Assembly: GCF_001577525.1 (NCBI RefSeq)
Contig: NZ_CP013015.1
Coordinates: 1,557,667 to 1,621,666 of the forward strand
DNA from: Candidatus Desulfofervidus auxilii
GTDB taxonomy: Bacteria; Desulfobacterota; Desulfofervidia; Desulfofervidales; Desulfofervidaceae
Direction of reading: 5' to 3'
DNA length: 64,000 nucleotides
The first letter of the stretch is position 1; the number at the start of each line of letters is the position of its first letter. The translations under genes and the position numbers were made by a program. The notes under the pieces were generated by a model. It saw only the letters and a program-made list of their open reading frames with translations. It searched no databases and was not told the origin of the DNA. Of the stretch, positions 1-64,000 are shown piece by piece.

Positions 1-1127
1 TGGCTGCCTTGGTAACCGATGGGATGTTAGTCCCAAACAGTGTAGGGATTGGGGCAGTTTTTGGGAGTAAAAACTTAAAGGCCATCGTAGTAAGAGGCAC
101 CAAAGATATCCTGATTCACGACCCAAAACTATTTTTGAAGGCAGTGGTAAACTCCATTAATGAGTTTTATCAAAGTAGCTCTTTAAAGGCCTTTTCTGAA
201 TTATCTAGCTATGTAATCCTTGAGGAGTTTTTAAATAATGGGATTTTATCTGGTTTTTATTTTAGAAAACCTGCTCATCCCATCTCTTTGGCCCACATTA
301 AATCTTATTGGCAAAGAAATAGGGGTTGCTTTGCTTGCCCTGTTAGTTGCTTAAAGACCAAAGAAAACGGAGAGTTTTTGCCTGATATAGATGCCCTTTG
401 GGCCTTGGGCCCTTTGAGTGGAATTTATGACCTAAAAACGATTATCACTGCCTATGATATATGTATTAAAATGGGCTTAGACCCAGTAGAAACGGGTCTT
501 ACTTTAGCTTGTTTAATGTCTTTGAAAGAAAGAGGACTTTTAGAAAAAGAAGAATTAAAGATAAAACTCCAGTTCGGAAATAAGGAGGCCTTTTTAGATA
601 TTTTAACCTCTATAGTGAAAGAAAAAGAACCTATTTTAGGAAAAGGGGCGTTTGGTGTTTGTCAATATTTGGATAAGCCTGATTTATTCATAGGGGTAAA
701 GGGCAGAAGTGCTGCTTTTGATGCCCAGAGTTATTGGCCTTTGGGACTCCAATATGCTACTTCTAGTTGCGGGGCCACTCATCTAAATGGGTTTGTGTTT
801 TCTCAAGGCATTACTAAAGTTAGGGGAGACATAGTTTCGCAGGTGAAAACACTTCAAGATAAAATTGCCGTTTTAGAGGCTTTGGGCATTTGTCCTCATG
901 GATTAGCAGGCCTTTCTTTGGATACTATGGCTTCCATGCTTGAGGGAGTTAGTGGAATAACCTTAACCCAGGAAGACCTACTGAAAATAGGTGAAAGTAT
1001 TTATCAATTAGAACATGAATTTAATCAAAAGGCAGGCATTGAAGAAGACAATTTGCCTAAAAGATGGCTTTTTCCCAATTTTTCAAACCTTCTAAAAGAT
1101 TATCATCAGTTAAGAGGGTGGCAATAA
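1..1127 (+). CDS. Aldehyde ferredoxin oxidoreductase-like (AOR/BamB family) protein, 5'-truncated by window edge
   Basis: The reading frame is open from base 3, so the gene starts before the window. The visible 374 residues begin with a GIGAVFGSKNLKAIVVRG motif, typical of the end of the AOR N-terminal domain. A C-x2-C-x3-C set (GCFACPVSC, about bases 326-352) and a distant ALGICPHG cysteine would bind one [4Fe-4S] cluster beside the tungstopterin. The family motif near the pterin is recognisable as YWPLGLQYATSSCGATH, but the usual DPRG is changed to DAQS. AOR enzymes oxidise aldehydes or, in class II benzoyl-CoA reductase (BamB), reduce an aromatic ring; the substrate here cannot be told. 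It overlaps the next gene by one base (TAATG) and so is translationally coupled to it. Confidence 0.85.
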   Translation, partial: AALVTDGMLVPNSVGIGAVFGSKNLKAIVVRGTKDILIHDPKLFLKAVVNSINEFYQSSSLKAFSELSSYVILEEFLNNGILSGFYFRKPAHPISLAHIKSYWQRNRGCFACPVSCLKTKENGEFLPDIDALWALGPLSGIYDLKTIITAYDICIKMGLDPVETGLTLACLMSLKERGLLEKEELKIKLQFGNKEAFLDILTSIVKEKEPILGKGAFGVCQYLDKPDLFIGVKGRSAAFDAQSYWPLGLQYATSSCGATHLNGFVFSQGITKVRGDIVSQVKTLQDKIAVLEALGICPHGLAGLSLDTMASMLEGVSGITLTQEDLLKIGESIYQLEHEFNQKAGIEEDNLPKRWLFPNFSNLLKDYHQLRGWQ

Positions 1128-1516
1128 TGTATAGAATTCAGATAGACCATAACAAATGCACCGGTTGTAGGTATTGTGAGCTAGCCTGCTCCTTGAATCA
1201 TCTTACTACTGCCTTAAATCCTAAAAAGGCACGTATTAGGGTTTTGAAGGAAAAAGGCAGATTTTTTCCTGTAATTTCAGGTCCTTATACAGATGCTGCA
1301 TGTAATATCAAAGTAGACTTGATAATTGGTGACAAGGTTTATGATTTTTGCGATATATGCCGAGCCTCTTGTCCTCATAAGGATATTTTTAAAGACCCAG
1401 TGACTACCACCTCTTTTCAATGTGACTTCTGCGGTATTGATGCTCCAGGGCCTTCTTGTGTAAGATGGTGCCCTAGTGGTGCTTTAAAATTAATAGAAAT
1501 TCCGTCTTATTATTAG
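1127..1516 (+). CDS. Polyferredoxin-type 4Fe-4S protein (electron-transfer partner of AOR-like protein 1)
   Basis: A 129-residue protein with 12 cysteines in four groups: CTGCRYCELAC near the N-terminus, a lone AAC, CDICRASC, and CDFC...CVRWC near the C-terminus. This is enough for three [4Fe-4S] clusters, as in AorA/BamC/HycB-like small subunits of AOR and benzoyl-CoA reductase. I chose the ATG that overlaps the stop of the AOR-like gene. A longer in-frame opening at 1064 would run 63 bases into that gene and adds no family sequence. A paralogue lies at 7093. Its likely role is to carry electrons between the tungsten site and the HdrA-like flavoprotein encoded next. There is no signal peptide, so it should be cytoplasmic. 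Confidence 0.85.
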   Translation: MYRIQIDHNKCTGCRYCELACSLNHLTTALNPKKARIRVLKEKGRFFPVISGPYTDAACNIKVDLIIGDKVYDFCDICRASCPHKDIFKDPVTTTSFQCDFCGIDAPGPSCVRWCPSGALKLIEIPSYY

Positions 1517-1532
1517 GGAGGTAGAAAGCTAC

Positions 1533-4043
1533 ATGCCTTCAGTAGGAAGTGTTATGGTGATAGGAGCAGGCATTGCTGGTATCCAGGCGGCTCTCGATTT
1601 AGCCGAAAATGGATTTAAAGTCTACTTAGTAGAAAAAGGACCATCTATTGCAGGGAAAATGGCTCAGTTGGATAAGACCTTCCCTACCAATGATTGTGCT
1701 ATGTGTATTCTTTCTCCCAAACTTTCTGAATGTGCACGCAATGTGAATATTGATATTATTACCTTGGCCCAAATAAGGTCCATTTCTGGCGTCCCTGGGC
1801 ATTTTAAGGTGGTTATTCACAAAACACCTCGTTATATAGATGAAATTAAATGCACTAACTGTGGTCTTTGTATTCAGTATTGTCCAACTTTAGTCCCAGA
1901 TAAATACAATCAAGGTTATTCTTACACCAAGTGTATTCATCTTCCCTTTACTCAAGCAATTCCAGCTATTCCAATGATAGAACCCGATGCCTGTCTCTAT
2001 CTCACGGATCAGATGTGTCAGATCTGCTTCTTAGCCTGTAACTATGAAGCCATAAATTTTAAACAAAGACCATCTGAGCTAGAACTAGAAGTAGGTGCAA
2101 TAATAATTGCCTCTGGATATGAAGTCTTTGACGCTAGATTAAAAGGTGAGTTTGGGTATGGGGTTTTTGCCAATGTGATTACTTCTTTAGAATTTGAACG
2201 TTTGATTTCTGCTAGTGGTCCCTATTTTGGTCATATCCAGAGACCTTCTGATAATCAACCTCCTAAAAAAATTGCCTGGATTCAATGTGTAGGTTCTAGG
2301 GATAGGAGATTAAATAGGGGTTATTGTTCTTCTGTGTGTTGTATGTATGCTACCAAAGAAGCCATATTAGCCAAGGAGCATATAAAGGATTTGGACGCTA
2401 CCATCTTTTATATTGATATTCGTGCTTTTGGAAAGGGTTATGAACGCTACTACCAAAGGGCAGAGGAGCAATACGGCATAAATTATATTAAAAGTCATAT
2501 ATCCACCATTAAGGAAAATCCCCAAAACAAAAACCTGATAATTTCTTATCTAAATGAAGAAGGACAGAAGACAGAAGCAGAATTTGATTTAGTAGTGTTA
2601 TCTGTAGGAGTAAGTGCTTCTGTGGAGATGGAAGAACTGGCTCAAACATTGGGGATTGAATTAAACCATTATCATTTTTGTCAAACAAATCCATTTACTC
2701 CTATAGAAACTAGCAGACCTGGCATTTATGTGTGTGGGATGGCTAGTGCCCCTAAGGACATTCCAGAAGCAGTTATGGACGCCAGTGGCGCGGCCGCGGC
2801 AGCAGAGTCTTTATTAGCAGAGTCACGTTTTTCTCTCACTAAAACAAAGGAAATGATGCCAGAAAGAGATGTCTCTGAAGAAGAACCCAAGATAGGGGTA
2901 TTTATTTGTCATTGTGGAACAAATATTGGGGGAGTCCTCAATGTGCCTCAATTAGTTGAATATAGTAAAAAATTGCCCAATGTAGTTTATGCCCAAAATG
3001 TGCTATATGCCTGTGCTACTGATGCTCAAGAATTGATAAAAAAAGCTGTTATAGAGCAAGGTCTTAATCGTTTGGTAATAGCGGCTTGCACTCCCCGCTC
3101 TCATTTACCCTTGTTTCAAGAAGTGGCCGCAGAAGCAGGTTTAAATCCTTATCTGGTAGAAATGGCTAATATTCGTGAGCATAATGCCTGGGTTCACAGT
3201 CGGGCAGTTAAGGTAGCCATGCTTAAGGCTCAAGCAGCAATAAGAATGGCTGTCGCTAGGGCAGTTAGGCTCAAACCTTTGCAACCCCGGCAATATTCTG
3301 TTACTCAATCTGCCTTAGTTATAGGGGGTGGGATTTCTGGGATGACTGCGGCCTTAGAATTGGCCAAACAGGGTTTTGAGGTCCATCTTTTGGAAAAGAC
3401 AAACCAATTAGGTGGAGTAGCTAAACGGATTCCCAAAACCATTGAAGGGAAAGATGTAAAGACATTTCTTAAAACATTGATTTCTCAAGTTGAAAAGGAA
3501 GAAAGGATAAAATTATACTTAAATACTGAAGTATTAAAAACAGAAGGTTTTATAGGTAATTTTATCACTAAAATTCGTAACCGGACTACCAATGAAGAGA
3601 GAGAAATTAGACATGGAATAGTGATTATGGCCACTGGTGCCCAAGAATTTAAACCTCATGGTTTTTATGATTATGGTAAGCATCCTAATATTTTTACTTC
3701 TTTAGAACTAAAGGAGAAAATAGCTCAAGATAAAGAACAATTTAAGGATAAAAAACAAGTGGTGTTTATCCAATGTGTGGGTTCTAGAAACGAGGAAAGA
3801 CCCTATTGTTCCCGCACTTGTTGCACCTTGGCTATAGAAAATGCCTTGGCTCTAAAAGAAATTAATCCTGAAATAGATATCTATATTCTTTATCGTGATG
3901 TCCGCACTTACGGTTTAAAGGAAGATTATTATGCTCAGGCCAGAGAAAAAAATGTAAAATTTATTCGCTTTGAAAAAAAAACTCTCCACAAGTTTCAGTG
4001 GAAGGAGAACAAATTACGGTGCGCGTATATGAACCAAGTTTAG
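1533..4043 (+). CDS. HdrA-like double flavoprotein, N-terminal 836 residues (frameshifted)
   Basis: This is the main part of a two-module HdrA/QmoA-type iron-sulfur flavoprotein. Module 1 starts with the FAD-binding VIGAGIAGIQAALDLAENG (residues about 7-25), followed by CTNCGLCIQYC and the HdrA signatures CAMCILSPK and YCSSVCCMYATKEAI. Module 2 starts near residue 455 with the HdrA N-terminal signature FICHCGTNIGG, then a second FAD fold (VIGGGISGMTAALELAKQG, about 590) and YCSRTCCTLAIENAL. The frame then fails: the last residues after FEK do not fit the family, and the true continuation is in another frame from about base 3980. The likely cause is an A9 tract at 3973-3981. The start ATG has GGGAGG about 12 bases upstream. 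The protein would pass electrons between the AOR/FeS proteins, HdrBC and ferredoxin. Confidence 0.8.
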   Translation: MPSVGSVMVIGAGIAGIQAALDLAENGFKVYLVEKGPSIAGKMAQLDKTFPTNDCAMCILSPKLSECARNVNIDIITLAQIRSISGVPGHFKVVIHKTPRYIDEIKCTNCGLCIQYCPTLVPDKYNQGYSYTKCIHLPFTQAIPAIPMIEPDACLYLTDQMCQICFLACNYEAINFKQRPSELELEVGAIIIASGYEVFDARLKGEFGYGVFANVITSLEFERLISASGPYFGHIQRPSDNQPPKKIAWIQCVGSRDRRLNRGYCSSVCCMYATKEAILAKEHIKDLDATIFYIDIRAFGKGYERYYQRAEEQYGINYIKSHISTIKENPQNKNLIISYLNEEGQKTEAEFDLVVLSVGVSASVEMEELAQTLGIELNHYHFCQTNPFTPIETSRPGIYVCGMASAPKDIPEAVMDASGAAAAAESLLAESRFSLTKTKEMMPERDVSEEEPKIGVFICHCGTNIGGVLNVPQLVEYSKKLPNVVYAQNVLYACATDAQELIKKAVIEQGLNRLVIAACTPRSHLPLFQEVAAEAGLNPYLVEMANIREHNAWVHSRAVKVAMLKAQAAIRMAVARAVRLKPLQPRQYSVTQSALVIGGGISGMTAALELAKQGFEVHLLEKTNQLGGVAKRIPKTIEGKDVKTFLKTLISQVEKEERIKLYLNTEVLKTEGFIGNFITKIRNRTTNEEREIRHGIVIMATGAQEFKPHGFYDYGKHPNIFTSLELKEKIAQDKEQFKDKKQVVFIQCVGSRNEERPYCSRTCCTLAIENALALKEINPEIDIYILYRDVRTYGLKEDYYAQAREKNVKFIRFEKKTLHKFQWKENKLRCAYMNQV

Positions 4044-4585
4044 GAGAATATATAGAACTTAATCCTGACTTTTTGGTGCTAAGTGCAGCCATTGTGCCTA
4101 ATCCAGATAACGAAAAACTGGCACAGATATTTAAAATCTCCTTGACCCAGGATAAATTTTTCTTAGAGGCGCATATGAAATTACGACCTGTGGATTTTTC
4201 CTCAGATGGGTTGTTTATGTGTGGCCTGGCCCATGGGCCTAAGTTTATTCCTGAAAGCATTGTTCAAGGACAAGCAGCAGCCAGCCGGGCAGCAACTATC
4301 TTGTCTAAGTCCAAGCTCCAAGGAGAGGCTATAATCGCAGAGGTATTTGAGGAAAACTGTGATGGCTGTGGTTATTGTGTAGGTGTATGTCCCTTTATGG
4401 CAATTAAGCTTTTTGAATATATGTATCAAGGTGAAGTGAAAAAAATGGTAGAAGTCAATGAATCTTTATGTAAAGGATGTGGTTGTTGTATGGCCACCTG
4501 TCCAAAACGTGGTATTATGGTAAAAAATTTCGATTTAGATATTTTGTCAGCCATGATTGAGACGGCATTGCTCTCATCTGGCTAA
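3998..4585 (+). CDS. HdrA-like flavoprotein, C-terminal part (continuation after frameshift)
   Basis: This frame continues the preceding HdrA-like protein: VEGEQITVRVYEPSLGEYIE leads to the HdrA signature LSAAIVPNPDN and the FAD-domain end GLFMCGLAHGPKFIPESIVQG. Two terminal ferredoxin clusters follow, CDGCGYCVGVCP and CKGCGCCMATCP. The GTG at 3998 is only the first possible start in this frame. The homologous reading can be followed upstream to the A9 tract (NSPQVSV, bases 3980-4000), so an independent start is not convincing. Joined to the previous frame it would make one polypeptide of about 1,017 residues. A sequencing or assembly indel, a real mutation, and transcriptional slippage on the A run all remain possible. 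Confidence 0.75.
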   Translation: MEGEQITVRVYEPSLGEYIELNPDFLVLSAAIVPNPDNEKLAQIFKISLTQDKFFLEAHMKLRPVDFSSDGLFMCGLAHGPKFIPESIVQGQAAASRAATILSKSKLQGEAIIAEVFEENCDGCGYCVGVCPFMAIKLFEYMYQGEVKKMVEVNESLCKGCGCCMATCPKRGIMVKNFDLDILSAMIETALLSSG

Positions 4586-4600
4586 AAGGAGGAAGATACA

Positions 4601-5776
4601 ATGCCCAAACGCATTGGCATAGAGGTTTCTATTGCAATAGCAGAAGCGGTTAAACTCTGTGATGTAGACATTATTTGTGCCTACCCTATTACTCCTCAAA
4701 CGCATATTGTAGAACACTTATCAGAATTAGTGGCCAATGGAGAATTGGATGCAGAGTTCATTCCTGTAGAATCAGAACACTCTGCTATGAGTGTAGCTGT
4801 AGGGGCCTCGGCTACCGGAGCAAGAGTTTATACCGCTACCAGTGCTCAAGGCTTATTTTTAATGCATGAAGTTTTGTTCATTGCCTCTGGTATGCGATTG
4901 CCTATTGTTATGACAGTGGCCAATCGTGCCCTTTCTGCCCCTATTAGCATCTGGAATGACCACAGTGATATTATGGCTGAGAGAGATATAGCTTGGATTC
5001 AAACCTTTGCTATTAATGGTCAAGAAGTCTATGATTTAACCTTTCACGCCTTTAGGGTGGCCGAGGATAAAAATGTTCAATTGCCAGTAATAGTTAATCT
5101 GGATGGATTTACCTTAACCCATGTGATTGAACCTATAGAGTTGGTTGACCAGGAGGCAGTAGAAAAATATTTACCTCCAAGGGAACCGATTTTGACCTTA
5201 CATCCCGACCATCCAATTACCATGGGTCCGGTGGGTGTGCCTGAGATTTATACTGAGGCCAGGAGGCAAATAGAAGTAGCGCTAATGCAATCTTATGATA
5301 CAATTGTGAAGGCCTGGGAAGAGTTTGGGCAAATCTTTGGTAGGCAATACCATCCTATAGAGACTTACCGCACTGAAGACGCAGAACTCATCTTTGTTAC
5401 TATGGGTTCTTTTACCGAAAACGCCATGATGGCGGTGGATGAACTTCGGGATAAAGGGGAAAGAGTAGGTCTTATTTATATTCGCCTGTGGCGACCTTTT
5501 CCTCATAAAGACTTCCATCAGGCCATAGGTGAGGCAAAGACTTTGGTAGTGTTAGACCGCGCTATTACTTATGGGGTTAATAGTGGTCCGGTTTATTCTG
5601 AAATTCGCTCTTCTTTATATGATAAACCCAAGAAACCATATATTCAGGGATTTGTGGCTGGCTTGGGGGGAAGAGATGTGCCTGTAGAAAGTTTTATAGA
5701 GATGGCTGAGATAGCTAAGAAGGCTAGGAGAGCAAAATTTTCCCAATATATACATTTTGATGTAAAGGAAGATTAA
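4601..5776 (+). CDS. porA: Pyruvate-type 2-oxoacid:ferredoxin oxidoreductase, alpha subunit
   Basis: A 391-residue protein matching the PorA fold throughout. The pyrimidine-binding TPP domain begins with AYPITPQTHIVEHLSEL and includes VESEHSAMSVAVGASATGAR. The motif SAPISIWNDHSDIMAERDIAW is the form found in pyruvate oxidoreductase alpha subunits (commonly NRALSAPI...WNDH). The C-terminal domain II includes GLIYIRLWRPFPHKD and VLDRAITYGVNSGPVYSEI. With the beta, gamma and delta subunits at 8860-10700 it would oxidise pyruvate (or a related 2-oxoacid) with CoA to acyl-CoA, CO2 and reduced ferredoxin, or run in reverse. AAAGGAGG precedes the ATG. The next gene starts directly after its stop. 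It is unusual that five unrelated redox genes separate it from the other subunits. Confidence 0.92.
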   Translation: MPKRIGIEVSIAIAEAVKLCDVDIICAYPITPQTHIVEHLSELVANGELDAEFIPVESEHSAMSVAVGASATGARVYTATSAQGLFLMHEVLFIASGMRLPIVMTVANRALSAPISIWNDHSDIMAERDIAWIQTFAINGQEVYDLTFHAFRVAEDKNVQLPVIVNLDGFTLTHVIEPIELVDQEAVEKYLPPREPILTLHPDHPITMGPVGVPEIYTEARRQIEVALMQSYDTIVKAWEEFGQIFGRQYHPIETYRTEDAELIFVTMGSFTENAMMAVDELRDKGERVGLIYIRLWRPFPHKDFHQAIGEAKTLVVLDRAITYGVNSGPVYSEIRSSLYDKPKKPYIQGFVAGLGGRDVPVESFIEMAEIAKKARRAKFSQYIHFDVKED

Positions 5777-7123
5777 ATGTTTGGATGGCAAGGCAAGGCA
5801 TTAAGGGTAAATTTAACTAATGGTTTGGTGGAAACAGAACTTATTGCAACAGAGCTTTTAGAAGACTACCTGGGTGGTTGCCTATTGACAGGAAAGATAG
5901 CTGAGCTGGAAAATATTTCGGCTGAGAATAACAAATTGGTCATCAGTAATGGTGTCCTTACAGGCACAGGAACACCAGGTGCTGCCTTATGTGCTATAGG
6001 GGCACATGTATTCCCCGAGTTTTTTTGTTGTCCTCTCTGGTACCACCTAGGAGCCGAATTAAAGTTCTGTGGTTACGATGTGATTATTATAGAAGGAGAG
6101 GCGCCTGTATGGAGTTATCTATTGGTATCAGATAATGAGGTTAAAATCATATCAGGAGAAGAAATAAAAGGGCTTTCCCTTAGAGAGACAGAAAATTTTA
6201 TTAGAGATGGATATAGTAAATGGTTGGGAAATGAAATTAGGATTTTAAGTATTGGTGAGGCAGGTGAAGGTCAGTCAGCATTAGCAAGTTTAGTGAATGA
6301 TGGTCTTCTTATTTCTCATTCAGGAGGAATTGGAAGTGTCTTTGGAGAAAAACGCTTAAAGGCCATAGCGGTAAGGGGAATACAAGATTTCAAACTGGCA
6401 CATGCCTCTAAATTTGTTGATATTATTACCAAAGCTATTCAAAATTTTAGAGACAATAAAGACCGTATTTATGAACAAATGGCTAATATATGTGAGGAAT
6501 TAAATCTGCCTTTAGTGGAGAAGATTTACTATGGTTCAGAAAAAAGAGGGTGTTTAGGGTGCCCTATTGCTTGTTTGCAACAAAAACAAGAGGAATTTTT
6601 ACCTCACTTTACTACACTTTTTTGTCTTACACACCTCCTGGGTCTCTATAGATTGGAGGAAATTTTGGTAATTTATCACCTTTGTTTAAAAAAAGGTATT
6701 GACCCTATCGCCCTGAGTGTTGCTGCCAGATGTGTTATAGAATTGGTAAAGCAGGGAAAGGTAAAAGAAACTTCCTTAAAAATCGGTGACATAGAAGGAC
6801 TTATAAATTTAATAACCGATCACGATTCTCTATTGCATAAAGGTGCAGCCAGATTAGCCCAAGAATATAACATAGAAGAATATTTTAAGGGATTAAAAAA
6901 GGAATTAAATGAGCACTTGGGGATTATATTTGGTAATCTAAACCAGGTTAATGAAAAAATGCACATTTTAGACGCCTTGGGAATATGTCCTTATATTCTT
7001 TTGGGTTTTCCTTTTGAGATGATTAAAGAGACCTTTAAGACAGTTACAGGAAAGGAGTTGGATGAAGGAAGTTTGAAAAATAGAGGGTTAAAATGGATGG
7101 AAGATTATACCGTATTCAGATAG
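5777..7123 (+). CDS. Short AOR-like paralogue lacking the C-terminal pterin motif
   Basis: A 448-residue AOR-family protein, about 150 shorter than usual (about 600). The N-terminus MFGWQGKALRVNLTNG is the classical AOR opening, followed by ELKFCGYDVIIIEGEA and GGIGSVFGEKRLKAIAVRG. The iron-sulfur motif GCLGCPIAC (about bases 6550-6576) and the later ALGICPY cysteine are kept. The stretch with the RG-AYGMGLAYATSNRGACH-type tungstopterin motif, seen in changed form in the first AOR-like gene, is absent: after HKGAARLAQEY the protein goes quickly to LDALGICPY. It may therefore be a non-catalytic or structural partner, or bind cofactor differently. Its stop lies inside the following FeS gene. 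Confidence 0.82.
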   Translation: MFGWQGKALRVNLTNGLVETELIATELLEDYLGGCLLTGKIAELENISAENNKLVISNGVLTGTGTPGAALCAIGAHVFPEFFCCPLWYHLGAELKFCGYDVIIIEGEAPVWSYLLVSDNEVKIISGEEIKGLSLRETENFIRDGYSKWLGNEIRILSIGEAGEGQSALASLVNDGLLISHSGGIGSVFGEKRLKAIAVRGIQDFKLAHASKFVDIITKAIQNFRDNKDRIYEQMANICEELNLPLVEKIYYGSEKRGCLGCPIACLQQKQEEFLPHFTTLFCLTHLLGLYRLEEILVIYHLCLKKGIDPIALSVAARCVIELVKQGKVKETSLKIGDIEGLINLITDHDSLLHKGAARLAQEYNIEEYFKGLKKELNEHLGIIFGNLNQVNEKMHILDALGICPYILLGFPFEMIKETFKTVTGKELDEGSLKNRGLKWMEDYTVFR

Positions 7124-7494
7124 ACACTAATAAGTGCACCGGTTGTCGCCATTGCGAAACGGCCTGTTCGTTAGTCCACACCTCAGGTAAGATTAACTAC
7201 CATCGGGCCCGAATAAGGATAATTAGTCTTGAAGACAGATTTTTACCCTTGATGGCCGGGCCTTATGTGCCTATTACGCAGGAATGTGCTTCTAAAAAAC
7301 TGGTAACCATTAATGGTAAAACCTATGACCAGTGTATTCTCTGTCGGGCTTCTTGCACTAACAAGTCTATTTTTAAAGAACCTGATAGTGGTATCCCTTT
7401 AAAGTGTGATTTTTGCGCGTTTAGACCAGAAGGTCCTGCCTGTATCGAGTTTTGCACTAGTGGGGCCTTGAGTTTGGTAAGGATTAAAGAATAA
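7093..7494 (+). CDS. Polyferredoxin-type 4Fe-4S protein (paralogue of the protein at 1127)
   Basis: 133 residues with the same 12-cysteine layout as the protein at 1127: CTGCRHCETAC, a lone ECASK cysteine, CILCRASC and CDFC...CIEFC, enough for three [4Fe-4S] clusters. The two paralogues start alike (LYRIQIDTNKCTGCRHCE here, MYRIQIDHNKCTGCRYCE there), so the AOR-FeS gene pair was probably duplicated as a unit. The ATG at 7093 overlaps the upstream AOR-like gene by 31 bases. The stop overlaps the ATG of the HdrC-like gene by one base, so the three genes are translationally coupled. Expected role: electron wire between AOR-like protein 2 and the Hdr module. Confidence 0.85.
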   Translation: MDGRLYRIQIDTNKCTGCRHCETACSLVHTSGKINYHRARIRIISLEDRFLPLMAGPYVPITQECASKKLVTINGKTYDQCILCRASCTNKSIFKEPDSGIPLKCDFCAFRPEGPACIEFCTSGALSLVRIKE

Positions 7495-8027
7495 TGTTTA
7501 CTGCAGATTTTTTAAAAGAGGTCAATCAGCATAGCGGAGAAAAGGTTCAACTGTGTTTTCAATGCTTTAAGTGTAGCTTGGGATGCCCGGTGAGCTTTGC
7601 CATGGATTATCTCCCTCATCAATTGTTACGTATGGTCCAAATGGGTCTAAAAGATAGAGTGTTACATAGTCATACCATTTGGGTATGTGCGGCTTGCGAA
7701 ACTTGCACCACCCGATGCCCAAATCATATTGACATTGCTAGGGTAATAGATACTTTAAGACAGATGGCCATAAAACAGGGCAAACCAGCAGAAAAGCCTA
7801 TCGTGGCCTTTCATAAAGCATTTTTAAATTCAGTGCGCCGTCATGGGAAGCTAAATGAGTGGGAATTAATGGCAGAATATAAGTTGCGCAGCACCAGATT
7901 TTTAGACGACTTATGGCTTATACCTGAAATGTGGAAAAGAAAGAAGTTGTTTTTAAGGATAAGAGGTGTACATAAGAAATCCGAGATAAAAAAAATTTTT
8001 AAAAAGGCAAAGGCATGGAACAACTAG
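7494..8027 (+). CDS. hdrC: Heterodisulfide reductase subunit C-like iron-sulfur protein
   Basis: 177 residues carrying the HdrC-type pair of [4Fe-4S] motifs: CFQCFKCSLGCP (about residues 21-32) and CAACETCTTRCP (about 65-76), followed by NHIDIARVIDTLR, a stretch typical of HdrC/GlpC/DsrK-like ferredoxins. The C-terminal half is basic and helical. In methanogens and sulfate reducers HdrC transfers electrons from HdrA to HdrB. It starts at TAATG and overlaps the HdrB gene by 13 bases, the usual hdrC-hdrB order. There are no membrane segments, so it is a soluble Hdr type rather than HdrDE. Confidence 0.88.
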   Translation: MFTADFLKEVNQHSGEKVQLCFQCFKCSLGCPVSFAMDYLPHQLLRMVQMGLKDRVLHSHTIWVCAACETCTTRCPNHIDIARVIDTLRQMAIKQGKPAEKPIVAFHKAFLNSVRRHGKLNEWELMAEYKLRSTRFLDDLWLIPEMWKRKKLFLRIRGVHKKSEIKKIFKKAKAWNN

Positions 8028-8866
8028 GGTATTATCCAGGTTGCACTTTAGAGACCACAGGCAGAGAATTTGATATGACTACGCGCATAACTTGTCAGCA
8101 ATTAGGTATAGAGCTAGTAGAAATACCAGATTGGAATTGTTGTGGAGCCAGTTCCGCTCATGAACTCAATAATTATTTGGCTATTTCTTTGGCTGCGCGT
8201 AATTTGGCTATCGCTGAACAAAAGTTGGCTCTGGATGTAGTTATTCCCTGTGCTGCCTGCTTTAACCGTTTAAAAGTAGCCCAAAAGGCTTTGTTAAACA
8301 AAGCTTATTCAGAATTTGTTTTTGAAGGTAGAACAAAGGTTTATGACCTTCTGCGCTTTTTGGCTCAACCTCGGTATAAAAAGAGGCTGAAACATCAAGT
8401 AGGAAAATCTTTAAAAGGATTAAAGGCAGTAGCTTATTATGGGTGTTTGTTAACTCGTCCTCCAGAAGTTACCGATCATCCCCATCCTGAAAACCCTACA
8501 GAGATGGATGAGATTTTAAAAATATTAGGTGTGGATTGCCTATTCTGGTCTTATAAGACTGATTGCTGTGGGGCTAGCCTTACGGTAGGCAGAGTAGATG
8601 TTGTGCATCAATTAGTAAAAAAACTTTATGACCATGCCTTGGAAGTAGGGGCAGAGTGTATAGTAACCGCTTGTCCTTTATGTCATGCCAATTTGGATTT
8701 AAGACAAAAGGAAATTAATGAAAAATTTAATAAAAACTATTATCTTCCCATTTTTTATTTCACAGAGTTAATGGTGTTAGCTATGGATATCAATGATACA
8801 GAAGTATGGGCAAGAGGTCATTTGGTGGATCCAATACCTTTGTTAAAGGAGAAGGGATTATGCTAG
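8015..8866 (+). CDS. hdrB: Heterodisulfide reductase subunit B-like protein (two CCG domains)
   Basis: 283 residues with two cysteine-rich CCG domains. The first has YYPGCTLE, NCCGASSAHELNN and PCAACFNRL; the second has AYYGCLLTRPP, DCCGASLTVGR and ACPLCHANLDLRQ. In methanogen HdrB these cysteines bind two unusual [4Fe-4S] clusters that reduce the heterodisulfide. Bacteria without CoM/CoB use related proteins on unknown thiols or as electron modules. Both CCG sites look intact. It overlaps hdrC by 13 bases and the POR gamma gene by 7 bases (ATGCTAG), so the Hdr module is expressed directly with the POR subunits. Confidence 0.9.
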   Translation: MEQLGYYPGCTLETTGREFDMTTRITCQQLGIELVEIPDWNCCGASSAHELNNYLAISLAARNLAIAEQKLALDVVIPCAACFNRLKVAQKALLNKAYSEFVFEGRTKVYDLLRFLAQPRYKKRLKHQVGKSLKGLKAVAYYGCLLTRPPEVTDHPHPENPTEMDEILKILGVDCLFWSYKTDCCGASLTVGRVDVVHQLVKKLYDHALEVGAECIVTACPLCHANLDLRQKEINEKFNKNYYLPIFYFTELMVLAMDINDTEVWARGHLVDPIPLLKEKGLC

Positions 8867-9405
8867 AAATAAGATTTCATGGTCGAGGTGGTCAAGGAGC
8901 GGTTACCTGTACGGAATTAATTGCCAAAGCGGCTATTGCCGAGGGTAAATACGCTCAGGCCTTCCCCAGTTTTGGTGCTGAAAGAAGAGGAGCACCAGTA
9001 ACAGCCTTTTTACGTGTTTCTGATCGTCCTATTCGGATAAGACAAAATATTTATGAGCCAGATGTAATAGTGGTATTAGACCCTACTTTGCTTGGACCAG
9101 GGGTTTCTAAAGGCTTGAAAAAAAATGGTTTTATTATTACTAATTCCCCCAAGACCCCAACTGAAGTCAAGAAAGAGTATGATTTTGAACAAAAGGTAGC
9201 CACAGTAGATGCCACTAAGATAGCCTTGGATACCATTCGTTTACCTATTACTAATACTACTATGCTAGGAGCGGTAATTAGGGCTACTCAAATCGTAAGC
9301 CTGGAATCTTTGGCAGAGGTATTGGAAGAAAGGTTTGGCCGTTTAGCAAAGAGGAATCAACAGGCCATGGAAAGGGCCTTTACTGAAACCAAAATAGGAG
9401 ACTAA
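8860..9405 (+). CDS. porG: 2-oxoacid:ferredoxin oxidoreductase, gamma subunit
   Basis: 181 residues of the POR/KOR gamma family: MLEIRFHGRGGQGAVTCTEL at the N-terminus (the FHGRGGQG signature), then FPSFGAERRGAPV and DVIVVLDPTLL, and NTTMLGAVIRATQIV near the C-terminus. The start at 8860 places the signature at residue 4 and has AAGGAGAAGG upstream. An upstream in-frame opening at 8806 would add 18 residues lying inside hdrB that do not fit the family. It works with the alpha, delta and beta subunits as a CoA-dependent ferredoxin-reducing enzyme. It is translationally coupled to hdrB. Confidence 0.92.
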   Translation: MLEIRFHGRGGQGAVTCTELIAKAAIAEGKYAQAFPSFGAERRGAPVTAFLRVSDRPIRIRQNIYEPDVIVVLDPTLLGPGVSKGLKKNGFIITNSPKTPTEVKKEYDFEQKVATVDATKIALDTIRLPITNTTMLGAVIRATQIVSLESLAEVLEERFGRLAKRNQQAMERAFTETKIGD

Positions 9406-9409
9406 AAAT

Positions 9410-9706
9410 ATGGGAAAGGTAAATGCAATAATAAGTTGGAAGAAATTGAATTTAGGCATAGCCATTACTGAGCCCGGAAGTGCCAGAAAATTTCTTACCG
9501 GTGATTGGCGAACGCAACGTCCTGTTTTGGATAAGGAGGCCTGCATTAGATGCGGACGGTGTTGGATTTATTGTCCTGAAGGGGCTTATACTGAAGATGA
9601 AGAAGGTTATTTTCAGTGTAACTTAGATTACTGTAAAGGTTGTGGTATTTGTGCCCAAGAATGCCCTGAAGGGGCAATCAATATGGTTTTAGAAGAAAAA
9701 GAATAG
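9410..9706 (+). CDS. porD: 2-oxoacid:ferredoxin oxidoreductase, delta (ferredoxin) subunit
   Basis: 98 residues with two classical [4Fe-4S] ferredoxin motifs: CIRCGRCWIYCPEGAY (about residues 44-59) and CKGCGICAQECPEGAI (about 73-88). The leader with GSARKFLTGDWRTQRPV is typical of PorD. It carries electrons from the TPP-bound intermediate in the beta subunit to external ferredoxin or, here, possibly to the Hdr module encoded upstream. It starts four bases after porG and ends 22 bases before porB. Confidence 0.93.
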   Translation: MGKVNAIISWKKLNLGIAITEPGSARKFLTGDWRTQRPVLDKEACIRCGRCWIYCPEGAYTEDEEGYFQCNLDYCKGCGICAQECPEGAINMVLEEKE

Positions 9707-9728
9707 GAATTTTAATGAGGTAAGAAAA

Positions 9729-10700
9729 ATGATACCAGCAGAAAAAAAGGTATTTGAGGGTTTTAAAGCGAGGGAGTTACCTAAAGAGGACCTTTTTACT
9801 CAAGGACATCGTGCTTGCCAAGGGTGTGGAGGAGCTTTAGCCTTGCGTTTAATCACCAAGGCAATAGGTAGAAGGGTTATTGTAGCTAATGCCACTGGGT
9901 GTATGGAAATTATTTCTTCTGCTTTTCCTCAAACTGCCTGGGATGTTCCTTGGATTCATGTAGCCTTTGAAAACGCAGCTGCAGTGGCTTCTGGGGTAGA
10001 ATCAGCCCTTAAGGCCATGATGCGTAAAGGGAAATTAAAGGAAGAGAAAATTTTTGTTTTAGCAGTTGCTGGTGATGGTGGCACAGCGGACATTGGTCTG
10101 CAGGCCCTTTCCGGTGCTTTAGAGAGAGGACATGATTTTGTTTATGTATGTATTGATAATGAAGCATATATGAATACTGGTATTCAGCGTTCTTCTTCCA
10201 CCCCATTTGGCGCTCGCACTACTACCTCTCCGGCTGGTAAAAAAAGTATCGGTCAAATGACCCGGAAAAAAAATGTGCCTGCCATTGCTGTGGCCCATGA
10301 TATTCCTTATGTAGCTACCGCTTGCCCTACTTATTATTTAGATTTGATGAATAAGGTGAAAAAAGCCATAGAAACTCCTGGTCCTGCCTATCTCCATTGT
10401 CTATCAGCCTGCCCCACAGGCTGGCGGTGTGCTCCTAATTTAGCCATCGAAGTAGGGCGTTTGGCTGTGGAGACAGGGGTCTTTCCATTATATGAGGTAA
10501 TAAATGGCCGATATAAGATTAATTATCCACACCGTCGTTTAAAACCCGTAAGACAATATTTAGAAATGCAAGGAAGATTCAGACACCTCACCGATGAATA
10601 TATTGAAATCATCCAGGAAAGGGTGAATAAAGAAATGGCCAAACTCAGGGCCTTAGAGCGATTTGCTAGTTTTTATGAGAGTGTGTTAGCGAATTTTTAG
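9729..10700 (+). CDS. porB: Pyruvate-type 2-oxoacid:ferredoxin oxidoreductase, beta subunit
   Basis: 323 residues of the PorB family. RACQGCGGALALRL gives the first cluster cysteines, NATGCMEII follows, and the TPP/Mg motif is GDGGTADIGLQALSGALERG (about residues 117-136) ending in NEAYMNTGIQRS. CSACPTGWRC supplies the remaining cluster cysteines. Length and motif spacing are those of PorB that pairs with separate alpha, gamma and delta chains. It is the last gene of the redox operon; the next gene downstream is convergent. I see no convincing terminator in the 107 bases between them. Confidence 0.93.
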   Translation: MIPAEKKVFEGFKARELPKEDLFTQGHRACQGCGGALALRLITKAIGRRVIVANATGCMEIISSAFPQTAWDVPWIHVAFENAAAVASGVESALKAMMRKGKLKEEKIFVLAVAGDGGTADIGLQALSGALERGHDFVYVCIDNEAYMNTGIQRSSSTPFGARTTTSPAGKKSIGQMTRKKNVPAIAVAHDIPYVATACPTYYLDLMNKVKKAIETPGPAYLHCLSACPTGWRCAPNLAIEVGRLAVETGVFPLYEVINGRYKINYPHRRLKPVRQYLEMQGRFRHLTDEYIEIIQERVNKEMAKLRALERFASFYESVLANF

Positions 10701-10807
10701 TAACTGCTTTTAGGGTTAAAACTAGCAATTTGCTACCAACACATATAGCAAACCTCTTCCATTTATACCCATTTTTGCTGCGTTTTATTTTTTGGATAGA
10801 ATTCATA

Positions 10808-11059
10808 TTACCAAAGGGTTTTCCATTCAAGTTTTTCAAGAGTTCTTTTCATACTTGAGATTTCATACTTAATAGTGGAAAGGTCAGAGCGAATTTCTTC
10901 CAAAACAGAACCAGACATAGTCCTTGCTTGGAAAATCTCTAAAAGAGTTACCAGGCAAGATTCTATCTTCTTTAGACTTTCTGTCTGCTCTTGCAATATT
11001 TCCAACAGTCTTTCATTGAAATTTTTTTCTGTCTCTTGGCTTTGTTTTTTCTTACCCAT
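10808..11059 (-). CDS. Small coiled-coil protein, unknown function
   Basis: An 83-residue, highly charged protein with no recognised family. Leucine and isoleucine recur at heptad spacing (LLEILQEQTESLKKIESCLV, then IRSDLSTIKYEISSMKRTL), so most of it should form a coiled coil. It follows phoU by 22 bases on the same strand and is probably the last gene of the phoR-pstB-phoU unit. It may be an adaptor for the phosphate signalling proteins, but nothing in the sequence proves this. It could also be a general small helical protein. Confidence 0.55.
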   Translation of the reverse strand: MGKKKQSQETEKNFNERLLEILQEQTESLKKIESCLVTLLEIFQARTMSGSVLEEIRSDLSTIKYEISSMKRTLEKLEWKTLW

Positions 11060-11081
11060 AATCTAAGCCCTTTGTTTCCTT

Positions 11082-11747
11082 TTAATACTGATGTCGAATA
11101 ATCTTTCCTTCTAGCAAAAAGACTACATCTTCGGCAATATTTGTGGCATGGTCAGCTACTCTTTCCCAACACCCATTAACAATAATTAAATGTGCTCCTC
11201 GCTTGACACCTGCACTATGAGTCATCATAAAATTCAATAGTGTGGTAAATATATAGTCTCTTAAGGCATCTACTTCATCGTCTCTCTTACAAACTTTAAC
11301 AGCCAGGTCTAAATCCTTATAAACAAAGGCATTCACTGCTTCACTCAGCATCTCTATGGCTATTTCAGCAATGGATTGTAACTCATCTAAACAACAATAG
11401 AGGGGTGGCCTCTTTGCCAGTTCTATCACCCTTTGAGCCACGTTTACTGCCTGGTCTCCACACCGCTCTAAGTCAGAATTCATTCGCATAGCTGTGGTAA
11501 TAAACCTTAAATCACTAGCCATAGGTTGATATCTGGCTAAAAGAGAAAGACCTTGTTTATCTATTTGCATCTCTATGTTATCAATTTCATCATCTCTTTT
11601 TATTATCTCTTTTGCCAGTTTTTCATCCCTTTCTCTAAAAGCCTTTAAACTGTCACCCAGGGACCTTTCCACCATAGAGGCCATCTTCAACAAATTCATC
11701 TTAAGGTCATTTAGTTCATTGTGAAAGCGCCTTTCCATATTATCCAA
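11082..11747 (-). CDS. phoU: Phosphate transport/signalling regulator PhoU
   Basis: 221 residues with the two-fold PhoU helical-bundle repeat. Each half has the family's metal-binding signature: [12 protein letters not shown] with [25 protein letters not shown] in the first, and [12 protein letters not shown] with [18 protein letters not shown] in the second. PhoU links the Pst phosphate transporter to the PhoR kinase and shuts off the Pho response when phosphate is ample. The start overlaps the end of pstB by 8 bases. The usual pstSCA partners are not in this window. Confidence 0.93.
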
Positions 11748-12504
11748 ATCTTCCTGTAATATAGTCTTCTGTCTGTTTCTCCCTGGGTTTGGTAAATATA
11801 TCTTCTGTATTTCCTACTTCAATAATCCTTCCCATATAAAAAAACGCAGTGTAATCAGAGACACGGGCTGCCTGTTGCATATTATGGGTGACAATAATAA
11901 TAGTGTATTTTTCTTTTAGTTTGTGGATTAACTCTTCTATTTTTTGAGTAGCAATGGGGTCTAAGGCAGAACACGGTTCATCCATAAGTAATACTTCAGG
12001 CTCAATGGCTAGGGCACGGGCAATACAAAGCCTTTGCTGTTGTCCCCCAGAAAGAGAAAGTCCTGATTTCTTAAGTTTATCTTTTACTTCATCCCAAAGA
12101 GCGGCTGCCTTAAGACTTTCTTCTACTTTGGCTGCAATCTCGGCTTTATTTCTCCTGCCATTTATCTTTAGCCCATATGCTATATTTTCAAAAACTGACT
12201 TCGGTAAGGGATTGGGTCTTTGAAACACCATACCTACTCTTCTCCTTATCTCTGTCACATCTATGTTCTTACCATAAATATTTTTACCATCCAAGAGCAC
12301 CTTTCCTTCAACCCTTGCTCCAGGGATGAGGTCATTCATCCTGTTTAAACATCTAATGAAGGTGCTTTTTCCACAACCCGAAGGCCCAATTAGGGCAGTT
12401 ACTTTATTCTCTAGAAATTCAAGAGAGATATTTTTTAACGCACAAAAGTCTCCATAATAAAAGCTCAGATTTTCGGTAACTATCTTTATTTTCATCTTGG
12501 CCAT
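11740..12504 (-). CDS. pstB: Phosphate ABC transporter ATP-binding protein PstB
   Basis: 254 residues with all ABC ATPase motifs: Walker [10 protein letters not shown], signature [15 protein letters not shown], Walker [14 protein letters not shown], and the H-loop [20 protein letters not shown]. The PstB-specific segment [20 protein letters not shown] is present, followed by [20 protein letters not shown]. It energises phosphate uptake with PstC/PstA, which are not encoded next to it. It overlaps phoR by 13 bases and phoU by 8 bases. The ATG at 12504 is followed by a second Met three residues later that could also serve. Confidence 0.95.
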
Positions 12505-14243
12505 TTAATAAAAAATGTAGAGCCTTTTCCTAATTCGCTTTCTACCCAAATCTCGCCACCATGGGTTTCAACAATATGTTTTGCAATAGAAAGTCCTAAT
12601 CCTATACCCCCTAATGTCCTGGAGCGATTTTTATTCACCCTATAAAAACGCTCAAAGATACGAGTTAAATCCTTCTTGGGAATGCCTATGCCTGTGTCAC
12701 TAACTTTTATAAGCATAAAATTATTTTGTCCTTCAGCACTTATTTCAATCTTACCTTTTTCTGTATATTTTAATGCATTATCAATAAGATTATTAAACAC
12801 TTGTCTTGCCTTTTCTTCATTAGCCCATATAGTTTGGTTATCTTTTATCTTTATTTCCATTCCAATACCCCTTTCTTGGGCCTTCTCTCTAAGTGTTTCC
12901 ATTATTTCTTCTATTAATTCTTTTAAGGAAATATGTTCTTTTTCCACCCGAAAACCCACACTTTCAATCCTAGAAAGCTCAATTAAATCATGTGTTAGTT
13001 TAATTAAAAAATTCGTGTGTTTCAAAATAATGGAGGTGAATTCTTTAATCTTCTCTAGGTCTTTTTCATATAACACCGTTTCTGCATATCCCTTAATGCT
13101 GGTAAGGGGCGTGCGTAATTCATGTGAGACATTGGCCACAAAGTCTTTCCTCATCTTTTCAAGCTTTTTTAGGTGAGTGATGTCATAAAATACAGCGATG
13201 GTGCCAATTGTTTCTACATTGTGTTTTATGCCACAAAGATGCACTTCAAAGACCCTTTCTTGGGGATAAGGAATAACTAGTTCTATAGATATCTTTTCTG
13301 TCCCATTTATCACCTCTTCTATTCCCTTAATCCATGCCTTATCTCGCAAGATTTCTATAGAACTCTTGCCTATTTCTACTTGGGGAAAGAGTGATTTAAA
13401 GGCATTATTATAAAGCACAATTTCCCCCTTTTTATCCGTCACCACAATTCCTTCATAAATACTTTTTAAAATAGTTTCTAAATAAGTTTTCTCCTGATTT
13501 AATTGACTTATATATTGGTCAATTCTTCTAGCCAAATCATCAATAGTATAAGCCAATGTGCCTATTTCATTTTTAGGATAAATACCAATCCTCTTTTTGA
13601 AATCTCCTTTGGCCAGAGTAATAGCAGTTTCTGTAATTTTTTTAATTGGGTTAGTAAAGCTCTGAGAAAGTAAGAGGCTAATAATTATAGCCAGAAAAAG
13701 TCCCAATCCCAAAGACATCCAAATAATCCTTTCTACTTGAGAGATGGTCTGTTCAACTTGGGTTAGAGGCAAAGAGATTCTTACTACCCCTATTAAATTT
13801 TCTTGTTTTACTAAGGGTAAGGCCACATAAAGCATTTCTTGTCTTAGAGTAGTGCTATAACGCTTGGTTATTCCAATATTTCTCTTTAAGGCACTCATTA
13901 CCTCTGGTCTATGACTGTGATTTTCCAAATATCTCAATTTTTCCTTACTTACTTCTGAATCAGCTACTACCCTTCCTGAAATATCAATGATAGTAACCCT
14001 TGCTCCCAGAATCTTTCCTATCTCATCAGCCAAAGGATCCAGGTCAAAATTAAGGGTTAAATCCTGCTTTATTAAAAAGCTGCGGATGAGTTCATTCTCT
14101 CGTGTTAGTTTTGTTTCTAGCTGATTTATAAGGTAATCTCTTAGACCAAATTTGAGATATATATAGGCAATAGTAAAACAAAGGATTAAAATACTTAAAA
14201 AAGATAAAAATAATTTTTCCCTCAGACCAAGTCTATTCCTCAA
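12492..14243 (-). CDS. phoR: PhoR-type sensor histidine kinase
   Basis: 583 residues. Two membrane segments (about 10-30 and 165-190) flank an extracytoplasmic sensor region. Then come a HAMP linker ([18 protein letters not shown]), a PAS domain (about 245-350, [20 protein letters not shown]) and a HisKA domain with the phospho-acceptor motif [17 protein letters not shown] (about 370). The HATPase domain has [13 protein letters not shown] (N box), DTGIGIP (G1) and GGIGLGLSI (G2). The layout is that of PhoR with a periplasmic domain. The start is a TTG at 14243 that overlaps the end of the truncated response-regulator gene, as in phoB-phoR pairs. It leads an operon with pstB and phoU. Its cognate regulator next door is broken. 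Confidence 0.9.
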
Positions 14244-14400
14244 AACGGTCTGCCTTTAAGAAGTGCTTTTCTGGTGAGGAAGACATCCTTCTTAACACTA
14301 CCTTATATTTTTCCTTTTCCAGATGATAGGCAATCAAATTGACAATATCTTTATCATCCTCAATAACCAGAATAGTGGGCATCTGTTGAAAATTTAACAT
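14233..14400 (-). pseudogene. phoB: Remnant of PhoB/OmpR-family response regulator
   Basis: A 55-codon reading frame beginning MLNFQQMPTILVIEDDKDIV. The TILVIEDD...LIAYHLEKEKYKV stretch is the first strand and helix of a receiver domain, including the acidic pair that binds Mg. The phospho-acceptor aspartate, the rest of the receiver and the DNA-binding domain are missing. The last residues (KADRFEE, then stop) could be the very C-terminus of an OmpR-type regulator (commonly ...YRFE), which would mean an internal deletion of about 175 codons. It overlaps the TTG start of phoR by 11 bases, so it may still allow coupled translation. Confidence 0.7.
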
Positions 14401-14435
14401 CTATGAAAAAGTTGTGCAACCCTTTTTAAGAAATC

Positions 14436-14519
14436 TTAATAGGCTGTAGCAGTTGTAGCAGGACAAATTCCTCCTTCTTTCCATAAATCGGTCAATTTAA
14501 GTTCTGTCAATTCTTTCAT
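14436..14519 (-). CDS. 27-residue micro-ORF with strong ribosome binding site
   Basis: An ATG frame of 28 codons preceded by AGGAGGAGACGATA, a strong Shine-Dalgarno site at good spacing. The peptide starts MKELTELKLTDLWKEGG and ends ICPATTATAY. It could be a translated micro-peptide (the GG before the last ten residues recalls a double-glycine leader). It could also be the 5' stub of a transposase whose body was deleted: some IS256-type transposases, as I recall them, begin with a similar MKEL...LKLxDLW stretch. It lies 35 bases upstream of the truncated response-regulator frame, on the same strand. No function is assigned. Confidence 0.3.
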   Translation of the reverse strand: MKELTELKLTDLWKEGGICPATTATAY

Positions 14520-14691
14520 TATCGTCTCCTCCTATAATAGTTTTCTTTATAGGAGAATATACTCTGTTTTTTATGTTTTGAAAATTTACACATTTAATTT
14601 TACACTTACCGGGGGACAACTGAAACTTGAGTTTCTCCCTGCGATGTGTCATAATGACCATGTGGTTTAATCAAAGGATAGGAGGGGTGAT

Positions 14692-14880
14692 ATGGAGGGT
14701 GACATTTCCCGGCTTGAACAAAAGCTTAGTCCAAGTGATAGAAATTTACTGAGAAAATTTATAAATAACCTTCTCAAAAAAGAAAAATATACACAGCTTA
14801 GAAAAGAAATTGAAGATCGAAGGAAAGAAGTAGAAAGAGGCGAGTATTTAACTCATGAAGAATTCTGGGAAGACATTTGA
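14692..14880 (+). CDS. RelB/ParD-like antitoxin (putative)
   Basis: A 62-residue charged protein (MEGDISRLEQKLSPSDRNLL at the start, EDRRKEVERGEYLTHEEFWE at the end). The ending is characteristic of small antitoxins paired with RelE/ParE toxins, where the C-terminal helix wraps the toxin. GGAGGGGTGAT precedes the ATG. It overlaps the following RelE-like frame by 26 bases, the usual antitoxin-toxin coupling. The toxin is frameshifted, so this antitoxin is probably an orphan today. Confidence 0.7.
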   Translation: MEGDISRLEQKLSPSDRNLLRKFINNLLKKEKYTQLRKEIEDRRKEVERGEYLTHEEFWEDI

Positions 14881-15125
14881 TATTATTTACGCCAAGGGTG
14901 TCAAAAAGGATTTGAAAAATATTTCAAAAAGCGATCTTCAACGCATAAAAAAAGCCATAGAAAAACTAAGAAATTTTCCGGATATCAAATGTTCGACATC
15001 TAACTGCCCATCCTTTAGCAGATTTCAGGTTAAGAGTGGGAGAATACCGCGTTCTATTCGACGTTAAATTTTCAGAAGAGATAATAATAGTGCTCAAAAT
15101 CGGCCACAGAAAGGGCGTTTACTGA
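14855..15125 (+). pseudogene. RelE/ParE-family toxin, frameshifted
   Basis: The frame opens with FDIIYAKGVKKDLKNISKSD and IEKLRNFPDIK, the N-terminal half of a RelE-type ribosome-dependent RNase. At about base 14990 it switches to a different frame. From there the other frame reads VRHLTAHPLADFRLRVGEYR, then VLFDVKFSEEIIIVLKIGHR and a stop at 15123-15125, which is the C-terminal half of the same family with the catalytic-face RVGEYRVLF motif and the final GHRKGVY. One base inserted (or two removed) would restore a protein of about 90 residues. As read, the toxin stops early at 15067 and should be inactive. Confidence 0.8.
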
Positions 15126-15242
15126 TCCTACTTTGAGAATAACAGAACCTGAATGCGATTCACACACAGCCTGGGAAGTAACCAAATAATTTCCAGAAAC
15201 TTTCCGAAAAGAAAGGTAAGGTGAGCAGGATAAAAATTTTAA

Positions 15243-15271
15243 TTGACACATTAATAAAACTTTTCTATTGT
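15243..15271 (+). promoter_or_regulatory. Putative promoter of the cas operon, similar to part of the CRISPR leader
   Basis: TTGACA at 15243-15248 and TATTGT at 15266-15271 are separated by 17 bases. The 28 bases from 15243 match 22 of 28 bases of the leader block starting at 24698, which also begins TTGACACAT and has TAAAAC at the same offset. It lies just upstream of the helicase fragment and cas8b. Confidence 0.55.
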
Positions 15272-15273
15272 AA

Positions 15274-15471
15274 GTGGAAATGGAAGCAAAGAAATTTTAT
15301 GAAATTTATTTGGATATAAAAAATCCTTTTCCCCATCAGCTTCAGTTCTTTCATTTGGCCTTAAACGATAAATTTCCCATTTTGGTCAAAGCCCCAACTG
15401 GTTCAGGAAAGACAGAAATGGCAATAGTGTTGTTGGATAAAAATCAGATAGAAACAGGCACAGAATGTTAG
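15274..15471 (+). pseudogene. N-terminal fragment of a DExD/H helicase (Cas3-like)
   Basis: A 65-codon frame (GTG at 15274 or ATG at 15280) containing NPFPHQLQFFHLAL followed by ILVKAPTGSGKTEMAIVLL, a Q-motif-like stretch and a Walker A helicase motif I. The frame ends after 65 codons with no DEAD box or motifs III-VI. It does not match the intact Cas3 at 18913, whose motif I is LNLPTGLGKTLIG, and it lacks an HD domain. It overlaps the cas8b start by 7 bases. The simplest reading is the 5' stub of another Cas3-type helicase gene, left after a deletion or replacement that joined it to cas8b. Confidence 0.6.
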
Positions 15472-17243
15472 ACGCTGTCAAAGAACTAGGTGATTGTATT
15501 TTAGATAGAGAAAATAAAGATAAACTAACCATTTTATTAGAACCCCTTTACAAGGCCAACCAAGAAGAGCCGCGGCTTTTGACTATTGACATAGATATAA
15601 CCACCGCACCTCAATATTTAGGAATAAGTATAGAGCCGTATCGGACAGATAAAATTGAAAAGTATCTTTATAAAAGAGGTTCTTCTAGGGGAGCTAATTT
15701 TTCTCCCACTACCCAAATTACAGACACTTCTAGAACATATCAAATTAAAATTTTAGGTTGGTTTCGGGATTGTGAAAAGAGAAAAAAAGAATTTTCTGAA
15801 GAAGACCAATCTTTCATACAAACACTGCACGAACTTTTAAAAGAGAAAGAAAAGGAAATTGTCAGCGATTTGGGAGAAAAATGGGAAGAAACAAAGATTT
15901 CCTGCGTGACCTTGCGTTTTAAAAAGGATAATGAGTGGCTTTATCTTGGAGACTTAAAGATTTTTAAGGACTTTCTTCTTAAAAAGGTATTTGAAAAAGA
16001 GGCCAAAATTGCAGGTCAAAATAAGATTTGCTCTTTGTGTAAACAGAGAAAATCATCTGTATTTTTAGATTCGTCTATCTTTAAGTTTTTTAACATAGAC
16101 AAACCAGGTTTTATTACTGGCGGGTTTATTCAAGAAGATGCCTGGCACATGTTTCCTCTTTGTTCTGATTGTAAGTTAAGTTTGGTAGAAGGCAAAAATT
16201 TCTTGCAAAATTTACAGTTCACTTTTGTTAAGGGTATGCAGTATTTTCTTATTCCTCACTTTCTTTTGGGGAAAGAGCAAGTAAGAGAGGAAGTTTTAGA
16301 TATCTTATTGAATGCCCAAAAGCGAGTTACTCTAAGCAAGGAAAGTAAAAAGAATATTACGGCCGATGAAGAAGATATCTTATTTTATCTTAAAGAAGCA
16401 GAAGATACCATCAGTTTTTATCTTTTGTTCTTAAAAAAGGAACAATCCGCAGAGCGCATTTTGCTTTTAATAGAAGATGTTTTACCTTCCAGATTGCAAA
16501 CCATTTTTAAGGCAAAATATAAGGTAGATAAGAAATTTGAGCCTTTAGATTATAATTTTGATCATTGCTTACGCAAATTCTTTTTTAAAACCGATGAGAA
16601 AAATAAAAGAGCAGATTTGGATAAGTATTTTTTGGAAGTAATAGATAAGGTTTTCAAGGATAGGACATTAAGTTTATCTTGGCTATTACAGTTTTTTATG
16701 CATGAGATAAAAAAAGACTTTTTTAAAACCTATGCGCAAAATGATAACTACCGTTTTCAAAACAGTGTGCGTTATACCTTAATGAACTTAGACTTTTTTA
16801 CTAATTTAGGTTTGCTTCCTATAAAATCTTTTAAGGAGGAAGGCATGTTTGTTGCTTTATATGAAAAGTATCAACTGGATAGTGCGTTAAAAAGAGGGCT
16901 CTTTTTGCTAGGTGCCTTAACTGAGCTTCTTTTGCAAATTCAGCGGGTAAAAAGGGATGGGAGTATGCCTTTTTTCAAACAACTAAAAGGACTTAAGATG
17001 AATGAAAGTGAAATAAAAGGGCTTTTGCCCAAGGTTATCAATAAGTTTATTGAGTATGAGAGCTATGGAAGAGGTAAACGTCTTTTGGCAGAAGAAGCAT
17101 CTAAAAATCTATTAAATAGTGGTAGTAATTGGAAAATAACTTTAGATGAAATTAATTTCTATTTTGCCGTGGGCATGGCTTTAGCCAGTGAAGTAAAGGA
17201 AATAGCAGAAAACACAGGAGGAGGAGATGAAAGAAATAGTTAA
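15465..17243 (+). CDS. cas8b: Type I-B CRISPR large subunit Cas8b (Csh1 family)
   Basis: 592 residues. The Csh1/TM1802-type large subunit is recognised from its start (MLDAVKELGDCILDRENKDK), its length and its zinc-finger motif: C189-x2-C192 (CSLCKQRKSS) and C233-x2-C236 (CSDCKLSL). Cas8b recognises the PAM and is the large subunit of the Cascade surveillance complex. It is directly followed by the Csh2-type Cas7, with a 17-base overlap. It is the first intact gene of the interference operon. Assignment to subtype I-B rests on the Csh1-Csh2-Cas5h-Cas3 order and the repeat ending ATTGAAAC. Confidence 0.85.
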   Translation: MLDAVKELGDCILDRENKDKLTILLEPLYKANQEEPRLLTIDIDITTAPQYLGISIEPYRTDKIEKYLYKRGSSRGANFSPTTQITDTSRTYQIKILGWFRDCEKRKKEFSEEDQSFIQTLHELLKEKEKEIVSDLGEKWEETKISCVTLRFKKDNEWLYLGDLKIFKDFLLKKVFEKEAKIAGQNKICSLCKQRKSSVFLDSSIFKFFNIDKPGFITGGFIQEDAWHMFPLCSDCKLSLVEGKNFLQNLQFTFVKGMQYFLIPHFLLGKEQVREEVLDILLNAQKRVTLSKESKKNITADEEDILFYLKEAEDTISFYLLFLKKEQSAERILLLIEDVLPSRLQTIFKAKYKVDKKFEPLDYNFDHCLRKFFFKTDEKNKRADLDKYFLEVIDKVFKDRTLSLSWLLQFFMHEIKKDFFKTYAQNDNYRFQNSVRYTLMNLDFFTNLGLLPIKSFKEEGMFVALYEKYQLDSALKRGLFLLGALTELLLQIQRVKRDGSMPFFKQLKGLKMNESEIKGLLPKVINKFIEYESYGRGKRLLAEEASKNLLNSGSNWKITLDEINFYFAVGMALASEVKEIAENTGGGDERNS

Positions 17244-18204
17244 AAATCGGTCGGAAATATTGTTTTTGTATGATATTGCCTGGGCAAATCCTAATGGTGA
17301 TCCTGCCGATGAAAACAAGCCACGCATAGATGAAGAAACAGGTAAAAACATTGTAACCGATGTGCGGTTAAAACGGACAGTGAGAGATTATTTACATGAT
17401 TTTAAGAACCAAGAAATCTTTGTAAGAGAAATAGAAATTGCCCCAGGAAACATTCAAGATGCCAAGGCACGAGCTGAGGATTTTCTTGTGGATGAGAAAG
17501 GGAACAAACTTGATAAGTCTAAGTTAGATTTAAATAAAATGAAAGAAATTATTGAAAAAAACATTTTATCTAAGTGTATTGATGTGAGGCTCTTTGGAGC
17601 TACTATTCCTTTGGAAAAGAGCAGACAGGAAAAAAGCTCTCTTACCTATACCGGCCCTGTGCAATTTAAGATGGGTCAGTCATTACATCGGGTAAAACTG
17701 CACTACATTAAAGGCACAGGTGCCTTTGCTTCAGAAGCAGGTAAAGAACAAAAGACCTTTAGAGAAGAATGGGTTTTGCCCTATGCCTTAATCTGTTTTT
17801 ACAGCGTCATTAATGAAAATGCGGCTAAAATTACGCATCTTACCGAAGACGATGTAAATCTTCTTATGGAGGCCTTTTGGAATGGCACTAAAAATCTTAT
17901 TTCCCGCTCCAAAATGGGACAGATGCCAAGGTTTTTATTGAGGGTGGTTTATAAACAAAAGAATTATCATATTGGAGACTTGGATAAACGGATAAAGCTT
18001 GTAACAGATAAACCAGATGAGGAAGTTAGAGGAATAGAAGACTATAGACTGGATGCAAGTGGGCTTATTGAAACATTAATTAAACACAAAGATAGAATTG
18101 AAGAAGTTATCTATGGTAAGGATGGATTGCTTAAGACAAAGCCTGATGATTTTGAAAACCAACTAAATCAAGAAGGGATTAACGTAAAATTATGCAATTT
18201 TTAG
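17227..18204 (+). CDS. cas7: Type I-B Cascade backbone protein Cas7 (Csh2)
   Basis: 325 residues of the Csh2 family. The N-terminus SEILFLYDIAWANPNGDPAD with DENKPRIDEETGKNIVTDVR is the signature of Cas7 proteins of I-B systems. DVRLFGATIP, TYTGPVQFKMGQSLHRV and FWNGTKNLISRSKMGQMPRF follow in the expected order. It forms the helical backbone that binds the crRNA spacer. AGGAGGAG lies just before the ATG; the start overlaps cas8b by 17 bases and the stop overlaps cas5 by 13 bases, so subunit ratios are probably set by coupled translation. Confidence 0.93.
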   Translation: MKEIVKNRSEILFLYDIAWANPNGDPADENKPRIDEETGKNIVTDVRLKRTVRDYLHDFKNQEIFVREIEIAPGNIQDAKARAEDFLVDEKGNKLDKSKLDLNKMKEIIEKNILSKCIDVRLFGATIPLEKSRQEKSSLTYTGPVQFKMGQSLHRVKLHYIKGTGAFASEAGKEQKTFREEWVLPYALICFYSVINENAAKITHLTEDDVNLLMEAFWNGTKNLISRSKMGQMPRFLLRVVYKQKNYHIGDLDKRIKLVTDKPDEEVRGIEDYRLDASGLIETLIKHKDRIEEVIYGKDGLLKTKPDDFENQLNQEGINVKLCNF

Positions 18205-18911
18205 TCTTTGACATCTGGGGAGATTACGGACATTTTAAACGGTTTTATACCACTACCTCGCCCCTTACCCACTCCTTTCCTCCACCAACAGCAGTATTTG
18301 GCATGTTAGGGGCGATTTTAGGAGTGGATAAAAGAGAATATTTACGGCATATTAATTTAAATACCCTATCTTTAAGCATAGCCATCGTAAATCTAATCAA
18401 AAAGGCAAGATACGGGCTTAACCTTGTGAATACCAAAGATAATTTTTGGGTGCCAGTAAAAAAAGCCTATCATGAACCCCGTATTCAGGTAAAAACAGAA
18501 TTTTTAAAAGAATGTCGTTTCAGGATATATGTCTGCTTTCATAATCCCAAGTGGCAAGATAAATTAAAAGAAAATCTATCTGCCCATAAAACCCACTACA
18601 CACTTTCTTTAGGCTTAGCATCTTGTTTGGCTAATTTTGATTATATGGGAGAATTTGAAGCAAAGAAAGAAGATGAAAAAGAACTTCATATTCACAGCGT
18701 AGTGTCCATGTCCAAGTTCATAAATGTCTCTTTAGAACAGGGAAAGAAATATTTTAAAGAAAGAGTGCCTTGTAACATGACACCTGACAGAGAAGTTACT
18801 TCTTATGAAGATGTGATCTTTAATCCTGATGGACAAATAGAAAATCCGTTAAAACTTAAAGTAAAAGAATGCTTCTTACTGGAAAATAACGAGTGTATTG
18901 TTACCTTCTAA
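18192..18911 (+). CDS. cas5: Type I-B Cascade subunit Cas5 (Cas5h)
   Basis: 239 residues of the Cas5 RAMP family. The N-terminus MQFLVFDIWGDYGHFKRFYT, followed by SPLTHSFPPPTAVFGMLGAI, is the usual beta strand and PP-T-GMLGAI helix of Cas5h. Cas5 caps the 5' handle of the crRNA and contacts Cas8. It overlaps cas7 by 13 bases, and cas3 starts two bases after its stop. No catalytic residues are expected here, because cleavage of the transcript is done by Cas6, which lies elsewhere in this window. Confidence 0.9.
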   Translation: MQFLVFDIWGDYGHFKRFYTTTSPLTHSFPPPTAVFGMLGAILGVDKREYLRHINLNTLSLSIAIVNLIKKARYGLNLVNTKDNFWVPVKKAYHEPRIQVKTEFLKECRFRIYVCFHNPKWQDKLKENLSAHKTHYTLSLGLASCLANFDYMGEFEAKKEDEKELHIHSVVSMSKFINVSLEQGKKYFKERVPCNMTPDREVTSYEDVIFNPDGQIENPLKLKVKECFLLENNECIVTF

Positions 18912-18912
18912 T

Positions 18913-21222
18913 ATGAAGCAGCTTTATGCGCATTCTGACGGCACAACTTTAGAGGAACATTTATATAAAACAGCCCTTACAGCTCAAAAATTGGCCCGAG
19001 AAAAACACACTTCCCTTTTTCCAAAAGAGTTATTTGTCCAGCTAGCCATCTTACTCGGAGCAACACATGATATAGGTAAGGCCACTTCTTATTTTCAGGA
19101 TTACCTTACCGCAGATAAAAAGAAAAAATCTCCCTTACAGCACCACAGCCTTTTTTCCGCCATCTGGACATATTATCTGGCAAAACAAATTACAGACGAT
19201 TCCCTTTTACCTTTTCTTTGTTTTGTGGTGGTAAAAAGACATCACAATGATTTAGCAGATATAAAAACTGAAACCTCTCTGGATGAAACTAAAACGCTGA
19301 AAAAACAGTTTGCAGCTTTAAATAAAGAAGAATTAGAGGCAATTTTTCAAAGCTTAAGTGAGAGACTGAACGCACCGTTTCTAAAGCTAGACCCAAAAGA
19401 ATTTCCGAGATACCTTGAAGATATTCACTCTGAGTTAAGCAAAATCAGACGTAGGTATTTGAGAAAACTAAATGGAGACAACCTATATCTTTATTTGAAA
19501 TTAGCTTTGTTATATTCCATCCTCTTGGATGCTGATAAGACGGCTACGGTTTTAAAAGACGAAAGTATTGTTAAAGAACGCCGGGATATTTCTGGGAAAA
19601 TCGTTTTAAAATACAAAGAATCAGTCTTTAAAAATGCTCCACAGACCTTTATCAATCACTTAAGAGACCTGGCCTTTGAAGAAGTAGGTAGCTGTCCAAT
19701 TAGTTTAGGGGAGAGATTTTATTGTTTAAATTTACCCACAGGTTTGGGAAAAACATTAATAGGGTTACACTTTGCCCTTAAATTGCGAGAAAATATTGCC
19801 CAGTCTGGCTATACCCCACGCATTATCTATGCCCTGCCCTTTTTAAGCATTATTGATCAAAACTATGAAATTTATCAGCAGGTGTTAAGTACAGAATATA
19901 AAATAGATTCTCATTATTTGCTTAAACATCACCACCTTACGGATATAGTTTTTTATGAAAATGACAGAGAGTTTGACTTTGATGCTGCCAAAATTTTATT
20001 AGAAGGCTGGAATGCCGAAATAATTGTCACAACTTTCATCCAGCTTTTCCACACACTTATTGGCTACAAAAATAGAATGTTGCGTAAGTTCCACAAGCTT
20101 GCAGGTGCTATTATCATCTTGGATGAAGTGCAAGCAATACATCACAAATACTGGCTGGTAGTAAAGGGAATTTTGACTTCACTGGCTACACAGCTTAACA
20201 CCTACATTCTGCTTTGCACGGCTACCCAGCCTTTAATTTTCCCTAAAAGTGCTTTAAGAGATACCTGTGAAAAAGAAAAATACTTTAGGCAGTTAGACAG
20301 AATTACTATTTATCCTCATTTAACTAAGAAACAAACTTTAGAGGCATTTATTAATGAATTTTCTCCCGTAAAGAAAACATTATTTATCGTAAACACCATC
20401 AATGCGGCCAAAACCCTTTTTCGCCTTTTGCAAGGAAGGTATCCTCAAGAGAAGATTGCTTACTTAACCACGCATATCATTCCTAAAGAGAGATTAAAAC
20501 GCATTAAAGAAATTAAGCAGGGTAAATACAAACTCTGTGTTTCAACGCAACTGGTAGAAGCAGGAGTGGATATAGATTTTCCAGTTGTTTATAGAGACTT
20601 AGCTCCATTAGATGCCCTTATCCAATCAGCAGGTAGATGTAACAGGAATGCTGAAGAAAAAGGAACAATGTATGTCTTAAATCTTATCAATGAAAAGGGA
20701 AAACGCTATGCCTATCAGGTTTATGATCTCTGGTTAATTGACAAAACAGAGAAAATTTTGGTCAGATATAGCTCTATTTCTGAACCTGACATTTTAGAAC
20801 TCATAAACTCTTATTATGAGGAAGTAAACCAAGAAAAGCCCGATGAAACGGCAAAAGCTTTATTGAAATCTTTACAGACCTTGCATTTTAATGGCGAAAA
20901 AGAAACCTATCCAGTAAGTAACTTTCGTCTTATAGAAGAAGATTATCCTAAGTGGGAGGTGTTTATAGAATATGATGAAGAAGCAAAAATGCTATGGAAA
21001 GAATTTACCCAAATTCGCAAGATTAAAGACAGGTTTGAAAGAAAAATGGCCTATGAGCAGATAAAATCAAGATTTAGTCAATACATCATCAGCGTGCCTC
21101 AAACCATAGAAAACAGACCTCCTGTAGTGGAAAACCTTTTATATGTGCCTTATGAACAATTGGAAGATTTTTATGATAAAGAAACAGGATATAAGCTTGA
21201 AGGAGGAGTGATGGTTTTTTAG
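18913..21222 (+). CDS. cas3: CRISPR-associated nuclease-helicase Cas3 (HD and helicase domains)
   Basis: 769 residues from the ATG at 18913. The HD nuclease has HSDGTTLEEHLYKTA and GATHDIGKATSYFQDYL in the first 70 residues, then HHSLFSA and RRHHNDL-type histidines (KRHHNDLAD). The SF2 helicase follows with motif I LPTGLGKT (about 275), motif II ILDEVQAIHH (about 402), motif III CTATQPL and motif VI QSAGRCNRNAEEKG (about 570). It unwinds and degrades target DNA after Cascade binding. An upstream TTG at 18898 is possible but overlaps cas5. It ends the interference operon. Confidence 0.95.
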   Translation: MKQLYAHSDGTTLEEHLYKTALTAQKLAREKHTSLFPKELFVQLAILLGATHDIGKATSYFQDYLTADKKKKSPLQHHSLFSAIWTYYLAKQITDDSLLPFLCFVVVKRHHNDLADIKTETSLDETKTLKKQFAALNKEELEAIFQSLSERLNAPFLKLDPKEFPRYLEDIHSELSKIRRRYLRKLNGDNLYLYLKLALLYSILLDADKTATVLKDESIVKERRDISGKIVLKYKESVFKNAPQTFINHLRDLAFEEVGSCPISLGERFYCLNLPTGLGKTLIGLHFALKLRENIAQSGYTPRIIYALPFLSIIDQNYEIYQQVLSTEYKIDSHYLLKHHHLTDIVFYENDREFDFDAAKILLEGWNAEIIVTTFIQLFHTLIGYKNRMLRKFHKLAGAIIILDEVQAIHHKYWLVVKGILTSLATQLNTYILLCTATQPLIFPKSALRDTCEKEKYFRQLDRITIYPHLTKKQTLEAFINEFSPVKKTLFIVNTINAAKTLFRLLQGRYPQEKIAYLTTHIIPKERLKRIKEIKQGKYKLCVSTQLVEAGVDIDFPVVYRDLAPLDALIQSAGRCNRNAEEKGTMYVLNLINEKGKRYAYQVYDLWLIDKTEKILVRYSSISEPDILELINSYYEEVNQEKPDETAKALLKSLQTLHFNGEKETYPVSNFRLIEEDYPKWEVFIEYDEEAKMLWKEFTQIRKIKDRFERKMAYEQIKSRFSQYIISVPQTIENRPPVVENLLYVPYEQLEDFYDKETGYKLEGGVMVF

Positions 21223-21390
21223 GAGGGGTAGGGATGAGTGGGGAGAAAAGAAGCAAGTCTTTTTTATATAGCCGTGCTGGGAATTAATCCCCCCCATCAC
21301 CTTCCTTTCCACCTCAATCTTCTCAAACAAGTTTTTCATTAAATTTGACAGTTGTTTTTCGCAAATTCACTGTTTATGGGCGTTTTTAAG

Positions 21391-21443
21391 CGTAAATGAA
21401 GATGGGTACTACATTTAGGATTACTTGAAGTCTTCATTTATGC
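21391..21443 (+). promoter_or_regulatory. Inverted repeat upstream of antitoxin gene (candidate operator)
   Basis: CGTAAATGAAGA at 21391-21402 is mirrored by TCTTCATTTATG at 21431-21442, with 11 of 12 pairs and a 28-base spacer. It ends 27 bases before the ATG of the antitoxin-like gene. Toxin-antitoxin operons are usually autorepressed through such sites. It is too widely spaced and lacks the T run for a terminator of cas3. Confidence 0.4.
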
Positions 21444-21469
21444 GTATTATAATGCGCCAGGAGGTAAAA

Positions 21470-21712
21470 ATGCAAAAGGTAAGGAGATTAAACATAACTA
21501 TTTCTGAGGAAGTTTATGAAGCCTTACATCGTGTAGTTGGGCCACGGAAAATAAGTAAGTTTATAGAAAGTTTAGTACGGCCTTATGTGGTAAAAGAAGA
21601 CCTTACTAAAGCTTATCAAGAAATGGCAGCAGATAGACAAAGAGAAAAGGAAGCTAAAGAATGGACAGAGGGATTGATTGGAAATTTAGATAAAATTGGG
21701 TTCTGTGACTGA
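21470..21712 (+). CDS. MazE/RHH-like antitoxin
   Basis: 80 residues from the ATG at 21470, which has GGAGGTAAAA upstream; earlier in-frame starts add 15 residues with no ribosome binding site. VRRLNITISEEVYEALHRV is a ribbon-helix-helix DNA-binding start, followed by KISKFIESLVRPYV and a charged C-terminal tail that would bind a toxin. Antitoxins of this kind pair with MazF/PemK RNases. The expected toxin directly downstream survives only as a 3' stub. It sits between cas3 and cas4, inside the cas locus. Confidence 0.75.
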   Translation: MQKVRRLNITISEEVYEALHRVVGPRKISKFIESLVRPYVVKEDLTKAYQEMAADRQREKEAKEWTEGLIGNLDKIGFCD

Positions 21713-21767
21713 AAAAGAGATGGCTGAGATAGAAAAAGCAATCAAAATCCAGCTTGGATTTATTTAG
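21696..21767 (+). pseudogene. 3' remnant of a MazF/PemK-type toxin gene
   Basis: In a frame overlapping the end of the antitoxin gene, the DNA reads LGSVTEKEMAEIEKAIKIQL then GFI and stop. This closely resembles the last helix of MazF/PemK toxins (often ...SxExMxxIxxALxIxLGL). The other 80 or so residues of the toxin are absent, so a deletion joined the antitoxin end to the last codons of the toxin. Confidence 0.6.
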
Positions 21768-21874
21768 ACATATCTGCCTTTCATTAGCAACCATCTTATA
21801 ATTTAACATTAAAACGCTTGTCACGAGAGGTAGCGAATTTTAAAACACTACTTGACAACAAAATATTTTAGTAT

Positions 21875-21898
21875 TTTTGTGCACTAAAATGCACAAAA
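21875..21898. promoter_or_regulatory. Perfect 9-bp inverted repeat upstream of cas4
   Basis: TTTTGTGCA at 21875-21883 and TGCACAAAA at 21890-21898 are perfect complements around a six-base CTAAAA centre. The site follows a TTGACA (21852-21857) and lies 36 bases before the cas4 ATG. It could be an operator for the cas4-vapBC-cas1-cas2 unit or a short hairpin in its leader. No T tract follows. Confidence 0.4.
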
Positions 21899-21933
21899 CT
21901 TCAAATTTTTGTTCAGTTTATTTAAAATAATCA

Positions 21934-22428
21934 ATGCTACGCATCACTGGCACCTTAATCTGGTATTACTATGTTTGCAAAAGAGAAGTTTGGCTCATGG
22001 CACATGAGTTACATCCTAATCAAGAAGATCCGTTTTTAGAGATTGGACGTCTTATTCAAAAAGAAAGCTATGCTAGGGAGAAAAAGGAAATAGAACTTGG
22101 ACATATTAAGATTGATTTGATAAAAAAGGCAGACGGTGAGTTTATTGTAGGTGAGATCAAAAAGTCCTCTCGTTTTGAACACCCAGCCAAGATGCAACTG
22201 GCCTATTACCTCTATTGCCTAAAACAATATGGCATTGCTGCTACAGGTGAGCTTTTAATTCCCAAGGAGAAAAAACGCATCAAGGTAGAATTGACCGAAA
22301 ACATAAAAGCTGAACTGAAACAAACCATCTCCGCTATCAAAGAAATTATAAAACAAGAAAAACCACCCTTACCACAAAGAACTAAATATTGCTCTCACTG
22401 CGCTTATAAGGAATTTTGTTGGGTATAA
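21934..22428 (+). CDS. cas4: CRISPR-associated exonuclease Cas4
   Basis: 164 residues with the RecB-nuclease motifs of Cas4: GRLIQKESYAREKKEIELGH (motif I/II region), IKIDLIKKADGEFIVGEIKKS (the D...EVK-like catalytic core, here GEIKKS) and QLAYYLYCLKQYG (QxxxY motif). Four cysteines for an iron-sulfur cluster are visible: VCKREVW near residue 15 and CSHCAYKEFC at the C-terminus. Cas4 trims prespacers and checks the PAM before Cas1-Cas2 integration. It begins a second transcription block of the locus, separated from cas3 by the decayed toxin-antitoxin remnant. Confidence 0.93.
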   Translation: MLRITGTLIWYYYVCKREVWLMAHELHPNQEDPFLEIGRLIQKESYAREKKEIELGHIKIDLIKKADGEFIVGEIKKSSRFEHPAKMQLAYYLYCLKQYGIAATGELLIPKEKKRIKVELTENIKAELKQTISAIKEIIKQEKPPLPQRTKYCSHCAYKEFCWV

Positions 22429-22489
22429 TAAATTTTTATCTTGTAATTTACCATATTGCCTTGTATAATTTGCAAGGAGGTGATTTAAA

Positions 22490-22717
22490 ATGAAAACATC
22501 AGTAACAAAAAGGGGACAAACAGTCATTCCGGCTTCTATTCGGAAAAAATATAAAATAAATGAGGGAACCATCCTTCAATGGATTGATACAGAAGAGGTA
22601 ATTAAAGTGATTCCTATACCTAAAAATACAATTAGCTCTTTGCGAGGTATAGCAAAGGGAGAAAAACTTCTAGAAAAATTGCTCAAAGAGAGAGCCTTAG
22701 ATGAGAGAAGAGAATAA
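22490..22717 (+). CDS. vapB: VapB antitoxin (AbrB-type)
   Basis: 75 residues with the AbrB/SpoVT fold opening KTSVTKRGQTVIPASIRKKY, including the GQTVIPASIR core that binds DNA. The charged tail (LLEKLLKERALDERRE) would occupy the toxin groove. A strong AAGGAGGTGATTT precedes the ATG. The stop overlaps the toxin gene by 17 bases. It lies between cas4 and cas1, so the module is expressed within the adaptation part of the cas locus. Confidence 0.88.
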   Translation: MKTSVTKRGQTVIPASIRKKYKINEGTILQWIDTEEVIKVIPIPKNTISSLRGIAKGEKLLEKLLKERALDERRE

Positions 22718-23144
22718 ATACCTTTTTGATACCTCAGCCTGGTTCACACTTTTAGAAGATGAAGAGGGAGCAAACCAGGTAGAAAGGCTGCTAAAAAATG
22801 AGAAGATTGTTGTGCCATTCATCATTCTCTTAGAAATTTATTATATTACTTTACAGGAAAAAGGCACAGAGACCGCAGACAAAAGATATGCAATGATAAA
22901 AAGTTTAGACCTAGAAATTTTATGGAAAATAGATGAGCCTACTCTTATGTTAGCAAGCTATTTTAAGGCAAAGTATAGAATTTCTTTAGCTGATGCAATA
23001 ATTGCTGCTTTTGCTAAGAAAGAAAACGCCATTTTAGTTCACAAGGACCCTGAATATGAAATTTTAAAGCATAAGGTTAAACAGCTTATATTGCCTTATA
23101 AGAAGAAATTATTAAGAAAAACCTCCTCTGCTCCAAAAGACTAA
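22701..23144 (+). CDS. vapC: VapC ribonuclease toxin (PIN domain)
   Basis: 147 residues of the PIN fold. The acidic residues of the active site are visible: FDTSAWFTLLED (first Asp), PFIILLEIYYIT (Glu), and SLADAIIAAFAKKENAILVHKDPEYE (Asp pair). VapC toxins cleave tRNA or rRNA unless bound by VapB. All motifs are intact, so this toxin should be active, in contrast to the two broken toxins nearby. It overlaps vapB by 17 bases. Placed inside the cas locus, it may make loss of cas genes costly to the cell, but this is inferred. Confidence 0.9.
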   Translation: MREENKYLFDTSAWFTLLEDEEGANQVERLLKNEKIVVPFIILLEIYYITLQEKGTETADKRYAMIKSLDLEILWKIDEPTLMLASYFKAKYRISLADAIIAAFAKKENAILVHKDPEYEILKHKVKQLILPYKKKLLRKTSSAPKD

Positions 23145-23170
23145 GTAAGTATTGTTCTCATTTACTTAGT
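23140..23170. promoter_or_regulatory. 9-bp stem-loop at the end of vapC
   Basis: ACTAAGTAA at 23140-23148 pairs perfectly with TTACTTAGT at 23162-23170 around a 13-base loop; the left arm covers the vapC stop. There is no T run, so a simple intrinsic terminator is not indicated. The downstream 72 bases lead to cas1. Confidence 0.35.
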
Positions 23171-23242
23171 ATTGTCCGACACTATTGTCTTTTACAAGCA
23201 ATTCCATTATGATGTCATCAATTTAAGATAGTATCTTCAATC

Positions 23243-24235
23243 ATGAAAAAAACCATTTATATCTTTTCAGATGGGGAGTTAAAACGCAAGCAAAATACCA
23301 TCTATTTCGAAGGAGAGAAAGGGCGTAAATATGTGCCAGTAGAGAATACTGGAGAAATTTTGATTTTTGGTGAAGTAAGTATTAATAAACGAATACTTGA
23401 ATTTCTCTCCCAGCAGGAAATCATTTTGCACTTTTTCAATCATTATGGCTATTATGTTGGTAGTTTTTATCCTAGAGAGCACTTAAATTCAGGCTATATG
23501 ATTTTAAGACAGGCAGAACATTATTTGGACAAAGAAAAACGTTTACCTTTGGCGAGGCTTTTTGTCTGGGGAGCAATGGAAAACATAAAAAAGGTGCTTT
23601 CTTATTATATTAATCGTGGTGTGGCATTAGAGGAAATTAGAGCCAATATAGAAAAACTTCAAAATAGCATTGGAGATACAAAAAGTGTAGAAGAAGCCAT
23701 GGCACTTGAAGGAAATGCCAGAGATTATTACTATCGGGCATTTGATAAAATTTTAAGTAATAGCGATTTTATCTTTGAAGAAAGAACACGCCGACCACCA
23801 CGTAATCGCTTAAACGCCTTAATCAGTTTTGGCAATAGTTTACTTTACGTGGTAGCGCTAAGTGAAATATATAAAACCCACCTTGACCCACGCATTGGCT
23901 TTTTGCATACCACAAATTTTCGCCGATTTAGCCTTAACTTAGATATAGCCGAGATCTTTAAACCCATTATTGTAGACAGACTTATTTTCACCCTGGTTAA
24001 TAAAAAAATGGTCAAAAAAACATACTTTGAAAAACACCTAAACGGTCTTGTGCTTAATGAGAAAGGACGTATACTTTTTGTGGAAGAAATAGACAAACGG
24101 CTAAAGGCCACTATTCGGCACCCAAAATTAAGAAGAAATGTCTCTTACCGCCAGCTTATTCGTCTAGAGTTATACAAACTTGAAAAACACCTGATGGACG
24201 AAGCATGTTATCAACCATTCATAGCCAGGTGGTAA
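23243..24235 (+). CDS. cas1: CRISPR integrase Cas1 (type I-B)
   Basis: 330 residues matching Cas1 along its length. The N-terminal beta domain (TIYIFSDGELKRKQNTIYFE, then IPVENTGEILIFGEV-type strand) precedes the helical domain. The metal-binding active site is Glu in AMALEGNARDYYYRAF, His in IGFLHTTNFRRFSLNLDIAE, and Asp/Glu in DIAEIFKPIIVDR. The C-terminus has RHPKLRRNVSYRQLIRLELY. Cas1 integrates new spacers at the leader end of the array together with Cas2. It is 75 bases upstream of cas2. Confidence 0.96.
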   Translation: MKKTIYIFSDGELKRKQNTIYFEGEKGRKYVPVENTGEILIFGEVSINKRILEFLSQQEIILHFFNHYGYYVGSFYPREHLNSGYMILRQAEHYLDKEKRLPLARLFVWGAMENIKKVLSYYINRGVALEEIRANIEKLQNSIGDTKSVEEAMALEGNARDYYYRAFDKILSNSDFIFEERTRRPPRNRLNALISFGNSLLYVVALSEIYKTHLDPRIGFLHTTNFRRFSLNLDIAEIFKPIIVDRLIFTLVNKKMVKKTYFEKHLNGLVLNEKGRILFVEEIDKRLKATIRHPKLRRNVSYRQLIRLELYKLEKHLMDEACYQPFIARW

Positions 24236-24310
24236 TTTTGGTAATTGGTGACTAGTGATTGAAAAAGATGCTGTGAGTTTAAAGAGAAAAAAATAAGAGG
24301 TTCTATAGAA

Positions 24311-24574
24311 ATGTTTGTCATCATGGTTTATGATGTAGAGGTAAAGCGGGTAAACAAGGTATTAAAAACAGGGCGTAAATTTCTCCACTGGGTGCAAAAC
24401 TCGGTGTTAGAAGGAGACATCAGCCCCGCCAAGCTAGAAAAACTAAGAACTGAATTAAAGCATATTATTAATGAGGAAAAAGACTCGGTGATTTTCTACA
24501 CCTTCCGTACCACTCGTTACAGCAGCCGCGAAATTATGGGCATTCAAAAAGGTGGAGAGGAATGTATTTTGTGA
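24311..24574 (+). CDS. cas2: CRISPR adaptation protein Cas2
   Basis: 87 residues, the normal Cas2 size. It starts MFVIMVYDVEVKRVNKVLK with the conserved Asp of the YDV motif, then FLHWVQNSVLEGDISPAKLE and the beta strand VIFYTFRTTRYSSRE. Cas2 dimers bridge two Cas1 dimers in the spacer integration complex. Its stop lies 222 bases before the first repeat, and that gap holds the leader. Confidence 0.95.
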   Translation: MFVIMVYDVEVKRVNKVLKTGRKFLHWVQNSVLEGDISPAKLEKLRTELKHIINEEKDSVIFYTFRTTRYSSREIMGIQKGGEECIL

Positions 24575-24796
24575 TTGGTGGCTAGTAGATAGCTGGATGT
24601 AAGAGTAAAGATTTTACGTATTTAATGTTTATCGTCAATGCCTCCTAGTGTAAAAAGACCCAGGAAACGACGAGAGGCATAAAAATAACCAAAAGTATTG
24701 ACACATCAGTAAAACCTTGCTAAAGGAAAATGAATAAGAGAGCTATTTTGACAATTTGGCCGGGAACGACAACTAGCAATAAAGAGGGGAAAATGC
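24575..24796 (+). promoter_or_regulatory. CRISPR leader
   Basis: The 222-base AT-rich, non-coding stretch between cas2 and the first repeat. It has TTGACA at 24698 and again at 24748, candidate -35 sites of an array promoter, though no good -10 follows at 17 bases. A separated inverted repeat ATGCCTC (24638-24644) / GAGGCAT (24674-24680) may be a protein-binding or bending site. The block from 24698 resembles the cas operon promoter at 15243. The leader lies on the side where all repeats are uniform, as expected for the active end. Confidence 0.75.
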
Positions 24797-27700
24797 GTTT
24801 TGAGCCTACCTATGAGGAATTGAAACCTTAGTGAGAATGCAGACGCCAAACAGGAAGAGCGGAGTTTTGAGCCTACCTATGAGGAATTGAAACCGTCAAA
24901 TGCAAAGCCTAACCTTCTTAAAAAGGTTTCAGTTTTGAGCCTACCTATGAGGAATTGAAACACAACATCATGGAAATACACTGAGGCACTTCTAGGCAGT
25001 TTTGAGCCTACCTATGAGGAATTGAAACCATCCTTGCTCCACCATGCTCTGTAAGCTTCTCGTAAGTTTTGAGCCTACCTATGAGGAATTGAAACTTTTG
25101 CTGCCCACTCTGCAAACTCTTCGGGGAAGTCTGTTTTGAGCCTACCTATGAGGAATTGAAACATGTATTCCATTGCTTTCTCTTGTATCTCTTCCCAGTT
25201 TTGAGCCTACCTATGAGGAATTGAAACCAAGAAATGTAGAGCGAGAAATTATCTTTTTTCTAGGTTTTGAGCCTACCTATGAGGAATTGAAACAACCAAT
25301 TGTTTTTATTACTCCTGCAAGGTTTTTAAAGTTTTGAGCCTACCTATGAGGAATTGAAACAACCCAGTATGGCCACTGCACTAAGTACCCTAGGGTGTTT
25401 TGAGCCTACCTATGAGGAATTGAAACCACTAAACCCATAATCAAATGCCGTCATAATGTTCAAGTTTTGAGCCTACCTATGAGGAATTGAAACAGTGCAC
25501 GAAGACGCAGATAGTCATCCACAGTAAGTAGTTTTGAGCCTACCTATGAGGAATTGAAACCCAATGGCCAAAGAGCCTCAAACTGAGACTTCTTCAGGTT
25601 TTGAGCCTACCTATGAGGAATTGAAACTCAAAGATAAAACTTTTGATAGGACATCCCATACCTGTTTTGAGCCTACCTATGAGGAATTGAAACATCCTCT
25701 TCCTCATCCATCACATACATGGGGGTGCTTGTTTTGAGCCTACCTATGAGGAATTGAAACTGTTGCAAGTAGGGGTAGGGGATATGGTAGAAGAGCTGTT
25801 TTGAGCCTACCTATGAGGAATTGAAACGCCTCAAAATTTAACTCTCCATCATTAACTTCTTCGTTTTGAGCCTACCTATGAGGAATTGAAACTATGAGTT
25901 ATGTGTATGAGTTGGGGTATAAAGGGGGGGTTTTGAGCCTACCTATGAGGAATTGAAACGGGGAGAGAAAACAATTATGGTGCAGTGGGGGGATAAGTTT
26001 TGAGCCTACCTATGAGGAATTGAAACCCATTTACCTCATCAAAACAGTCTAACCAAAATCCGGTTTTGAGCCTACCTATGAGGAATTGAAACACTTGTCT
26101 CGCCAGAAAGGCATGATGTCCAAGGCTCTGTTTTGAGCCTACCTATGAGGAATTGAAACAGTTATATAGCAGTTTTAATTCTGGCTTTTTTCATTTGTTT
26201 TGAGCCTACCTATGAGGAATTGAAACTCTATCAAAAACCACTTTTCACATATCTCAATCACGTTTTGAGCCTACCTATGAGGAATTGAAACTGGCTTCCT
26301 TTTTCTGATGCTCAGTTTGGTGGCGTGTGTTTTGAGCCTACCTATGAGGAATTGAAACCCTTTTTGAAAATTCTAGAGCATTTACCACCGCATTGTTTTG
26401 AGCCTACCTATGAGGAATTGAAACCTTCATGCTGGGTAAGATTTAAAATTTTAACCATTTTGTTTTGAGCCTACCTATGAGGAATTGAAACGCAGGATAG
26501 GCCCCTGCACTAGAGGGATATATGGAGGTTTTGAGCCTACCTATGAGGAATTGAAACCATATTTACCTTGCCTAACACAACTGTTTTCTGCTGAGTTTTG
26601 AGCCTACCTATGAGGAATTGAAACAACTCTACTGGACGGCCTCGCCATGAGGTAACATCCAGTTTTGAGCCTACCTATGAGGAATTGAAACTTTGTAAGT
26701 CCTCTTGCTATCATTTTCAAGACAGAGTTTTGAGCCTACCTATGAGGAATTGAAACCCGATTTCCTTATATATGGTTTTATATTTGGATACGAGTTTTGA
26801 GCCTACCTATGAGGAATTGAAACGAAAGATGATTAGTGATATGTATAGGACAGCCTCCATAGTTTTGAGCCTACCTATGAGGAATTGAAACGAGCTGGTT
26901 ATAACTAGCACTTATGACGGTAATCACGTTTTGAGCCTACCTATGAGGAATTGAAACACGGCCAAACCAATATCCAATGTCCTCTAGCACTTCGTTTTGA
27001 GCCTACCTATGAGGAATTGAAACTGACATTAAAGATAGATGTCAAGCCCTTTTCCAGTTTGTTTTGAGCCTACCTATGAGGAATTGAAACAGATTTTGGA
27101 TATGTTAACAAGGATTTGTATTTTTGGGTTTTGAGCCTACCTATGAGGAATTGAAACCTACTTTAAAAGAGAAGATAAAGTTGCAGACAGCGAGTTTTGA
27201 GCCTACCTATGAGGAATTGAAACTTCCAGAGGGCTGGGATATTTGCATACAAAGCCAAGTTGTTTTGAGCCTACCTATGAGGAATTGAAACATCCCCTCT
27301 GCCCAGCTATACACGTCTTTTACAGCTCCTGTTTTGAGCCTACCTATGAGGAATTGAAACTTGTATCTTTTAACCCACTGCTCACCCATTTTATTCCGTT
27401 TTGAGCCTACCTATGAGGAATTGAAACTCAGCTCTATAATCCTTTAGACCAAATATCTCTAAGTGTTTTGAGCCTACCTATGAGGAATTGAAACAACAAA
27501 TCCCTAGCCTCAATCAGCTCCTCATCTGCGTTTTGAGCCTACCTATAAGGAATTGAAACTATGTGGTAACACCTATATCCACCACCGCTGTCCTCGTTTT
27601 GAGCCTACCTATAAGGAATTGAAACCACAAACAGACATTCAACCCCATCTTAGGCAGGATAGTTTTGAGCCTACCTATAAGGAATTGAAACGAAAAAGGA

Positions 27701-27890
27701 AGCCACAGACCATCATACTGGGTAAAAGTTTTGAGCCTACCTATAAGGAATTGAAACGTTCATAAAATGCCTTATCTAACCTCTAATCTACACGTTTTGA
27801 GCCTACCTATAAGGAATTGAAACTGACCCTAGGACTAATACTTTTAGGAAGAAAAATAGAGTTTTGAGCCTACCTATAAGGAATTGAAAC
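24797..27890 (+). CRISPR. Type I-B CRISPR array, 47 full repeats
   Basis: The 30-base repeat begins GTTTTGAGCCTACCTA and ends GGAATTGAAAC. I count 47 full copies at 65-69 base periods, so the 46 spacers are 35-39 bases and all look different. Copies 1-41 share CCTATGAGG; copies 42-47 (from 27530) have CCTATAAGG. The ATTGAAAC end would give the 8-base 5' handle of type I-B crRNAs, so the + strand is the crRNA strand, with the leader at the left next to cas2. A degenerate 48th copy lies at 27925-27954. Confidence 0.99.
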
Positions 27891-27924
27891 CTCTCCTTAC
27901 TAATCACCAGTCACAAGTCACCAG

Positions 27925-27954
27925 GTTTTTAGCCTACCTATAGGGAAATTTAGC
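27925..27954 (+). repeat. Degenerate terminal CRISPR repeat
   Basis: GTTTTTAGCCTACCTATAGG followed by GAAATTTAGC matches the array repeat well in its first two thirds and poorly at its 3' end, as is usual for the leader-distal copy. It overlaps the stop end of the ycaO gene by five bases. The 34-base segment before it is discussed as a finding, because it may not be a true spacer. Confidence 0.8.
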
Positions 27955-29395
27955 TATTGCCTTCTTTTTGGATAAGCTCGGCAAAGTCTGCCAAAAATTT
28001 GGGTGAATTCATAAGTTGGGGGGCGAGTAATAAAGCTTGTTGAAAATATTCTATAGCCTTTGGATATTGCCCTGCTTTTTTATAACATACCGCTACCTGA
28101 CAAACAATTTGGGGAACTTGAAGGTAAGAAGGTTCTGCATCCAATGCCTTTTCTAAGTAAACGACTGCCTGACTATAATAACCAATATCCATCAGTTGTC
28201 GGGCAATAAGTAAATAAGGGTGAAGTTTGGCACTGGGACGATTAAGCCTAGCTCCAGGAACAACAGTAATGACAGCAGGAATGTCCAAGTCAGGATGGGT
28301 GGTTTCTATCACAAATCCTTCTAAGTGTTTTTGACTCAACAAATCAAGAACACGTTCTATTTCTATCTTAAAATCAGGGTGGGAAAAAGAAGGAACACTA
28401 GTAAAATCTATTTTTTCACCATCTAAAAGAAATTTAGCTGATGTTAAGTCTTTAAATCTAGGAAAACAATAAGTGGGGGCGCCTGGCCTTTTCTGGACTA
28501 GTTCTCTATAGAGCATCTGAGCCCGATGTTGGGCAAGCTCATTTAAGGCCCGAATGACAGCAAGTTCGGGATTTAAATGACTACCAGCCGCAGCATAAAT
28601 CTTAATAGTGGATATAAGGGCATGGTTGTCATGGGTAATGACCGCTAGAGTGGGAATACCTAAATCCAGACTAAAATCTTTTATAAATATTTCAATTCCT
28701 GCATTTTTTATTTTTTCTATTAGACCTTGAACAAGAGGAGACTTAATAGAATCAATATTTATAGTAGGAACAATCTTTTTCCCTTCTATTACTAAAGAAA
28801 TGCAATGTCTTTCTATGATTTCCTGTAAGGCTTGAAGGACAGCTTCTTCTAAAGTATTACCAGCCGCCCAGCCTGTAGTGCCGTAAATGCGGTAAAACCA
28901 GGGTAAAGGGAATAATACTTCTTTGTGGTGTTTAAAACTATAAGCTTTTACCCAAGCAAGAGGGATTGATTCTAAGGTTTCTAAGATTTTATTATCTCTA
29001 TAATAAAAAGGTATAGGGTGAAGTAGACTGTCAAGAGGTATGGCCTTTTCTTTTATTTCTTTATAAGGAGCAATAATAAAATGATTGGTGTTTTTTAAAT
29101 ACATAAATCCGCTATATCTTTCTATCAATTCCATTAAGGCACTTGCCTTGGCTTGTTCTGGAGTGATGCCTTTTCCATAAGTTTCCTCAAATTTTAATGC
29201 CTTAGCTACATCTTGATTTATTTTACAGGTATAAGCAGGAATACCAATTCTATCCATTTTATCCAAACAAACAATTTCAGAAAATATAGTAGCTTTGCTT
29301 TGTGTTAAGCTTGCCAAGGCCTTCTCTATAGTTTCTTCCGGCACACAGGCCTTATCCTGTCCATAGGTATAAGTTTTTAAACAAGAATTTAACAA
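27950..29395 (-). CDS. YcaO-domain protein with C-terminal TPR
   Basis: 481 residues. The YcaO ATP-binding core is shown by three ordered motifs: KASALMELIERYSG (about 85), EEAVLQALQEIIERHC (about 180) and VIRALNELAQHRAQ (about 275). It continues to PAVITVVPGARLNRPSAKLH. The last 90 residues read as tetratricopeptide repeats (YSQAVVYLEKALDAEPSYLQ, YPKAIEYFQQALLLAPQ). YcaO enzymes activate peptide amides with ATP to make azolines, thioamides or amidines; there is no PxPxP azoline ending, and no TfuA gene is adjacent. A target peptide is not visible nearby. It ends inside the degenerate CRISPR repeat and overlaps the AsmA-like gene by 7 bases. Confidence 0.85.
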   Translation of the reverse strand: MLNSCLKTYTYGQDKACVPEETIEKALASLTQSKATIFSEIVCLDKMDRIGIPAYTCKINQDVAKALKFEETYGKGITPEQAKASALMELIERYSGFMYLKNTNHFIIAPYKEIKEKAIPLDSLLHPIPFYYRDNKILETLESIPLAWVKAYSFKHHKEVLFPLPWFYRIYGTTGWAAGNTLEEAVLQALQEIIERHCISLVIEGKKIVPTINIDSIKSPLVQGLIEKIKNAGIEIFIKDFSLDLGIPTLAVITHDNHALISTIKIYAAAGSHLNPELAVIRALNELAQHRAQMLYRELVQKRPGAPTYCFPRFKDLTSAKFLLDGEKIDFTSVPSFSHPDFKIEIERVLDLLSQKHLEGFVIETTHPDLDIPAVITVVPGARLNRPSAKLHPYLLIARQLMDIGYYSQAVVYLEKALDAEPSYLQVPQIVCQVAVCYKKAGQYPKAIEYFQQALLLAPQLMNSPKFLADFAELIQKEGNS

Positions 29396-32300
29396 ACCAG
29401 CCTCCTTTCAATATTTCTTAAATTATAGGTTAAAGGTTTAAATATTTCTATAGGAGCACCAATAAATCTTTTCATAAGGCCCAAAATCCCTTTACCGATG
29501 GCAGAAGGAGGAAGGAGCACTACCTGGGGATTTTGTATTCGGCCTTTAACCTCTAAGGGCACAGAGATAAAAGTCTTGCTCTTTCCAGTTAAAATCTTAC
29601 CCAAAATAGGTATCTTGCTTAAAACAACATCAATAGTTCTCAATGGGGCAACCAAAATAGCCATCTTTAGTTTTGAACTAGAGATATCAAATGTCCCCTG
29701 GCCTACAATCTTCATCGCCGGGCTATCAATCACAGCCGATTCTATATTTAAAATCCCATTTTGTAAACTAGCCTTAATATCAAAATGTTTATAATAGAGC
29801 CCTTCTTTAGTAAGGTCTGGGAGTCTACCCTTAAAGACTTCTATCACATTCAATAGAGAGAAAATCTTGGCCAAGAGAGTGGCTTTATAAATCCTTCCCT
29901 TTTTTGAATGAAACTCAAAATAACCAGAAGAATTTTCTTCAATGGGTCTTTTCTTCCCCTTGGCCTTAAACTCTCCATTAAGAGAATAATTGGCTTCAAA
30001 TAAGTGGTCTTTTTGGAAAAGACATTGGGATAAGCTATTCAGTGCCAGGTCTTCCCCATTCAAGGAAATGTTTACTTCTGTTTCTTTTTTTGAGGTTCTG
30101 ATAAAACCATTTAAGTCTAAGTTACAGTAATTTCCTTTTAAAATCTCCATCTTTATTTTTTCACTCTTTTTTATGGTAATAAGAGCCTCTATTTGTTTTA
30201 AATTAACATTGTTATATCGTAATAAATCAATCTGGGCATCTATGTTTGCATTTATTTTAACCTTAGGCCTTTTTTCTGAGGTTCTTTGGGGAAATAACTT
30301 ACTAATTTCGTTTAAATCAATTACTGAAGCAAATATCTCCCCATTTACTCCCAGAAAATCTTCTATAAATTTTATACTTCCCTGAGCTTCCAATGTAGTT
30401 TCCTTCAAAGAAAGGGCACATTTTTTAATGTCTATTTCCTGTCCCTTGGCATTTAAACTCATTTTTTCTATTGTGAGTTTTTTAAAACCATTTAGATTAG
30501 ATAATCCTTCTACCAACAAATTCCCTTTAAGTTCAGAATTCCCAAGGTATGCCAAATCAATCTTTCCCTTAATTTCTCCTTCAAAAAAACCATTAAGGTA
30601 TTTATTGCTGATTAAAATGGCGTCTAAGGTATGAGAAGAAAGACTCCCCTTAAAATTCAAGTCAAGAACAGGGTCTTTCTGCCAATTTAAATCTAAACAT
30701 AGATAACATTTTTTGTTATTTTCTTTTAAATAAAAATCTCTAATAGAGCATTTCTGAGGTGAATAATCTAAGGTAAAACTTAGGGAAATCTTTTGGGGAT
30801 TTAAAACATTTATTTCAAGATGAGTATATTGAGGGTGATAATCTAATTTAAAGGTTTTAACTCTAGCTGGCGTTTTGATTTTAAGTGAATTAGGGATATT
30901 TGCCAAGTCATAAATCCAATCTTGGAGAGAAGCAGTTATTTTCCCTGCTCCTTCAAGCCTTATTTGTCTTTCTTTAGTAAAGGGAGTTTTGATCTCACCA
31001 GAAAGGAAAAAAGTCCCATTTCCTAAACGCCCTTGGGTATTCCTAAACTTAATCAGGTGAGGAGAAACAAATCCCTCACCCCTTTCTATTTGAGCCTTTT
31101 TAGGCAAAAAAGAAAGAAAAAGAGCAGAATTTTTAAGATTAAAATGAAAAGCATAATTAAGGGAAGAAGGCTGGCCAAATTTGTAAACAAATTGGGCTGA
31201 AGAAACTTTAACTTCTCCTTTAGAAAGCTCAAATGCTTGGTAAAGACTATTAAGAAATGTCTGTTTTTTCAGCCAGGGATTGAGTTCATGGGCTATTAGT
31301 TTTCCAGAAAACTCCTTAATATTTAAGAAAATCTTTGGATTGGAAAAATCTACCTCACCTTTGGAATTACTAATTACAGAATGGCCAAAGCGTCCTTTAA
31401 GACCTTGCCAGCATATCTTTTCTGTGTTGTAAGAAAAACCAACCCTATTAATAAAGGCAGGATAAGGAAGTCTTGCATAAAGGATATTTCCTTTTACTAA
31501 AGCACCTTTAAGACTTACATCTGCAGTCTTATATGTGCCAGTAATAACCAGCTTGCCAGAAACTATACCTTCAGTTTTGGAAATAAGCTTAAGTTCTTTT
31601 TGGACCAAATGATTTTTTACAAACTTTTTAAGAAAAAACAAACCTGTTTTTAGGGGTGCAGTAAACGCCCCCTCAATATTCAAATCTTTATGGGGTGCTT
31701 GGATACCAATGGCAATCTTGGCCTCCCTGATTTCAGCACCTTCCATAATCCCAGAGAGGTTTTCACCATAAAGCACACCTTCTTTTATAGTAATTCCGCC
31801 TTGTCCATTATGGACTTTCAATCCTACTTTAGGAATATCTATTTCTGCCATAGAGGCTTCTGCTTGCAGCTTAAATGTCTTTAAGGACTCAAATTCTTTT
31901 TTGTTAACGGCTGTCTGGGTTATGTGAAAGCTCTCCGCCTTCCCTGCCTTCACAATCTTAAATATATTTTTAATGGCCTTGCTTTGGGAAAAGACACTTA
32001 ACAATAGCTTTCGGCAACCAGTGACATCTATCTCTTGGGCATAAAAATCATAAGCTATATGGTATTTTTTAACATCCGTATTTAACCACCCTTGACCTTT
32101 AATCCTGGGTGTTTCCAGTTCTAACCTTGATAGTTTAAGCTCCCAATTATTTCCCTCTTTAAGTAACGTCCCTTGTGCAATTGCGTTTTTCAAAAAAATA
32201 TTTGGAGATTGGGATTTAAAGCAAGGAGAAGCAATATTAAACGCTAAATTGAACTTAGTAGGTGACTTAAAGTCAAAACTCAGTTCTAAATCTATTTGAG

Positions 32301-32994
32301 ACTTATTTATTTTTTTATTTACGGAAACTAAAGGAAGGTGCTCAAGCCTTAAATTTTTAACCTCTGCACGTCCTTTTAAACTAGATAAACTAGAGCGTGC
32401 CTTTAGAAATATTCTCTCACTAAAAGGGGTGCTAAAAGAGGTCTCTAAAACAATTTGGCTATCCTTTACATCTGCCTTGAGCTTGATAGAATGAGCTTTG
32501 AAAATAGAAGTCTTTTCTTTTAGGACCTCAACAGAACTATCTTTTAATTGAATATGTGCTTTGAAAGAAAGGGCTTTAAGTCTTTTTCTCTGTTTCTTAA
32601 ACACCTCAATTGGAGCAATAGAATTAGCTGATTTAGATGAAAGGGTAAACCTTAAGTCCGCCTTCTCTAAAACAACAGACTCTATCTCCAACTTTTTATG
32701 CAAGATAGGCCAAACTTTGGGATAACCCGAGACTACGGCAAAGAAGGCCTTAAAATTATCCGAAGCTACGGTGGTGTTTTTTAAAACTATTTTAGGACGA
32801 GGGAGAAACCTAACTGAAATATAACCAATCTGAGTTGAAACTTGATAGCGGCTTCTCAATTCCTGGTTAATTTTTGACTTAATAAAATCTAGGTTTAAAA
32901 AATAGGGGAGAATTATTAAAGTCAAAAATAAGACAATAATAAAACATCCTATTCCCAGAAGAATCCAAACAAGAGACTTTTTAGCTTTACCCAT
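29389..32994 (-). CDS. AsmA-like / DUF3971-type intermembrane lipid-transport-family protein
   Basis: A 1,201-residue protein with one N-terminal membrane segment (WILLGIGCFIIVLFLTLIIL, about 9-28) followed by a very long beta-rich region. It ends with IVGQGTFDISSSKLKMAILV, APLRTIDVVLSKIPILGKIL and VPLEVKGRIQNPQV, the AsmA C-terminal signature. Large AsmA/TamB-like proteins bridge the inner and outer membranes and help move lipids, so this supports a Gram-negative envelope. It is flanked by ycaO (7-base overlap) and a radical SAM gene (8-base overlap), so all three should be cotranscribed. What links the three is not obvious. Confidence 0.8.
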   Translation of the reverse strand: MGKAKKSLVWILLGIGCFIIVLFLTLIILPYFLNLDFIKSKINQELRSRYQVSTQIGYISVRFLPRPKIVLKNTTVASDNFKAFFAVVSGYPKVWPILHKKLEIESVVLEKADLRFTLSSKSANSIAPIEVFKKQRKRLKALSFKAHIQLKDSSVEVLKEKTSIFKAHSIKLKADVKDSQIVLETSFSTPFSERIFLKARSSLSSLKGRAEVKNLRLEHLPLVSVNKKINKSQIDLELSFDFKSPTKFNLAFNIASPCFKSQSPNIFLKNAIAQGTLLKEGNNWELKLSRLELETPRIKGQGWLNTDVKKYHIAYDFYAQEIDVTGCRKLLLSVFSQSKAIKNIFKIVKAGKAESFHITQTAVNKKEFESLKTFKLQAEASMAEIDIPKVGLKVHNGQGGITIKEGVLYGENLSGIMEGAEIREAKIAIGIQAPHKDLNIEGAFTAPLKTGLFFLKKFVKNHLVQKELKLISKTEGIVSGKLVITGTYKTADVSLKGALVKGNILYARLPYPAFINRVGFSYNTEKICWQGLKGRFGHSVISNSKGEVDFSNPKIFLNIKEFSGKLIAHELNPWLKKQTFLNSLYQAFELSKGEVKVSSAQFVYKFGQPSSLNYAFHFNLKNSALFLSFLPKKAQIERGEGFVSPHLIKFRNTQGRLGNGTFFLSGEIKTPFTKERQIRLEGAGKITASLQDWIYDLANIPNSLKIKTPARVKTFKLDYHPQYTHLEINVLNPQKISLSFTLDYSPQKCSIRDFYLKENNKKCYLCLDLNWQKDPVLDLNFKGSLSSHTLDAILISNKYLNGFFEGEIKGKIDLAYLGNSELKGNLLVEGLSNLNGFKKLTIEKMSLNAKGQEIDIKKCALSLKETTLEAQGSIKFIEDFLGVNGEIFASVIDLNEISKLFPQRTSEKRPKVKINANIDAQIDLLRYNNVNLKQIEALITIKKSEKIKMEILKGNYCNLDLNGFIRTSKKETEVNISLNGEDLALNSLSQCLFQKDHLFEANYSLNGEFKAKGKKRPIEENSSGYFEFHSKKGRIYKATLLAKIFSLLNVIEVFKGRLPDLTKEGLYYKHFDIKASLQNGILNIESAVIDSPAMKIVGQGTFDISSSKLKMAILVAPLRTIDVVLSKIPILGKILTGKSKTFISVPLEVKGRIQNPQVVLLPPSAIGKGILGLMKRFIGAPIEIFKPLTYNLRNIERRLVC

Positions 32995-34264
32995 TTTTTA
33001 AATACTGATTAAAATATCCCCACTTTAACTCAGGGAATTCCTTTTTCAATTCCTCCATCATATTTTTTATCCCTATTCCGGCAGTATATGGAATTTGCAT
33101 TTGTTTTATATACCAAAAAGGGTCAATATTTAAATTTTTCAACTGGATTAAATCCAGGTGAGTCTCAGCAACCAACTGTTTAAGGGCATTGATTTCTTCC
33201 ATGGTATCAGAAAGACCAGGAAAAACAAGATAGTTAATCATGGTAAATATGCCTTTTTCTTTGGCTAATTTAATAGTATCCTTTACTGCCTTAAAATTAT
33301 AATTTATAGGTCTATGATAACGGTGATAATACTCTGGTTGGGCACTGGCCAAGCTGATGCGAATACTATCCAAACCGGCATCTATGATTTTTGATACCAT
33401 TTTGGGAATACTCCCATTGGTATTGAGATTTATAGTTCCTTTATCAGTTTTTTGCCTTATAATCCTGATACTCTCAGCAATAGTATCTCCTGCCAACAAT
33501 GGCTCTCCTTCGCAACCTTGTCCAAAGCTAATAATAGGTTGTTGCGCATAAAGCACATGGGGTAAGGCAATTTCTACAATTTCTTCTACTGCAGGCACAA
33601 ACTGAATCCGATGATGAGAAGGCAAACAGCTATTTTCTTCCTGCCAGGAAAGGCATCCCAGACAACGGGCATTACATGCAGGAGAAACAGGTACAGGAAG
33701 TTCCCAGCGTTCATAGAAGGCATTTTTGGCAGCAAAACAGTGAAACTCAGTAGCACAGCGCTTTAGGTGTTTAAGTAAACGATTGTTAGGAAAATGAGAG
33801 AGTTTTTTCTTTATTTTGGGCAAAAGGGAACGGTCATCATATTGAGATGGATACCAGTGGGGATTATCTTCAATGAGAAAGGCAGGCACCCAGTATTGGT
33901 GATCATACCATCCTATGGCAGTATATGCCCAAAGGGGTAAAATACAGTCTTTATGAATATACTCTGCTGCTGGTAACAAGCACCGCACATATCCCGGAGG
34001 CATAAAGGCAGCTACACCATAACAAGGTTTATCCGAAAAGGGTGAGACTTCCAAGAGATAAATGTGTCCTTTCTTTTCATCATAACCAATGGGTGGACAT
34101 TTGGGTAAGAAAAAGAGTTTGCTCCCTTCAGGGAGAGGTATAAAGTCTTGGGGTTTGGGAACAACAATTTGTTCCCCAGATTTTCCTATGGCTTTGAGAT
34201 AAGGGTGATTATAAATCCTGCCTTGGGCATCTGCATAGACTACATAGGGCAATTCATTCAACAT
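32987..34264 (-). CDS. Radical SAM protein, unknown substrate
   Basis: 425 residues. The cluster motif C-x3-C-x2-C is in PVSPACNARCLGC (about residues 196-203), followed by IISFGQGCEGEPLL (the GGEP-like SAM-binding segment), TINLNTNGSIPKMV and GLDSIRISLASAQPEYYHRY. The N-terminal 190 residues are an extra domain with no motif I recognise (VVYADAQGRIYNHPYLKAIG). It resembles an uncharacterised family I associate with deltaproteobacteria. Only one iron-sulfur motif is apparent; a SPASM extension is not seen. It is the first gene of the operon with the AsmA-like and YcaO proteins. Confidence 0.82.
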   Translation of the reverse strand: MLNELPYVVYADAQGRIYNHPYLKAIGKSGEQIVVPKPQDFIPLPEGSKLFFLPKCPPIGYDEKKGHIYLLEVSPFSDKPCYGVAAFMPPGYVRCLLPAAEYIHKDCILPLWAYTAIGWYDHQYWVPAFLIEDNPHWYPSQYDDRSLLPKIKKKLSHFPNNRLLKHLKRCATEFHCFAAKNAFYERWELPVPVSPACNARCLGCLSWQEENSCLPSHHRIQFVPAVEEIVEIALPHVLYAQQPIISFGQGCEGEPLLAGDTIAESIRIIRQKTDKGTINLNTNGSIPKMVSKIIDAGLDSIRISLASAQPEYYHRYHRPINYNFKAVKDTIKLAKEKGIFTMINYLVFPGLSDTMEEINALKQLVAETHLDLIQLKNLNIDPFWYIKQMQIPYTAGIGIKNMMEELKKEFPELKWGYFNQYLKNG

Positions 34265-34357
34265 CAGCAGTTCATCATAAATTAGTAAGTAAAAAGGTCA
34301 AGGGTTAGTGGGTTTGAATACCTTGTTTAAAACAGTCAGAAGTGTTAAAAAAGCTCC

Positions 34358-35134
34358 ATGTCTGTATTAGATAATATCATTGCTCATAAAAAGAAAGAAA
34401 TAGAAACACTAAAAAAACATAAGCCATTAGATGAAACAGTGGCTGAATTTAATCTTTATCCTAAACGCTCTTTTTCTCAGGCTATTACTCACTCTGAGGA
34501 GATAAGTATTATTGCTGAAATAAAGAAGGCCTCCCCTTCCTTAGGAATAATCCGTGCTGATTTTGAGCCTCTAAAAATTGCTAAGCTGTATGAGGAAAAT
34601 GGGGCATCTGCTATCTCTGTGATTACTGATAAAAAATTCTTTCAAGGAGATATAAATTTTTTACCAGAGATAAAGACAGCCGTTAAGCTGCCCATTTTGC
34701 GTAAGGATTTTATTATTGACCCATATCAGGTATATGAAGCCAAACTTTATGGGGCAGATGCCTTACTGCTTATAAGCACTGTGCTTTCTGTTCAACAACT
34801 GAAGAAATTACTTAATCTCACCCATAAATTGGGAATGGAGGCCCTGGTAGAAGTCCATGATGAAAAAGATTTGGAAAAGGCATTAAAGGTAGAAGCAAAA
34901 ACTATTGGCATCAATAATCGCAATTTAAAGACCCTTAAGGTAGATTTAAATACCTGCCTTTGTTTAAAAGAAAGAGTGCCAGAAGAGAAAATTTTAGTAG
35001 CCGAAAGTGGGGTTAAGACCAGAGAAGACATCTTGCTTTTAGAAAAAGCAGGGTTTCAGGCAGTATTGATTGGTAGTGCTTTAATGCAAGCAGAAGATAT
35101 AGGGAAAAAACTTAAAGAATTTTTGGGCAGATGA
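34358..35134 (+). CDS. trpC: Indole-3-glycerol phosphate synthase
   Basis: 258 residues of the TrpC TIM barrel. Active-site segments are in order: IAEIKKASPSLGIIRADFEP (catalytic Lys), AISVITDKKFFQGDINFLPE, LPILRKDFIIDPYQVYEAKL (the RKDFI Lys), ALVEVHDEKDLEKAL, TIGINNRNLKTLKVDL and VAESGVKTREDI. It converts carboxyphenylamino-deoxyribulose phosphate to indole-3-glycerol phosphate. It starts a trpC-F-B-A group; trpE and trpD/G are not in this window. It overlaps trpF by 4 bases (ATGA). Confidence 0.96.
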   Translation: MSVLDNIIAHKKKEIETLKKHKPLDETVAEFNLYPKRSFSQAITHSEEISIIAEIKKASPSLGIIRADFEPLKIAKLYEENGASAISVITDKKFFQGDINFLPEIKTAVKLPILRKDFIIDPYQVYEAKLYGADALLLISTVLSVQQLKKLLNLTHKLGMEALVEVHDEKDLEKALKVEAKTIGINNRNLKTLKVDLNTCLCLKERVPEEKILVAESGVKTREDILLLEKAGFQAVLIGSALMQAEDIGKKLKEFLGR

Positions 35135-35754
35135 AACCACGCCTAAAAATATGTGGTATAACTAGAACAGAAGACGCCTTATTGGCTGTCTCTTTAGGGG
35201 TTCATGCCTTGGGATTTATTTTTTATAAAAAAAGCCCTAGGTATATTTCGCCTGAAAGGGCAAGAGAAATCATCATTGAAATACCTCCATTTGTGCAAAC
35301 GGTGGGGGTTTTTGTCAATGAATCTAGGGAAAAAATAAGGGAAATTGCCAGTTTTTGTGGACTTAATCTAATTCAACTGCATGGAGATGAGTCACCATTA
35401 TTTTGCGAAAAGTTGGGGTTGGCTTGTATAAAGGCCTTTCGCATAAAAGATGAGCATAGTATTGAAAATATGGTTGCCTATAAAGGAAAGGTGCGGGGAT
35501 TTCTGGTTGATACTTATAAAAAAGACCAACCTGGAGGCACAGGTGAAAGCTTTAACTGGGAACTAGCAATAAAGGCAAAGGTTTATAATGTTCCTATTAT
35601 CTTAGCTGGTGGACTAGCTCCAGATAATATTAAAAGGGCGGTAGATACAGTCCAGCCCTATGCCTTGGATGTAAATAGTGGTATAGAAAAGACACCTGGG
35701 ATAAAAGACAAAAAATTAATGGAAAAGCTATTTGCAGTATGGAGCAAAATTTAG
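35131..35754 (+). CDS. trpF: Phosphoribosylanthranilate isomerase
   Basis: 207 residues with TrpF motifs: LKICGITRTEDALLAVSLGV (catalytic Cys), GFIFYKKSPRYISPERA, QLHGDESPLFCEKL, FLVDTYKKDQPGGTGESFNW (catalytic Asp), ILAGGLAPDNIKRAV and ALDVNSGIEKTPGIKD. It carries out the Amadori rearrangement between the TrpD and TrpC steps. The ATG overlaps the trpC stop, and trpB follows after 21 bases. Confidence 0.96.
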   Translation: MKPRLKICGITRTEDALLAVSLGVHALGFIFYKKSPRYISPERAREIIIEIPPFVQTVGVFVNESREKIREIASFCGLNLIQLHGDESPLFCEKLGLACIKAFRIKDEHSIENMVAYKGKVRGFLVDTYKKDQPGGTGESFNWELAIKAKVYNVPIILAGGLAPDNIKRAVDTVQPYALDVNSGIEKTPGIKDKKLMEKLFAVWSKI

Positions 35755-35775
35755 AAAATACTTTAGGAGTTGCCC

Positions 35776-36963
35776 ATGTTACCTGATAAAAAAGGACATT
35801 TTGGAGTATATGGAGGGAAATACGTCCCTGAAACCCTGATGCCTCTTTTGGAAGAGCTAGAAAGAGCTTATAAAAAGGCAAAAAGGGATAGTGCCTTTAA
35901 AAAAGAATTTCACTATTATCTTACCAATTATGCTGGTCGCCCCACTCCTCTTTATTTTGCTCAAAGATTAACAGAACACTTGGGCGGAGCCAAGATTTAC
36001 TTAAAGAGAGAAGACCTAGCCCATACTGGTGCCCATAAAATTAATAATACTATCGGTCAAGCCCTTTTAGCCAAGAAAATGGGTAAAAAAAGAATTATTG
36101 CTGAAACAGGAGCAGGCCAACATGGAGTAGCCACTGCTACTGCCTGTGCCTTATTGGGTCTTAAATGTATAGTCTATATGGGAGAAGAAGATACCAGACG
36201 TCAGGCCATGAATGTCTTTCGGATGAAACTCTTAGGAGCAGAAGTTATTACGGTAAAACAAGGCAGTAAGACATTAAAAGATGCCATTAATGAGGCCATT
36301 CGTGACTGGGTAACTAATGTCCGCACCACTTATTACCTCTTAGGTTCAGTAGTAGGACCTCATCCTTATCCAGCAATGGTGCGTGATTTTCAAACTGTAA
36401 TTGGAAGAGAAACCTATAAACAAATCTTAAAGGCTGAAGGCAGATTACCTGATTATATCATTGCCTGTGTAGGTGGTGGAAGCAATGCCATGGGCATCTT
36501 TTATCCATTTAGAAAATATCCCGTAAAATTTATTGGGGTAGAAGCCGCAGGATTGGGTCTGAACAAAGGCCACCACGCTGCGACTCTTTGTGCAGGCACC
36601 CCAGGGGTTTTGCATGGAGCGATGAGTTACTTATTACAGACAGAAGATGGTCAAATAAAAACCACTCATTCAATTGCCCCAGGTTTGGACTACCCTGGTG
36701 TGGGCCCAGAGCACAGTTATTATAAAGATAAAAAAATTGCTTTCTATACGGCTATTACTGATGAAGAAACATTGGAGGCATTCCACCTATTATCTAAATT
36801 AGAAGGAATTATTCCTGCCTTGGAAAGTGCACATGCAGTAAGTTACGCTATGAAATTGGCCCCCAAATTAGATAAAGACCAAATTATTATTGTAAATCTC
36901 TCTGGACGTGGAGATAAAGACTTAGAAATAGTGTTTGAGACAGTAAAAAAGGAGAAACAATAA
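35776..36963 (+). CDS. trpB: Tryptophan synthase beta chain
   Basis: 395 residues of TrpB1 type. The PLP lysine is in [20 protein letters not shown], ammonia/indole-site residues are in [20 protein letters not shown], and the phosphate-binding loop is [12 protein letters not shown]. The C-terminus has [11 protein letters not shown]. It condenses indole with serine to make tryptophan in complex with TrpA. I prefer the ATG at 35776 because AGGAG (35765-35769) is correctly spaced for it; the TTG at 35770 directly abuts that site. It overlaps trpA by one base (TAATG). Confidence 0.97.
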
Positions 36964-37763
36964 TGAAAACCATTTCCCAAGTGTTTAAAGCACTCAAAAA
37001 ACAAAACAGAAGGGCTCTAATTCCTTATATCACTGCAGGTGACCCTGATTTAGATATTACAGCCAAGCTTATCTTAACTATTAGCCAAAATGGAGGAGAT
37101 ATTTTAGAATTAGGAGTTCCATTCTCTGACCCCCTAGCCGATGGCCCTACCATTCAAACTGCTTCTCAAAGGGCCTTAAAAAGTGGCACTACCCTTAAAG
37201 GTATTTTAGAAATGGTTAGAGAAATCCGTAAAAAAATAGATATACCCTTGGTGCTAATGAGTTATTATAATCCCTTACGACAATATGGTTTAGAAGCTCT
37301 GGCAAGAGATGCTTCCAAAGTAGGTATAAACGGTTTTATTGTCCCTGACCTTACTCCAGAAGAAGCTACAGATTGGCTCAAGGTTTGTAAAGAGCATTCT
37401 TTAGACACCATTTTTCTTATCGCCCCTACTACTTCATTAAATAGGGCAAAAAAAATTGCTCAAATGAGCCGTGGATTTATTTATTACGTCTCAGTGACTG
37501 GTGTTACCGGGGCACGGGAGAGCTTACCTCAAGATATAATTGAGAACTTAAAACAATTAAGAAAAATCACCAATAAACCCATTGCGGTAGGATTTGGTAT
37601 CTCCTCCCCTAACCATGTCAGGATGCTTGTGCCCTATACTGATGGGATTGTGGTAGGCAGTGCTATTGTAAAGCTAATAGGAGAAACCAAAGAATTATCT
37701 CAAATATGTGCCAAAGTAGCTAAATTTATTAAAAACCTATCCCAAGCCACTTTTATATCTTAA
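36963..37763 (+). CDS. trpA: Tryptophan synthase alpha chain
   Basis: 266 residues of the TrpA barrel: ALIPYITAGDPDLDIT, then GGDILELGVPFSDPLADGPT (catalytic Glu), GINGFIVPDLTPEEA (catalytic Asp), FIYYVSVTGVTGARESLP and IAVGFGISSPNHVRML. It splits indole-glycerol phosphate and passes indole to TrpB through a tunnel. Its 3' end overlaps the convergent site-2 protease gene by 11 bases, so there is no room for a separate terminator between them. Confidence 0.97.
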   Translation: MKTISQVFKALKKQNRRALIPYITAGDPDLDITAKLILTISQNGGDILELGVPFSDPLADGPTIQTASQRALKSGTTLKGILEMVREIRKKIDIPLVLMSYYNPLRQYGLEALARDASKVGINGFIVPDLTPEEATDWLKVCKEHSLDTIFLIAPTTSLNRAKKIAQMSRGFIYYVSVTGVTGARESLPQDIIENLKQLRKITNKPIAVGFGISSPNHVRMLVPYTDGIVVGSAIVKLIGETKELSQICAKVAKFIKNLSQATFIS

Positions 37764-38613
37764 AAGGCACAGGAATAAAAGTAAGGATAAATATAAACAG
37801 AGCTAAAATGCCCAGTTTCACACGTCCCTTTCCCAGGGGAAGCGTTGGGTCTATAGGTTCAGGATGATGGAGTCCTAAAAATATCAGTAAAACTGCCCAA
37901 ACAAACCAACCATACCAACCCATAAATCCCAAACTAATAAGGCATATTAGGGTCAATTTTGAAATCAACCTATGCCCCCTTTCGCCAAAAATAGCAAAGG
38001 CAATGTGCCCTCCATCTAATTGACCAGCAGGCATAAGATTTAAAGCAGTAACAAATAGGCCTAACCAGCCAGCAAAGGCCGCAGGATGAAGCATAAGGTC
38101 TGCATTTTCAGGTAAGCTACCCCAAATAATCTTTACCAGGATTTTAAATAATAAACAGTCTCCCAAGATAAGGCCTTGAGGTGGGGTTGGAGAAGGAATA
38201 ATACGAGAATGAGCAATCCCATAAATAACAATGGGTAGACAAACAATTATACCTGCCAAAGGGCCTGCTATTCCTATATCAAATAAAACCTGCCGATTGG
38301 GCATAGGGGCCTTAATTTTAATAAAAGCACCAAAAGTTCCAATTAAAGAAGGAGCAGGAATAAAATAGGGAGGAGTAACTGCTACTTTGTGATATTTAGA
38401 GGCAAAAAAATGGCCTGATTCATGAAAAAGCAATATAATCATCAAAGTTAAAGAGAAAGGAAGACCTTTAGTAAAGGCAGTCAAAGAAGAAAGTGGGTTT
38501 ACTCCTGCTTGCAAAGCACCTGCAGCAGTAGTAGTAAGAAAGGTAACAAAAAATAAAATAACATTTAAAAGTGGCATAGGACATGGTTTACTTGAGAGAA
38601 TAAGGTTTGTCAA
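37753..38613 (-). CDS. Site-2 protease family (M50) membrane metallopeptidase
   Basis: 286 residues, mostly hydrophobic with about seven membrane segments. The zinc motif HExxH is in ILLFHESGHFFASKYH (about 64), and the third ligand is in NLMPAGQLDGGHIAFA (about 193). GTFGAFIKIKAPMPNRQVLF and DIGIAGPLAGII are typical of the archaeal/plant-like S2P branch that cleaves membrane-anchored regulators. The TTG at 38613 gives a longer start; an ATG twelve codons in is an alternative. It is convergent with trpA and divergent from cas6. Confidence 0.9.
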   Translation of the reverse strand: MTNLILSSKPCPMPLLNVILFFVTFLTTTAAGALQAGVNPLSSLTAFTKGLPFSLTLMIILLFHESGHFFASKYHKVAVTPPYFIPAPSLIGTFGAFIKIKAPMPNRQVLFDIGIAGPLAGIIVCLPIVIYGIAHSRIIPSPTPPQGLILGDCLLFKILVKIIWGSLPENADLMLHPAAFAGWLGLFVTALNLMPAGQLDGGHIAFAIFGERGHRLISKLTLICLISLGFMGWYGWFVWAVLLIFLGLHHPEPIDPTLPLGKGRVKLGILALFIFILTFIPVPFKI

Positions 38614-38669
38614 TTAGCAAAATCAGCAACTTATTGCCATTTCATTTTAAATCCATATAATTGCCTACT

Positions 38670-39623
38670 ATGGATTTAAATAATCCTTTTTTACCAGACC
38701 TCTCTATCCATCATTATAAGGTCAAAATTAAGGCAAAGACGCCCTTTTTAATCCCCTCTTTCCCTGGCTCTATGTTGCGAGGAACATTCGGTGTAGCCCT
38801 AAAAAGGGTGGTATGTATAAATAGAAAAAGAACATGCAGCCAATGCTTGCTCTCGTCTTCTTGTATCTATCACTTCCTATTTGAGACAGAAACCCAAAAT
38901 CCCATTAAAGGTATTACTAATCCTCCCCATCCCTTAATCCTTTATCCTCTTGATTTAGGCGGAAAAAACATGAAAAGAAACTCTATATATCAATTTGGTT
39001 TTACTATTTTGGGAAAGGCAATTGATTATCTTCCCTATGTTATCTATGCCATAATAAAGATGGGTCATCTGGGCATGGGAAAAGGCAAGGGCAAATTTGA
39101 CTTAAAAGAAGTCAGAAAATATACCTCTGAAAAACACACCAAACAGGTCTTTAACCAATATGAAAACAGGCTCATTCCCCTGGAAACCTCACTAACATTA
39201 AAAAATATCCTTAAAAACAAATGCAAAGAGAAAAAACTAATCTTTGAAACCATCACTCCACTGCGGCTTAAAATCAGAGGGAAACTGAGGGATAATATAA
39301 CTCTAAAAGACATCGTCTTTGCCATCAGTCATCGGCTCAAAATTCTGAGCTTTCTTTATGGAGAAGGAGAGATAGACCTCCTTAAAAACCTTGATTTAGA
39401 TAAAATACTAAAAGGCATCAAAACAGCAAGCCAATTTGAATGGACAGACTTCAAGCGTTTTTCTAAAAGGCAAGATGCTCATTTGCACATCGGTGGCGTC
39501 ATGGGCAAAATGACCATGACAGGCAACCTGTCTAAAATCTATCCTTTACTCAAACTAGGCCAATATATCCACATTGGCAAAAACACTGCATTTGGCTTGG
39601 GTAGGTATAAGGTAGTAGTCTGA
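38670..39623 (+). CDS. cas6: CRISPR precursor-RNA endonuclease Cas6 (orphan position)
   Basis: 317 residues from the ATG at 38670 (TTG at 38661 is an alternative). The fold is the CRISPR_Cas6 RAMP family: PSFPGSMLRGTFGVALKRVV near the N-terminus, then a four-cysteine cluster C...C..C.....C (CINRKRTCSQCLLSSSC) seen in this branch, and the glycine-rich C-terminal loop HIGKNTAFGLGRYKVV. Cas6 cuts the array transcript within each repeat. It is absent from the cas operon at 15465-24574 and lies 10.7 kb beyond the array end, flanked by unrelated genes, so this copy is the obvious candidate for maturation of that array. Confidence 0.82.
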   Translation: MDLNNPFLPDLSIHHYKVKIKAKTPFLIPSFPGSMLRGTFGVALKRVVCINRKRTCSQCLLSSSCIYHFLFETETQNPIKGITNPPHPLILYPLDLGGKNMKRNSIYQFGFTILGKAIDYLPYVIYAIIKMGHLGMGKGKGKFDLKEVRKYTSEKHTKQVFNQYENRLIPLETSLTLKNILKNKCKEKKLIFETITPLRLKIRGKLRDNITLKDIVFAISHRLKILSFLYGEGEIDLLKNLDLDKILKGIKTASQFEWTDFKRFSKRQDAHLHIGGVMGKMTMTGNLSKIYPLLKLGQYIHIGKNTAFGLGRYKVVV

Positions 39624-39657
39624 GAAATGACCATAATAACAAAAGCTATCTTTGCTT

Positions 39658-41898
39658 CTATAGGTCTTTATTGATTTCCGACAAAATTTCCTTGACAATG
39701 GGCTTGAATTCTTCAGGTGTCCTTAAAAGAATCATTTCATCCTTTTTTTCAAGATAAGAAAGGGCAATCATAAAGGGTTTAAGAAATTCCTTTAAGTCTT
39801 CTGTTCCCTTTTCCTTTATCAGTTTTAAAATCTTTATGGAAAAGTCTGCATCTGCCATTTTAATTACGTCTTTTAAATATGTTGAAAAGGCTTCACCAGC
39901 AGGGGCTGGTTCTGCTTGACTTACTATTTTAAGGGCCTCTTCAAGATAACTGATAACTTTAGGATAATTTCCCCTTTTAAATGCCTTAGAGGAAAGAAGC
40001 AGGTAGAGGTGGAGAAGGTATAAAGATTCCCTTTTAAGGAATTCAGCTTTAGGAAATCCAGGGTCTTTTTCCTTTTTAGCAAGAAAAATGGCTTTTTTAA
40101 TAAACTTTACTCCCTCAGAAATTTTATTTTTTTTACTTAAAGTATGAGCAAGATTGGCACAGGCATAAGGCTGATCTGGTTTTATTTCAATGGCCTTCTT
40201 ATAGGCCTTGATAGCTTCATTTAGTTTACCTTGTTTGTAATAAGCAACACCTAGATTATTCCATGCCTCATACATATCCGGTTTTATCTCAATGGCCTTC
40301 TTATAGGCCTCAATAGCTTCATTTAGTTTATCTATCTTGTTATAAGCAACACCTAAATTATACCATGCCTCATACATATCTGGTTTTATCTCAATGGCCT
40401 TTTTGCAGCCTTCAATTGCCTTCTCATAATTTTTCTTTATATAATAAAGAAATGCTTCTCCTAATATAATTTTAGCAAGCAGCCATTTATCCTTTTTCTG
40501 TTCTGCCTCTTTTTTTAATTCTTCTATTTCTTCCTTAGCCTTTTCATAATTTCCAGATAAAATAAGACTTTCAATTCTTAAAGAATGTAAATCAGGTTTT
40601 TGAGAAGGCATGGCCTCTGCCAGGTAATAAAGTTTGTCAGAAAAGGAGATAACAGCCTCTTTTTTTTCTTCAGAAATGGCCTTCAAAGAATATTCAATCA
40701 TTTCCAGGGCTATTTTTTCAAGTTCTTTTTCAGAATACCAGATTTTAAGGAATCTAACGATAAACCCAAGCCTTTTTCTGCCAGCCTCCTGTCGCATCTG
40801 CCGCCAGAGGGAAAAGAGCTTGTCTTTTATATCGTAAAGGGTCTCTCTTCTGCCCTTTATTTTTAAAGATTTCACAAGCCCCCTTTCTGTCAGTCTTTTA
40901 AGTTGTGAGGTAATAGTGGTAACGGCAATGTTTGCTGTTTTTGCAATCTCAGTAGGAGTAATGGGTTCTCCTTTAACCGCAATGATTTCAAGGATTTTTC
41001 TTTGTTGGATAGGAACATCATTTACTACATCCCTTAGATATGGTGTTAATTCATCCAGGAGGGTGAAGAGTTGTTTTTCAACTGCTTCAATCTTAAATTC
41101 AGTTACTATCTGATAAAGGCTTAAAATAAGTCTGGGATTGCCACCAGTAAGGTGAGTAATGGCCCTAATCTTAGGCTCATATTCCTCAAATTTTTCTATT
41201 ATTTCTTGTTTTTCATCCCTTTTTAACCTCTTTAAGAGAAACTCCTTTATCTCCTTAAAATCCAGCTCGTGGAGCCAGACAGGCTGAAAGAAGTTGTAAA
41301 ATGGCATTTTATAATTTGCTATTGCATCAAAATAGAAGGTGGCTGTACCTATGATGCTAAAAATGGGATTGTTTTGAAGAATTGCCCTAAATCTTTCATG
41401 GTCTTTTTCAGGTAAAATACCTAGAATTTCATGAAGATTATCAATTAAGAGGAGGTATCTTTTTTTTCTCTCTTTTGAGAGTTTCTTTAGATAATAAACG
41501 GCCTTTTCTACAAAGTCAGGCTCAGATAGAGGCAATGGATAAGCTGTAATGGACAATTCTTCCTGAAGTCTTTTGAGGATTTCTTGAAAAAGGTCTTCCA
41601 GGGTTAAAACTGCATAAGTTTCTTCAGCAATTAAAATAGGTATCCAAGCCTTAAAAAATTTTTTGCCATCATCCTGCCATGGCAAAATGTTCTTTACCGT
41701 GTAATAGATAAAAAGGAGTAAATGGGTTTTTCCCATTCCCCTTGGTCCAACAAGGATAAATTGAGGCGGTGATGCATCAGGTTTTGTTTTTAAAAGACAA
41801 TCCAGGACAGTTTTTGACTCTTCGTCTCTAGCTACAAGCATCTCTTTTAAGGCCTGTGGCGTCTCAAGGGCAGGATTGAATTTTTGTATTTCTACCAT
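39658..41898 (-). CDS. AAA/STAND-type ATPase with winged helix and TPR repeats
   Basis: 746 residues. The Walker A motif is FILVGPRGMGKTHLLLF (about 55) and Walker B is KRYLLLIDNLHEIL (about 145), followed by GGNPRLILSLYQI, a sensor-type helix. A winged helix follows (ITPTEIAKTANIAVTTITSQ, about 315). The last 300 residues are TPRs, with three almost identical 34-residue units carrying AIEIKPDMYEAWNNLG. The order NTPase, wHTH and superstructure repeats is the STAND layout used in signalling and phage sensing. No effector domain is evident at either end. It forms a two-gene unit with the next ATPase, one base apart. Confidence 0.8.
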   Translation of the reverse strand: MVEIQKFNPALETPQALKEMLVARDEESKTVLDCLLKTKPDASPPQFILVGPRGMGKTHLLLFIYYTVKNILPWQDDGKKFFKAWIPILIAEETYAVLTLEDLFQEILKRLQEELSITAYPLPLSEPDFVEKAVYYLKKLSKERKKRYLLLIDNLHEILGILPEKDHERFRAILQNNPIFSIIGTATFYFDAIANYKMPFYNFFQPVWLHELDFKEIKEFLLKRLKRDEKQEIIEKFEEYEPKIRAITHLTGGNPRLILSLYQIVTEFKIEAVEKQLFTLLDELTPYLRDVVNDVPIQQRKILEIIAVKGEPITPTEIAKTANIAVTTITSQLKRLTERGLVKSLKIKGRRETLYDIKDKLFSLWRQMRQEAGRKRLGFIVRFLKIWYSEKELEKIALEMIEYSLKAISEEKKEAVISFSDKLYYLAEAMPSQKPDLHSLRIESLILSGNYEKAKEEIEELKKEAEQKKDKWLLAKIILGEAFLYYIKKNYEKAIEGCKKAIEIKPDMYEAWYNLGVAYNKIDKLNEAIEAYKKAIEIKPDMYEAWNNLGVAYYKQGKLNEAIKAYKKAIEIKPDQPYACANLAHTLSKKNKISEGVKFIKKAIFLAKKEKDPGFPKAEFLKRESLYLLHLYLLLSSKAFKRGNYPKVISYLEEALKIVSQAEPAPAGEAFSTYLKDVIKMADADFSIKILKLIKEKGTEDLKEFLKPFMIALSYLEKKDEMILLRTPEEFKPIVKEILSEINKDL

Positions 41899-41899
41899 T

Positions 41900-43060
41900 T
41901 TACTCCCTCCAGCCGTAATATCTTATCCACCAATCTCTTAAAACATTGGAGGTAAACTGATAGACATCTTTATCTTTTGAAATATAAAAGTCATTTTCTA
42001 AATCAGATATAACAAGGTCAAAAAGATGAATGGCCCCTTGCTGATACTGTCCAACAAAAAAATTAGAGAGTTCTTGTTTTGAGGTTTCACCCTTATAAGC
42101 AATAAGGCTTAACATCCTTTTTACAATCTCAGCCAATTGAGGTTCATAATATTTTTCAAGACGCTCTCTAAAGTGTTCAAAGTAGGAGCGGTTCCAGGGT
42201 TTAAGTAAATCTGTATAGGCTTTATCTATTATCTCGCTAGTTAGTCTCCCTTCTTGTTTATAAAGGGTTATCAGGGAACAAAGGAGGATTTGCAAGAAAA
42301 ACGGCACAGGGTAACCAATCTTTTTAAAAATATGATTCATCACTTCTTTCTTTATCCTTTTAATATTGAGCTCTTCTTTTAATATCTCTCGCACCATTCT
42401 TTCGGCCTCTTTGGTTGAGAGCTCAAGCACAGGGATGGGTTGAAGGTCATTTATTACATTAGAGGTAACTCCAAGTTCTCTTATGATAGAATGAAAACCA
42501 ATAGAACTGCCAAAGACCCATCTGACTTTTTCACAAATCTCTGGCTCCTGACGGATGCTTCTCAACCAGTGAAGAAACTCGCCTGCGATTTTCTTTTGTG
42601 GAAATTTCCTGAGCATAAGAGGAAGTTCGTCTATTAACATTATGTATCTTATATCTCTTTCAAGCACCTTCCTAAACAGGTCCTTTCCCCTCTTTTTCCA
42701 CTCCGTCTTTAAACTTTCCCTCAACTTAATACGGATGTTTTCTACTCCAACCTCTTCAATTTTCCCTAAAAAATCCCTAACTTTTTCTAAGAGAGACTTA
42801 CCCTGTTTCTCAGCAACCCTTTCCAGTAAATCAACAATGAACTCTTCTGGAGCTGACATACCTTCTACATCTACAAAAATAGGCCTCCATCCCTTTTTTG
42901 ACTCATCATGAATTTTTAGCATCAAACTGGTCTTACCAAACCTTCTAGGCGCTATAAGTAGGATTGAACCCCTCTCTAAGCTCTTCCATATCTTCTCTAT
43001 CAAATCTTTTCTATCCCAAAAATCCTCTCCCCTGACCGGGTTTCCAGGAGTGTTCCGCAT
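41900..43060 (-). CDS. Archaeal-type AAA ATPase (ATPase_2-like)
   Basis: 386 residues. It opens NTPGNPVRGEDFWDRKDLIE, then has the Walker A motif ILLIAPRRFGKTSLMLKIHD (about 37-50), RYIMLIDELPLMLRKFPQKK as Walker B (about 145) and RWVFGSSIGFHSI as a sensor segment. The C-terminal part is a helical, winged-helix-like region ending YQFTSNVLRDWWIRYY. This matches the family of P-loop ATPases abundant in archaea and thermophiles, with no established role. It is the promoter-proximal gene of the pair. A strong promoter with repeat-like operator sequences precedes it (43088-43115). Confidence 0.8.
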   Translation of the reverse strand: MRNTPGNPVRGEDFWDRKDLIEKIWKSLERGSILLIAPRRFGKTSLMLKIHDESKKGWRPIFVDVEGMSAPEEFIVDLLERVAEKQGKSLLEKVRDFLGKIEEVGVENIRIKLRESLKTEWKKRGKDLFRKVLERDIRYIMLIDELPLMLRKFPQKKIAGEFLHWLRSIRQEPEICEKVRWVFGSSIGFHSIIRELGVTSNVINDLQPIPVLELSTKEAERMVREILKEELNIKRIKKEVMNHIFKKIGYPVPFFLQILLCSLITLYKQEGRLTSEIIDKAYTDLLKPWNRSYFEHFRERLEKYYEPQLAEIVKRMLSLIAYKGETSKQELSNFFVGQYQQGAIHLFDLVISDLENDFYISKDKDVYQFTSNVLRDWWIRYYGWRE

Positions 43061-43087
43061 AGTTGACTCCTTCTAATTATTTTTTAT

Positions 43088-43135
43088 ATTATAAGACAAA
43101 ATTGTCGTATGTCAAGTCTGTATTACGACAAAATT
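43088..43135 (-). promoter_or_regulatory. Consensus sigma-70 promoter with operator-like repeats for the ATPase pair
   Basis: On the - strand TTGACA (43115-43110) and TATAAT (43093-43088) are perfect consensus boxes, 16 bases apart. The spacer holds ACGACAATTTTGTC, and a second copy of the half-site appears as TACGACAAAATT on the + strand at 43124-43135. A repressor binding both would block the promoter. It lies 28 bases upstream of the ATG of the first ATPase gene, with AGAAGGAG in the leader. Confidence 0.7.
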
Positions 43136-43441
43136 AAATTTGCTGTAACTGCATTATGGAAAAGTTATAGATTTTCTAATTCTTTGATAATTTCACACAC
43201 CATGGAATTTTGGCCATGCAGTCTTGGGCCGTATTCGGAGACACATGTTGCCACGAGAAAGAAACTGAATAGTTTCAGGAAAAAAAGTAATGTTAGGGAG
43301 ATACAATCAAAATGGGACTAGTTCTTACTTATTATATATGGAAGATCCAATATAAAGAAAATTATTTACAAATTTTAATGATCATGATAATTGTTTAAAT
43401 AATGAAGGATTCAGTAAAAATCAGTAAAGGATCCATCAGGC
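43136..43441. other. Intergenic stretch without a supported gene
   Basis: 306 AT-rich bases between the ATPase promoter and the recombinase remnant. A 70-codon frame opens at 43109 on the + strand, but it runs through the promoter repeats and resembles nothing I know. I see no RNA gene or clear terminator here. Confidence 0.5.
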
Positions 43442-43814
43442 AGGATAACTGTGGCCTTTTCCTATGACCCTGTTTATATCGAAAAAGTCAAGGCTATCAA
43501 AGGTTACAAATGGCACCCCAAAGAAAAACACTGGAGTTTCCCCTATTCAGCTCTTACCTTAGAGAAAATTTTATCGGTTTTTAATGGAAGGTAACCACAT
43601 TATTCATTACGCTTTCGCCACACATCTACTTGAAAATGGGACAGATTTAAGGTACATCCAGGAATTATTAGGGCATAAAAGCTTCAAGACAACTGAGATT
43701 TACACCCATGTGAGTGAACGAGACAGTGGACGGAGTAAGAGTCCTCTAAATACTATAGGAAAAGGGGGTAATGAGATTAAAGTATGGGATAAACGAACTA
43801 TTCGATTATTTTAA
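43442..43814 (+). pseudogene. Tyrosine recombinase/integrase remnant (XerC/D-like)
   Basis: Two in-series pieces remain. The first reads ITVAFSYDPVYIEKVKAIKG then YKWHPKEKHWSFPY, the N-terminal core-binding part of integrases of this type, and stops at 43592. The second (from 43584) reads [20 protein letters not shown], then [20 protein letters not shown], the catalytic C-terminus with the nucleophilic Tyr in IYTHVS. About 200 residues between them are missing. The HxLRHSFATH motif is decayed to [10 protein letters not shown], so an essential Arg is lost. It is a dead integrase, probably from a former mobile element. Confidence 0.85.
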
Positions 43815-43910
43815 GACATACAGCTACGCTTCGCTCCGTCCAAATTCAGCTTCACCGAACTTCTTTTACACCGGAAACGTCGAACACCAAAAATCCTTAA
43901 TTCATCCCTG

Positions 43911-43930
43911 CCTGCCTGCCGGCAGGCAGG
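43911..43930. repeat. Perfect 20-bp GC-rich palindrome
   Basis: CCTGCCTGCCGGCAGGCAGG is a perfect palindrome, extended on the left by another CCTG unit and on the right by GCAGACAGG. It is strikingly GC-rich in an AT-rich intergenic region, downstream of the integrase remnant. Mobile REP-like or repeat-element origin is possible; it might also fold as a hairpin at the end of a transcript. Confidence 0.8.
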
Positions 43931-44030
43931 GCAGACAGGAATGTTTTTAAAGATTAACACCTAAATTTTGGGGAATGTCCAAGCATATTATTCGTTGACT
44001 ACCAAATTGGCTTATGTTATCTTTTAAAAA

Positions 44031-44741
44031 ATGATTCCCTTAAAGGATAAAATTCCTTCTCGCACCTTTCCTTTAGTTACACTTTCATTAATTGTTATTA
44101 ATGTCTTAGTGTTTTTTTACGAAGGTTCCTTAGGACCTTATTTAGAAAGGTTGGTATTTACCTATGGAATTGTGCCTAAAAGGTATTTCTTTTTTTCGGG
44201 CTTTGGGCCTACAGCTATTATGGGTAAATATTTACCCTTATTCACCTCTATGTTTTTACACGGAGGATGGCTTCACCTGATCGGTAACATGTGGTTTCTT
44301 TGGATCTTTGGGGACAATGTAGAAGATAGTATGGGTCATAGAAGATTTATTCTTTTCTACCTCCTTTGTGGATTGGGAGCTGGTCTATCTCATATTTACA
44401 CTAATCCCCACTCCACCTTACCTACTATTGGTGCCAGTGGAGCTATATCAGGAGTAATGGGGGCTTATTTTATGTTATTTCCCCATTCTCGGATTGTTAC
44501 TTTGGTTCCTATATTCTTCTTCCTCACCTTAATAGAGATCCCTGCTGCATTCTTTATTTTGTTTTGGTTTACGATTCAATTTTTCAATGGAGCCTTTTCT
44601 ATTATGGCACCAGTCGGTTTTTATCAAGGGATTGCCTGGTGGGCCCATATCGGAGGTTTTATATGTGGCACTATATTGGTATTTTTCTTTAAAAAACGGC
44701 ATAGTCGGCGCTTTTATCCTGATGAATACAAACCATGGTAG
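44031..44741 (+). CDS. Rhomboid family intramembrane serine protease
   Basis: 236 residues with six to seven membrane segments. Catalytic Ser is in PTIGASGAISGVMGAYF (about 145), catalytic His in WWAHIGGFICGTIL (about 205), and the HGGWLHLIGNMWFLWIFG segment (about 78) holds the conserved His and Asn. It cleaves membrane proteins within the bilayer. It sits 11 bases upstream of a ClpP-fold membrane-associated protease on the same strand, a common pairing of quality-control proteases. The ATG at 44031 follows a long AT-rich leader; no strong ribosome binding site is seen. Confidence 0.92.
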   Translation: MIPLKDKIPSRTFPLVTLSLIVINVLVFFYEGSLGPYLERLVFTYGIVPKRYFFFSGFGPTAIMGKYLPLFTSMFLHGGWLHLIGNMWFLWIFGDNVEDSMGHRRFILFYLLCGLGAGLSHIYTNPHSTLPTIGASGAISGVMGAYFMLFPHSRIVTLVPIFFFLTLIEIPAAFFILFWFTIQFFNGAFSIMAPVGFYQGIAWWAHIGGFICGTILVFFFKKRHSRRFYPDEYKPW

Positions 44742-44752
44742 GAGGTTAAAAT

Positions 44753-45595
44753 ATGAATTTTATTGATCTCATTTGGCTATTTTTTATAGCTTCAGCTTTG
44801 TCACCAATCATTCAAAAAAAGATGTTAGAATCAGCCCGCCTTAGATTAATTAGAAAAATAGAAAAGGACCGAAAAAGCCGGGTAATTGCTATGATTCATC
44901 GTCAAGAAACCATGGCCTTACTAGGATTTCCCATCTTTAAATATATTGATATTCAGGACTCAGAAGAAGTTATGAGAGCCATTCGCATGACAGATGAAGC
45001 AGTCCCTATTGATTTGGTTTTGCATACCCCAGGTGGTTTGGTTTTGGCAGCAGAACAGATTGCCTATGCCCTCAAAGGCCACAAGGCAAAAGTAACTGTA
45101 TTTGTACCTCATTATGCCATGTCAGGTGGCACTTTAATTGCTCTAGCAGCAGATGAAATTGTGATGGACCCTCATGCGGTATTAGGACCAGTTGACCCTC
45201 AACTAGGGCAATACCCTGCTGCTTCTATCCTTAAGGTATTAGAAAAAAAGGATATAAATAAAATTGATGACCAAACTTTAATTATGGCTGATATTTCCCA
45301 TAAAGCCCTTAATCAAGTAAAAAATTGTGTAAAAACCATCTTGAGCCCTAAATTATCAGAAGAAAAAGCAGAGCAAATAGCTGATTTACTCTCCAGAGGT
45401 CAATGGACCCATGACTATCCCATTACTTATAAACAGGCTAAGGAGTTAGGATTGCCTGTCTCTACGAAAATGCCAGTAGAAATTTATCAACTTATGAACC
45501 TTTATCCTCAACCGGTCCAAAGAAGACCATCTGTGCAATATATCCCGGTTCCTTATAAGGGAGGAGAGGAAAGGCCAAACAAGTCTATGTTATAA
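44753..45595 (+). CDS. SDH-type (S49/ClpP-fold) membrane serine protease
   Basis: 280 residues. One N-terminal membrane segment (IDLIWLFFIASALSPIIQ) is followed by a ClpP-like fold: DLVLHTPGGLVLAAEQIAYA, the catalytic Ser in YAMSGGTLIALAADEIVMDP, and LGPVDPQLGQYPAASIL. This is the SDH_sah family (serine dehydrogenase proteinase), related to SppA. The active site faces the cytoplasm if the single anchor is N-out. AGGAGGTTAAAAT precedes the ATG. The 3' end overlaps the convergent antiporter gene by 11 bases. Confidence 0.88.
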   Translation: MNFIDLIWLFFIASALSPIIQKKMLESARLRLIRKIEKDRKSRVIAMIHRQETMALLGFPIFKYIDIQDSEEVMRAIRMTDEAVPIDLVLHTPGGLVLAAEQIAYALKGHKAKVTVFVPHYAMSGGTLIALAADEIVMDPHAVLGPVDPQLGQYPAASILKVLEKKDINKIDDQTLIMADISHKALNQVKNCVKTILSPKLSEEKAEQIADLLSRGQWTHDYPITYKQAKELGLPVSTKMPVEIYQLMNLYPQPVQRRPSVQYIPVPYKGGEERPNKSML

Positions 45596-47348
45596 GTGCT
45601 GCCAAGACTGTATAAAAAATATAACAAAAAAGGGTAAACAGAATAAGGGCTGCCATCACTCCTATACCCACAGGTTGGCGATAAACATTCGCATCGTAAG
45701 GCAATAACTGAGTTTCTTTTTCTGAAAAAAGCGATTTTATATCATAAATGGGATTTCTGCTTATTATAATAAAACCATCTACTAAGTCTATAGCCAAATT
45801 CTGAAGAACTGTCCGCACAGCACCCAAGAAATAACAGAATCTTACAAAAAGACCTGCTCCTTTCCGATAAAACCAATCGGTATCCAGATTAATGACTGCA
45901 TGAGGTTCAAGCCTCTTTATTAACACCCAAACACCTACTATGGTCATCAATAACAACTGAAGCTCCACCACTACATGATGTGGGGTATAAGGATGATAAT
46001 GCACTGGATAAGGAAGGACACGATAAAGCACATGAGGGTAAACACCCATAAAGAAACAAAGGAATGAAAGAAAGGCCATACCTAAATGCATATTTAAAGG
46101 AAGCGGCTTAATTTTTACCTCCTCTACATCTGTTCTAGGCTTCCCAAACCAGGTATAATAAGGCAGCTTAAGGCCCACACAAAGCCAAGTTCCGATAGAA
46201 GCCGTAGACATTAGGAAAAACACAGGCAACATGTGACTTTCCTCAGCAGCAGCTACAATCATAGTTTTACTTATAAATCCATTAAACAACGGCACTGCTG
46301 AAATGGAAAAGGCGCCAACCATATAATAAATCAAACTATGAGGAATCTTTTTATAGAGGTCTCTACCCGTTAAATCACTCATTTTTCGCATACCAGTGGA
46401 GTAAATAACTGCCCCAGCACCCATGAACAATAAGGCCTTATAAAGAATATGACAGAAGGCATGTGCTGCTGAACCATTCATAGATAATGCTGTGCCTATA
46501 CCTACCCCACCAACCATGTATCCTACCTGACTAACAATATGATAGGCAAGCAAACGTCTTATATCATTTTCCATAATCGCCCAAACAACACCATAGACAG
46601 TCATGATGGCTCCCATGTAAGCCAACAATTCCACTCCTGGGAAGGCACGCAATAAGGTATAAACAGCACTCTTGGTAGTATAGGCAGTAAGAAAAATAGC
46701 ACCAGTAACCGAAGCCCTTGGATAGGCATCAGGTAACCAAGGATGTAAAGGAGGAACAGCGGCATTTAAAATAAAACCAATAAGAATAAGCCAAAAACCA
46801 AGACCACCATGGACTAAAGGTCCAGAAAAAGCAATAGAACCTGTTTGAATAGCATAAATGACAATACCTGCTAAAAGAGCACAGCCACCAAAAAGATGTA
46901 CCAAAACATACCTAAATCCTGCCCGTATTGCCTCTCTATCCCTTTGTGCCCAAATAACGAATACAGAAGCAACAGCCATAAGTTCCCAAAAGATGTATAA
47001 GGTAAAAAGGTCTCCTGCAAATGCCACTCCTAAGGCACCACCTGCATAATAAAGTGCCGAAAAGTGCTGGACATCATCTTCTGCCTGTAAGGCATAAAGC
47101 AAAGCAGCAAAACTAATAATCACAAACACATAGGCAAAGACCATACTCAGTTTATCTACGTGACCAAAGATAAGTTCATAATCCAAAAATTTAATGGTCC
47201 AATAAGTGCCATGTGGCATGGATAATAGGTCAAGATAAGCAAGTGCTGGAATAATTAACAGATAAAACTTTTTTATTTTCCCCTTAAGGAAAGGAACAAG
47301 GAGGGCACCTATTAAATAAAACAAAAACGGAGGTATAGGCTTAATCAT
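45585..47348 (-). CDS. Mrp/NuoM-type antiporter large subunit (third MrpD-like copy)
   Basis: 587 residues, about 14-16 membrane segments, of the proton-conducting antiporter family (MrpA/D, NuoL/M/N). Typical segments are DLFTLYIFWELMAVASVFVI (the conserved Glu of TM5), AAVPPLHPWLPDAYPRASVT and LLAYHIVSQVGYMVGGVGIG. The lysine that precedes the PLH motif in the two sister subunits is Asn here (FILNAAVPPLH). That form recurs, as far as I recall, in other MrpD-like proteins of this branch. It is the last gene of the Rnf-Mrp run and overlaps the 71-residue membrane gene by 8 bases. Confidence 0.9.
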   Translation of the reverse strand: MIKPIPPFLFYLIGALLVPFLKGKIKKFYLLIIPALAYLDLLSMPHGTYWTIKFLDYELIFGHVDKLSMVFAYVFVIISFAALLYALQAEDDVQHFSALYYAGGALGVAFAGDLFTLYIFWELMAVASVFVIWAQRDREAIRAGFRYVLVHLFGGCALLAGIVIYAIQTGSIAFSGPLVHGGLGFWLILIGFILNAAVPPLHPWLPDAYPRASVTGAIFLTAYTTKSAVYTLLRAFPGVELLAYMGAIMTVYGVVWAIMENDIRRLLAYHIVSQVGYMVGGVGIGTALSMNGSAAHAFCHILYKALLFMGAGAVIYSTGMRKMSDLTGRDLYKKIPHSLIYYMVGAFSISAVPLFNGFISKTMIVAAAEESHMLPVFFLMSTASIGTWLCVGLKLPYYTWFGKPRTDVEEVKIKPLPLNMHLGMAFLSFLCFFMGVYPHVLYRVLPYPVHYHPYTPHHVVVELQLLLMTIVGVWVLIKRLEPHAVINLDTDWFYRKGAGLFVRFCYFLGAVRTVLQNLAIDLVDGFIIISRNPIYDIKSLFSEKETQLLPYDANVYRQPVGIGVMAALILFTLFCYIFYTVLAALIT

Positions 47349-47556
47349 AATAGTCCTCCTCCCTTTCTAAAAACAGGTGACCGAGCCCTTTAGAAAAAAT
47401 AATAAGCACAATACAACCTATAAACCCAAAGATCCCTTCAAAGAAAGGAATTTTATGCCAAAAATGATGGGGTTCATGCTCAGGATGGACAAAAAAACCC
47501 AAGATAAAGACTATAAGAATGCTTATTAATAGGGAAATCTTCAATCTGTTTGTCAT
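47341..47556 (-). CDS. Small membrane protein of the Mrp cluster, unknown
   Basis: 71 residues with two membrane helices (LLISILIVFILGFFV and GIFGFIGCIVLIIFS) joined by a short histidine-rich link (HPEHEPHHFWH). It has no match I can name. It lies three bases after the second large antiporter subunit and overlaps the third by 8 bases, so it is translated with them. It could be an accessory subunit of the antiporter; the histidine cluster might bind a metal or act in proton handling. Confidence 0.7.
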   Translation of the reverse strand: MTNRLKISLLISILIVFILGFFVHPEHEPHHFWHKIPFFEGIFGFIGCIVLIIFSKGLGHLFLEREEDYYD

Positions 47557-47559
47557 TGT

Positions 47560-49053
47560 CTAAACCCCCATCCCCATGATGTTTTTTGCTGAAGCCACTG
47601 CTAATTTAAAGAAGTGCATAAATGCGTCTGGGAAAAGCCCAAAGAAAATAGAACCAATGGCTGTAATCACAATAGGGAAAACCACAAAAAATGATGCTTC
47701 GTCAAAGTGGTCTTTTACAAATTTTGGTTTCTTAAAAAATGCCCCATAAATGATAGGAAGAAAATAAGCTGCATCCAATAAGGCACTGGCCAGAAAAACC
47801 AACAAAAAGATAATCTCTTTGGCCTCAAGCGCTCCTAGACACAGATACCATTTACTGATAAACCCACATACAGGTGGTATACCTGTTAGACCCAGTGCTC
47901 CAATGGTAAAGGCAGCCATGGTAATAGGCATCTGCTTGCCTATTCCCTCCATTTCACTGATAAACTCCTTATGAGTCTTTACATAGATGGCACCAGCACA
48001 CATAAAGAGTGTGATTTTCATAAACCCATGAAAGGGAATATGAAGCATGGCTCCTCTAATGCCATCATGAGAAACTAAAGCAGCTCCCAAGATAATAATA
48101 GAAAGGTTATTAATAGTAGAGAATGCCAATCTTCTCTTCAAATGGTCTTGGGTTAAGGCAATAATATTAGCTACAATGACGGTAAAGGAAACAACAAAGG
48201 CCAAGGGTATCCATAAACCTAAATCTGAAAGCACATTGGGACCAAAGACATAAAGAATCACCCTCAAACAACAAAACACACCTGCCTTCACCACAGCCAC
48301 AGCGTGAAGTAAGGCACTCACAGGAGTGGGCGCAATCATGGCTGAAGGCAGCCATTCATGAATGGGCATAATAGCAGCCTTAGAACCAAAACCTATCATG
48401 AATGTAACAAATACTAGAGAAAGTATCTCCCGTGAACCATGACCAGCCACAAACCCCCCAGGTTTAAAATCAAGCGTTCCAGTAAGATAGTAAGTTACGG
48501 CCATAGAGAAAAGGACAAAAGCCGCTCCAGTTAAGAGATAGGCCAGATATTTCCTCCCTGCTTTTATGGCCTCTGGTGTCTCTTTATGGGCCACCAGAGC
48601 AAAAGTAGCTACTGTAAGAATTTCATAAAACATATAAAGGGTGAGCAAATTACCGGCCAAAGCTACGCCTACTGCACCAAAAATGGCCAGGGCAAAACAG
48701 AAAAAGTATCTAGTCTGAGCATGCTCATTTAAGTCTCGCATGTAACCAATAGAATAGAGAGAAACCACAATCCAGAGAAAAGAGGCCAAAAGAGCAAATA
48801 TCATACCAAAGGTATCTACCCTAAATTGGAGAAAAAGGCCTTTATAAATTTCAACCATTGTATATTCAACAATTTTGCCATGCAAGATATAGGGAAGCAT
48901 GGAAGCAACAAGACCAAATTTGATAACCGCAGCTGCTAAGGTCCAAAACTCTCTAAGATTTCTATTTCTTTCACCTGTAAAGAGAATAAGAAAGGCACCA
49001 ATTAGAGAAGCCAACATGGCCAAAAGAGGCGTAGCTGAATGCACAGTCTCCAT
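47560..49053 (-). CDS. mrpD: Mrp-type antiporter large subunit (second MrpD-like copy)
   Basis: 497 residues with about 14 membrane segments. NLLTLYMFYEILTVATFALV holds the conserved Glu of TM5 and FGSKAAIMPIHEWLPSAMI the conserved Lys of TM7, both needed for proton transfer in this family. HAVAVVKAGVFCCLR and RLAFSTINNLSIIILG follow in the right order. It belongs to the NuoL/M/N superfamily and forms one of three large transmembrane modules here. It lies 10 bases after the first copy. Confidence 0.92.
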   Translation of the reverse strand: METVHSATPLLAMLASLIGAFLILFTGERNRNLREFWTLAAAVIKFGLVASMLPYILHGKIVEYTMVEIYKGLFLQFRVDTFGMIFALLASFLWIVVSLYSIGYMRDLNEHAQTRYFFCFALAIFGAVGVALAGNLLTLYMFYEILTVATFALVAHKETPEAIKAGRKYLAYLLTGAAFVLFSMAVTYYLTGTLDFKPGGFVAGHGSREILSLVFVTFMIGFGSKAAIMPIHEWLPSAMIAPTPVSALLHAVAVVKAGVFCCLRVILYVFGPNVLSDLGLWIPLAFVVSFTVIVANIIALTQDHLKRRLAFSTINNLSIIILGAALVSHDGIRGAMLHIPFHGFMKITLFMCAGAIYVKTHKEFISEMEGIGKQMPITMAAFTIGALGLTGIPPVCGFISKWYLCLGALEAKEIIFLLVFLASALLDAAYFLPIIYGAFFKKPKFVKDHFDEASFFVVFPIVITAIGSIFFGLFPDAFMHFFKLAVASAKNIMGMGV

Positions 49054-49063
49054 CTATTCCCCC

Positions 49064-50569
49064 TTAAAAACTAGCTGGTACAGCAAATTGGATGACATGC
49101 TTAATAATCACCCCACTAAATACACCCAGCAATATAATCCCAGCCGCTATCATCAACATAGATATAAGCATACTCCATGGTACTCCATCTAGAGAAATGC
49201 TAGGATGACCGCCATCATGGGCAAATGCATGCTCACCCCGAGGCTCTAAGTAAGCATTTTCTATCACCCTGAAAAACAAAATGGCATTGACTAAACTACT
49301 GGCTAAAAGCACAAATAACAATAGCCATTTTTTGGCCTCAATGGTGCCCAAGATAAGATACCACTTACTAAAAAATCCACACATAGGAGGCACACCTACT
49401 ACCGAAAGAGCACCTACTACAAAGACACCTAAAGTAACAGGCATGGTGCGATGTAGATACCGAAACTGGTAAATATTCCTTGTCCCTGTCTGATACATAA
49501 TGGCACCAACTACCGTAAAAAGACAGGCCATCATAAACATATCATTAATAATATGTAAAATAGCGCCGGTAAGACCAAGCCGATTTGCCGAGGCAATACC
49601 GATCACAATATAACCCATCTCAGCAACAATTAAGTAGCAGAGCATCCGTTTTAAATCAGACTGGGCAAGGGCCATAATACAGGCAAAGGCTATACCAATA
49701 GCCGCTATCCAGCCTAATATATCCATTACAGGATAAAGTTTTATGGAAAAAGAAGGGTCAAATACAGTAAACATAATTCTAACAATTACATAAGCACCTA
49801 CTTTGGTAAACAGTGGTGCTAACAAAGCACTCACTGCTGAAGGGGCAAGGGTATATGCATCGGGCAACCAGGTATGCAAAGGGAAAATACCCATTTTTAT
49901 ACCCACACCCACTAAGAAAAAGGCAAAACCAACAAGTAATGCTTTGTTGTAAAATAGTTTAGGTATAAGGTTAATCAAATCAGTCATATTCAGTGAACCA
50001 GTAAGGATGTAAAGATAACCCACTCCTAAAAGATAAGCACAAGCTCCAATTGTCCCAAAAATTACATAGCGAAAAGCGGCAAAATCTGCCCCTCTTTCTC
50101 CCATAGCAATAATTGCATAGGCAGAAAAGGAAGCAATCTCTAAAAGCACATAAAGATTGAACATATCACCCGTAGCCGTGATACCAAAAAGTCCTGTTAC
50201 TTGAAGAAGAAAGAGGGTATAGAACTGAGGCAATTTCGATTCATGTAGCTCTTTTTCTACTACGCTTTTAGCATAAAGGGCTACCAACCAAGCTACAACA
50301 GCCACAGCTACCAGCACCAAAGCATTTAGATGGTCTATCATATATTCAATACCCCAGGGTGGATCCCAACCACCTAGATGGTAATGAATAGGTTGACCAT
50401 GTTTCATAACCATATCAAGAATGCCTACAGCAAATACTAAACAAGCAGAAAGAGTAGCAAGAAGAATAGGGAAACAAAGTCTTTTATTCCACCAACTCAC
50501 AGTAAAGAGAATAAAAGACATGATCAAAGGTGTAACAACAATCATCGCCGGGAATTGTTCTTGAATCAC
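49064..50569 (-). CDS. mrpD: Mrp-type antiporter large subunit (first MrpD-like copy)
   Basis: 501 residues, about 14 membrane segments. MFNLYVLLEIASFSAYAIIA has the TM5 Glu, and GVGIKMGIFPLHTWLPDAYT the TM7 Lys. The second half has PLFTKVGAYVIVRIMF and RMLCYLIVAEMGYIVIGIAS. As MrpD follows MrpC in classical Mrp operons, this copy, which overlaps mrpC by 4 bases, is the best candidate for the true MrpD. Two further related subunits follow. Confidence 0.93.
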   Translation of the reverse strand: MIQEQFPAMIVVTPLIMSFILFTVSWWNKRLCFPILLATLSACLVFAVGILDMVMKHGQPIHYHLGGWDPPWGIEYMIDHLNALVLVAVAVVAWLVALYAKSVVEKELHESKLPQFYTLFLLQVTGLFGITATGDMFNLYVLLEIASFSAYAIIAMGERGADFAAFRYVIFGTIGACAYLLGVGYLYILTGSLNMTDLINLIPKLFYNKALLVGFAFFLVGVGIKMGIFPLHTWLPDAYTLAPSAVSALLAPLFTKVGAYVIVRIMFTVFDPSFSIKLYPVMDILGWIAAIGIAFACIMALAQSDLKRMLCYLIVAEMGYIVIGIASANRLGLTGAILHIINDMFMMACLFTVVGAIMYQTGTRNIYQFRYLHRTMPVTLGVFVVGALSVVGVPPMCGFFSKWYLILGTIEAKKWLLLFVLLASSLVNAILFFRVIENAYLEPRGEHAFAHDGGHPSISLDGVPWSMLISMLMIAAGIILLGVFSGVIIKHVIQFAVPASF

Positions 50570-50958
50570 CTTTTTAACTCCTCTATAACTTCATCTTCTT
50601 CTAAGGTGCCATATCTTCTATAAATCATGATTAGCAAAGCAAGGGCAATACCTGTTGTTGCCACTCCAACAACGATGGCTGTCAGCATGAGGACATGTGG
50701 TAAAGGGTTTATATAATCTGCTGCATGAACTACTAAATGTTCTGCCCCATGATGTCCGTGTACTCCTGGAATAATAGGGACAGTAGCACCTTTTTTGGCA
50801 GCAATAGAGATAAAGTAAAAGATTAAAGCCCATTGAAAGATATTCATACCAATGAGCTTCTTTAAAAGATTATTTTTAGCCATCATGGCATAAAAGCCAA
50901 TTATAAGTAAAAGGGCATAAATCCAATAATTATATTTACTAAGAATTACTTCCCACAT
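50566..50958 (-). CDS. mrpC: Mrp/NuoK-type antiporter subunit C
   Basis: 130 residues with three membrane segments, the NuoK/MrpC fold. NYWIYALLLIIGFYAMMAKN leads to LLKKLIGMNIFQWALIFYFI and LPHVLMLTAIVVGVATTGIA, the family signature (LTAIVVGVA). I start at the ATG at 50958, preceded by GGAGGAAGA. An upstream ATG at 50982 lies deeper in mrpB and has no such site. It overlaps mrpB by 20 bases and the next gene by 4. Confidence 0.92.
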   Translation of the reverse strand: MWEVILSKYNYWIYALLLIIGFYAMMAKNNLLKKLIGMNIFQWALIFYFISIAAKKGATVPIIPGVHGHHGAEHLVVHAADYINPLPHVLMLTAIVVGVATTGIALALLIMIYRRYGTLEEDEVIEELKR

Positions 50959-51418
50959 CTTCTTCCTCCAGAGCTCCCTCATGTTTTCCTGCAGTGGCTA
51001 AATCAAGGAAAATAGAAACCATAATTGCCATTACAGTAATTTGCACTCCTGTCTCTATCCCAGCCATACCATAATATCTAGCCATTACAGGATCAGTGGG
51101 AAGTATTTTACTCAGTTTTCCATAATCTAAAAAATTTCCTCCTAAAAGGAGACAAAGCCAGCCGATTGCTGTATAGATAAACACCCCAAGGGCACAAAAA
51201 ATACCATTTATTTTTTCTGAAAAACGCTTTTTGGCCTCAAATATGTCATAGGCAATGACTAAAAGAACAAATGATGCAGCAAAGATACAACCACCTTGAA
51301 AGCCACCCCCAGGGCTACCGTGTCCATGCGCAAGCACATAAAGGCTATAAATTTGCATAAACGGGACTAAAAAGCGGGAGAGTGTTTCAATAATAATATC
51401 CTCCCATCTACTAATCAT
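50939..51418 (-). CDS. mrpB: Mrp-type antiporter subunit B
   Basis: 159 residues of the MnhB/MrpB domain family: FLVPFMQIYSLYVLAHGHGS then PGGGFQGGCIFAASFVLLVI, the hallmark HG..SPGGGFQGG. Four membrane segments are predicted by eye. It pairs with MrpC in sodium/proton exchange. It overlaps the preceding subunit gene by 8 bases. Confidence 0.94.
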   Translation of the reverse strand: MISRWEDIIIETLSRFLVPFMQIYSLYVLAHGHGSPGGGFQGGCIFAASFVLLVIAYDIFEAKKRFSEKINGIFCALGVFIYTAIGWLCLLLGGNFLDYGKLSKILPTDPVMARYYGMAGIETGVQITVMAIMVSIFLDLATAGKHEGALEEEDVGSNS

Positions 51419-51695
51419 TCTTATATGGCCTCCTTAAAAGCATCATTACTGCCACACCTGCAGTAAAAATCACTGCTGTCTCAAACATAGTATCATAGCC
51501 TCTGTAATCAGCGAGAACCGCAGTTACTATATTTGGCACACCTGTCTCTTCAACTGTCTTTTCAATATATCGTGGTGAAACATGAAGACTGGCAGGTTGA
51601 TTGGGATCAGCCCAGTTAGGGAAATCTTTCACTCCTATTAGTAAAGCACTAGTGGCAAAAATAGCAATTACTATAGAAACTATTTTTTTTGTCAA
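51411..51695 (-). CDS. MbhE-like antiporter subunit
   Basis: 94 residues with two membrane segments: IVSIVIAIFATSALLIGVK at the start and TMFETAVIFTAGVAVMMLLR near the end, joined by a soluble loop (RYIEKTVEETGVPNIVTAVL then ADYRGYDT). RGYDTMFETAV is the C-terminal domain of MrpA, separate here as in Mbh/Mrp-like archaeal and deltaproteobacterial operons (MbhE). It overlaps the next gene by 8 bases and the previous one by 4. Confidence 0.88.
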   Translation of the reverse strand: MTKKIVSIVIAIFATSALLIGVKDFPNWADPNQPASLHVSPRYIEKTVEETGVPNIVTAVLADYRGYDTMFETAVIFTAGVAVMMLLRRPYKND

Positions 51696-51937
51696 TCTTT
51701 CGTCCTCCTTGTGGTTTTATAAACAGCCGCAATAAAAAAGGCGGTACTCACACCTGCCCCTACTGCTGCTTCTGTAAAGGCTACATCTACAGAACCCATC
51801 TCTGTCCAAACCATACACATAATAAAACTGAACACACCAAGAAAAACTGCGGCTGCAAAAAGATCCTTTACTTCAATAGCAGCTATGGCTGCCAAAGTAG
51901 CTAAGATTAATAATACTAAGTCAAATTGCCAAATCAT
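51692..51937 (-). CDS. MbhD-like (DUF4040) antiporter subunit
   Basis: 81 residues, three membrane segments. IWQFDLVLLILATLAAIAAI and SVDVAFTEAAVGAGVSTAFF are the DUF4040 motif, which corresponds to a domain of MrpA in the one-piece form. The conserved Asp-Val-Ala-Phe-Thr-Glu-Ala-Ala is intact. Here the MrpA-like function is divided among this protein, the MbhE-like protein and the large subunits. It lies one base after the mrpG gene. Confidence 0.9.
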   Translation of the reverse strand: MIWQFDLVLLILATLAAIAAIEVKDLFAAAVFLGVFSFIMCMVWTEMGSVDVAFTEAAVGAGVSTAFFIAAVYKTTRRTKD

Positions 51938-51938
51938 C

Positions 51939-52292
51939 TTATTTCTCCTTTGGAGGCCATTTTATTACAGGACGACCATCTTTTGTCCAAGGCATTATTC
52001 CTGTGTCAAAGGCAGAACGCAAAAGGGCATGGGTAGCAGTTGGGCCACCAAGAAACCAGAAAACTGCAATAAGAATTAATTTTGAAGCTATGACTATTGC
52101 TGGCCATGAAAAATGATGCTCTGCAAGATGATAAATAGCAAGCCCAAATAAAGATAGAAGTATACCTAATGTATCTCCTTTACCTGTAGCATGCATACGG
52201 GAATAAAAATCTGGGAACCGCAAAAAGCCAATGGTTGCTGTGGTAAAGAAAAATAAACCAGCTAACAAAAAAACCTTACAAACCAGATCCAT
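51939..52292 (-). CDS. mrpG: Mrp antiporter subunit G
   Basis: 117 residues with three membrane segments. TIGFLRFPDFYSRMHATGKG DT-type sequence is the MnhG/MrpG signature (RFPDFYSRMHATGKGDTLG). The C-terminal tail is polar and longer than usual (THALLRSAFDTGIMPWTKDG, then RPVIKWPPKEK). The gene abuts mrpF with no gap. It is needed for the assembly and activity of Mrp complexes. Confidence 0.92.
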   Translation of the reverse strand: MDLVCKVFLLAGLFFFTTATIGFLRFPDFYSRMHATGKGDTLGILLSLFGLAIYHLAEHHFSWPAIVIASKLILIAVFWFLGGPTATHALLRSAFDTGIMPWTKDGRPVIKWPPKEK

Positions 52293-52562
52293 TTATTTAG
52301 CCCCTTTCTTTTTAGCAAAATACTTGGCAAAAACTAAGGTTCCAACAAAGTTTAAAAGAGCATACATAAGTGAGATATCCACAAACATATCTATTCTTTT
52401 AAAAATAAAACCCATTAACACAAGCAAAACCACGGTCATGGTACCGATAAAACCTACACTGATTATCCTATCGTATACAGTAGGTCCAAAAACAATGCGG
52501 TAAAAACAGATAAAAATTAATGTTCCTAAAGCTAATCCTATACCTATGAAGAATGATTCCAT
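52293..52562 (-). CDS. mrpF: Mrp antiporter subunit F
   Basis: 89 residues with three membrane segments. FYRIVFGPTVYDRIISVGFI then GTMTVVLLVLMGF contains the MrpF signature (GPTVYDRII...G). ALLNFVGTLVFAKYFAKKKG ends the protein. It lies one base downstream of mrpE and abuts mrpG. In bacterial Mrp complexes F is a small helix pack against B, C and G. Confidence 0.93.
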   Translation of the reverse strand: MESFFIGIGLALGTLIFICFYRIVFGPTVYDRIISVGFIGTMTVVLLVLMGFIFKRIDMFVDISLMYALLNFVGTLVFAKYFAKKKGAK

Positions 52563-52563
52563 T

Positions 52564-53043
52564 CTATTCCTCCAGATATACCCGAGCTACCCTCTCTTCC
52601 ATCTCTCCAGGAAGCTCCTCTTGCACAGCTCTATCAATACCATGAACATAAAAATATCCATCTTTTATAAGAATAGTAATAGTACCAGGTGTAAGGGTAA
52701 TAGAATTAGCAAAGGTTACTTGAGCCAAATCCTTCTTCAATTTTGTCTTAAACTTAATTATATGGGGGTCAATTAACTCGTTCATTCTTGGATGCAAAGC
52801 GAGTTTAGCCACATGAATGTTGGCCAATACAATTTGATATAAAAGCCAGGGAATATAGAAGATAAAATTAAATGCTTCTTTAGATTTATTTTCTGAATGT
52901 ATGTCTTTAAATAAAAGATCATTAGAAAGATAAGCTACTAAACCACAACAAATAATTCCCCAACCAAAGTGCCATGCATCAAAATTGCCAGAGATAAAAA
53001 TCCAAAAGGTTAAAAGAATAATATAAGTGACTATAAAGGCCAT
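52564..53043 (-). CDS. mrpE: Mrp antiporter subunit E
   Basis: 159 residues from the ATG at 53043, which has GGGAGGAAAGG upstream; a TTG at 53058 would include that site within the protein. One to two membrane segments at the N-terminus are followed by YIPWLLYQIVLANIHVAKLA, then NSITLTPGTITILIKDGYFY, the MrpE signature (LTPGT-T). The soluble C-terminal domain is exposed on one membrane face. It is the first Mrp gene and starts 19 bases after apbE. Confidence 0.92.
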   Translation of the reverse strand: MAFIVTYIILLTFWIFISGNFDAWHFGWGIICCGLVAYLSNDLLFKDIHSENKSKEAFNFIFYIPWLLYQIVLANIHVAKLALHPRMNELIDPHIIKFKTKLKKDLAQVTFANSITLTPGTITILIKDGYFYVHGIDRAVQEELPGEMEERVARVYLEE

Positions 53044-53062
53044 TGCCTTTCCTCCCAAATGG

Positions 53063-54103
53063 TTAGGTGTAATATCCCCAACCGTAACTACGTAAAGTCA
53101 CATCATTTTTAGTAACAATTAAGCCTTCTATCCCAGGCAATTTATCAATAAATTGTTTCCCTTTTATAGGGCCAAGTATTAAAATTGCTGTAGAAAGAGC
53201 ATCTGCAGTAGCCGTGGTCTTAGCTACAATACTTGCACTTACTGCTTTAACTGGAGAATAACCTGTATGTGGATTTATAACATGATGATAAATTTTTTCT
53301 CTATCAAAATAAATCTCATAATTGCCGGAGGTAGCAATGGCATTATTTTTGAGATTGATTGTTTCCATATAGCTATTAGGATTAAATGGATTCCGGATGG
53401 CAATCCGCCACCTTTTATCACCCAGAGCCCTGATGTCACCACCAGCATTGACTAAGACATGTTTAATACCCATTTTAGCCATTAACTCCGCCGTTTTATC
53501 TACAATATAACCTTTGGCAATACCATCTAAAGTAATACCCATTCCTTCTTTTAGAAACTTTATTTCTCTATTAGCATAAGAAATATTCTTCATCCCTACG
53601 AGATTTAAAGCATTTTTTATTTCTTCTAAAGCAGGTGGTTTACCCCTAACGGCAAATGTTCCTTTAAATAAATCCACTAAAGGTTTTACTGTGATATCAA
53701 AACAGCCCTGCGTGAGTTTAGTATAATAAAAAGAACTTTCTATAACTGTTCGCATTTCAACTGGCATACTTCTAATAATTCCCTTTTCGTTCAATTCGCT
53801 AATAACTGTACCATTATCAAAACGATTAAATATATTAATCAGTCTTTTCATTTCATTAAAACCAGCTTCAATTGCCTCTTCTCCTCTTGCACGAGATGGA
53901 TCAAGAACAGTAATTGTTACAAATGTTCCCATTAAGGCCTGGGTTTCTTCCAATTTGTATAGTTTCCTATCAAATTTAATACCCTCTAAAGGAGCAGAAA
54001 AGGCTTGGGGGGCCAAAAGACCTGCACCCAATACTCCCATTACCTTTAAGAAAGACCTTCTATCTAAATAATTTTTTAAAGTCTTTTCCAAATACTTCTC
54101 CAT
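53063..54103 (-). CDS. apbE: FAD:protein FMN transferase ApbE
   Basis: 346 residues with a twin-arginine export signal (DRRSFLKVMGVLGAGLLAPQ, about 16-35). The ApbE fold follows: LMGTFVTITVLDPSRARGEE, GCFDITVKPLVDLF, GMGITLDGIAKGYIVDKTAE and HVLVNAGGDIRALG. The later KIYHHVINPHTGYSP with ATADALSTAILILG matches the Mg/FAD-binding residues. It attaches FMN to a Thr of RnfG (and RnfD) on the outer side of the membrane. It is in the same unit as rnfG and rnfD, which have intact acceptor motifs. Confidence 0.95.
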   Translation of the reverse strand: MEKYLEKTLKNYLDRRSFLKVMGVLGAGLLAPQAFSAPLEGIKFDRKLYKLEETQALMGTFVTITVLDPSRARGEEAIEAGFNEMKRLINIFNRFDNGTVISELNEKGIIRSMPVEMRTVIESSFYYTKLTQGCFDITVKPLVDLFKGTFAVRGKPPALEEIKNALNLVGMKNISYANREIKFLKEGMGITLDGIAKGYIVDKTAELMAKMGIKHVLVNAGGDIRALGDKRWRIAIRNPFNPNSYMETINLKNNAIATSGNYEIYFDREKIYHHVINPHTGYSPVKAVSASIVAKTTATADALSTAILILGPIKGKQFIDKLPGIEGLIVTKNDVTLRSYGWGYYT

Positions 54104-54116
54104 TACCCCCTCCCGG

Positions 54117-54539
54117 TTACTCGGTATTCAAAACTTCGGTAATCACCGGTCTAAAAGTAAATTTTTTGCTATATTGCCTAATTCCCAAAAAGGCCAAAAT
54201 CAAAAACACAATTGAGAGAAAAGCAGCTGAGGAATCTGAACTCCCCCATAACTTCAAATAATAGCCCAAAATTGCTCCAATAAATAGACTTATGGTAGGA
54301 ATTACATATATAATAAAAGAGGCTTTAAGCTCATTTTCTGCTTGTAAGGAAACAATTACTTCCTGACCCGGGGTAGCACCTACAGGATTTTCTGCTTCAA
54401 GCATTCTATACCTTTTACTCAATATGCCACATAATCCACTTCCTGGACAACCTTCACAGGCCATACTCCTTACCAATTTAATCTTGGCCCGTTCGTCCGA
54501 AACACTAATAACAGTCCCTCTCTCTTTTTTTATTTCCAT
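54117..54539 (-). CDS. RseC/MucC-like positive regulator protein
   Basis: 140 residues. GTVISVSDERAKIKLVRSMA then CEGCPGSGLCGIL gives a four-cysteine CxxC-like motif (C..C....C) like that of RseC, followed by two membrane segments (ASFIIYVIPTISLFIGAILG and AAFLSIVFLILAFLGIRQYS). Relatives are often encoded with Rnf/Rsx genes, where they act with the SoxR-reducing system. It lies 5 bases after the universal stress gene and 13 before apbE. Confidence 0.85.
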   Translation of the reverse strand: MEIKKERGTVISVSDERAKIKLVRSMACEGCPGSGLCGILSKRYRMLEAENPVGATPGQEVIVSLQAENELKASFIIYVIPTISLFIGAILGYYLKLWGSSDSSAAFLSIVFLILAFLGIRQYSKKFTFRPVITEVLNTE

Positions 54540-54544
54540 TTTAC

Positions 54545-55030
54545 CTAATCAATCACCCAAACCGCACAATTACGTGCATATTTTACAACCTTGTCTGAAA
54601 CGCTGCCAAAGAAAAAAGCACCTGAAACACCCCGCCTGCCTACCACAATAGTATCATAAGCTCCCTTTTCAAGTTCACGCAAAATGTCTCTAGCAATCCC
54701 CTCTTTTTTCCTTCTAACCGCTATTTCTATATTCTTTCCTGGAATACCTGTATCCTCAAGTATTTTTTGGGCCTGCTCTAAAGTCCCCTCTATTTTCGCT
54801 TCTTGCTTATGTCTTAAAGTAGCAAGGTCACCTAGTTTCCTTTCAAAATCAGGTATAATACTAGCAAAGTCCGTTCCTACTAAGGTCTTAAAAGCTGCAG
54901 AGACCTCTGGAATTACGGAAAATAATGTAATTTTAACATCTTTACATCCCTTTAAGGTTTCAGCTACATACCTGGCAGCCTTCATGGCATGCTCTGAGGC
55001 ATCCATGGCTACCAATATCTTTTTTGCCAT
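54545..55030 (-). CDS. Universal stress protein (UspA family)
   Basis: 161 residues of the Usp fold: KKILVAMDASEHAMKAARYV at the start and DTIVVGRRGVSGAFFFGSVS at the end, the G-x2-G-x9-G(S)-type nucleotide-binding signature of ATP-binding Usps. A charged insert about residues 60-95 (ERKLGDLATLRHKQEAKIEG) is likely helical. It lies between rnfB and the RseC-like gene, so its level should follow that of the Rnf complex. Its role there is not known. Confidence 0.9.
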   Translation of the reverse strand: MAKKILVAMDASEHAMKAARYVAETLKGCKDVKITLFSVIPEVSAAFKTLVGTDFASIIPDFERKLGDLATLRHKQEAKIEGTLEQAQKILEDTGIPGKNIEIAVRRKKEGIARDILRELEKGAYDTIVVGRRGVSGAFFFGSVSDKVVKYARNCAVWVID

Positions 55031-55048
55031 ATCAAACTCCTCAATTAT

Positions 55049-55858
55049 TTATGCCGGTAATAATTGCTGAATGGCTCCAGTAGGACATTTTTCAAAACAT
55101 TTTCCGCACAAGGTGCATTTGCTTGGGTCTACAACAGATAGCGAATCTACAATAGTAATGGCCTTTTCTGGACACGCCTTTTTACAGAGACCGCAACCCT
55201 GACAACCTACTTCACAAATTTTCTTCACTACAGGTGGGGTATCGTGTGAACTGCAAATTACAGCAATTTTGAGAGAAACAGGCACCAACTTAGGAATACC
55301 ACGAGGACATACCCTGGTGCAAGTGCCACAACCTGTGCATTTGTCTTTATCTACTTTAGGTAAACCATCCTCTCCCATACTTAAAGCATCAAATGGACAA
55401 TTTTTTACACAAGTTCCTAGACCTAAGCATCCATATTGACATTCTTTATCCCCACCTCCAGCTAATAGTGCTGCCCGACAATCTTCTATACCCATATATT
55501 GAAACTTACGTTTTGCTTTATCTGCAGTGCCACGACACATAATCATGGCAATTTCCTTCTCCTTTACTTCTACTGTTTTTCCTAAAACTTCACCAATAGC
55601 GACAAAAACATCTTCTGAAGAAGCCACACATGCAGTTACAGGTGCTTCGCCGGCTACTATAGCCGCCGCACAATCTGCACACCCAGCATATCCACATCCA
55701 CCACAATTAGCCCCTGGTAACAATCCTTCTACTTCTTTTACTTTAGGATCAACATATACATAAAATACCTTTGCGGCAATCCCTAGACCAATGGCAAAAA
55801 ATATAGCCAACCCGCCCATGACCAACATTGGATAAATTGTTGCTCTCAGTACTTCCAT
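55049..55858 (-). CDS. rnfB: Rnf complex subunit B (iron-sulfur, ferredoxin-side)
   Basis: 269 residues. An N-terminal membrane anchor is followed by the Fe4S4 domain GLLPGANCGGCGYAGCADCA (about 44-63). Then come several ferredoxin motifs: CQYGCLGLGTCVKNCP, CTGCGTCTRVCP, CQGCGLCKKACP and CTLCGKCFEKCP. This is the cytoplasmic subunit that takes electrons from ferredoxin. It has four ferredoxin-type motifs besides the N-terminal one, as usual for longer RnfB forms. It ends the rnf genes proper and is followed by the stress-protein gene. Confidence 0.95.
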   Translation of the reverse strand: MEVLRATIYPMLVMGGLAIFFAIGLGIAAKVFYVYVDPKVKEVEGLLPGANCGGCGYAGCADCAAAIVAGEAPVTACVASSEDVFVAIGEVLGKTVEVKEKEIAMIMCRGTADKAKRKFQYMGIEDCRAALLAGGGDKECQYGCLGLGTCVKNCPFDALSMGEDGLPKVDKDKCTGCGTCTRVCPRGIPKLVPVSLKIAVICSSHDTPPVVKKICEVGCQGCGLCKKACPEKAITIVDSLSVVDPSKCTLCGKCFEKCPTGAIQQLLPA

Positions 55859-55874
55859 CTCTATACTCCTCCCT

Positions 55875-56477
55875 CTATTTCGCTAAACCCGCAAAGGCGA
55901 AGAAAGACATACCAATTAAGCCTGCCGTAATCAAACCAATACTTGTATCCTGAAAATTTTTAGGTATTCTAGCAAAGGGAAACCGCTCTCTAATGCCTGC
56001 AAAGATGACTAAGGCAAGTCCAAAACCCAGCGCAGAAGCAAAGGAAAATATAAGTGATTGCAGAAAATCATATTTCTCTCTGATATTTAAAATGCAAGCA
56101 CCAAATATAGCACAATTAGTAGTAATTAAAGGTAGAAAAATACCCAATGACCTGTAAAGAGGTGGACTTACTTTTTTTATAACTGTTTCTACAAGTTGAA
56201 CAAAACATGCAATAACTAATATAAAAGCCAGGGTCTGAATGTAAGCCACTTTAAAGGGCTCTAACAAAAATCGTTGCACCAGCCAGGTAAGAGGACCAGA
56301 GCAACTGAGCACAAATACTACGGCAACTGCCATACCTATGGCTGTGTCCATCCTTTTTGATACACCTAAAAATGGACAGTTACCTAAAAATCGAATCAAA
56401 AGGATATTATTTATCAAAACTGCTGAAACCACCAACATTATGTAATCAGAAAATGTCCATGCTTCTTGAACAGCCAT
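55875..56477 (-). CDS. rnfA: Rnf complex subunit A (membrane)
   Basis: 200 residues with six membrane segments. VSAVLINNILLIRFLGNCPF then LGVSKRMDTAIGMA is the RnfA/NqrE signature including the conserved Cys in NCPFLG. The second half has TNCAIFGACILNIREKYDFL with the matching Cys in TNCAIFG; these two cysteines coordinate an iron centre in Rnf/Nqr. It is paired with the related RnfE. It lies 14 bases after rnfE and 16 before rnfB. Confidence 0.96.
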   Translation of the reverse strand: MAVQEAWTFSDYIMLVVSAVLINNILLIRFLGNCPFLGVSKRMDTAIGMAVAVVFVLSCSGPLTWLVQRFLLEPFKVAYIQTLAFILVIACFVQLVETVIKKVSPPLYRSLGIFLPLITTNCAIFGACILNIREKYDFLQSLIFSFASALGFGLALVIFAGIRERFPFARIPKNFQDTSIGLITAGLIGMSFFAFAGLAK

Positions 56478-56491
56478 CTTTTACTCCTTTC

Positions 56492-57091
56492 TTATTTTTT
56501 ACCAAAAAGATTCATAATTCCCAACATAAGACCCAAACAAAAAAAGGCACCCGGAGGCTTCTGTAAAAGTGCAAACGGTTCAAACCCCTGCCACATAATG
56601 AAGTGTCCTGCAAAACTCCCTTTGCCTAATACTTCCCGAAAAATAGCCAAAGTAGTAAGGGACATAGTAAATCCCAAACCCATTCCCAGACCATCGGCAA
56701 TAGATAGTGAAATTGAATTCTTACTGGCAAAGGCTTCTGCTCGTCCCAAGACAATACAATTGACCACAATTAAGGGAATAAAGATACCCAAGGATAAATA
56801 TAAAGGATAAAAATAGGCCTGGGTGGCAAGCTCTACAATAATGACAAAAGTGGCAATAATCACGATAAAACAGGCAATGCGAACTTCATCAGGGATAATT
56901 TTTCGCAAAAAAGAAATGAATATATTAGCCCCTGTAACCACAAAGGTAAGACAAAGCCCCATGCCAAAGCCATCAGTTACGGCTGTAGAACAGGCAAGGG
57001 TAGGACAGAGTCCTAAAACAAAGCGAAACGGAGGGATTTCATCCCATAGTCCCTTAGTGAATTCCTTTAACCAGCTCTTTTTTTGAGCCAT
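56492..57091 (-). CDS. rnfE: Rnf complex subunit E (membrane)
   Basis: 199 residues with about six membrane segments. PPFRFVLGLCPTLACSTAVT holds the RnfE/NqrD motif (LGLCPTLA) with conserved Cys, and IPLIVVNCIVLGRAEAFASK holds the second (VNCIVLGRAEAFA). It is homologous to RnfA in opposite topology; together they hold the membrane-embedded iron site. It lies 14 bases after rnfG. Confidence 0.96.
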   Translation of the reverse strand: MAQKKSWLKEFTKGLWDEIPPFRFVLGLCPTLACSTAVTDGFGMGLCLTFVVTGANIFISFLRKIIPDEVRIACFIVIIATFVIIVELATQAYFYPLYLSLGIFIPLIVVNCIVLGRAEAFASKNSISLSIADGLGMGLGFTMSLTTLAIFREVLGKGSFAGHFIMWQGFEPFALLQKPPGAFFCLGLMLGIMNLFGKK

Positions 57092-57105
57092 TTCAAAACC
57101 TCCAC

Positions 57106-57681
57106 CTAACCTAATTCTTTCATAATCTCATCAAACCATTTAACTGCTTCCCCTATAGCCTTGGTTGTTCCTGTTGAAGAAATTGTAGCTCCACTTATGC
57201 CCTGAACATTTTCACCAAGTATAAATTTATCTTTTACTGTAAACTTTTTAAACTGGTCGCAAAACCAAGGTTCAGTGACAATTTTAAGACCAACACCCGG
57301 TGTTTCTGAACATTTCATTACTTTAACACCAGCAATACTCCCATCTACATTTATAGCAAGCATTATCTCTATGCGGCCTCCATATCCATCACCTGCGGTC
57401 TCATAAGCAATAGCCATTAATTTACCTCCTTTTTTGGCAGGAAAAACAGTTATAACCTTCTCTGGAGCAATTTTTACTTTCACTCTTTCTAAAATAGGAT
57501 CATTGTCATGTTCAGGAAGAACTGCCTTCAACGCAGGTGCTTTTATAAACTTGATTTTCTGATACTCAATCCTCTCTTCTGTCCCTTTTTTGACAATTGC
57601 CAAGGAAAATGAACATACTACACAAATACCTGTCAATACTACCACTAATCTCAAAATATCACGCACTCTTGACCCTCCCAA
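57106..57681 (-). CDS. rnfG: Rnf complex subunit G (covalent FMN)
   Basis: 191 residues with an N-terminal membrane anchor (ILRLVVVLTGICVVCSFSLA). The FMN-attachment motif GISGATISSTGTTKAI (about 166-181) has the S-G-A-T acceptor Thr. YGGRIEIMLAINVDGSIAGV then KVMKCSETPGVGLKI is typical of RnfG/NqrC. The soluble domain faces the outside, where ApbE flavinylates it. It overlaps rnfD by 23 bases. Confidence 0.95.
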   Translation of the reverse strand: MGGSRVRDILRLVVVLTGICVVCSFSLAIVKKGTEERIEYQKIKFIKAPALKAVLPEHDNDPILERVKVKIAPEKVITVFPAKKGGKLMAIAYETAGDGYGGRIEIMLAINVDGSIAGVKVMKCSETPGVGLKIVTEPWFCDQFKKFTVKDKFILGENVQGISGATISSTGTTKAIGEAVKWFDEIMKELG

Positions 57682-58720
57682 AAGGCTTTGGTTTAACTAT
57701 TTTATCAATCAAAGGTGTAAGTGCATTTCCCACCAATATGGCAAACCAAACGGGGTCTATCCAGCTTCCCCACAACCTACCAATCATAGTAATCATTCCT
57801 GCCATTGCACCAAAAACTAACATTCCTGCACCTGTAACTGGGGTAGTAATAGGGTCAGTAGCCACAAAAAAGGCAGCTATCAAAGTGCCTCCACTTAACA
57901 ATTGAATTAAGATATAAGGATAAAGAAATTCCTTTTCTCCCTTGTAAAAAAGAATAGAAAAAATCAATACACCACCCAGAAATCCTACCGGGATGTGCCA
58001 GCTGATATATTTTTTCCAAAATAAATATACAGCACCAATAATAATTGCTAAAGCACATATCTGGCCCACACATCCCACCAACTCTTCTCCTGGCAATGGC
58101 TTCCACCCTAGTAATGTATGAATAAGCAGTTTAATCTTTCCACCTAAACTGCCCCAGCTCTCAATACCATAACCCTCACTAAAATAGCTATAATCTTCTG
58201 CTAATGCACCTATACCCTCTATTCTTATTACTCCTAAAATACTCCCCGAAATATCCATATGGCTCATATAACCTAATTTTAAAGAAGCCCAGCCCACCAA
58301 AGCAGGATTAAAAGGATTACTTCCTAAACCTCCAAAAACATGCTTACCTACTAACAGACCGGTAAAAACACCTATTATTATTGCCCACCAAGGTATATTT
58401 GCAGGGAGAATAAGGCCAAAAATTAACCCCGTTAAGATAGCGTGATAATCTGTGAGAACAGTCACCTCTCTCTTCATAATCTTTTGAAGACCGGCTTCAA
58501 TTATTACGGCTGATATTACGGATATTAAAATTACTTCAATGGCCTTTATTCTAAAATAATACACACTCGCTATCACTGCTGGAATAAGGGCAATAATAAA
58601 ACCTAACATTATACTCGTAATAGACTCCTTACCCTGAACATGTGGCCCTACCGAAACAATAAATCCTTCTTCTTTCATTGTTCCTCTCTCTTTATTTGAG
58701 ATTTTCCATATTTTATCCAA
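57659..58720 (-). CDS. rnfD: Rnf complex subunit D (membrane, covalent FMN)
   Basis: 353 residues with about nine membrane segments. Motifs of RnfD/NqrB are present: DYHAILTGLIFGLILPANIP, KHVFGGLGSNPFNPALVGWA, and VATDPITTPVTGAGMLVFGA near the C-terminus. The acceptor Thr for FMN lies in the loop typical for the family. It builds the ion pathway with RnfA/E and RnfG. It overlaps rnfC by 46 bases and rnfG by 23. Confidence 0.95.
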   Translation of the reverse strand: MDKIWKISNKERGTMKEEGFIVSVGPHVQGKESITSIMLGFIIALIPAVIASVYYFRIKAIEVILISVISAVIIEAGLQKIMKREVTVLTDYHAILTGLIFGLILPANIPWWAIIIGVFTGLLVGKHVFGGLGSNPFNPALVGWASLKLGYMSHMDISGSILGVIRIEGIGALAEDYSYFSEGYGIESWGSLGGKIKLLIHTLLGWKPLPGEELVGCVGQICALAIIIGAVYLFWKKYISWHIPVGFLGGVLIFSILFYKGEKEFLYPYILIQLLSGGTLIAAFFVATDPITTPVTGAGMLVFGAMAGMITMIGRLWGSWIDPVWFAILVGNALTPLIDKIVKPKPFGRVKSA

Positions 58721-59973
58721 TGCACTAGGGGGATTTTAGCAGGACAAACATAAGCACAACAACCACATTCTATACAATAAGATAAATTATAACTTTCTGC
58801 CTCTTCAAACATATCTACTTGGCAAAAAGAAGCAATCACATTAGGTAAAAGTCCCATAGGACACACTTTTACACACCAGCCACAATTAATGCATTTTTGG
58901 TCAGAAATAGTAGCTAAATCGGACTGTCTTTGCACATATATCGCAGTTATTTCTTTTGTAACCGGAATTTCTAAGCTATATTGAGCTAGTCCCATCATGG
59001 GACCACCTACTATCACTTTAGCAATATTTCCATTTACACCACAATGTGACAAAACATCTTTTAAAGGGGTTCCTATTCTTACCCTAAGATTTTTGGGTTT
59101 ATTCACTGCCCCATATACCGTAATTACTTGGTCTATCACCGGCTTCATATCCTTTAGTGCATCCCAAAGGGCAATGACGGTATCTGCACCTAATACACAC
59201 ACTCCTACATCTTCTGGAACACCATTAGGAGAAGGAGCTTCCTTACCCATAATGGCTTTAACCAAAAATATATCTAAACCTTGAGGAAACTTTGAATCTA
59301 ATACTGCTAATTCTGCCACGCCAGAAACTAAGCCAGGAAGTTGCTCTTGAGCCGTGGTATTTTTTACCTCTATTGCTAAATAGGCAGTATTAACATTGAG
59401 GATTTTCTTTATTAATTTTATTCCATTGATTAATTCCTGTTTCTTTTCTGTAACTAATTTATACCTTACCGCAACCCCAGGTTCTAAATCTACTCCATTA
59501 ATAATAACCGCACTTACATGCTTACTTTGAGCAAGGCCCAGCTTCGCAGAAAGGGGGATGGCATCTATACCAAAATCAACTAACCCCATTTGTTGAATAG
59601 CTTTCATAAGAGCTTCTGGACTTTGTTGTAAAGGTTCTTGGGGAGAGGAACTTATACTCCACTCTTCCTTCCCATCAGATTCAATTTCTACTGCAGGTGC
59701 AATTCCACCTCTAATATCTGGAAATCTTTTAGGTAACCCTGCTACCTTTCCTGAAACTGTGGCATAAATAGGCGCACTAAATTCATCTTCGCTCTTTCCA
59801 ATCTCATCCCCAATCTTCACTCCCTTTCCCTTTTTCAATAAAGACTTACATGGAGGCCCTTTATGTTGTTTTAAGGGAATTACTAATCGTTGAGGAACAG
59901 GTAAATCCTCAATGGTGCTCTCTACCTTACTTTCTTCCAAATAAACACCGCCTTTCATAGACCTTTTCATCAT
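58675..59973 (-). CDS. rnfC: Rnf complex subunit C (NADH-side flavo-iron-sulfur)
   Basis: 432 residues from the ATG at 59973; other in-frame starts (TTG 59979, ATG 59970, ATG 59958) cannot be excluded, since no strong ribosome binding site decides. The barrel-sandwich start has LVIPLKQHKGPPCKSLLKKG. Two [4Fe-4S] motifs are CINCGWCVKVCPMGLLP and CIECGCCAYVCPAKIPL. SLBB-like and NADH/FMN domain sequences (GGPMMGLAQYSLEIPVTKEI) lie between. RnfC transfers electrons between NAD(H) and the membrane subunits. It is the first gene of the run, with a promoter at 60008-60036. Confidence 0.94.
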   Translation of the reverse strand: MMKRSMKGGVYLEESKVESTIEDLPVPQRLVIPLKQHKGPPCKSLLKKGKGVKIGDEIGKSEDEFSAPIYATVSGKVAGLPKRFPDIRGGIAPAVEIESDGKEEWSISSSPQEPLQQSPEALMKAIQQMGLVDFGIDAIPLSAKLGLAQSKHVSAVIINGVDLEPGVAVRYKLVTEKKQELINGIKLIKKILNVNTAYLAIEVKNTTAQEQLPGLVSGVAELAVLDSKFPQGLDIFLVKAIMGKEAPSPNGVPEDVGVCVLGADTVIALWDALKDMKPVIDQVITVYGAVNKPKNLRVRIGTPLKDVLSHCGVNGNIAKVIVGGPMMGLAQYSLEIPVTKEITAIYVQRQSDLATISDQKCINCGWCVKVCPMGLLPNVIASFCQVDMFEEAESYNLSYCIECGCCAYVCPAKIPLVHWIKYGKSQIKREEQ

Positions 59974-60007
59974 AGACAATCTCGAATCCCAAAAATTTTT
60001 GGAAGTG

Positions 60008-60036
60008 GTTATAGCACTCCGTCATTTTTGTGTCAA
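60008..60036 (-). promoter_or_regulatory. Sigma-70 promoter of the rnf-mrp operon
   Basis: On the - strand TTGACA (60036-60031) and TATAAC (60013-60008) stand 17 bases apart, ideal spacing. The predicted transcription start is about 30 bases upstream of rnfC. No other similarly good promoter was noticed within the 14-kb run behind it. Confidence 0.7.
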
Positions 60037-60193
60037 GTGAAAAATTTAAAAAATTTTCTTAACCTACTACCAAACAGAAAAAAAGCTAGTAGCCTGAAAA
60101 AATAAGGTATCCGCTGCCTATTTGGTATATCAACTGTCTAATAAATCATCTGCAGGTATTTGCAAAATAAAATAATGATACTATATAAAATAA

Positions 60194-61060
60194 ATGCCTA
60201 CTGAGACATGGACAATTAAACGCCTGTTGCAATGGACAACAGATTTTTTGCAAAAAAAGGGAGTAGATGCCCCAAGACTTACAGCAGAAATACTTCTAGC
60301 CCATATTTTAAAAAAAGATAGGCTCTATCTTTATGTTCATTACGACCAGCCATTAACTTTATATGAATTAGCTACCTTTAAAAAACTTCTTAAACGGAGA
60401 CTTTCCCACGAACCTTTGGCCTATATCATTGAGGAACAGGCTTTCTGGTCTCTTTCTTTTAAAGTAACACCGGCTGTAATTATTCCCCGACCTGAAACAG
60501 AAAGGTTAATAGAAGTAAGTTTAGAAATCATCCAACAGAGGGGGCTAACTTTACCCTGGATATTAGATTGGGGCACAGGCAGCGGTGTAATTGCCGTAGT
60601 CTTGGGTAAAGAAATAAAAAAAGCACATATGGTGGCTACCGATATATCTTTTCCTGCCCTGAAAGTGGCAAAAGAAAATGCCTTTAAACACAAGGTAAAG
60701 ATAGATTTTGTTTTGGCCCGAGATTTAACTCTTTTTAAATCCACTGTTTTTGATATTATTGTTAGCAACCCACCTTATATTAAAACAGAAGATATTCCTA
60801 CCCTTGCCCCTGAAATCCAATATGAACCTATAGAGGCCCTGGATGGAGGAGAAGATGGATTAAAATATATCGGTTATTTGTTAAAAAAGGCACATGTTTA
60901 TTTGAAATCTAAAGGCTACTTAATTATGGAAATAGGTTATAATCAAAGAAAATCCATAGAAAAGTTAATTGCCTCCTTGCCTTGTTGGAAAGGAGCATTG
61001 TTTTTCAAAGATTATGCTGGACTTGAGCGGGTGGTTGTGATAGAAAAAAACCATGGATAA
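60194..61060 (+). CDS. prmC: Release factor glutamine methyltransferase PrmC
   Basis: 288 residues. The N-terminal helical domain ([20 protein letters not shown] with [20 protein letters not shown]) precedes the SAM-binding methyltransferase: [29 protein letters not shown], then [16 protein letters not shown]. The catalytic [12 protein letters not shown] motif (NPPY) is intact. It methylates the GGQ glutamine of release factors RF1 and RF2. It overlaps murA by 8 bases. It commonly neighbours prfA, which is not seen here. Confidence 0.95.
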
Positions 61061-62303
61061 ATTTGTCATTCATGGTGGTATTCCCCTCAGAGGAAAAATA
61101 AAAATAAGTGGGGGGAAAAATGCCGCCCTTCCTATGTTGGCTGCCAGTTTACTCACCCCAGAGCCAATAGTTTATCACAATGTGCCCCAATTAAGTGACA
61201 TTTTCACTATTAAGAGGCTTCTAACTGATTTGGGGGTAATTTTTAATGGAGATGATTCCCTTATTGCCCAGGCAAAAAAAATTAAAAGTCATTGTGCTCC
61301 TTATGACTTAGTGCGTACTATGCGTGCTTCTATCCTCGTTTTGGGTCCCCTGTTAGCACGTGAGGGAAAGGCCTATGTCAGTTTACCTGGTGGGTGTGCT
61401 ATTGGTCCAAGACCGGTGGATTTACATTTAAGAGGACTTACTCAAATGGGAGCAGAAATTACTTTAGAAGGGGGTTATATAAATGCTAGGGCAAGACGAC
61501 TTAAGGGAGCAGAAATCTATCTTGATATTCCTACCGTAACAGGTACAGAAAACTTGATGATGGCAGCCTCTCTAGCCCAGGGCACCACAATACTCAAAAA
61601 TGCCGCTCGTGAGCCTGAGGTAGTAGCTTTGGCTCAGATGTTAAAACAAATGGGAGCAGAGATAGAAGGGCAAGGGGCAAATATTATTAAAATAAAGGGT
61701 GCAGAGAGTTTAAAAGGAACAAAAGTTACCATTATTCCAGATAGAATTGAGGCAGGTACCTATATGGTGGCTGCAGGTATTACCGGTGGTAAGATATACA
61801 TAGAAAATTGTTGTTTAGAACACTTGGAAGCAGTAGTAGATAAATTAAGAGAAGCAGGTTTAACCATAGAACCTGAAGGTAGTTGGGTAAAGGTAAAGGC
61901 TCCACAAGTAATCAAAAGCACAGATGTGACTACTCTAACTTATCCGGGTTTTCCTACAGACATGCAAGCCCAATTTATGGCCCTTATGTGTTTGGGTAAT
62001 GGAGTTAGTGTAATTAAAGAAAACGTATTTGAAAACCGTTTTATGCATGTACCTGAATTAAGACGCCTCGGAGCCAATATTAAAATAGAGGGTGCCAGTG
62101 CCATTGTAAAGGGTGTGCCTAGATTCACCGGTGCCCCGGTTATAGCTACGGATTTAAGAGCCAGTGCCTCATTAGTTTTGGCAGGTCTAGCCGCTGATGG
62201 AGTTACTGAGATAAATCGGGTTTATCATTTGGATAGAGGCTATGAGCAAATGGAAAAAAAGTTGCAAGCACTTGGGGCAAAAATAGAGAGGGTAAAAGAT
62301 TAA
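61053..62303 (+). CDS. murA: UDP-N-acetylglucosamine 1-carboxyvinyltransferase MurA
   Basis: 416 residues. Matches MurA from [20 protein letters not shown], where Lys22-Asn23 bind the substrate, through [20 protein letters not shown], and the catalytic loop [20 protein letters not shown] (the Cys of phosphomycin sensitivity). [20 protein letters not shown] and [17 protein letters not shown] follow. It begins peptidoglycan synthesis by adding enolpyruvate to UDP-GlcNAc. The Cys indicates a fosfomycin-sensitive type by family rules. Confidence 0.97.
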
Positions 62304-62324
62304 AAATATTTGTATTTTTGAATC

Positions 62325-64000
62325 ATGTCTTATTTTCGCCACCCTCTCATCTTCTTGCTCCCTTTTTATATTATAGGTCTTCTCCTGGGAGGCACATGGC
62401 CTGAAGAAAGAAATTATTTTCTCTTATTTTTTTTATTGTTATCATTATTATCATTAATTGTTGTAAAAAAGGTTCAGCATTTCTCTTTTTTACGGTATCT
62501 CTTGGGGATATCTATTATTGCTGGCGGAGCTCTTTATCAAAGTTATTTTTTCATTCCTCCCAAAAACCCTTCTCACATTGTCAATTATATTGATAAAAAG
62601 GTTAATTTAAAAGGCAAAATCATTTCTGTCACTCCCTTTTCAGATAAAGCAGCACTCATTTTAACTAATTTACAATTACTTCAAGGCAAGCAGGAAGGAA
62701 AAATCAAAGGTAAAATAGCAATCACTGTATATCACCCTTCCAAATCTTACCATAAGGGAAACATTATAAAAGTTAGAGGAAAAGTCAAAACCATTTGCAG
62801 TTTTGGAAATCCAGGCATTTACGATTATGCTCGTCTGTGGCATGGGAAGGGCGTTTGGGCAAGAATGTGGCTTCAGGATAAAAATATATTGATTCTGGAT
62901 TATGAAAAGCCAGGGCTATGGCCTTATTTATTAGAAACCATCCGAGAAAAAATTAGAAGGTTTTTAGCCAAACACCTCTCTCAACCTGCTCAGGGAGTTT
63001 ATCAAACTCTACTTTTAGGCGAAAAAGCAAGTCTTTTACCCTTTATCAAAGACGATTTCATCTTCACTGGCACAAGCCATTTATTGGCCATCTCTGGCTT
63101 GCATTTAGGGATGGTTATGGTCCTGAGCTTCACCTTATTCTGGTATTTACTCTCTCGTTCTGAATACCTTTTGTTGAAATTTGAGCTAAAAAAGATAGCA
63201 GTTTTGATATCTCTTATTCCTACTTTTTTCTATGCCTCTTTGGCCCATTTTTCGCCGGCTACCGCCCGTTCCTTTGTTATGATTCTTTTATTTTGGTGGC
63301 TTTATTTCAGTAGGCGTTTAAAAGATACCTGGGTCTTTCTGGCCACAGCAGCCTGGTTACTATTGCTTTTGCACCCTCCTATGATTTATCAAATTTCTTT
63401 CCAACTATCCTTTCTGGCCTTGGCCTCTATCCTTTATTTTACCCCCAGGCTACCTGGTGGGACTTATTGGCTTTCTCTGAAATCAGGCTCTTTTAAACAA
63501 AAGTGCATTCGCTATCTATTATTGTCTCTTTATGTAAGTATTGGGGCATGGCTTGGCACCTTACCTATAATCTTACATTATTTTGCCGGTGTTTCCTTCA
63601 TTGCTCCTGTTGTTAACCTTTTGGCTATCCCCTGGATGGGATTTGTGATACTTCCCCTTGGCCTTTTGAGCATTTTTACATTGTTTTTCTCCCCATCAGT
63701 CTCTGCATTTTTTCTCCACTTAGGTGAGGAGGCATTAAATCCTTTGCTATGCTTTCTTCACAAAATAGCCACTATTCCTGGCATTTTTACCTGGTGCATA
63801 ACACCCAATTGGGTGGAGGTATTGGCCATCTATATTTTTTTATTTGCTGTTTTTTATCCCCAAAAGGGAAAGAAATATATGTTTGTTGCTATCTTTTGTT
63901 TCTTTCTCTTAGACATAAGCTCCCAGTTTTACAAACACTCTCAAAAGAAGCTTACCGTTTCCTTTCTGGATGTGGGTGGAGGAACATCTGTTTTATTGCG
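62325..64000 (+). CDS. comEC: ComEC/Rec2 DNA-uptake channel, 3' truncated by window edge
   Basis: An ATG at 62325 opens a frame that continues beyond the window (558 codons visible). An N-terminal pair of membrane segments is followed by a DUF4131-like region (NLKGKIISVTPFSDKAALIL). The ComEC competence core follows: LLAISGLHLGMVMVLSFTLF, SFVMILLFWWLYFSRRLKD-type (ATARSFVMILLFWWLYFSRR), IYQISFQLSFLALASILYF and VNLLAIPWMGFVILPLGLLS. The last visible part, SFLDVGGGTSVLL, is the start of the metallo-beta-lactamase domain (SFLDVGQG in most). It moves single-stranded DNA across the inner membrane. It lies 21 bases after murA. Confidence 0.92.
   Translation, partial: MSYFRHPLIFLLPFYIIGLLLGGTWPEERNYFLLFFLLLSLLSLIVVKKVQHFSFLRYLLGISIIAGGALYQSYFFIPPKNPSHIVNYIDKKVNLKGKIISVTPFSDKAALILTNLQLLQGKQEGKIKGKIAITVYHPSKSYHKGNIIKVRGKVKTICSFGNPGIYDYARLWHGKGVWARMWLQDKNILILDYEKPGLWPYLLETIREKIRRFLAKHLSQPAQGVYQTLLLGEKASLLPFIKDDFIFTGTSHLLAISGLHLGMVMVLSFTLFWYLLSRSEYLLLKFELKKIAVLISLIPTFFYASLAHFSPATARSFVMILLFWWLYFSRRLKDTWVFLATAAWLLLLLHPPMIYQISFQLSFLALASILYFTPRLPGGTYWLSLKSGSFKQKCIRYLLLSLYVSIGAWLGTLPIILHYFAGVSFIAPVVNLLAIPWMGFVILPLGLLSIFTLFFSPSVSAFFLHLGEEALNPLLCFLHKIATIPGIFTWCITPNWVEVLAIYIFLFAVFYPQKGKKYMFVAIFCFFLLDISSQFYKHSQKKLTVSFLDVGGGTSVLL

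Follow-up and report, generated by a model that had tools for sequence, protein, structure and literature searches.

What do a YcaO protein, an AsmA/YhdP-like protein and a radical SAM (rSAM) enzyme have to do with one another when their genes overlap on one strand of a bacterial genome? The question is raised by three minus-strand genes of Candidatus Desulfofervidus auxilii (contig NZ_CP013015.1), found in a stretch of 64,000 nucleotides that we call the window. The order of transcription is rSAM, AsmA/YhdP-like, YcaO-TPR, the reverse of the coordinate order in which an earlier note had listed them. The rSAM and AsmA frames overlap by 8 nt (32987-32994) and the AsmA and YcaO frames by 7 nt (29389-29395), so that the overlaps of 7-8 bases described in that note are borne out by the ORFs and their Pfam domains (Table 1), and this co-directional run is probably co-transcribed. 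The overlaps alone carry little weight because overlapping neighbours are ordinary in the window: 19 of 39 same-strand neighbour pairs overlap and 13 more are separated by gaps of 0-20 nt (50 of the 53 window ORFs were used, three nested or antisense ORFs being excluded).

Table 1. Features of the three-gene run, in window coordinates.
Feature	Position	Strand	Remarks
rSAM protein	32987..34264	-	425 aa, ATG start; first gene of the trio; Radical_SAM PF04055, E 1.9e-19
CxxxCxxC motif (C197, C201, C204) of rSAM, SAM-binding [4Fe-4S] cluster	33653..33676	-	invariant in 59/59 aligned sequences
C170 and C176 of rSAM	33737..33757	-	invariant; with C251, possible second cluster site
C251 of rSAM	33512-33514	-	invariant; beside GEP motif
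N-terminal beta-rich region of rSAM, residues 1-166	33767..34264	-	confident structure model
AsmA/YhdP-like protein	29389..32994	-	1201 aa, ATG start; YhdP PF13116, E 1.9e-30, C-terminal residues 840-1158
YcaO-TPR protein	27950..29395	-	481 aa, TTG start; PF02624 and C-terminal TPRs
YcaO catalytic (ATP/Mg) domain, residues 74-383	28247..29176	-	PF02624, E 3.7e-70, and motifs
C-terminal tetratricopeptide repeat of YcaO, residues 433-460	28016..28099	-	domain search

The explanation that we favour, with about even confidence in it as a whole, is that the YcaO-TPR protein is a thioamidase receiving its sulfur from DsrC, that the rSAM protein is a separate enzyme linked to it, and that the AsmA gene is a passenger; with the same middling confidence, we do not regard the trio as one dedicated machine.

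The YcaO-TPR protein belongs to the YcaO superfamily (PF02624, 237 bits against a cut-off of 25.7). Its nearest solved relative is MJ1094 (PDB 6pe3, uncharacterized in the PDB; E 5.6e-38 over residues 11-380, compared with E 2.4e-8 for E. coli YcaO), which we take to be the YcaO that thioamidates the McrA glycine. The McrA-glycine thioamidase model TIGR03266 is also its best NCBIfam match, and its catalytic domain aligns to MJ1094, but the score of 176.3 bits falls well short of the equivalog cut-off of 365, and the window protein differs in being bacterial, in its C-terminal TPR and in residing in a genome without TfuA. Indeed, no match to TfuA (PF07812) was found in the one-contig genome, while a control search found TfuA in Methanosarcina acetivorans; the protein is therefore not half of a YcaO/TfuA thioamidation pair. 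Nor did we find the nearby precursor peptide that marks a RiPP/TOMM cluster: no conserved precursor was seen among the 89 ORFs of 20-110 aa in the interval 26900-35200, and the 30 that match DNA from 12 loci of relatives all lie inside the YcaO, AsmA or rSAM gene (within 30 nt) and are therefore shadows of those genes, in agreement with the earlier note, which had seen no precursor next to the trio. The ATP-site pattern GN..E...Q...E..ER is kept, in the motif WAAGNTLEEAVLQALQEIIER; the Ser that opens the motif printed for DVU2210 of Desulfovibrio vulgaris is Ala here (SAGN there, WAAGN in the window protein; PMC7774982). On the strength of domains and this printed motif, DVU2210 is comparable to the window gene as a YcaO+TPR protein of a sulfate reducer. 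A second counterpart is E. coli YcaO, which likewise combines a YcaO domain with a C-terminal TPR and has neither TfuA nor a nearby precursor peptide (PMC13063428). It seems most likely that the window protein uses ATP to thioamidate the backbone of a folded cellular protein, like the enzymes that modify methyl-coenzyme M reductase in archaea and uL16 in E. coli.

If there is no TfuA, where would the sulfur come from? The sulfur carrier DsrC is the probable donor. It is present in 147 of the 149 phylum genomes that have YcaO, as against 205 of 395 overall (the two exceptions are 81% and 79% complete), and in 40 of 40 YcaO families. DsrC (~106 aa) is also the commonest neighbour cluster of YcaO, lying beside 13 of 86 YcaO loci and beside one of 100 rSAM loci, which itself also holds YcaO; all 13 of these neighbours keep both C-terminal cysteines. 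Among the matches listed, the two genes lie within 3 kb in 24 of 95 genomes from nine families, always on the same strand, and farther apart in the other 71; about 0.2 such genomes would be expected if genes were placed at random in genomes of 2.8-2.9 Mb, the assumption behind all the proximity expectations given here. The lists contain the best ~150 places for each family by score, and the 95 genomes (73 for rSAM and YcaO, below) are those with both places listed. In the window's own YcaO clade, three of ten members have a same-strand DsrC gene no more than 510 nt away, and in G157 the rSAM, YcaO and DsrC genes are contiguous on one strand. The window genome has one DsrC, with both C-terminal cysteines, but its gene is far from YcaO, which, like the 71 genomes just given, counts against the link: the two are separated by 1.49 Mb on the contig, or by ~1.05 Mb should it be circular. 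The sulfur transferase LarE precedes YcaO in 7 of 86 loci (two of the seven were scanned, and both exceed the TIGR00268 cut-off), and may perhaps be the sulfur source in other lineages. Our searches of PMC found no paper that has YcaO together with DsrC or with LarE, or that joins DsrC as a sulfur carrier with thioamides; YcaO and AsmA occur together in a single paper, on Haemophilus annotation. A control search with PF04358 found a DsrC homologue in E. coli K-12, presumably TusE.

The locus samples deserve a word of definition. Ninety YcaO loci were taken and four were dropped when no anchor ORF was called, leaving 86; the sets used for neighbour clustering and for partner counts differ in a single locus, the partner-count set having L211 where the clustering set has L131, and five loci (L275-L279) were sampled for their nearby rSAM gene. 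The sample of 100 rSAM loci combines 26 and 74 from two sets, with at least two contigs apparently in both, to judge by their equal lengths (G038 = L163, G030 = L177); L212 and L278, in which the rSAM ORF was not recovered, are not counted.

The rSAM protein is clearly a radical SAM enzyme (PF04055, 70.9 bits against a cut-off of 29.5) and its family is widespread, being present in 191 of 395 phylum genomes, with neither the window's type of AsmA nor YcaO beside it at most of the loci seen. Among NCBIfam models listed at E <= 0.01, none reaches its cut-off, and no SPASM family scores above cut-off. In the predicted structure the barrel extends almost to the C-terminus, with the extra cysteines placed before and inside it. 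The first Foldseek match is BlsE, and NifB (6y1x) aligns over 214 residues in 133-417 (Z 17.1, rmsd 3.5); as with PFL-activating enzyme, the likeness is to a partial barrel, and the window protein departs from all three in its extra invariant C170, C176 and C251 and in an N-terminal region for which no solved relative was found by Foldseek at E <= 0.001 or by VIA-align above Z 2.3. The lack of such a relative for a modelled region does not prove a new fold. A link of the family to fixed neighbours in other bacteria was rejected, as the neighbours differ; 80 rSAM loci from named genomes (74 with the ORF recovered) contained one YcaO (L211) and one AsmA (L212) in the stretches covered.

Yet the rSAM and YcaO genes are statistically linked, and this part of the combination to which the earlier note drew attention extends beyond the window's family. 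Both occur in 107 of 395 phylum genomes where 72 would be expected, and rSAM is found in 32 of 40 YcaO families (20.8 expected); among the matches listed, 7 of 73 genomes, from four families, have the two no more than 10 kb apart, with 0.55 expected. The association persists inside the 205 DsrC-bearing genomes (both, 106; YcaO only, 41; rSAM only, 14; neither, 44). Five of the ten genomes in the window's YcaO clade are without rSAM. The most that we would suggest is that rSAM is a separate enzyme which may add a modification of its own to the protein that YcaO modifies or to a related one.

Could all of this be coincidence? Of the competing explanations, the one that fares best, though we think it unlikely, is that the three are unrelated housekeeping genes in a compact genome and that the rSAM-YcaO and YcaO-DsrC statistics reflect nothing but a shared lifestyle. 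The frequency of overlaps in the window fits this, as does the break-up of the trio in three of the five genomes of the family, and the Fisher tests of co-occurrence handle phylogeny only at the family level, through repeats over 104-106 families (the total read from the highest family label). It may also be that the restriction of YcaO to DsrC-bearing genomes is a mere marker of sulfur-metabolising anaerobes. However, a shared lifestyle does not explain why YcaO should lie physically close to DsrC, and rSAM to YcaO, in several families, and on the YcaO tree the label DsrC takes three changes, at least two of which are forced.

It is less probable still that YcaO has RimO as its partner in acting on ribosomal protein S12, or that its target is uL16, like that of the E. 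coli enzyme. RimO is present in the window's own genome, and the gene after YcaO in G005 is RimO (TIGR01125, 435 bits, cut-off 357), but this is the only one of 86 YcaO loci with a RimO/MiaB-type gene directly beside YcaO; five f72/f91 loci have a member of the same BLAST cluster five to eight genes away, of which one was scanned and proved to be MiaB rather than RimO. As for uL16, E. coli YcaO does thioamidate it (PMC13063428), yet the window protein reaches just 76 bits with the uL16-type model NF040716, whose cut-off is 700, the E. coli protein shares no more than 24-31% identity with its 20 best matches in the YcaO set (28% to the best-scoring member), and its pI of 4.4 contrasts with 6.7 for the window protein and 5.9-9.2 for the window's clade, which is not acidic. 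Score, identity and pI all fail to support uL16 as the target.

DsrC might instead be the substrate of thioamidation rather than the donor, its C-terminal arm being tuned by the modification. Its standing as the commonest YcaO neighbour, with both cysteines always retained, would suit such a role, but we consider it quite improbable: 58 of the 205 genomes with DsrC lack a YcaO at E <= 1e-40, and there are DsrC crystal structures for which no thioamide is reported. Furthermore, deletion of DVU2210 leaves D. vulgaris growing normally by sulfate respiration, a result that also weighs against our own reading; together with deletion of sat it gives molybdate resistance, and the main text of that report mentions neither DsrC nor thioamides (PMC7774982).

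This leaves the AsmA/YhdP-like gene. The protein is a member of its family by PF13116 (106 bits against 46), with the C-terminal YhdP homology and ~1200 aa length of bridge-like envelope proteins, and it scores far under the NCBIfam equivalog cut-offs. AsmA/YhdP proteins function in envelope lipid transport, and this one is probably an envelope lipid-transport protein. The synteny of the trio is limited to the family: all three genes adjoin in two of its five genomes, the window's included (overlapping in G000 and contiguous in G002, which belongs to another genus), so that the co-occurrence sought since the earlier note does reach beyond this genome but is not kept throughout the family. Within it, AsmA adjoins and overlaps rSAM in four of five genomes and adjoins YcaO in two, and those four (family f1) are the only ones of the 100 rSAM loci where the window's type of AsmA joins rSAM. 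That type is not within 8 kb at the other 96, nor at 82 of 86 YcaO loci, as judged by an HMM built from four family members that divergent AsmA proteins may escape. At L212, which lies outside the 100, an AsmA gene is ~2.8 kb from rSAM. AsmA is also the fastest-diverging of the three, with family identities of 47.8, 37.5 and 32.3% against 76, 75 and 72% for rSAM. A second case of AsmA near YcaO, 4.6 kb away on the same strand in two f30 genomes, is read as chance because AsmA there is 24% and YcaO 57% identical to the window's, and on the same figures joint transfer of the two genes into those genomes was rejected, even though the f30 genes are nested beside G001 in the YcaO tree (support 99). 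The AsmA gene is probably a passenger of the run that joined rSAM in the window's family.

The proposal of a single envelope-directed machine, with AsmA, or something that it handles, as the substrate of YcaO and rSAM, can draw on these overlaps and occasional proximities but is very improbable, given the rarity and rapid divergence of AsmA and the absence of any obvious export signal, by eye, in YcaO or rSAM, which could therefore reach no part of AsmA but its short cytosolic tail. The recurrent partners of YcaO are the sulfur-transfer genes DsrC and LarE, not envelope genes, and the envelope or translocated target of the earlier note is not supported.

If YcaO-TPR is indeed a DsrC-fed thioamidase, a further and more tentative possibility is a dedicated thioamidation pathway in sulfate-respiring bacteria, in which DsrC takes the place of TfuA and a thiocarboxylate carrier in feeding YcaO-TPR, and the rSAM protein, as a new six-cysteine enzyme with a novel N-terminal domain, finishes the same protein. 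Such a pathway would link respiratory sulfur flux to the modification of a protein. The 2026 paper on uL16 thioamidation leaves open the sulfur route to TfuA-less YcaO enzymes (PMC13063428), and DVU2210 has a molybdate phenotype with no function assigned in its report (PMC7774982). The rSAM family, found in about half of the genomes of the phylum, falls in no named NCBIfam family above cut-off. For the TfuA-less YcaO enzymes, the linkage with DsrC names a concrete candidate sulfur donor, one that is approachable in E. coli K-12 and in D. vulgaris, for which a DVU2210 deletion strain has been described (PMC7774982).

The three frames that the earlier note had read as one overlapping operon are present as claimed, with overlaps of 8 and 7 nt and a transcription order of rSAM, AsmA, YcaO, and their family assignments are correct: PF04055 lies in the radical SAM (rSAM) protein, PF13116 (YhdP) in the AsmA protein, and PF02624 plus TPR in the YcaO protein. 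The overlaps are weak evidence of shared function, however, as the window is dense and 19 of its 39 same-strand neighbours overlap. The genome (G000) is a single contig of 2,540,211 bases. The degenerate last repeat of a CRISPR array starts within ~10 nt of the YcaO stop codon; in the same-family genome G002, YcaO is followed by an Era-like GTPase gene instead. The cas genes and Cas6 lie either side of the YcaO operon, as if the CRISPR-cas locus had been split.

Features of the window discussed here
Feature	Position	Strand	Remarks
cas genes TM1802, Cas3, Cas1	15465-24235		one side of the array
Large CRISPR array	24774-27949		repeat GTTTTGAGCCTACCTATGAGGAATTGAAAC; 46 copies counted in family D1
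YcaO-TPR protein	27950-29395	-	481 aa
AsmA/YhdP-like protein	29389-32994	-	1201 aa
rSAM protein	32987-34264	-	425 aa
Cas6 gene	38661-39623		~11 kb away, past the YcaO operon and trp genes

A search of 59 genomes found rSAM in 25 (E <= 1e-20), YcaO in 23 (E <= 1e-10) and AsmA-like matches in 31 (E <= 1e-6). Among the five genomes of the window's family (f1), rSAM and AsmA adjoin with few-base overlaps in four (G000, G002, G003 and G004, not G001), but all three genes adjoin only in G000 and G002, where YcaO directly follows AsmA; in G001, G003 and G004 YcaO and rSAM are on different contigs. In other families rSAM has varied neighbours: no AsmA of the window's type lies within 8 kb of rSAM in 96 other rSAM loci, and 80 rSAM loci from named genomes showed one YcaO (L211) and one AsmA (L212, where the ORF caller missed the rSAM ORF). 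This makes the trio a local arrangement that predates one genus and is not fixed in the family.

The pairing of two modification enzymes fared better in part. Across 395 genomes of the phylum, rSAM occurs in 191 (E <= 1e-60), YcaO in 149 (E <= 1e-40) and both in 107, against 72 expected; counted by family, the figures are 54, 40 and 32 (20.8 expected). The two genes lie within 10 kb in 7 of the 73 genomes with both among the matches listed (0.55 expected), namely G157, G146, G000, G002, G394, G300 and G260, from families f1, f65, f67 and f77. All seven close pairs recovered as ORFs (L000, L028, L211, L275, L276, L277 and L279) are same-strand, as is that of G260 by its listed strands. The association persists among genomes bearing the sulfur carrier protein DsrC, of which 106 have rSAM and YcaO, 41 YcaO only, 14 rSAM only and 44 neither (p 6e-10, uncorrected for phylogeny); the corresponding table for genomes lacking DsrC (1, 1, 70 and 118) is uninformative. 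The window's short YcaO clade is scarce (10 of 395 genomes at E <= 1e-90), and rSAM accompanies it in five of those ten, all in f1. The link is thus real but loose, a feature of the broad YcaO family and not of the window's operon.

The suggestion of an envelope target is unsupported. With its N-terminal membrane anchor, seen by eye, and its YhdP homology, the AsmA protein is a candidate for envelope lipid transport, the function of the AsmA/YhdP family. The sole cases seen outside f1 are one near rSAM, in L212, and two near YcaO, in f30 genomes (24% identity, 4.6 kb away), although the profile may overlook divergent AsmA proteins. The AsmA protein diverges faster than rSAM and YcaO (47.8, 37.5 and 32.3% identity within the family).

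The rSAM protein has six cysteines that are invariant in alignments of 22 and of 59 sequences: C197, C201 and C204 form the SAM cluster, and C170, C176 and C251 are a candidate second metal site. Its predicted model is confident (mean pLDDT 95.6), and the barrel of the model is closest to NifB (Z 17.1, rmsd 3.5, 214 aligned), with PFL-activating enzyme and BlsE as close runners-up. Foldseek matched nothing to the N-terminal region, folded separately (pLDDT 92.2), at E <= 0.001, and VIA-align scores for it did not exceed Z 2.3. None of the NCBIfam models listed for the protein at E <= 0.01 attains its cut-off. Two rSAM genes elsewhere carry a single in-frame stop, G013:C6:30771-32024 (TGA, which could be selenocysteine or an error) and G280:C7:197083-198354 (TAA).

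Sulfur transfer is the theme common to YcaO neighbours. In 86 YcaO loci (of 90 given, four being dropped for want of an anchor), DsrC/TusE is the commonest neighbour cluster (13 loci, 11 same-strand); the three of these proteins scanned all exceed the PF04358 and TIGR03342 cut-offs, and all 13 retain both C-terminal cysteines. Of 100 control rSAM loci, one has DsrC, that of G157, where rSAM, YcaO and DsrC are contiguous with gaps of 105 and 85 nt. DsrC is carried by 205 of the 395 genomes, including 147 of the 149 with YcaO (40 of 40 by family), and lies within 3 kb of YcaO in 24 of the 95 genomes with both among the matches listed (0.2 expected), every pair same-strand, in nine families; three further families (f19, f30, f67) show the adjacency. 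On a YcaO tree built by a quick method, the DsrC label takes three changes, at least two of them forced, so the adjacency probably arose more than once. In seven more loci, from f35, f38 and f50, a member of the cluster of LarE, a sulfur transferase, lies upstream of YcaO on the same strand, immediately before it in six (gaps -73 to 244 nt; both of the two genes scanned exceed the TIGR00268 cut-off); as a counter-case, a LarE-type gene occurs in one of the rSAM loci, L225, 571 nt off on the opposite strand. RimO follows the short YcaO in G005. A second, longer YcaO has three recurring neighbours in three family genomes; in G004 (L122), the one set scanned, these are a homocysteine-type protein (TIGR03287, below cut-off), a ferredoxin-like protein and Thi4, a sulfide-dependent thiazole synthase (TIGR00292, above cut-off). 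We found no printed account of YcaO linkage with DsrC or LarE in the PMC literature.

Several other YcaO loci deserve mention. On the tree, the short YcaO of f30 genomes G103 and G344 (L231, L232) falls within the window's family (support 99 with G001), which suggests gene transfer between distant families; in both genomes DsrC and a ComEA-like, helix-hairpin-helix protein are found beside it. The second YcaO of G000 (G000:C1:1293754-1294650; L052:8502-10226) has a YcaO-type domain from ~residue 247 after a long N-terminal extension, and the second YcaO of G001 (L131) has a comparably low score with the profile of the short YcaO. In f11 (L118, L119, L280, L284), the genes after YcaO encode a protein with CxxCxxCC (marginal PF03692) and a small conserved one of ~115 aa with no Pfam match; these may include a substrate or accessory protein in f11.

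The catalytic domain of the window's YcaO aligns over 11-380 with MJ1094, which we take to be an archaeal thioamidase of methyl-coenzyme M reductase. The domain keeps the ATP-site pattern, with Ala in place of the Ser at the start of the motif as published. The genome has no TfuA, a YcaO partner in thioamidation, and one DsrC, with both C-terminal cysteines. On these grounds we propose a DsrC-fed thioamidation in which the TPR domain would hold a folded substrate protein, ATP would activate a backbone amide oxygen of that protein, and sulfur would reach YcaO as a persulfide or trisulfide on DsrC. The ATP-activation half would follow known YcaO chemistry, and the role of DsrC is proposed from gene linkage only. 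For the TfuA-less YcaO of E. coli, one report states the sulfur route as unknown (PMC13063428). In D. vulgaris, according to another, a strain deleted for the YcaO-TPR gene DVU2210 grew by sulfate respiration much like the wild type, and the deletion combined with that of sat gave molybdate resistance (PMC7774982), so such a modification would be non-essential for respiration there. The association of YcaO with DsrC and LarE offers the more useful lead.
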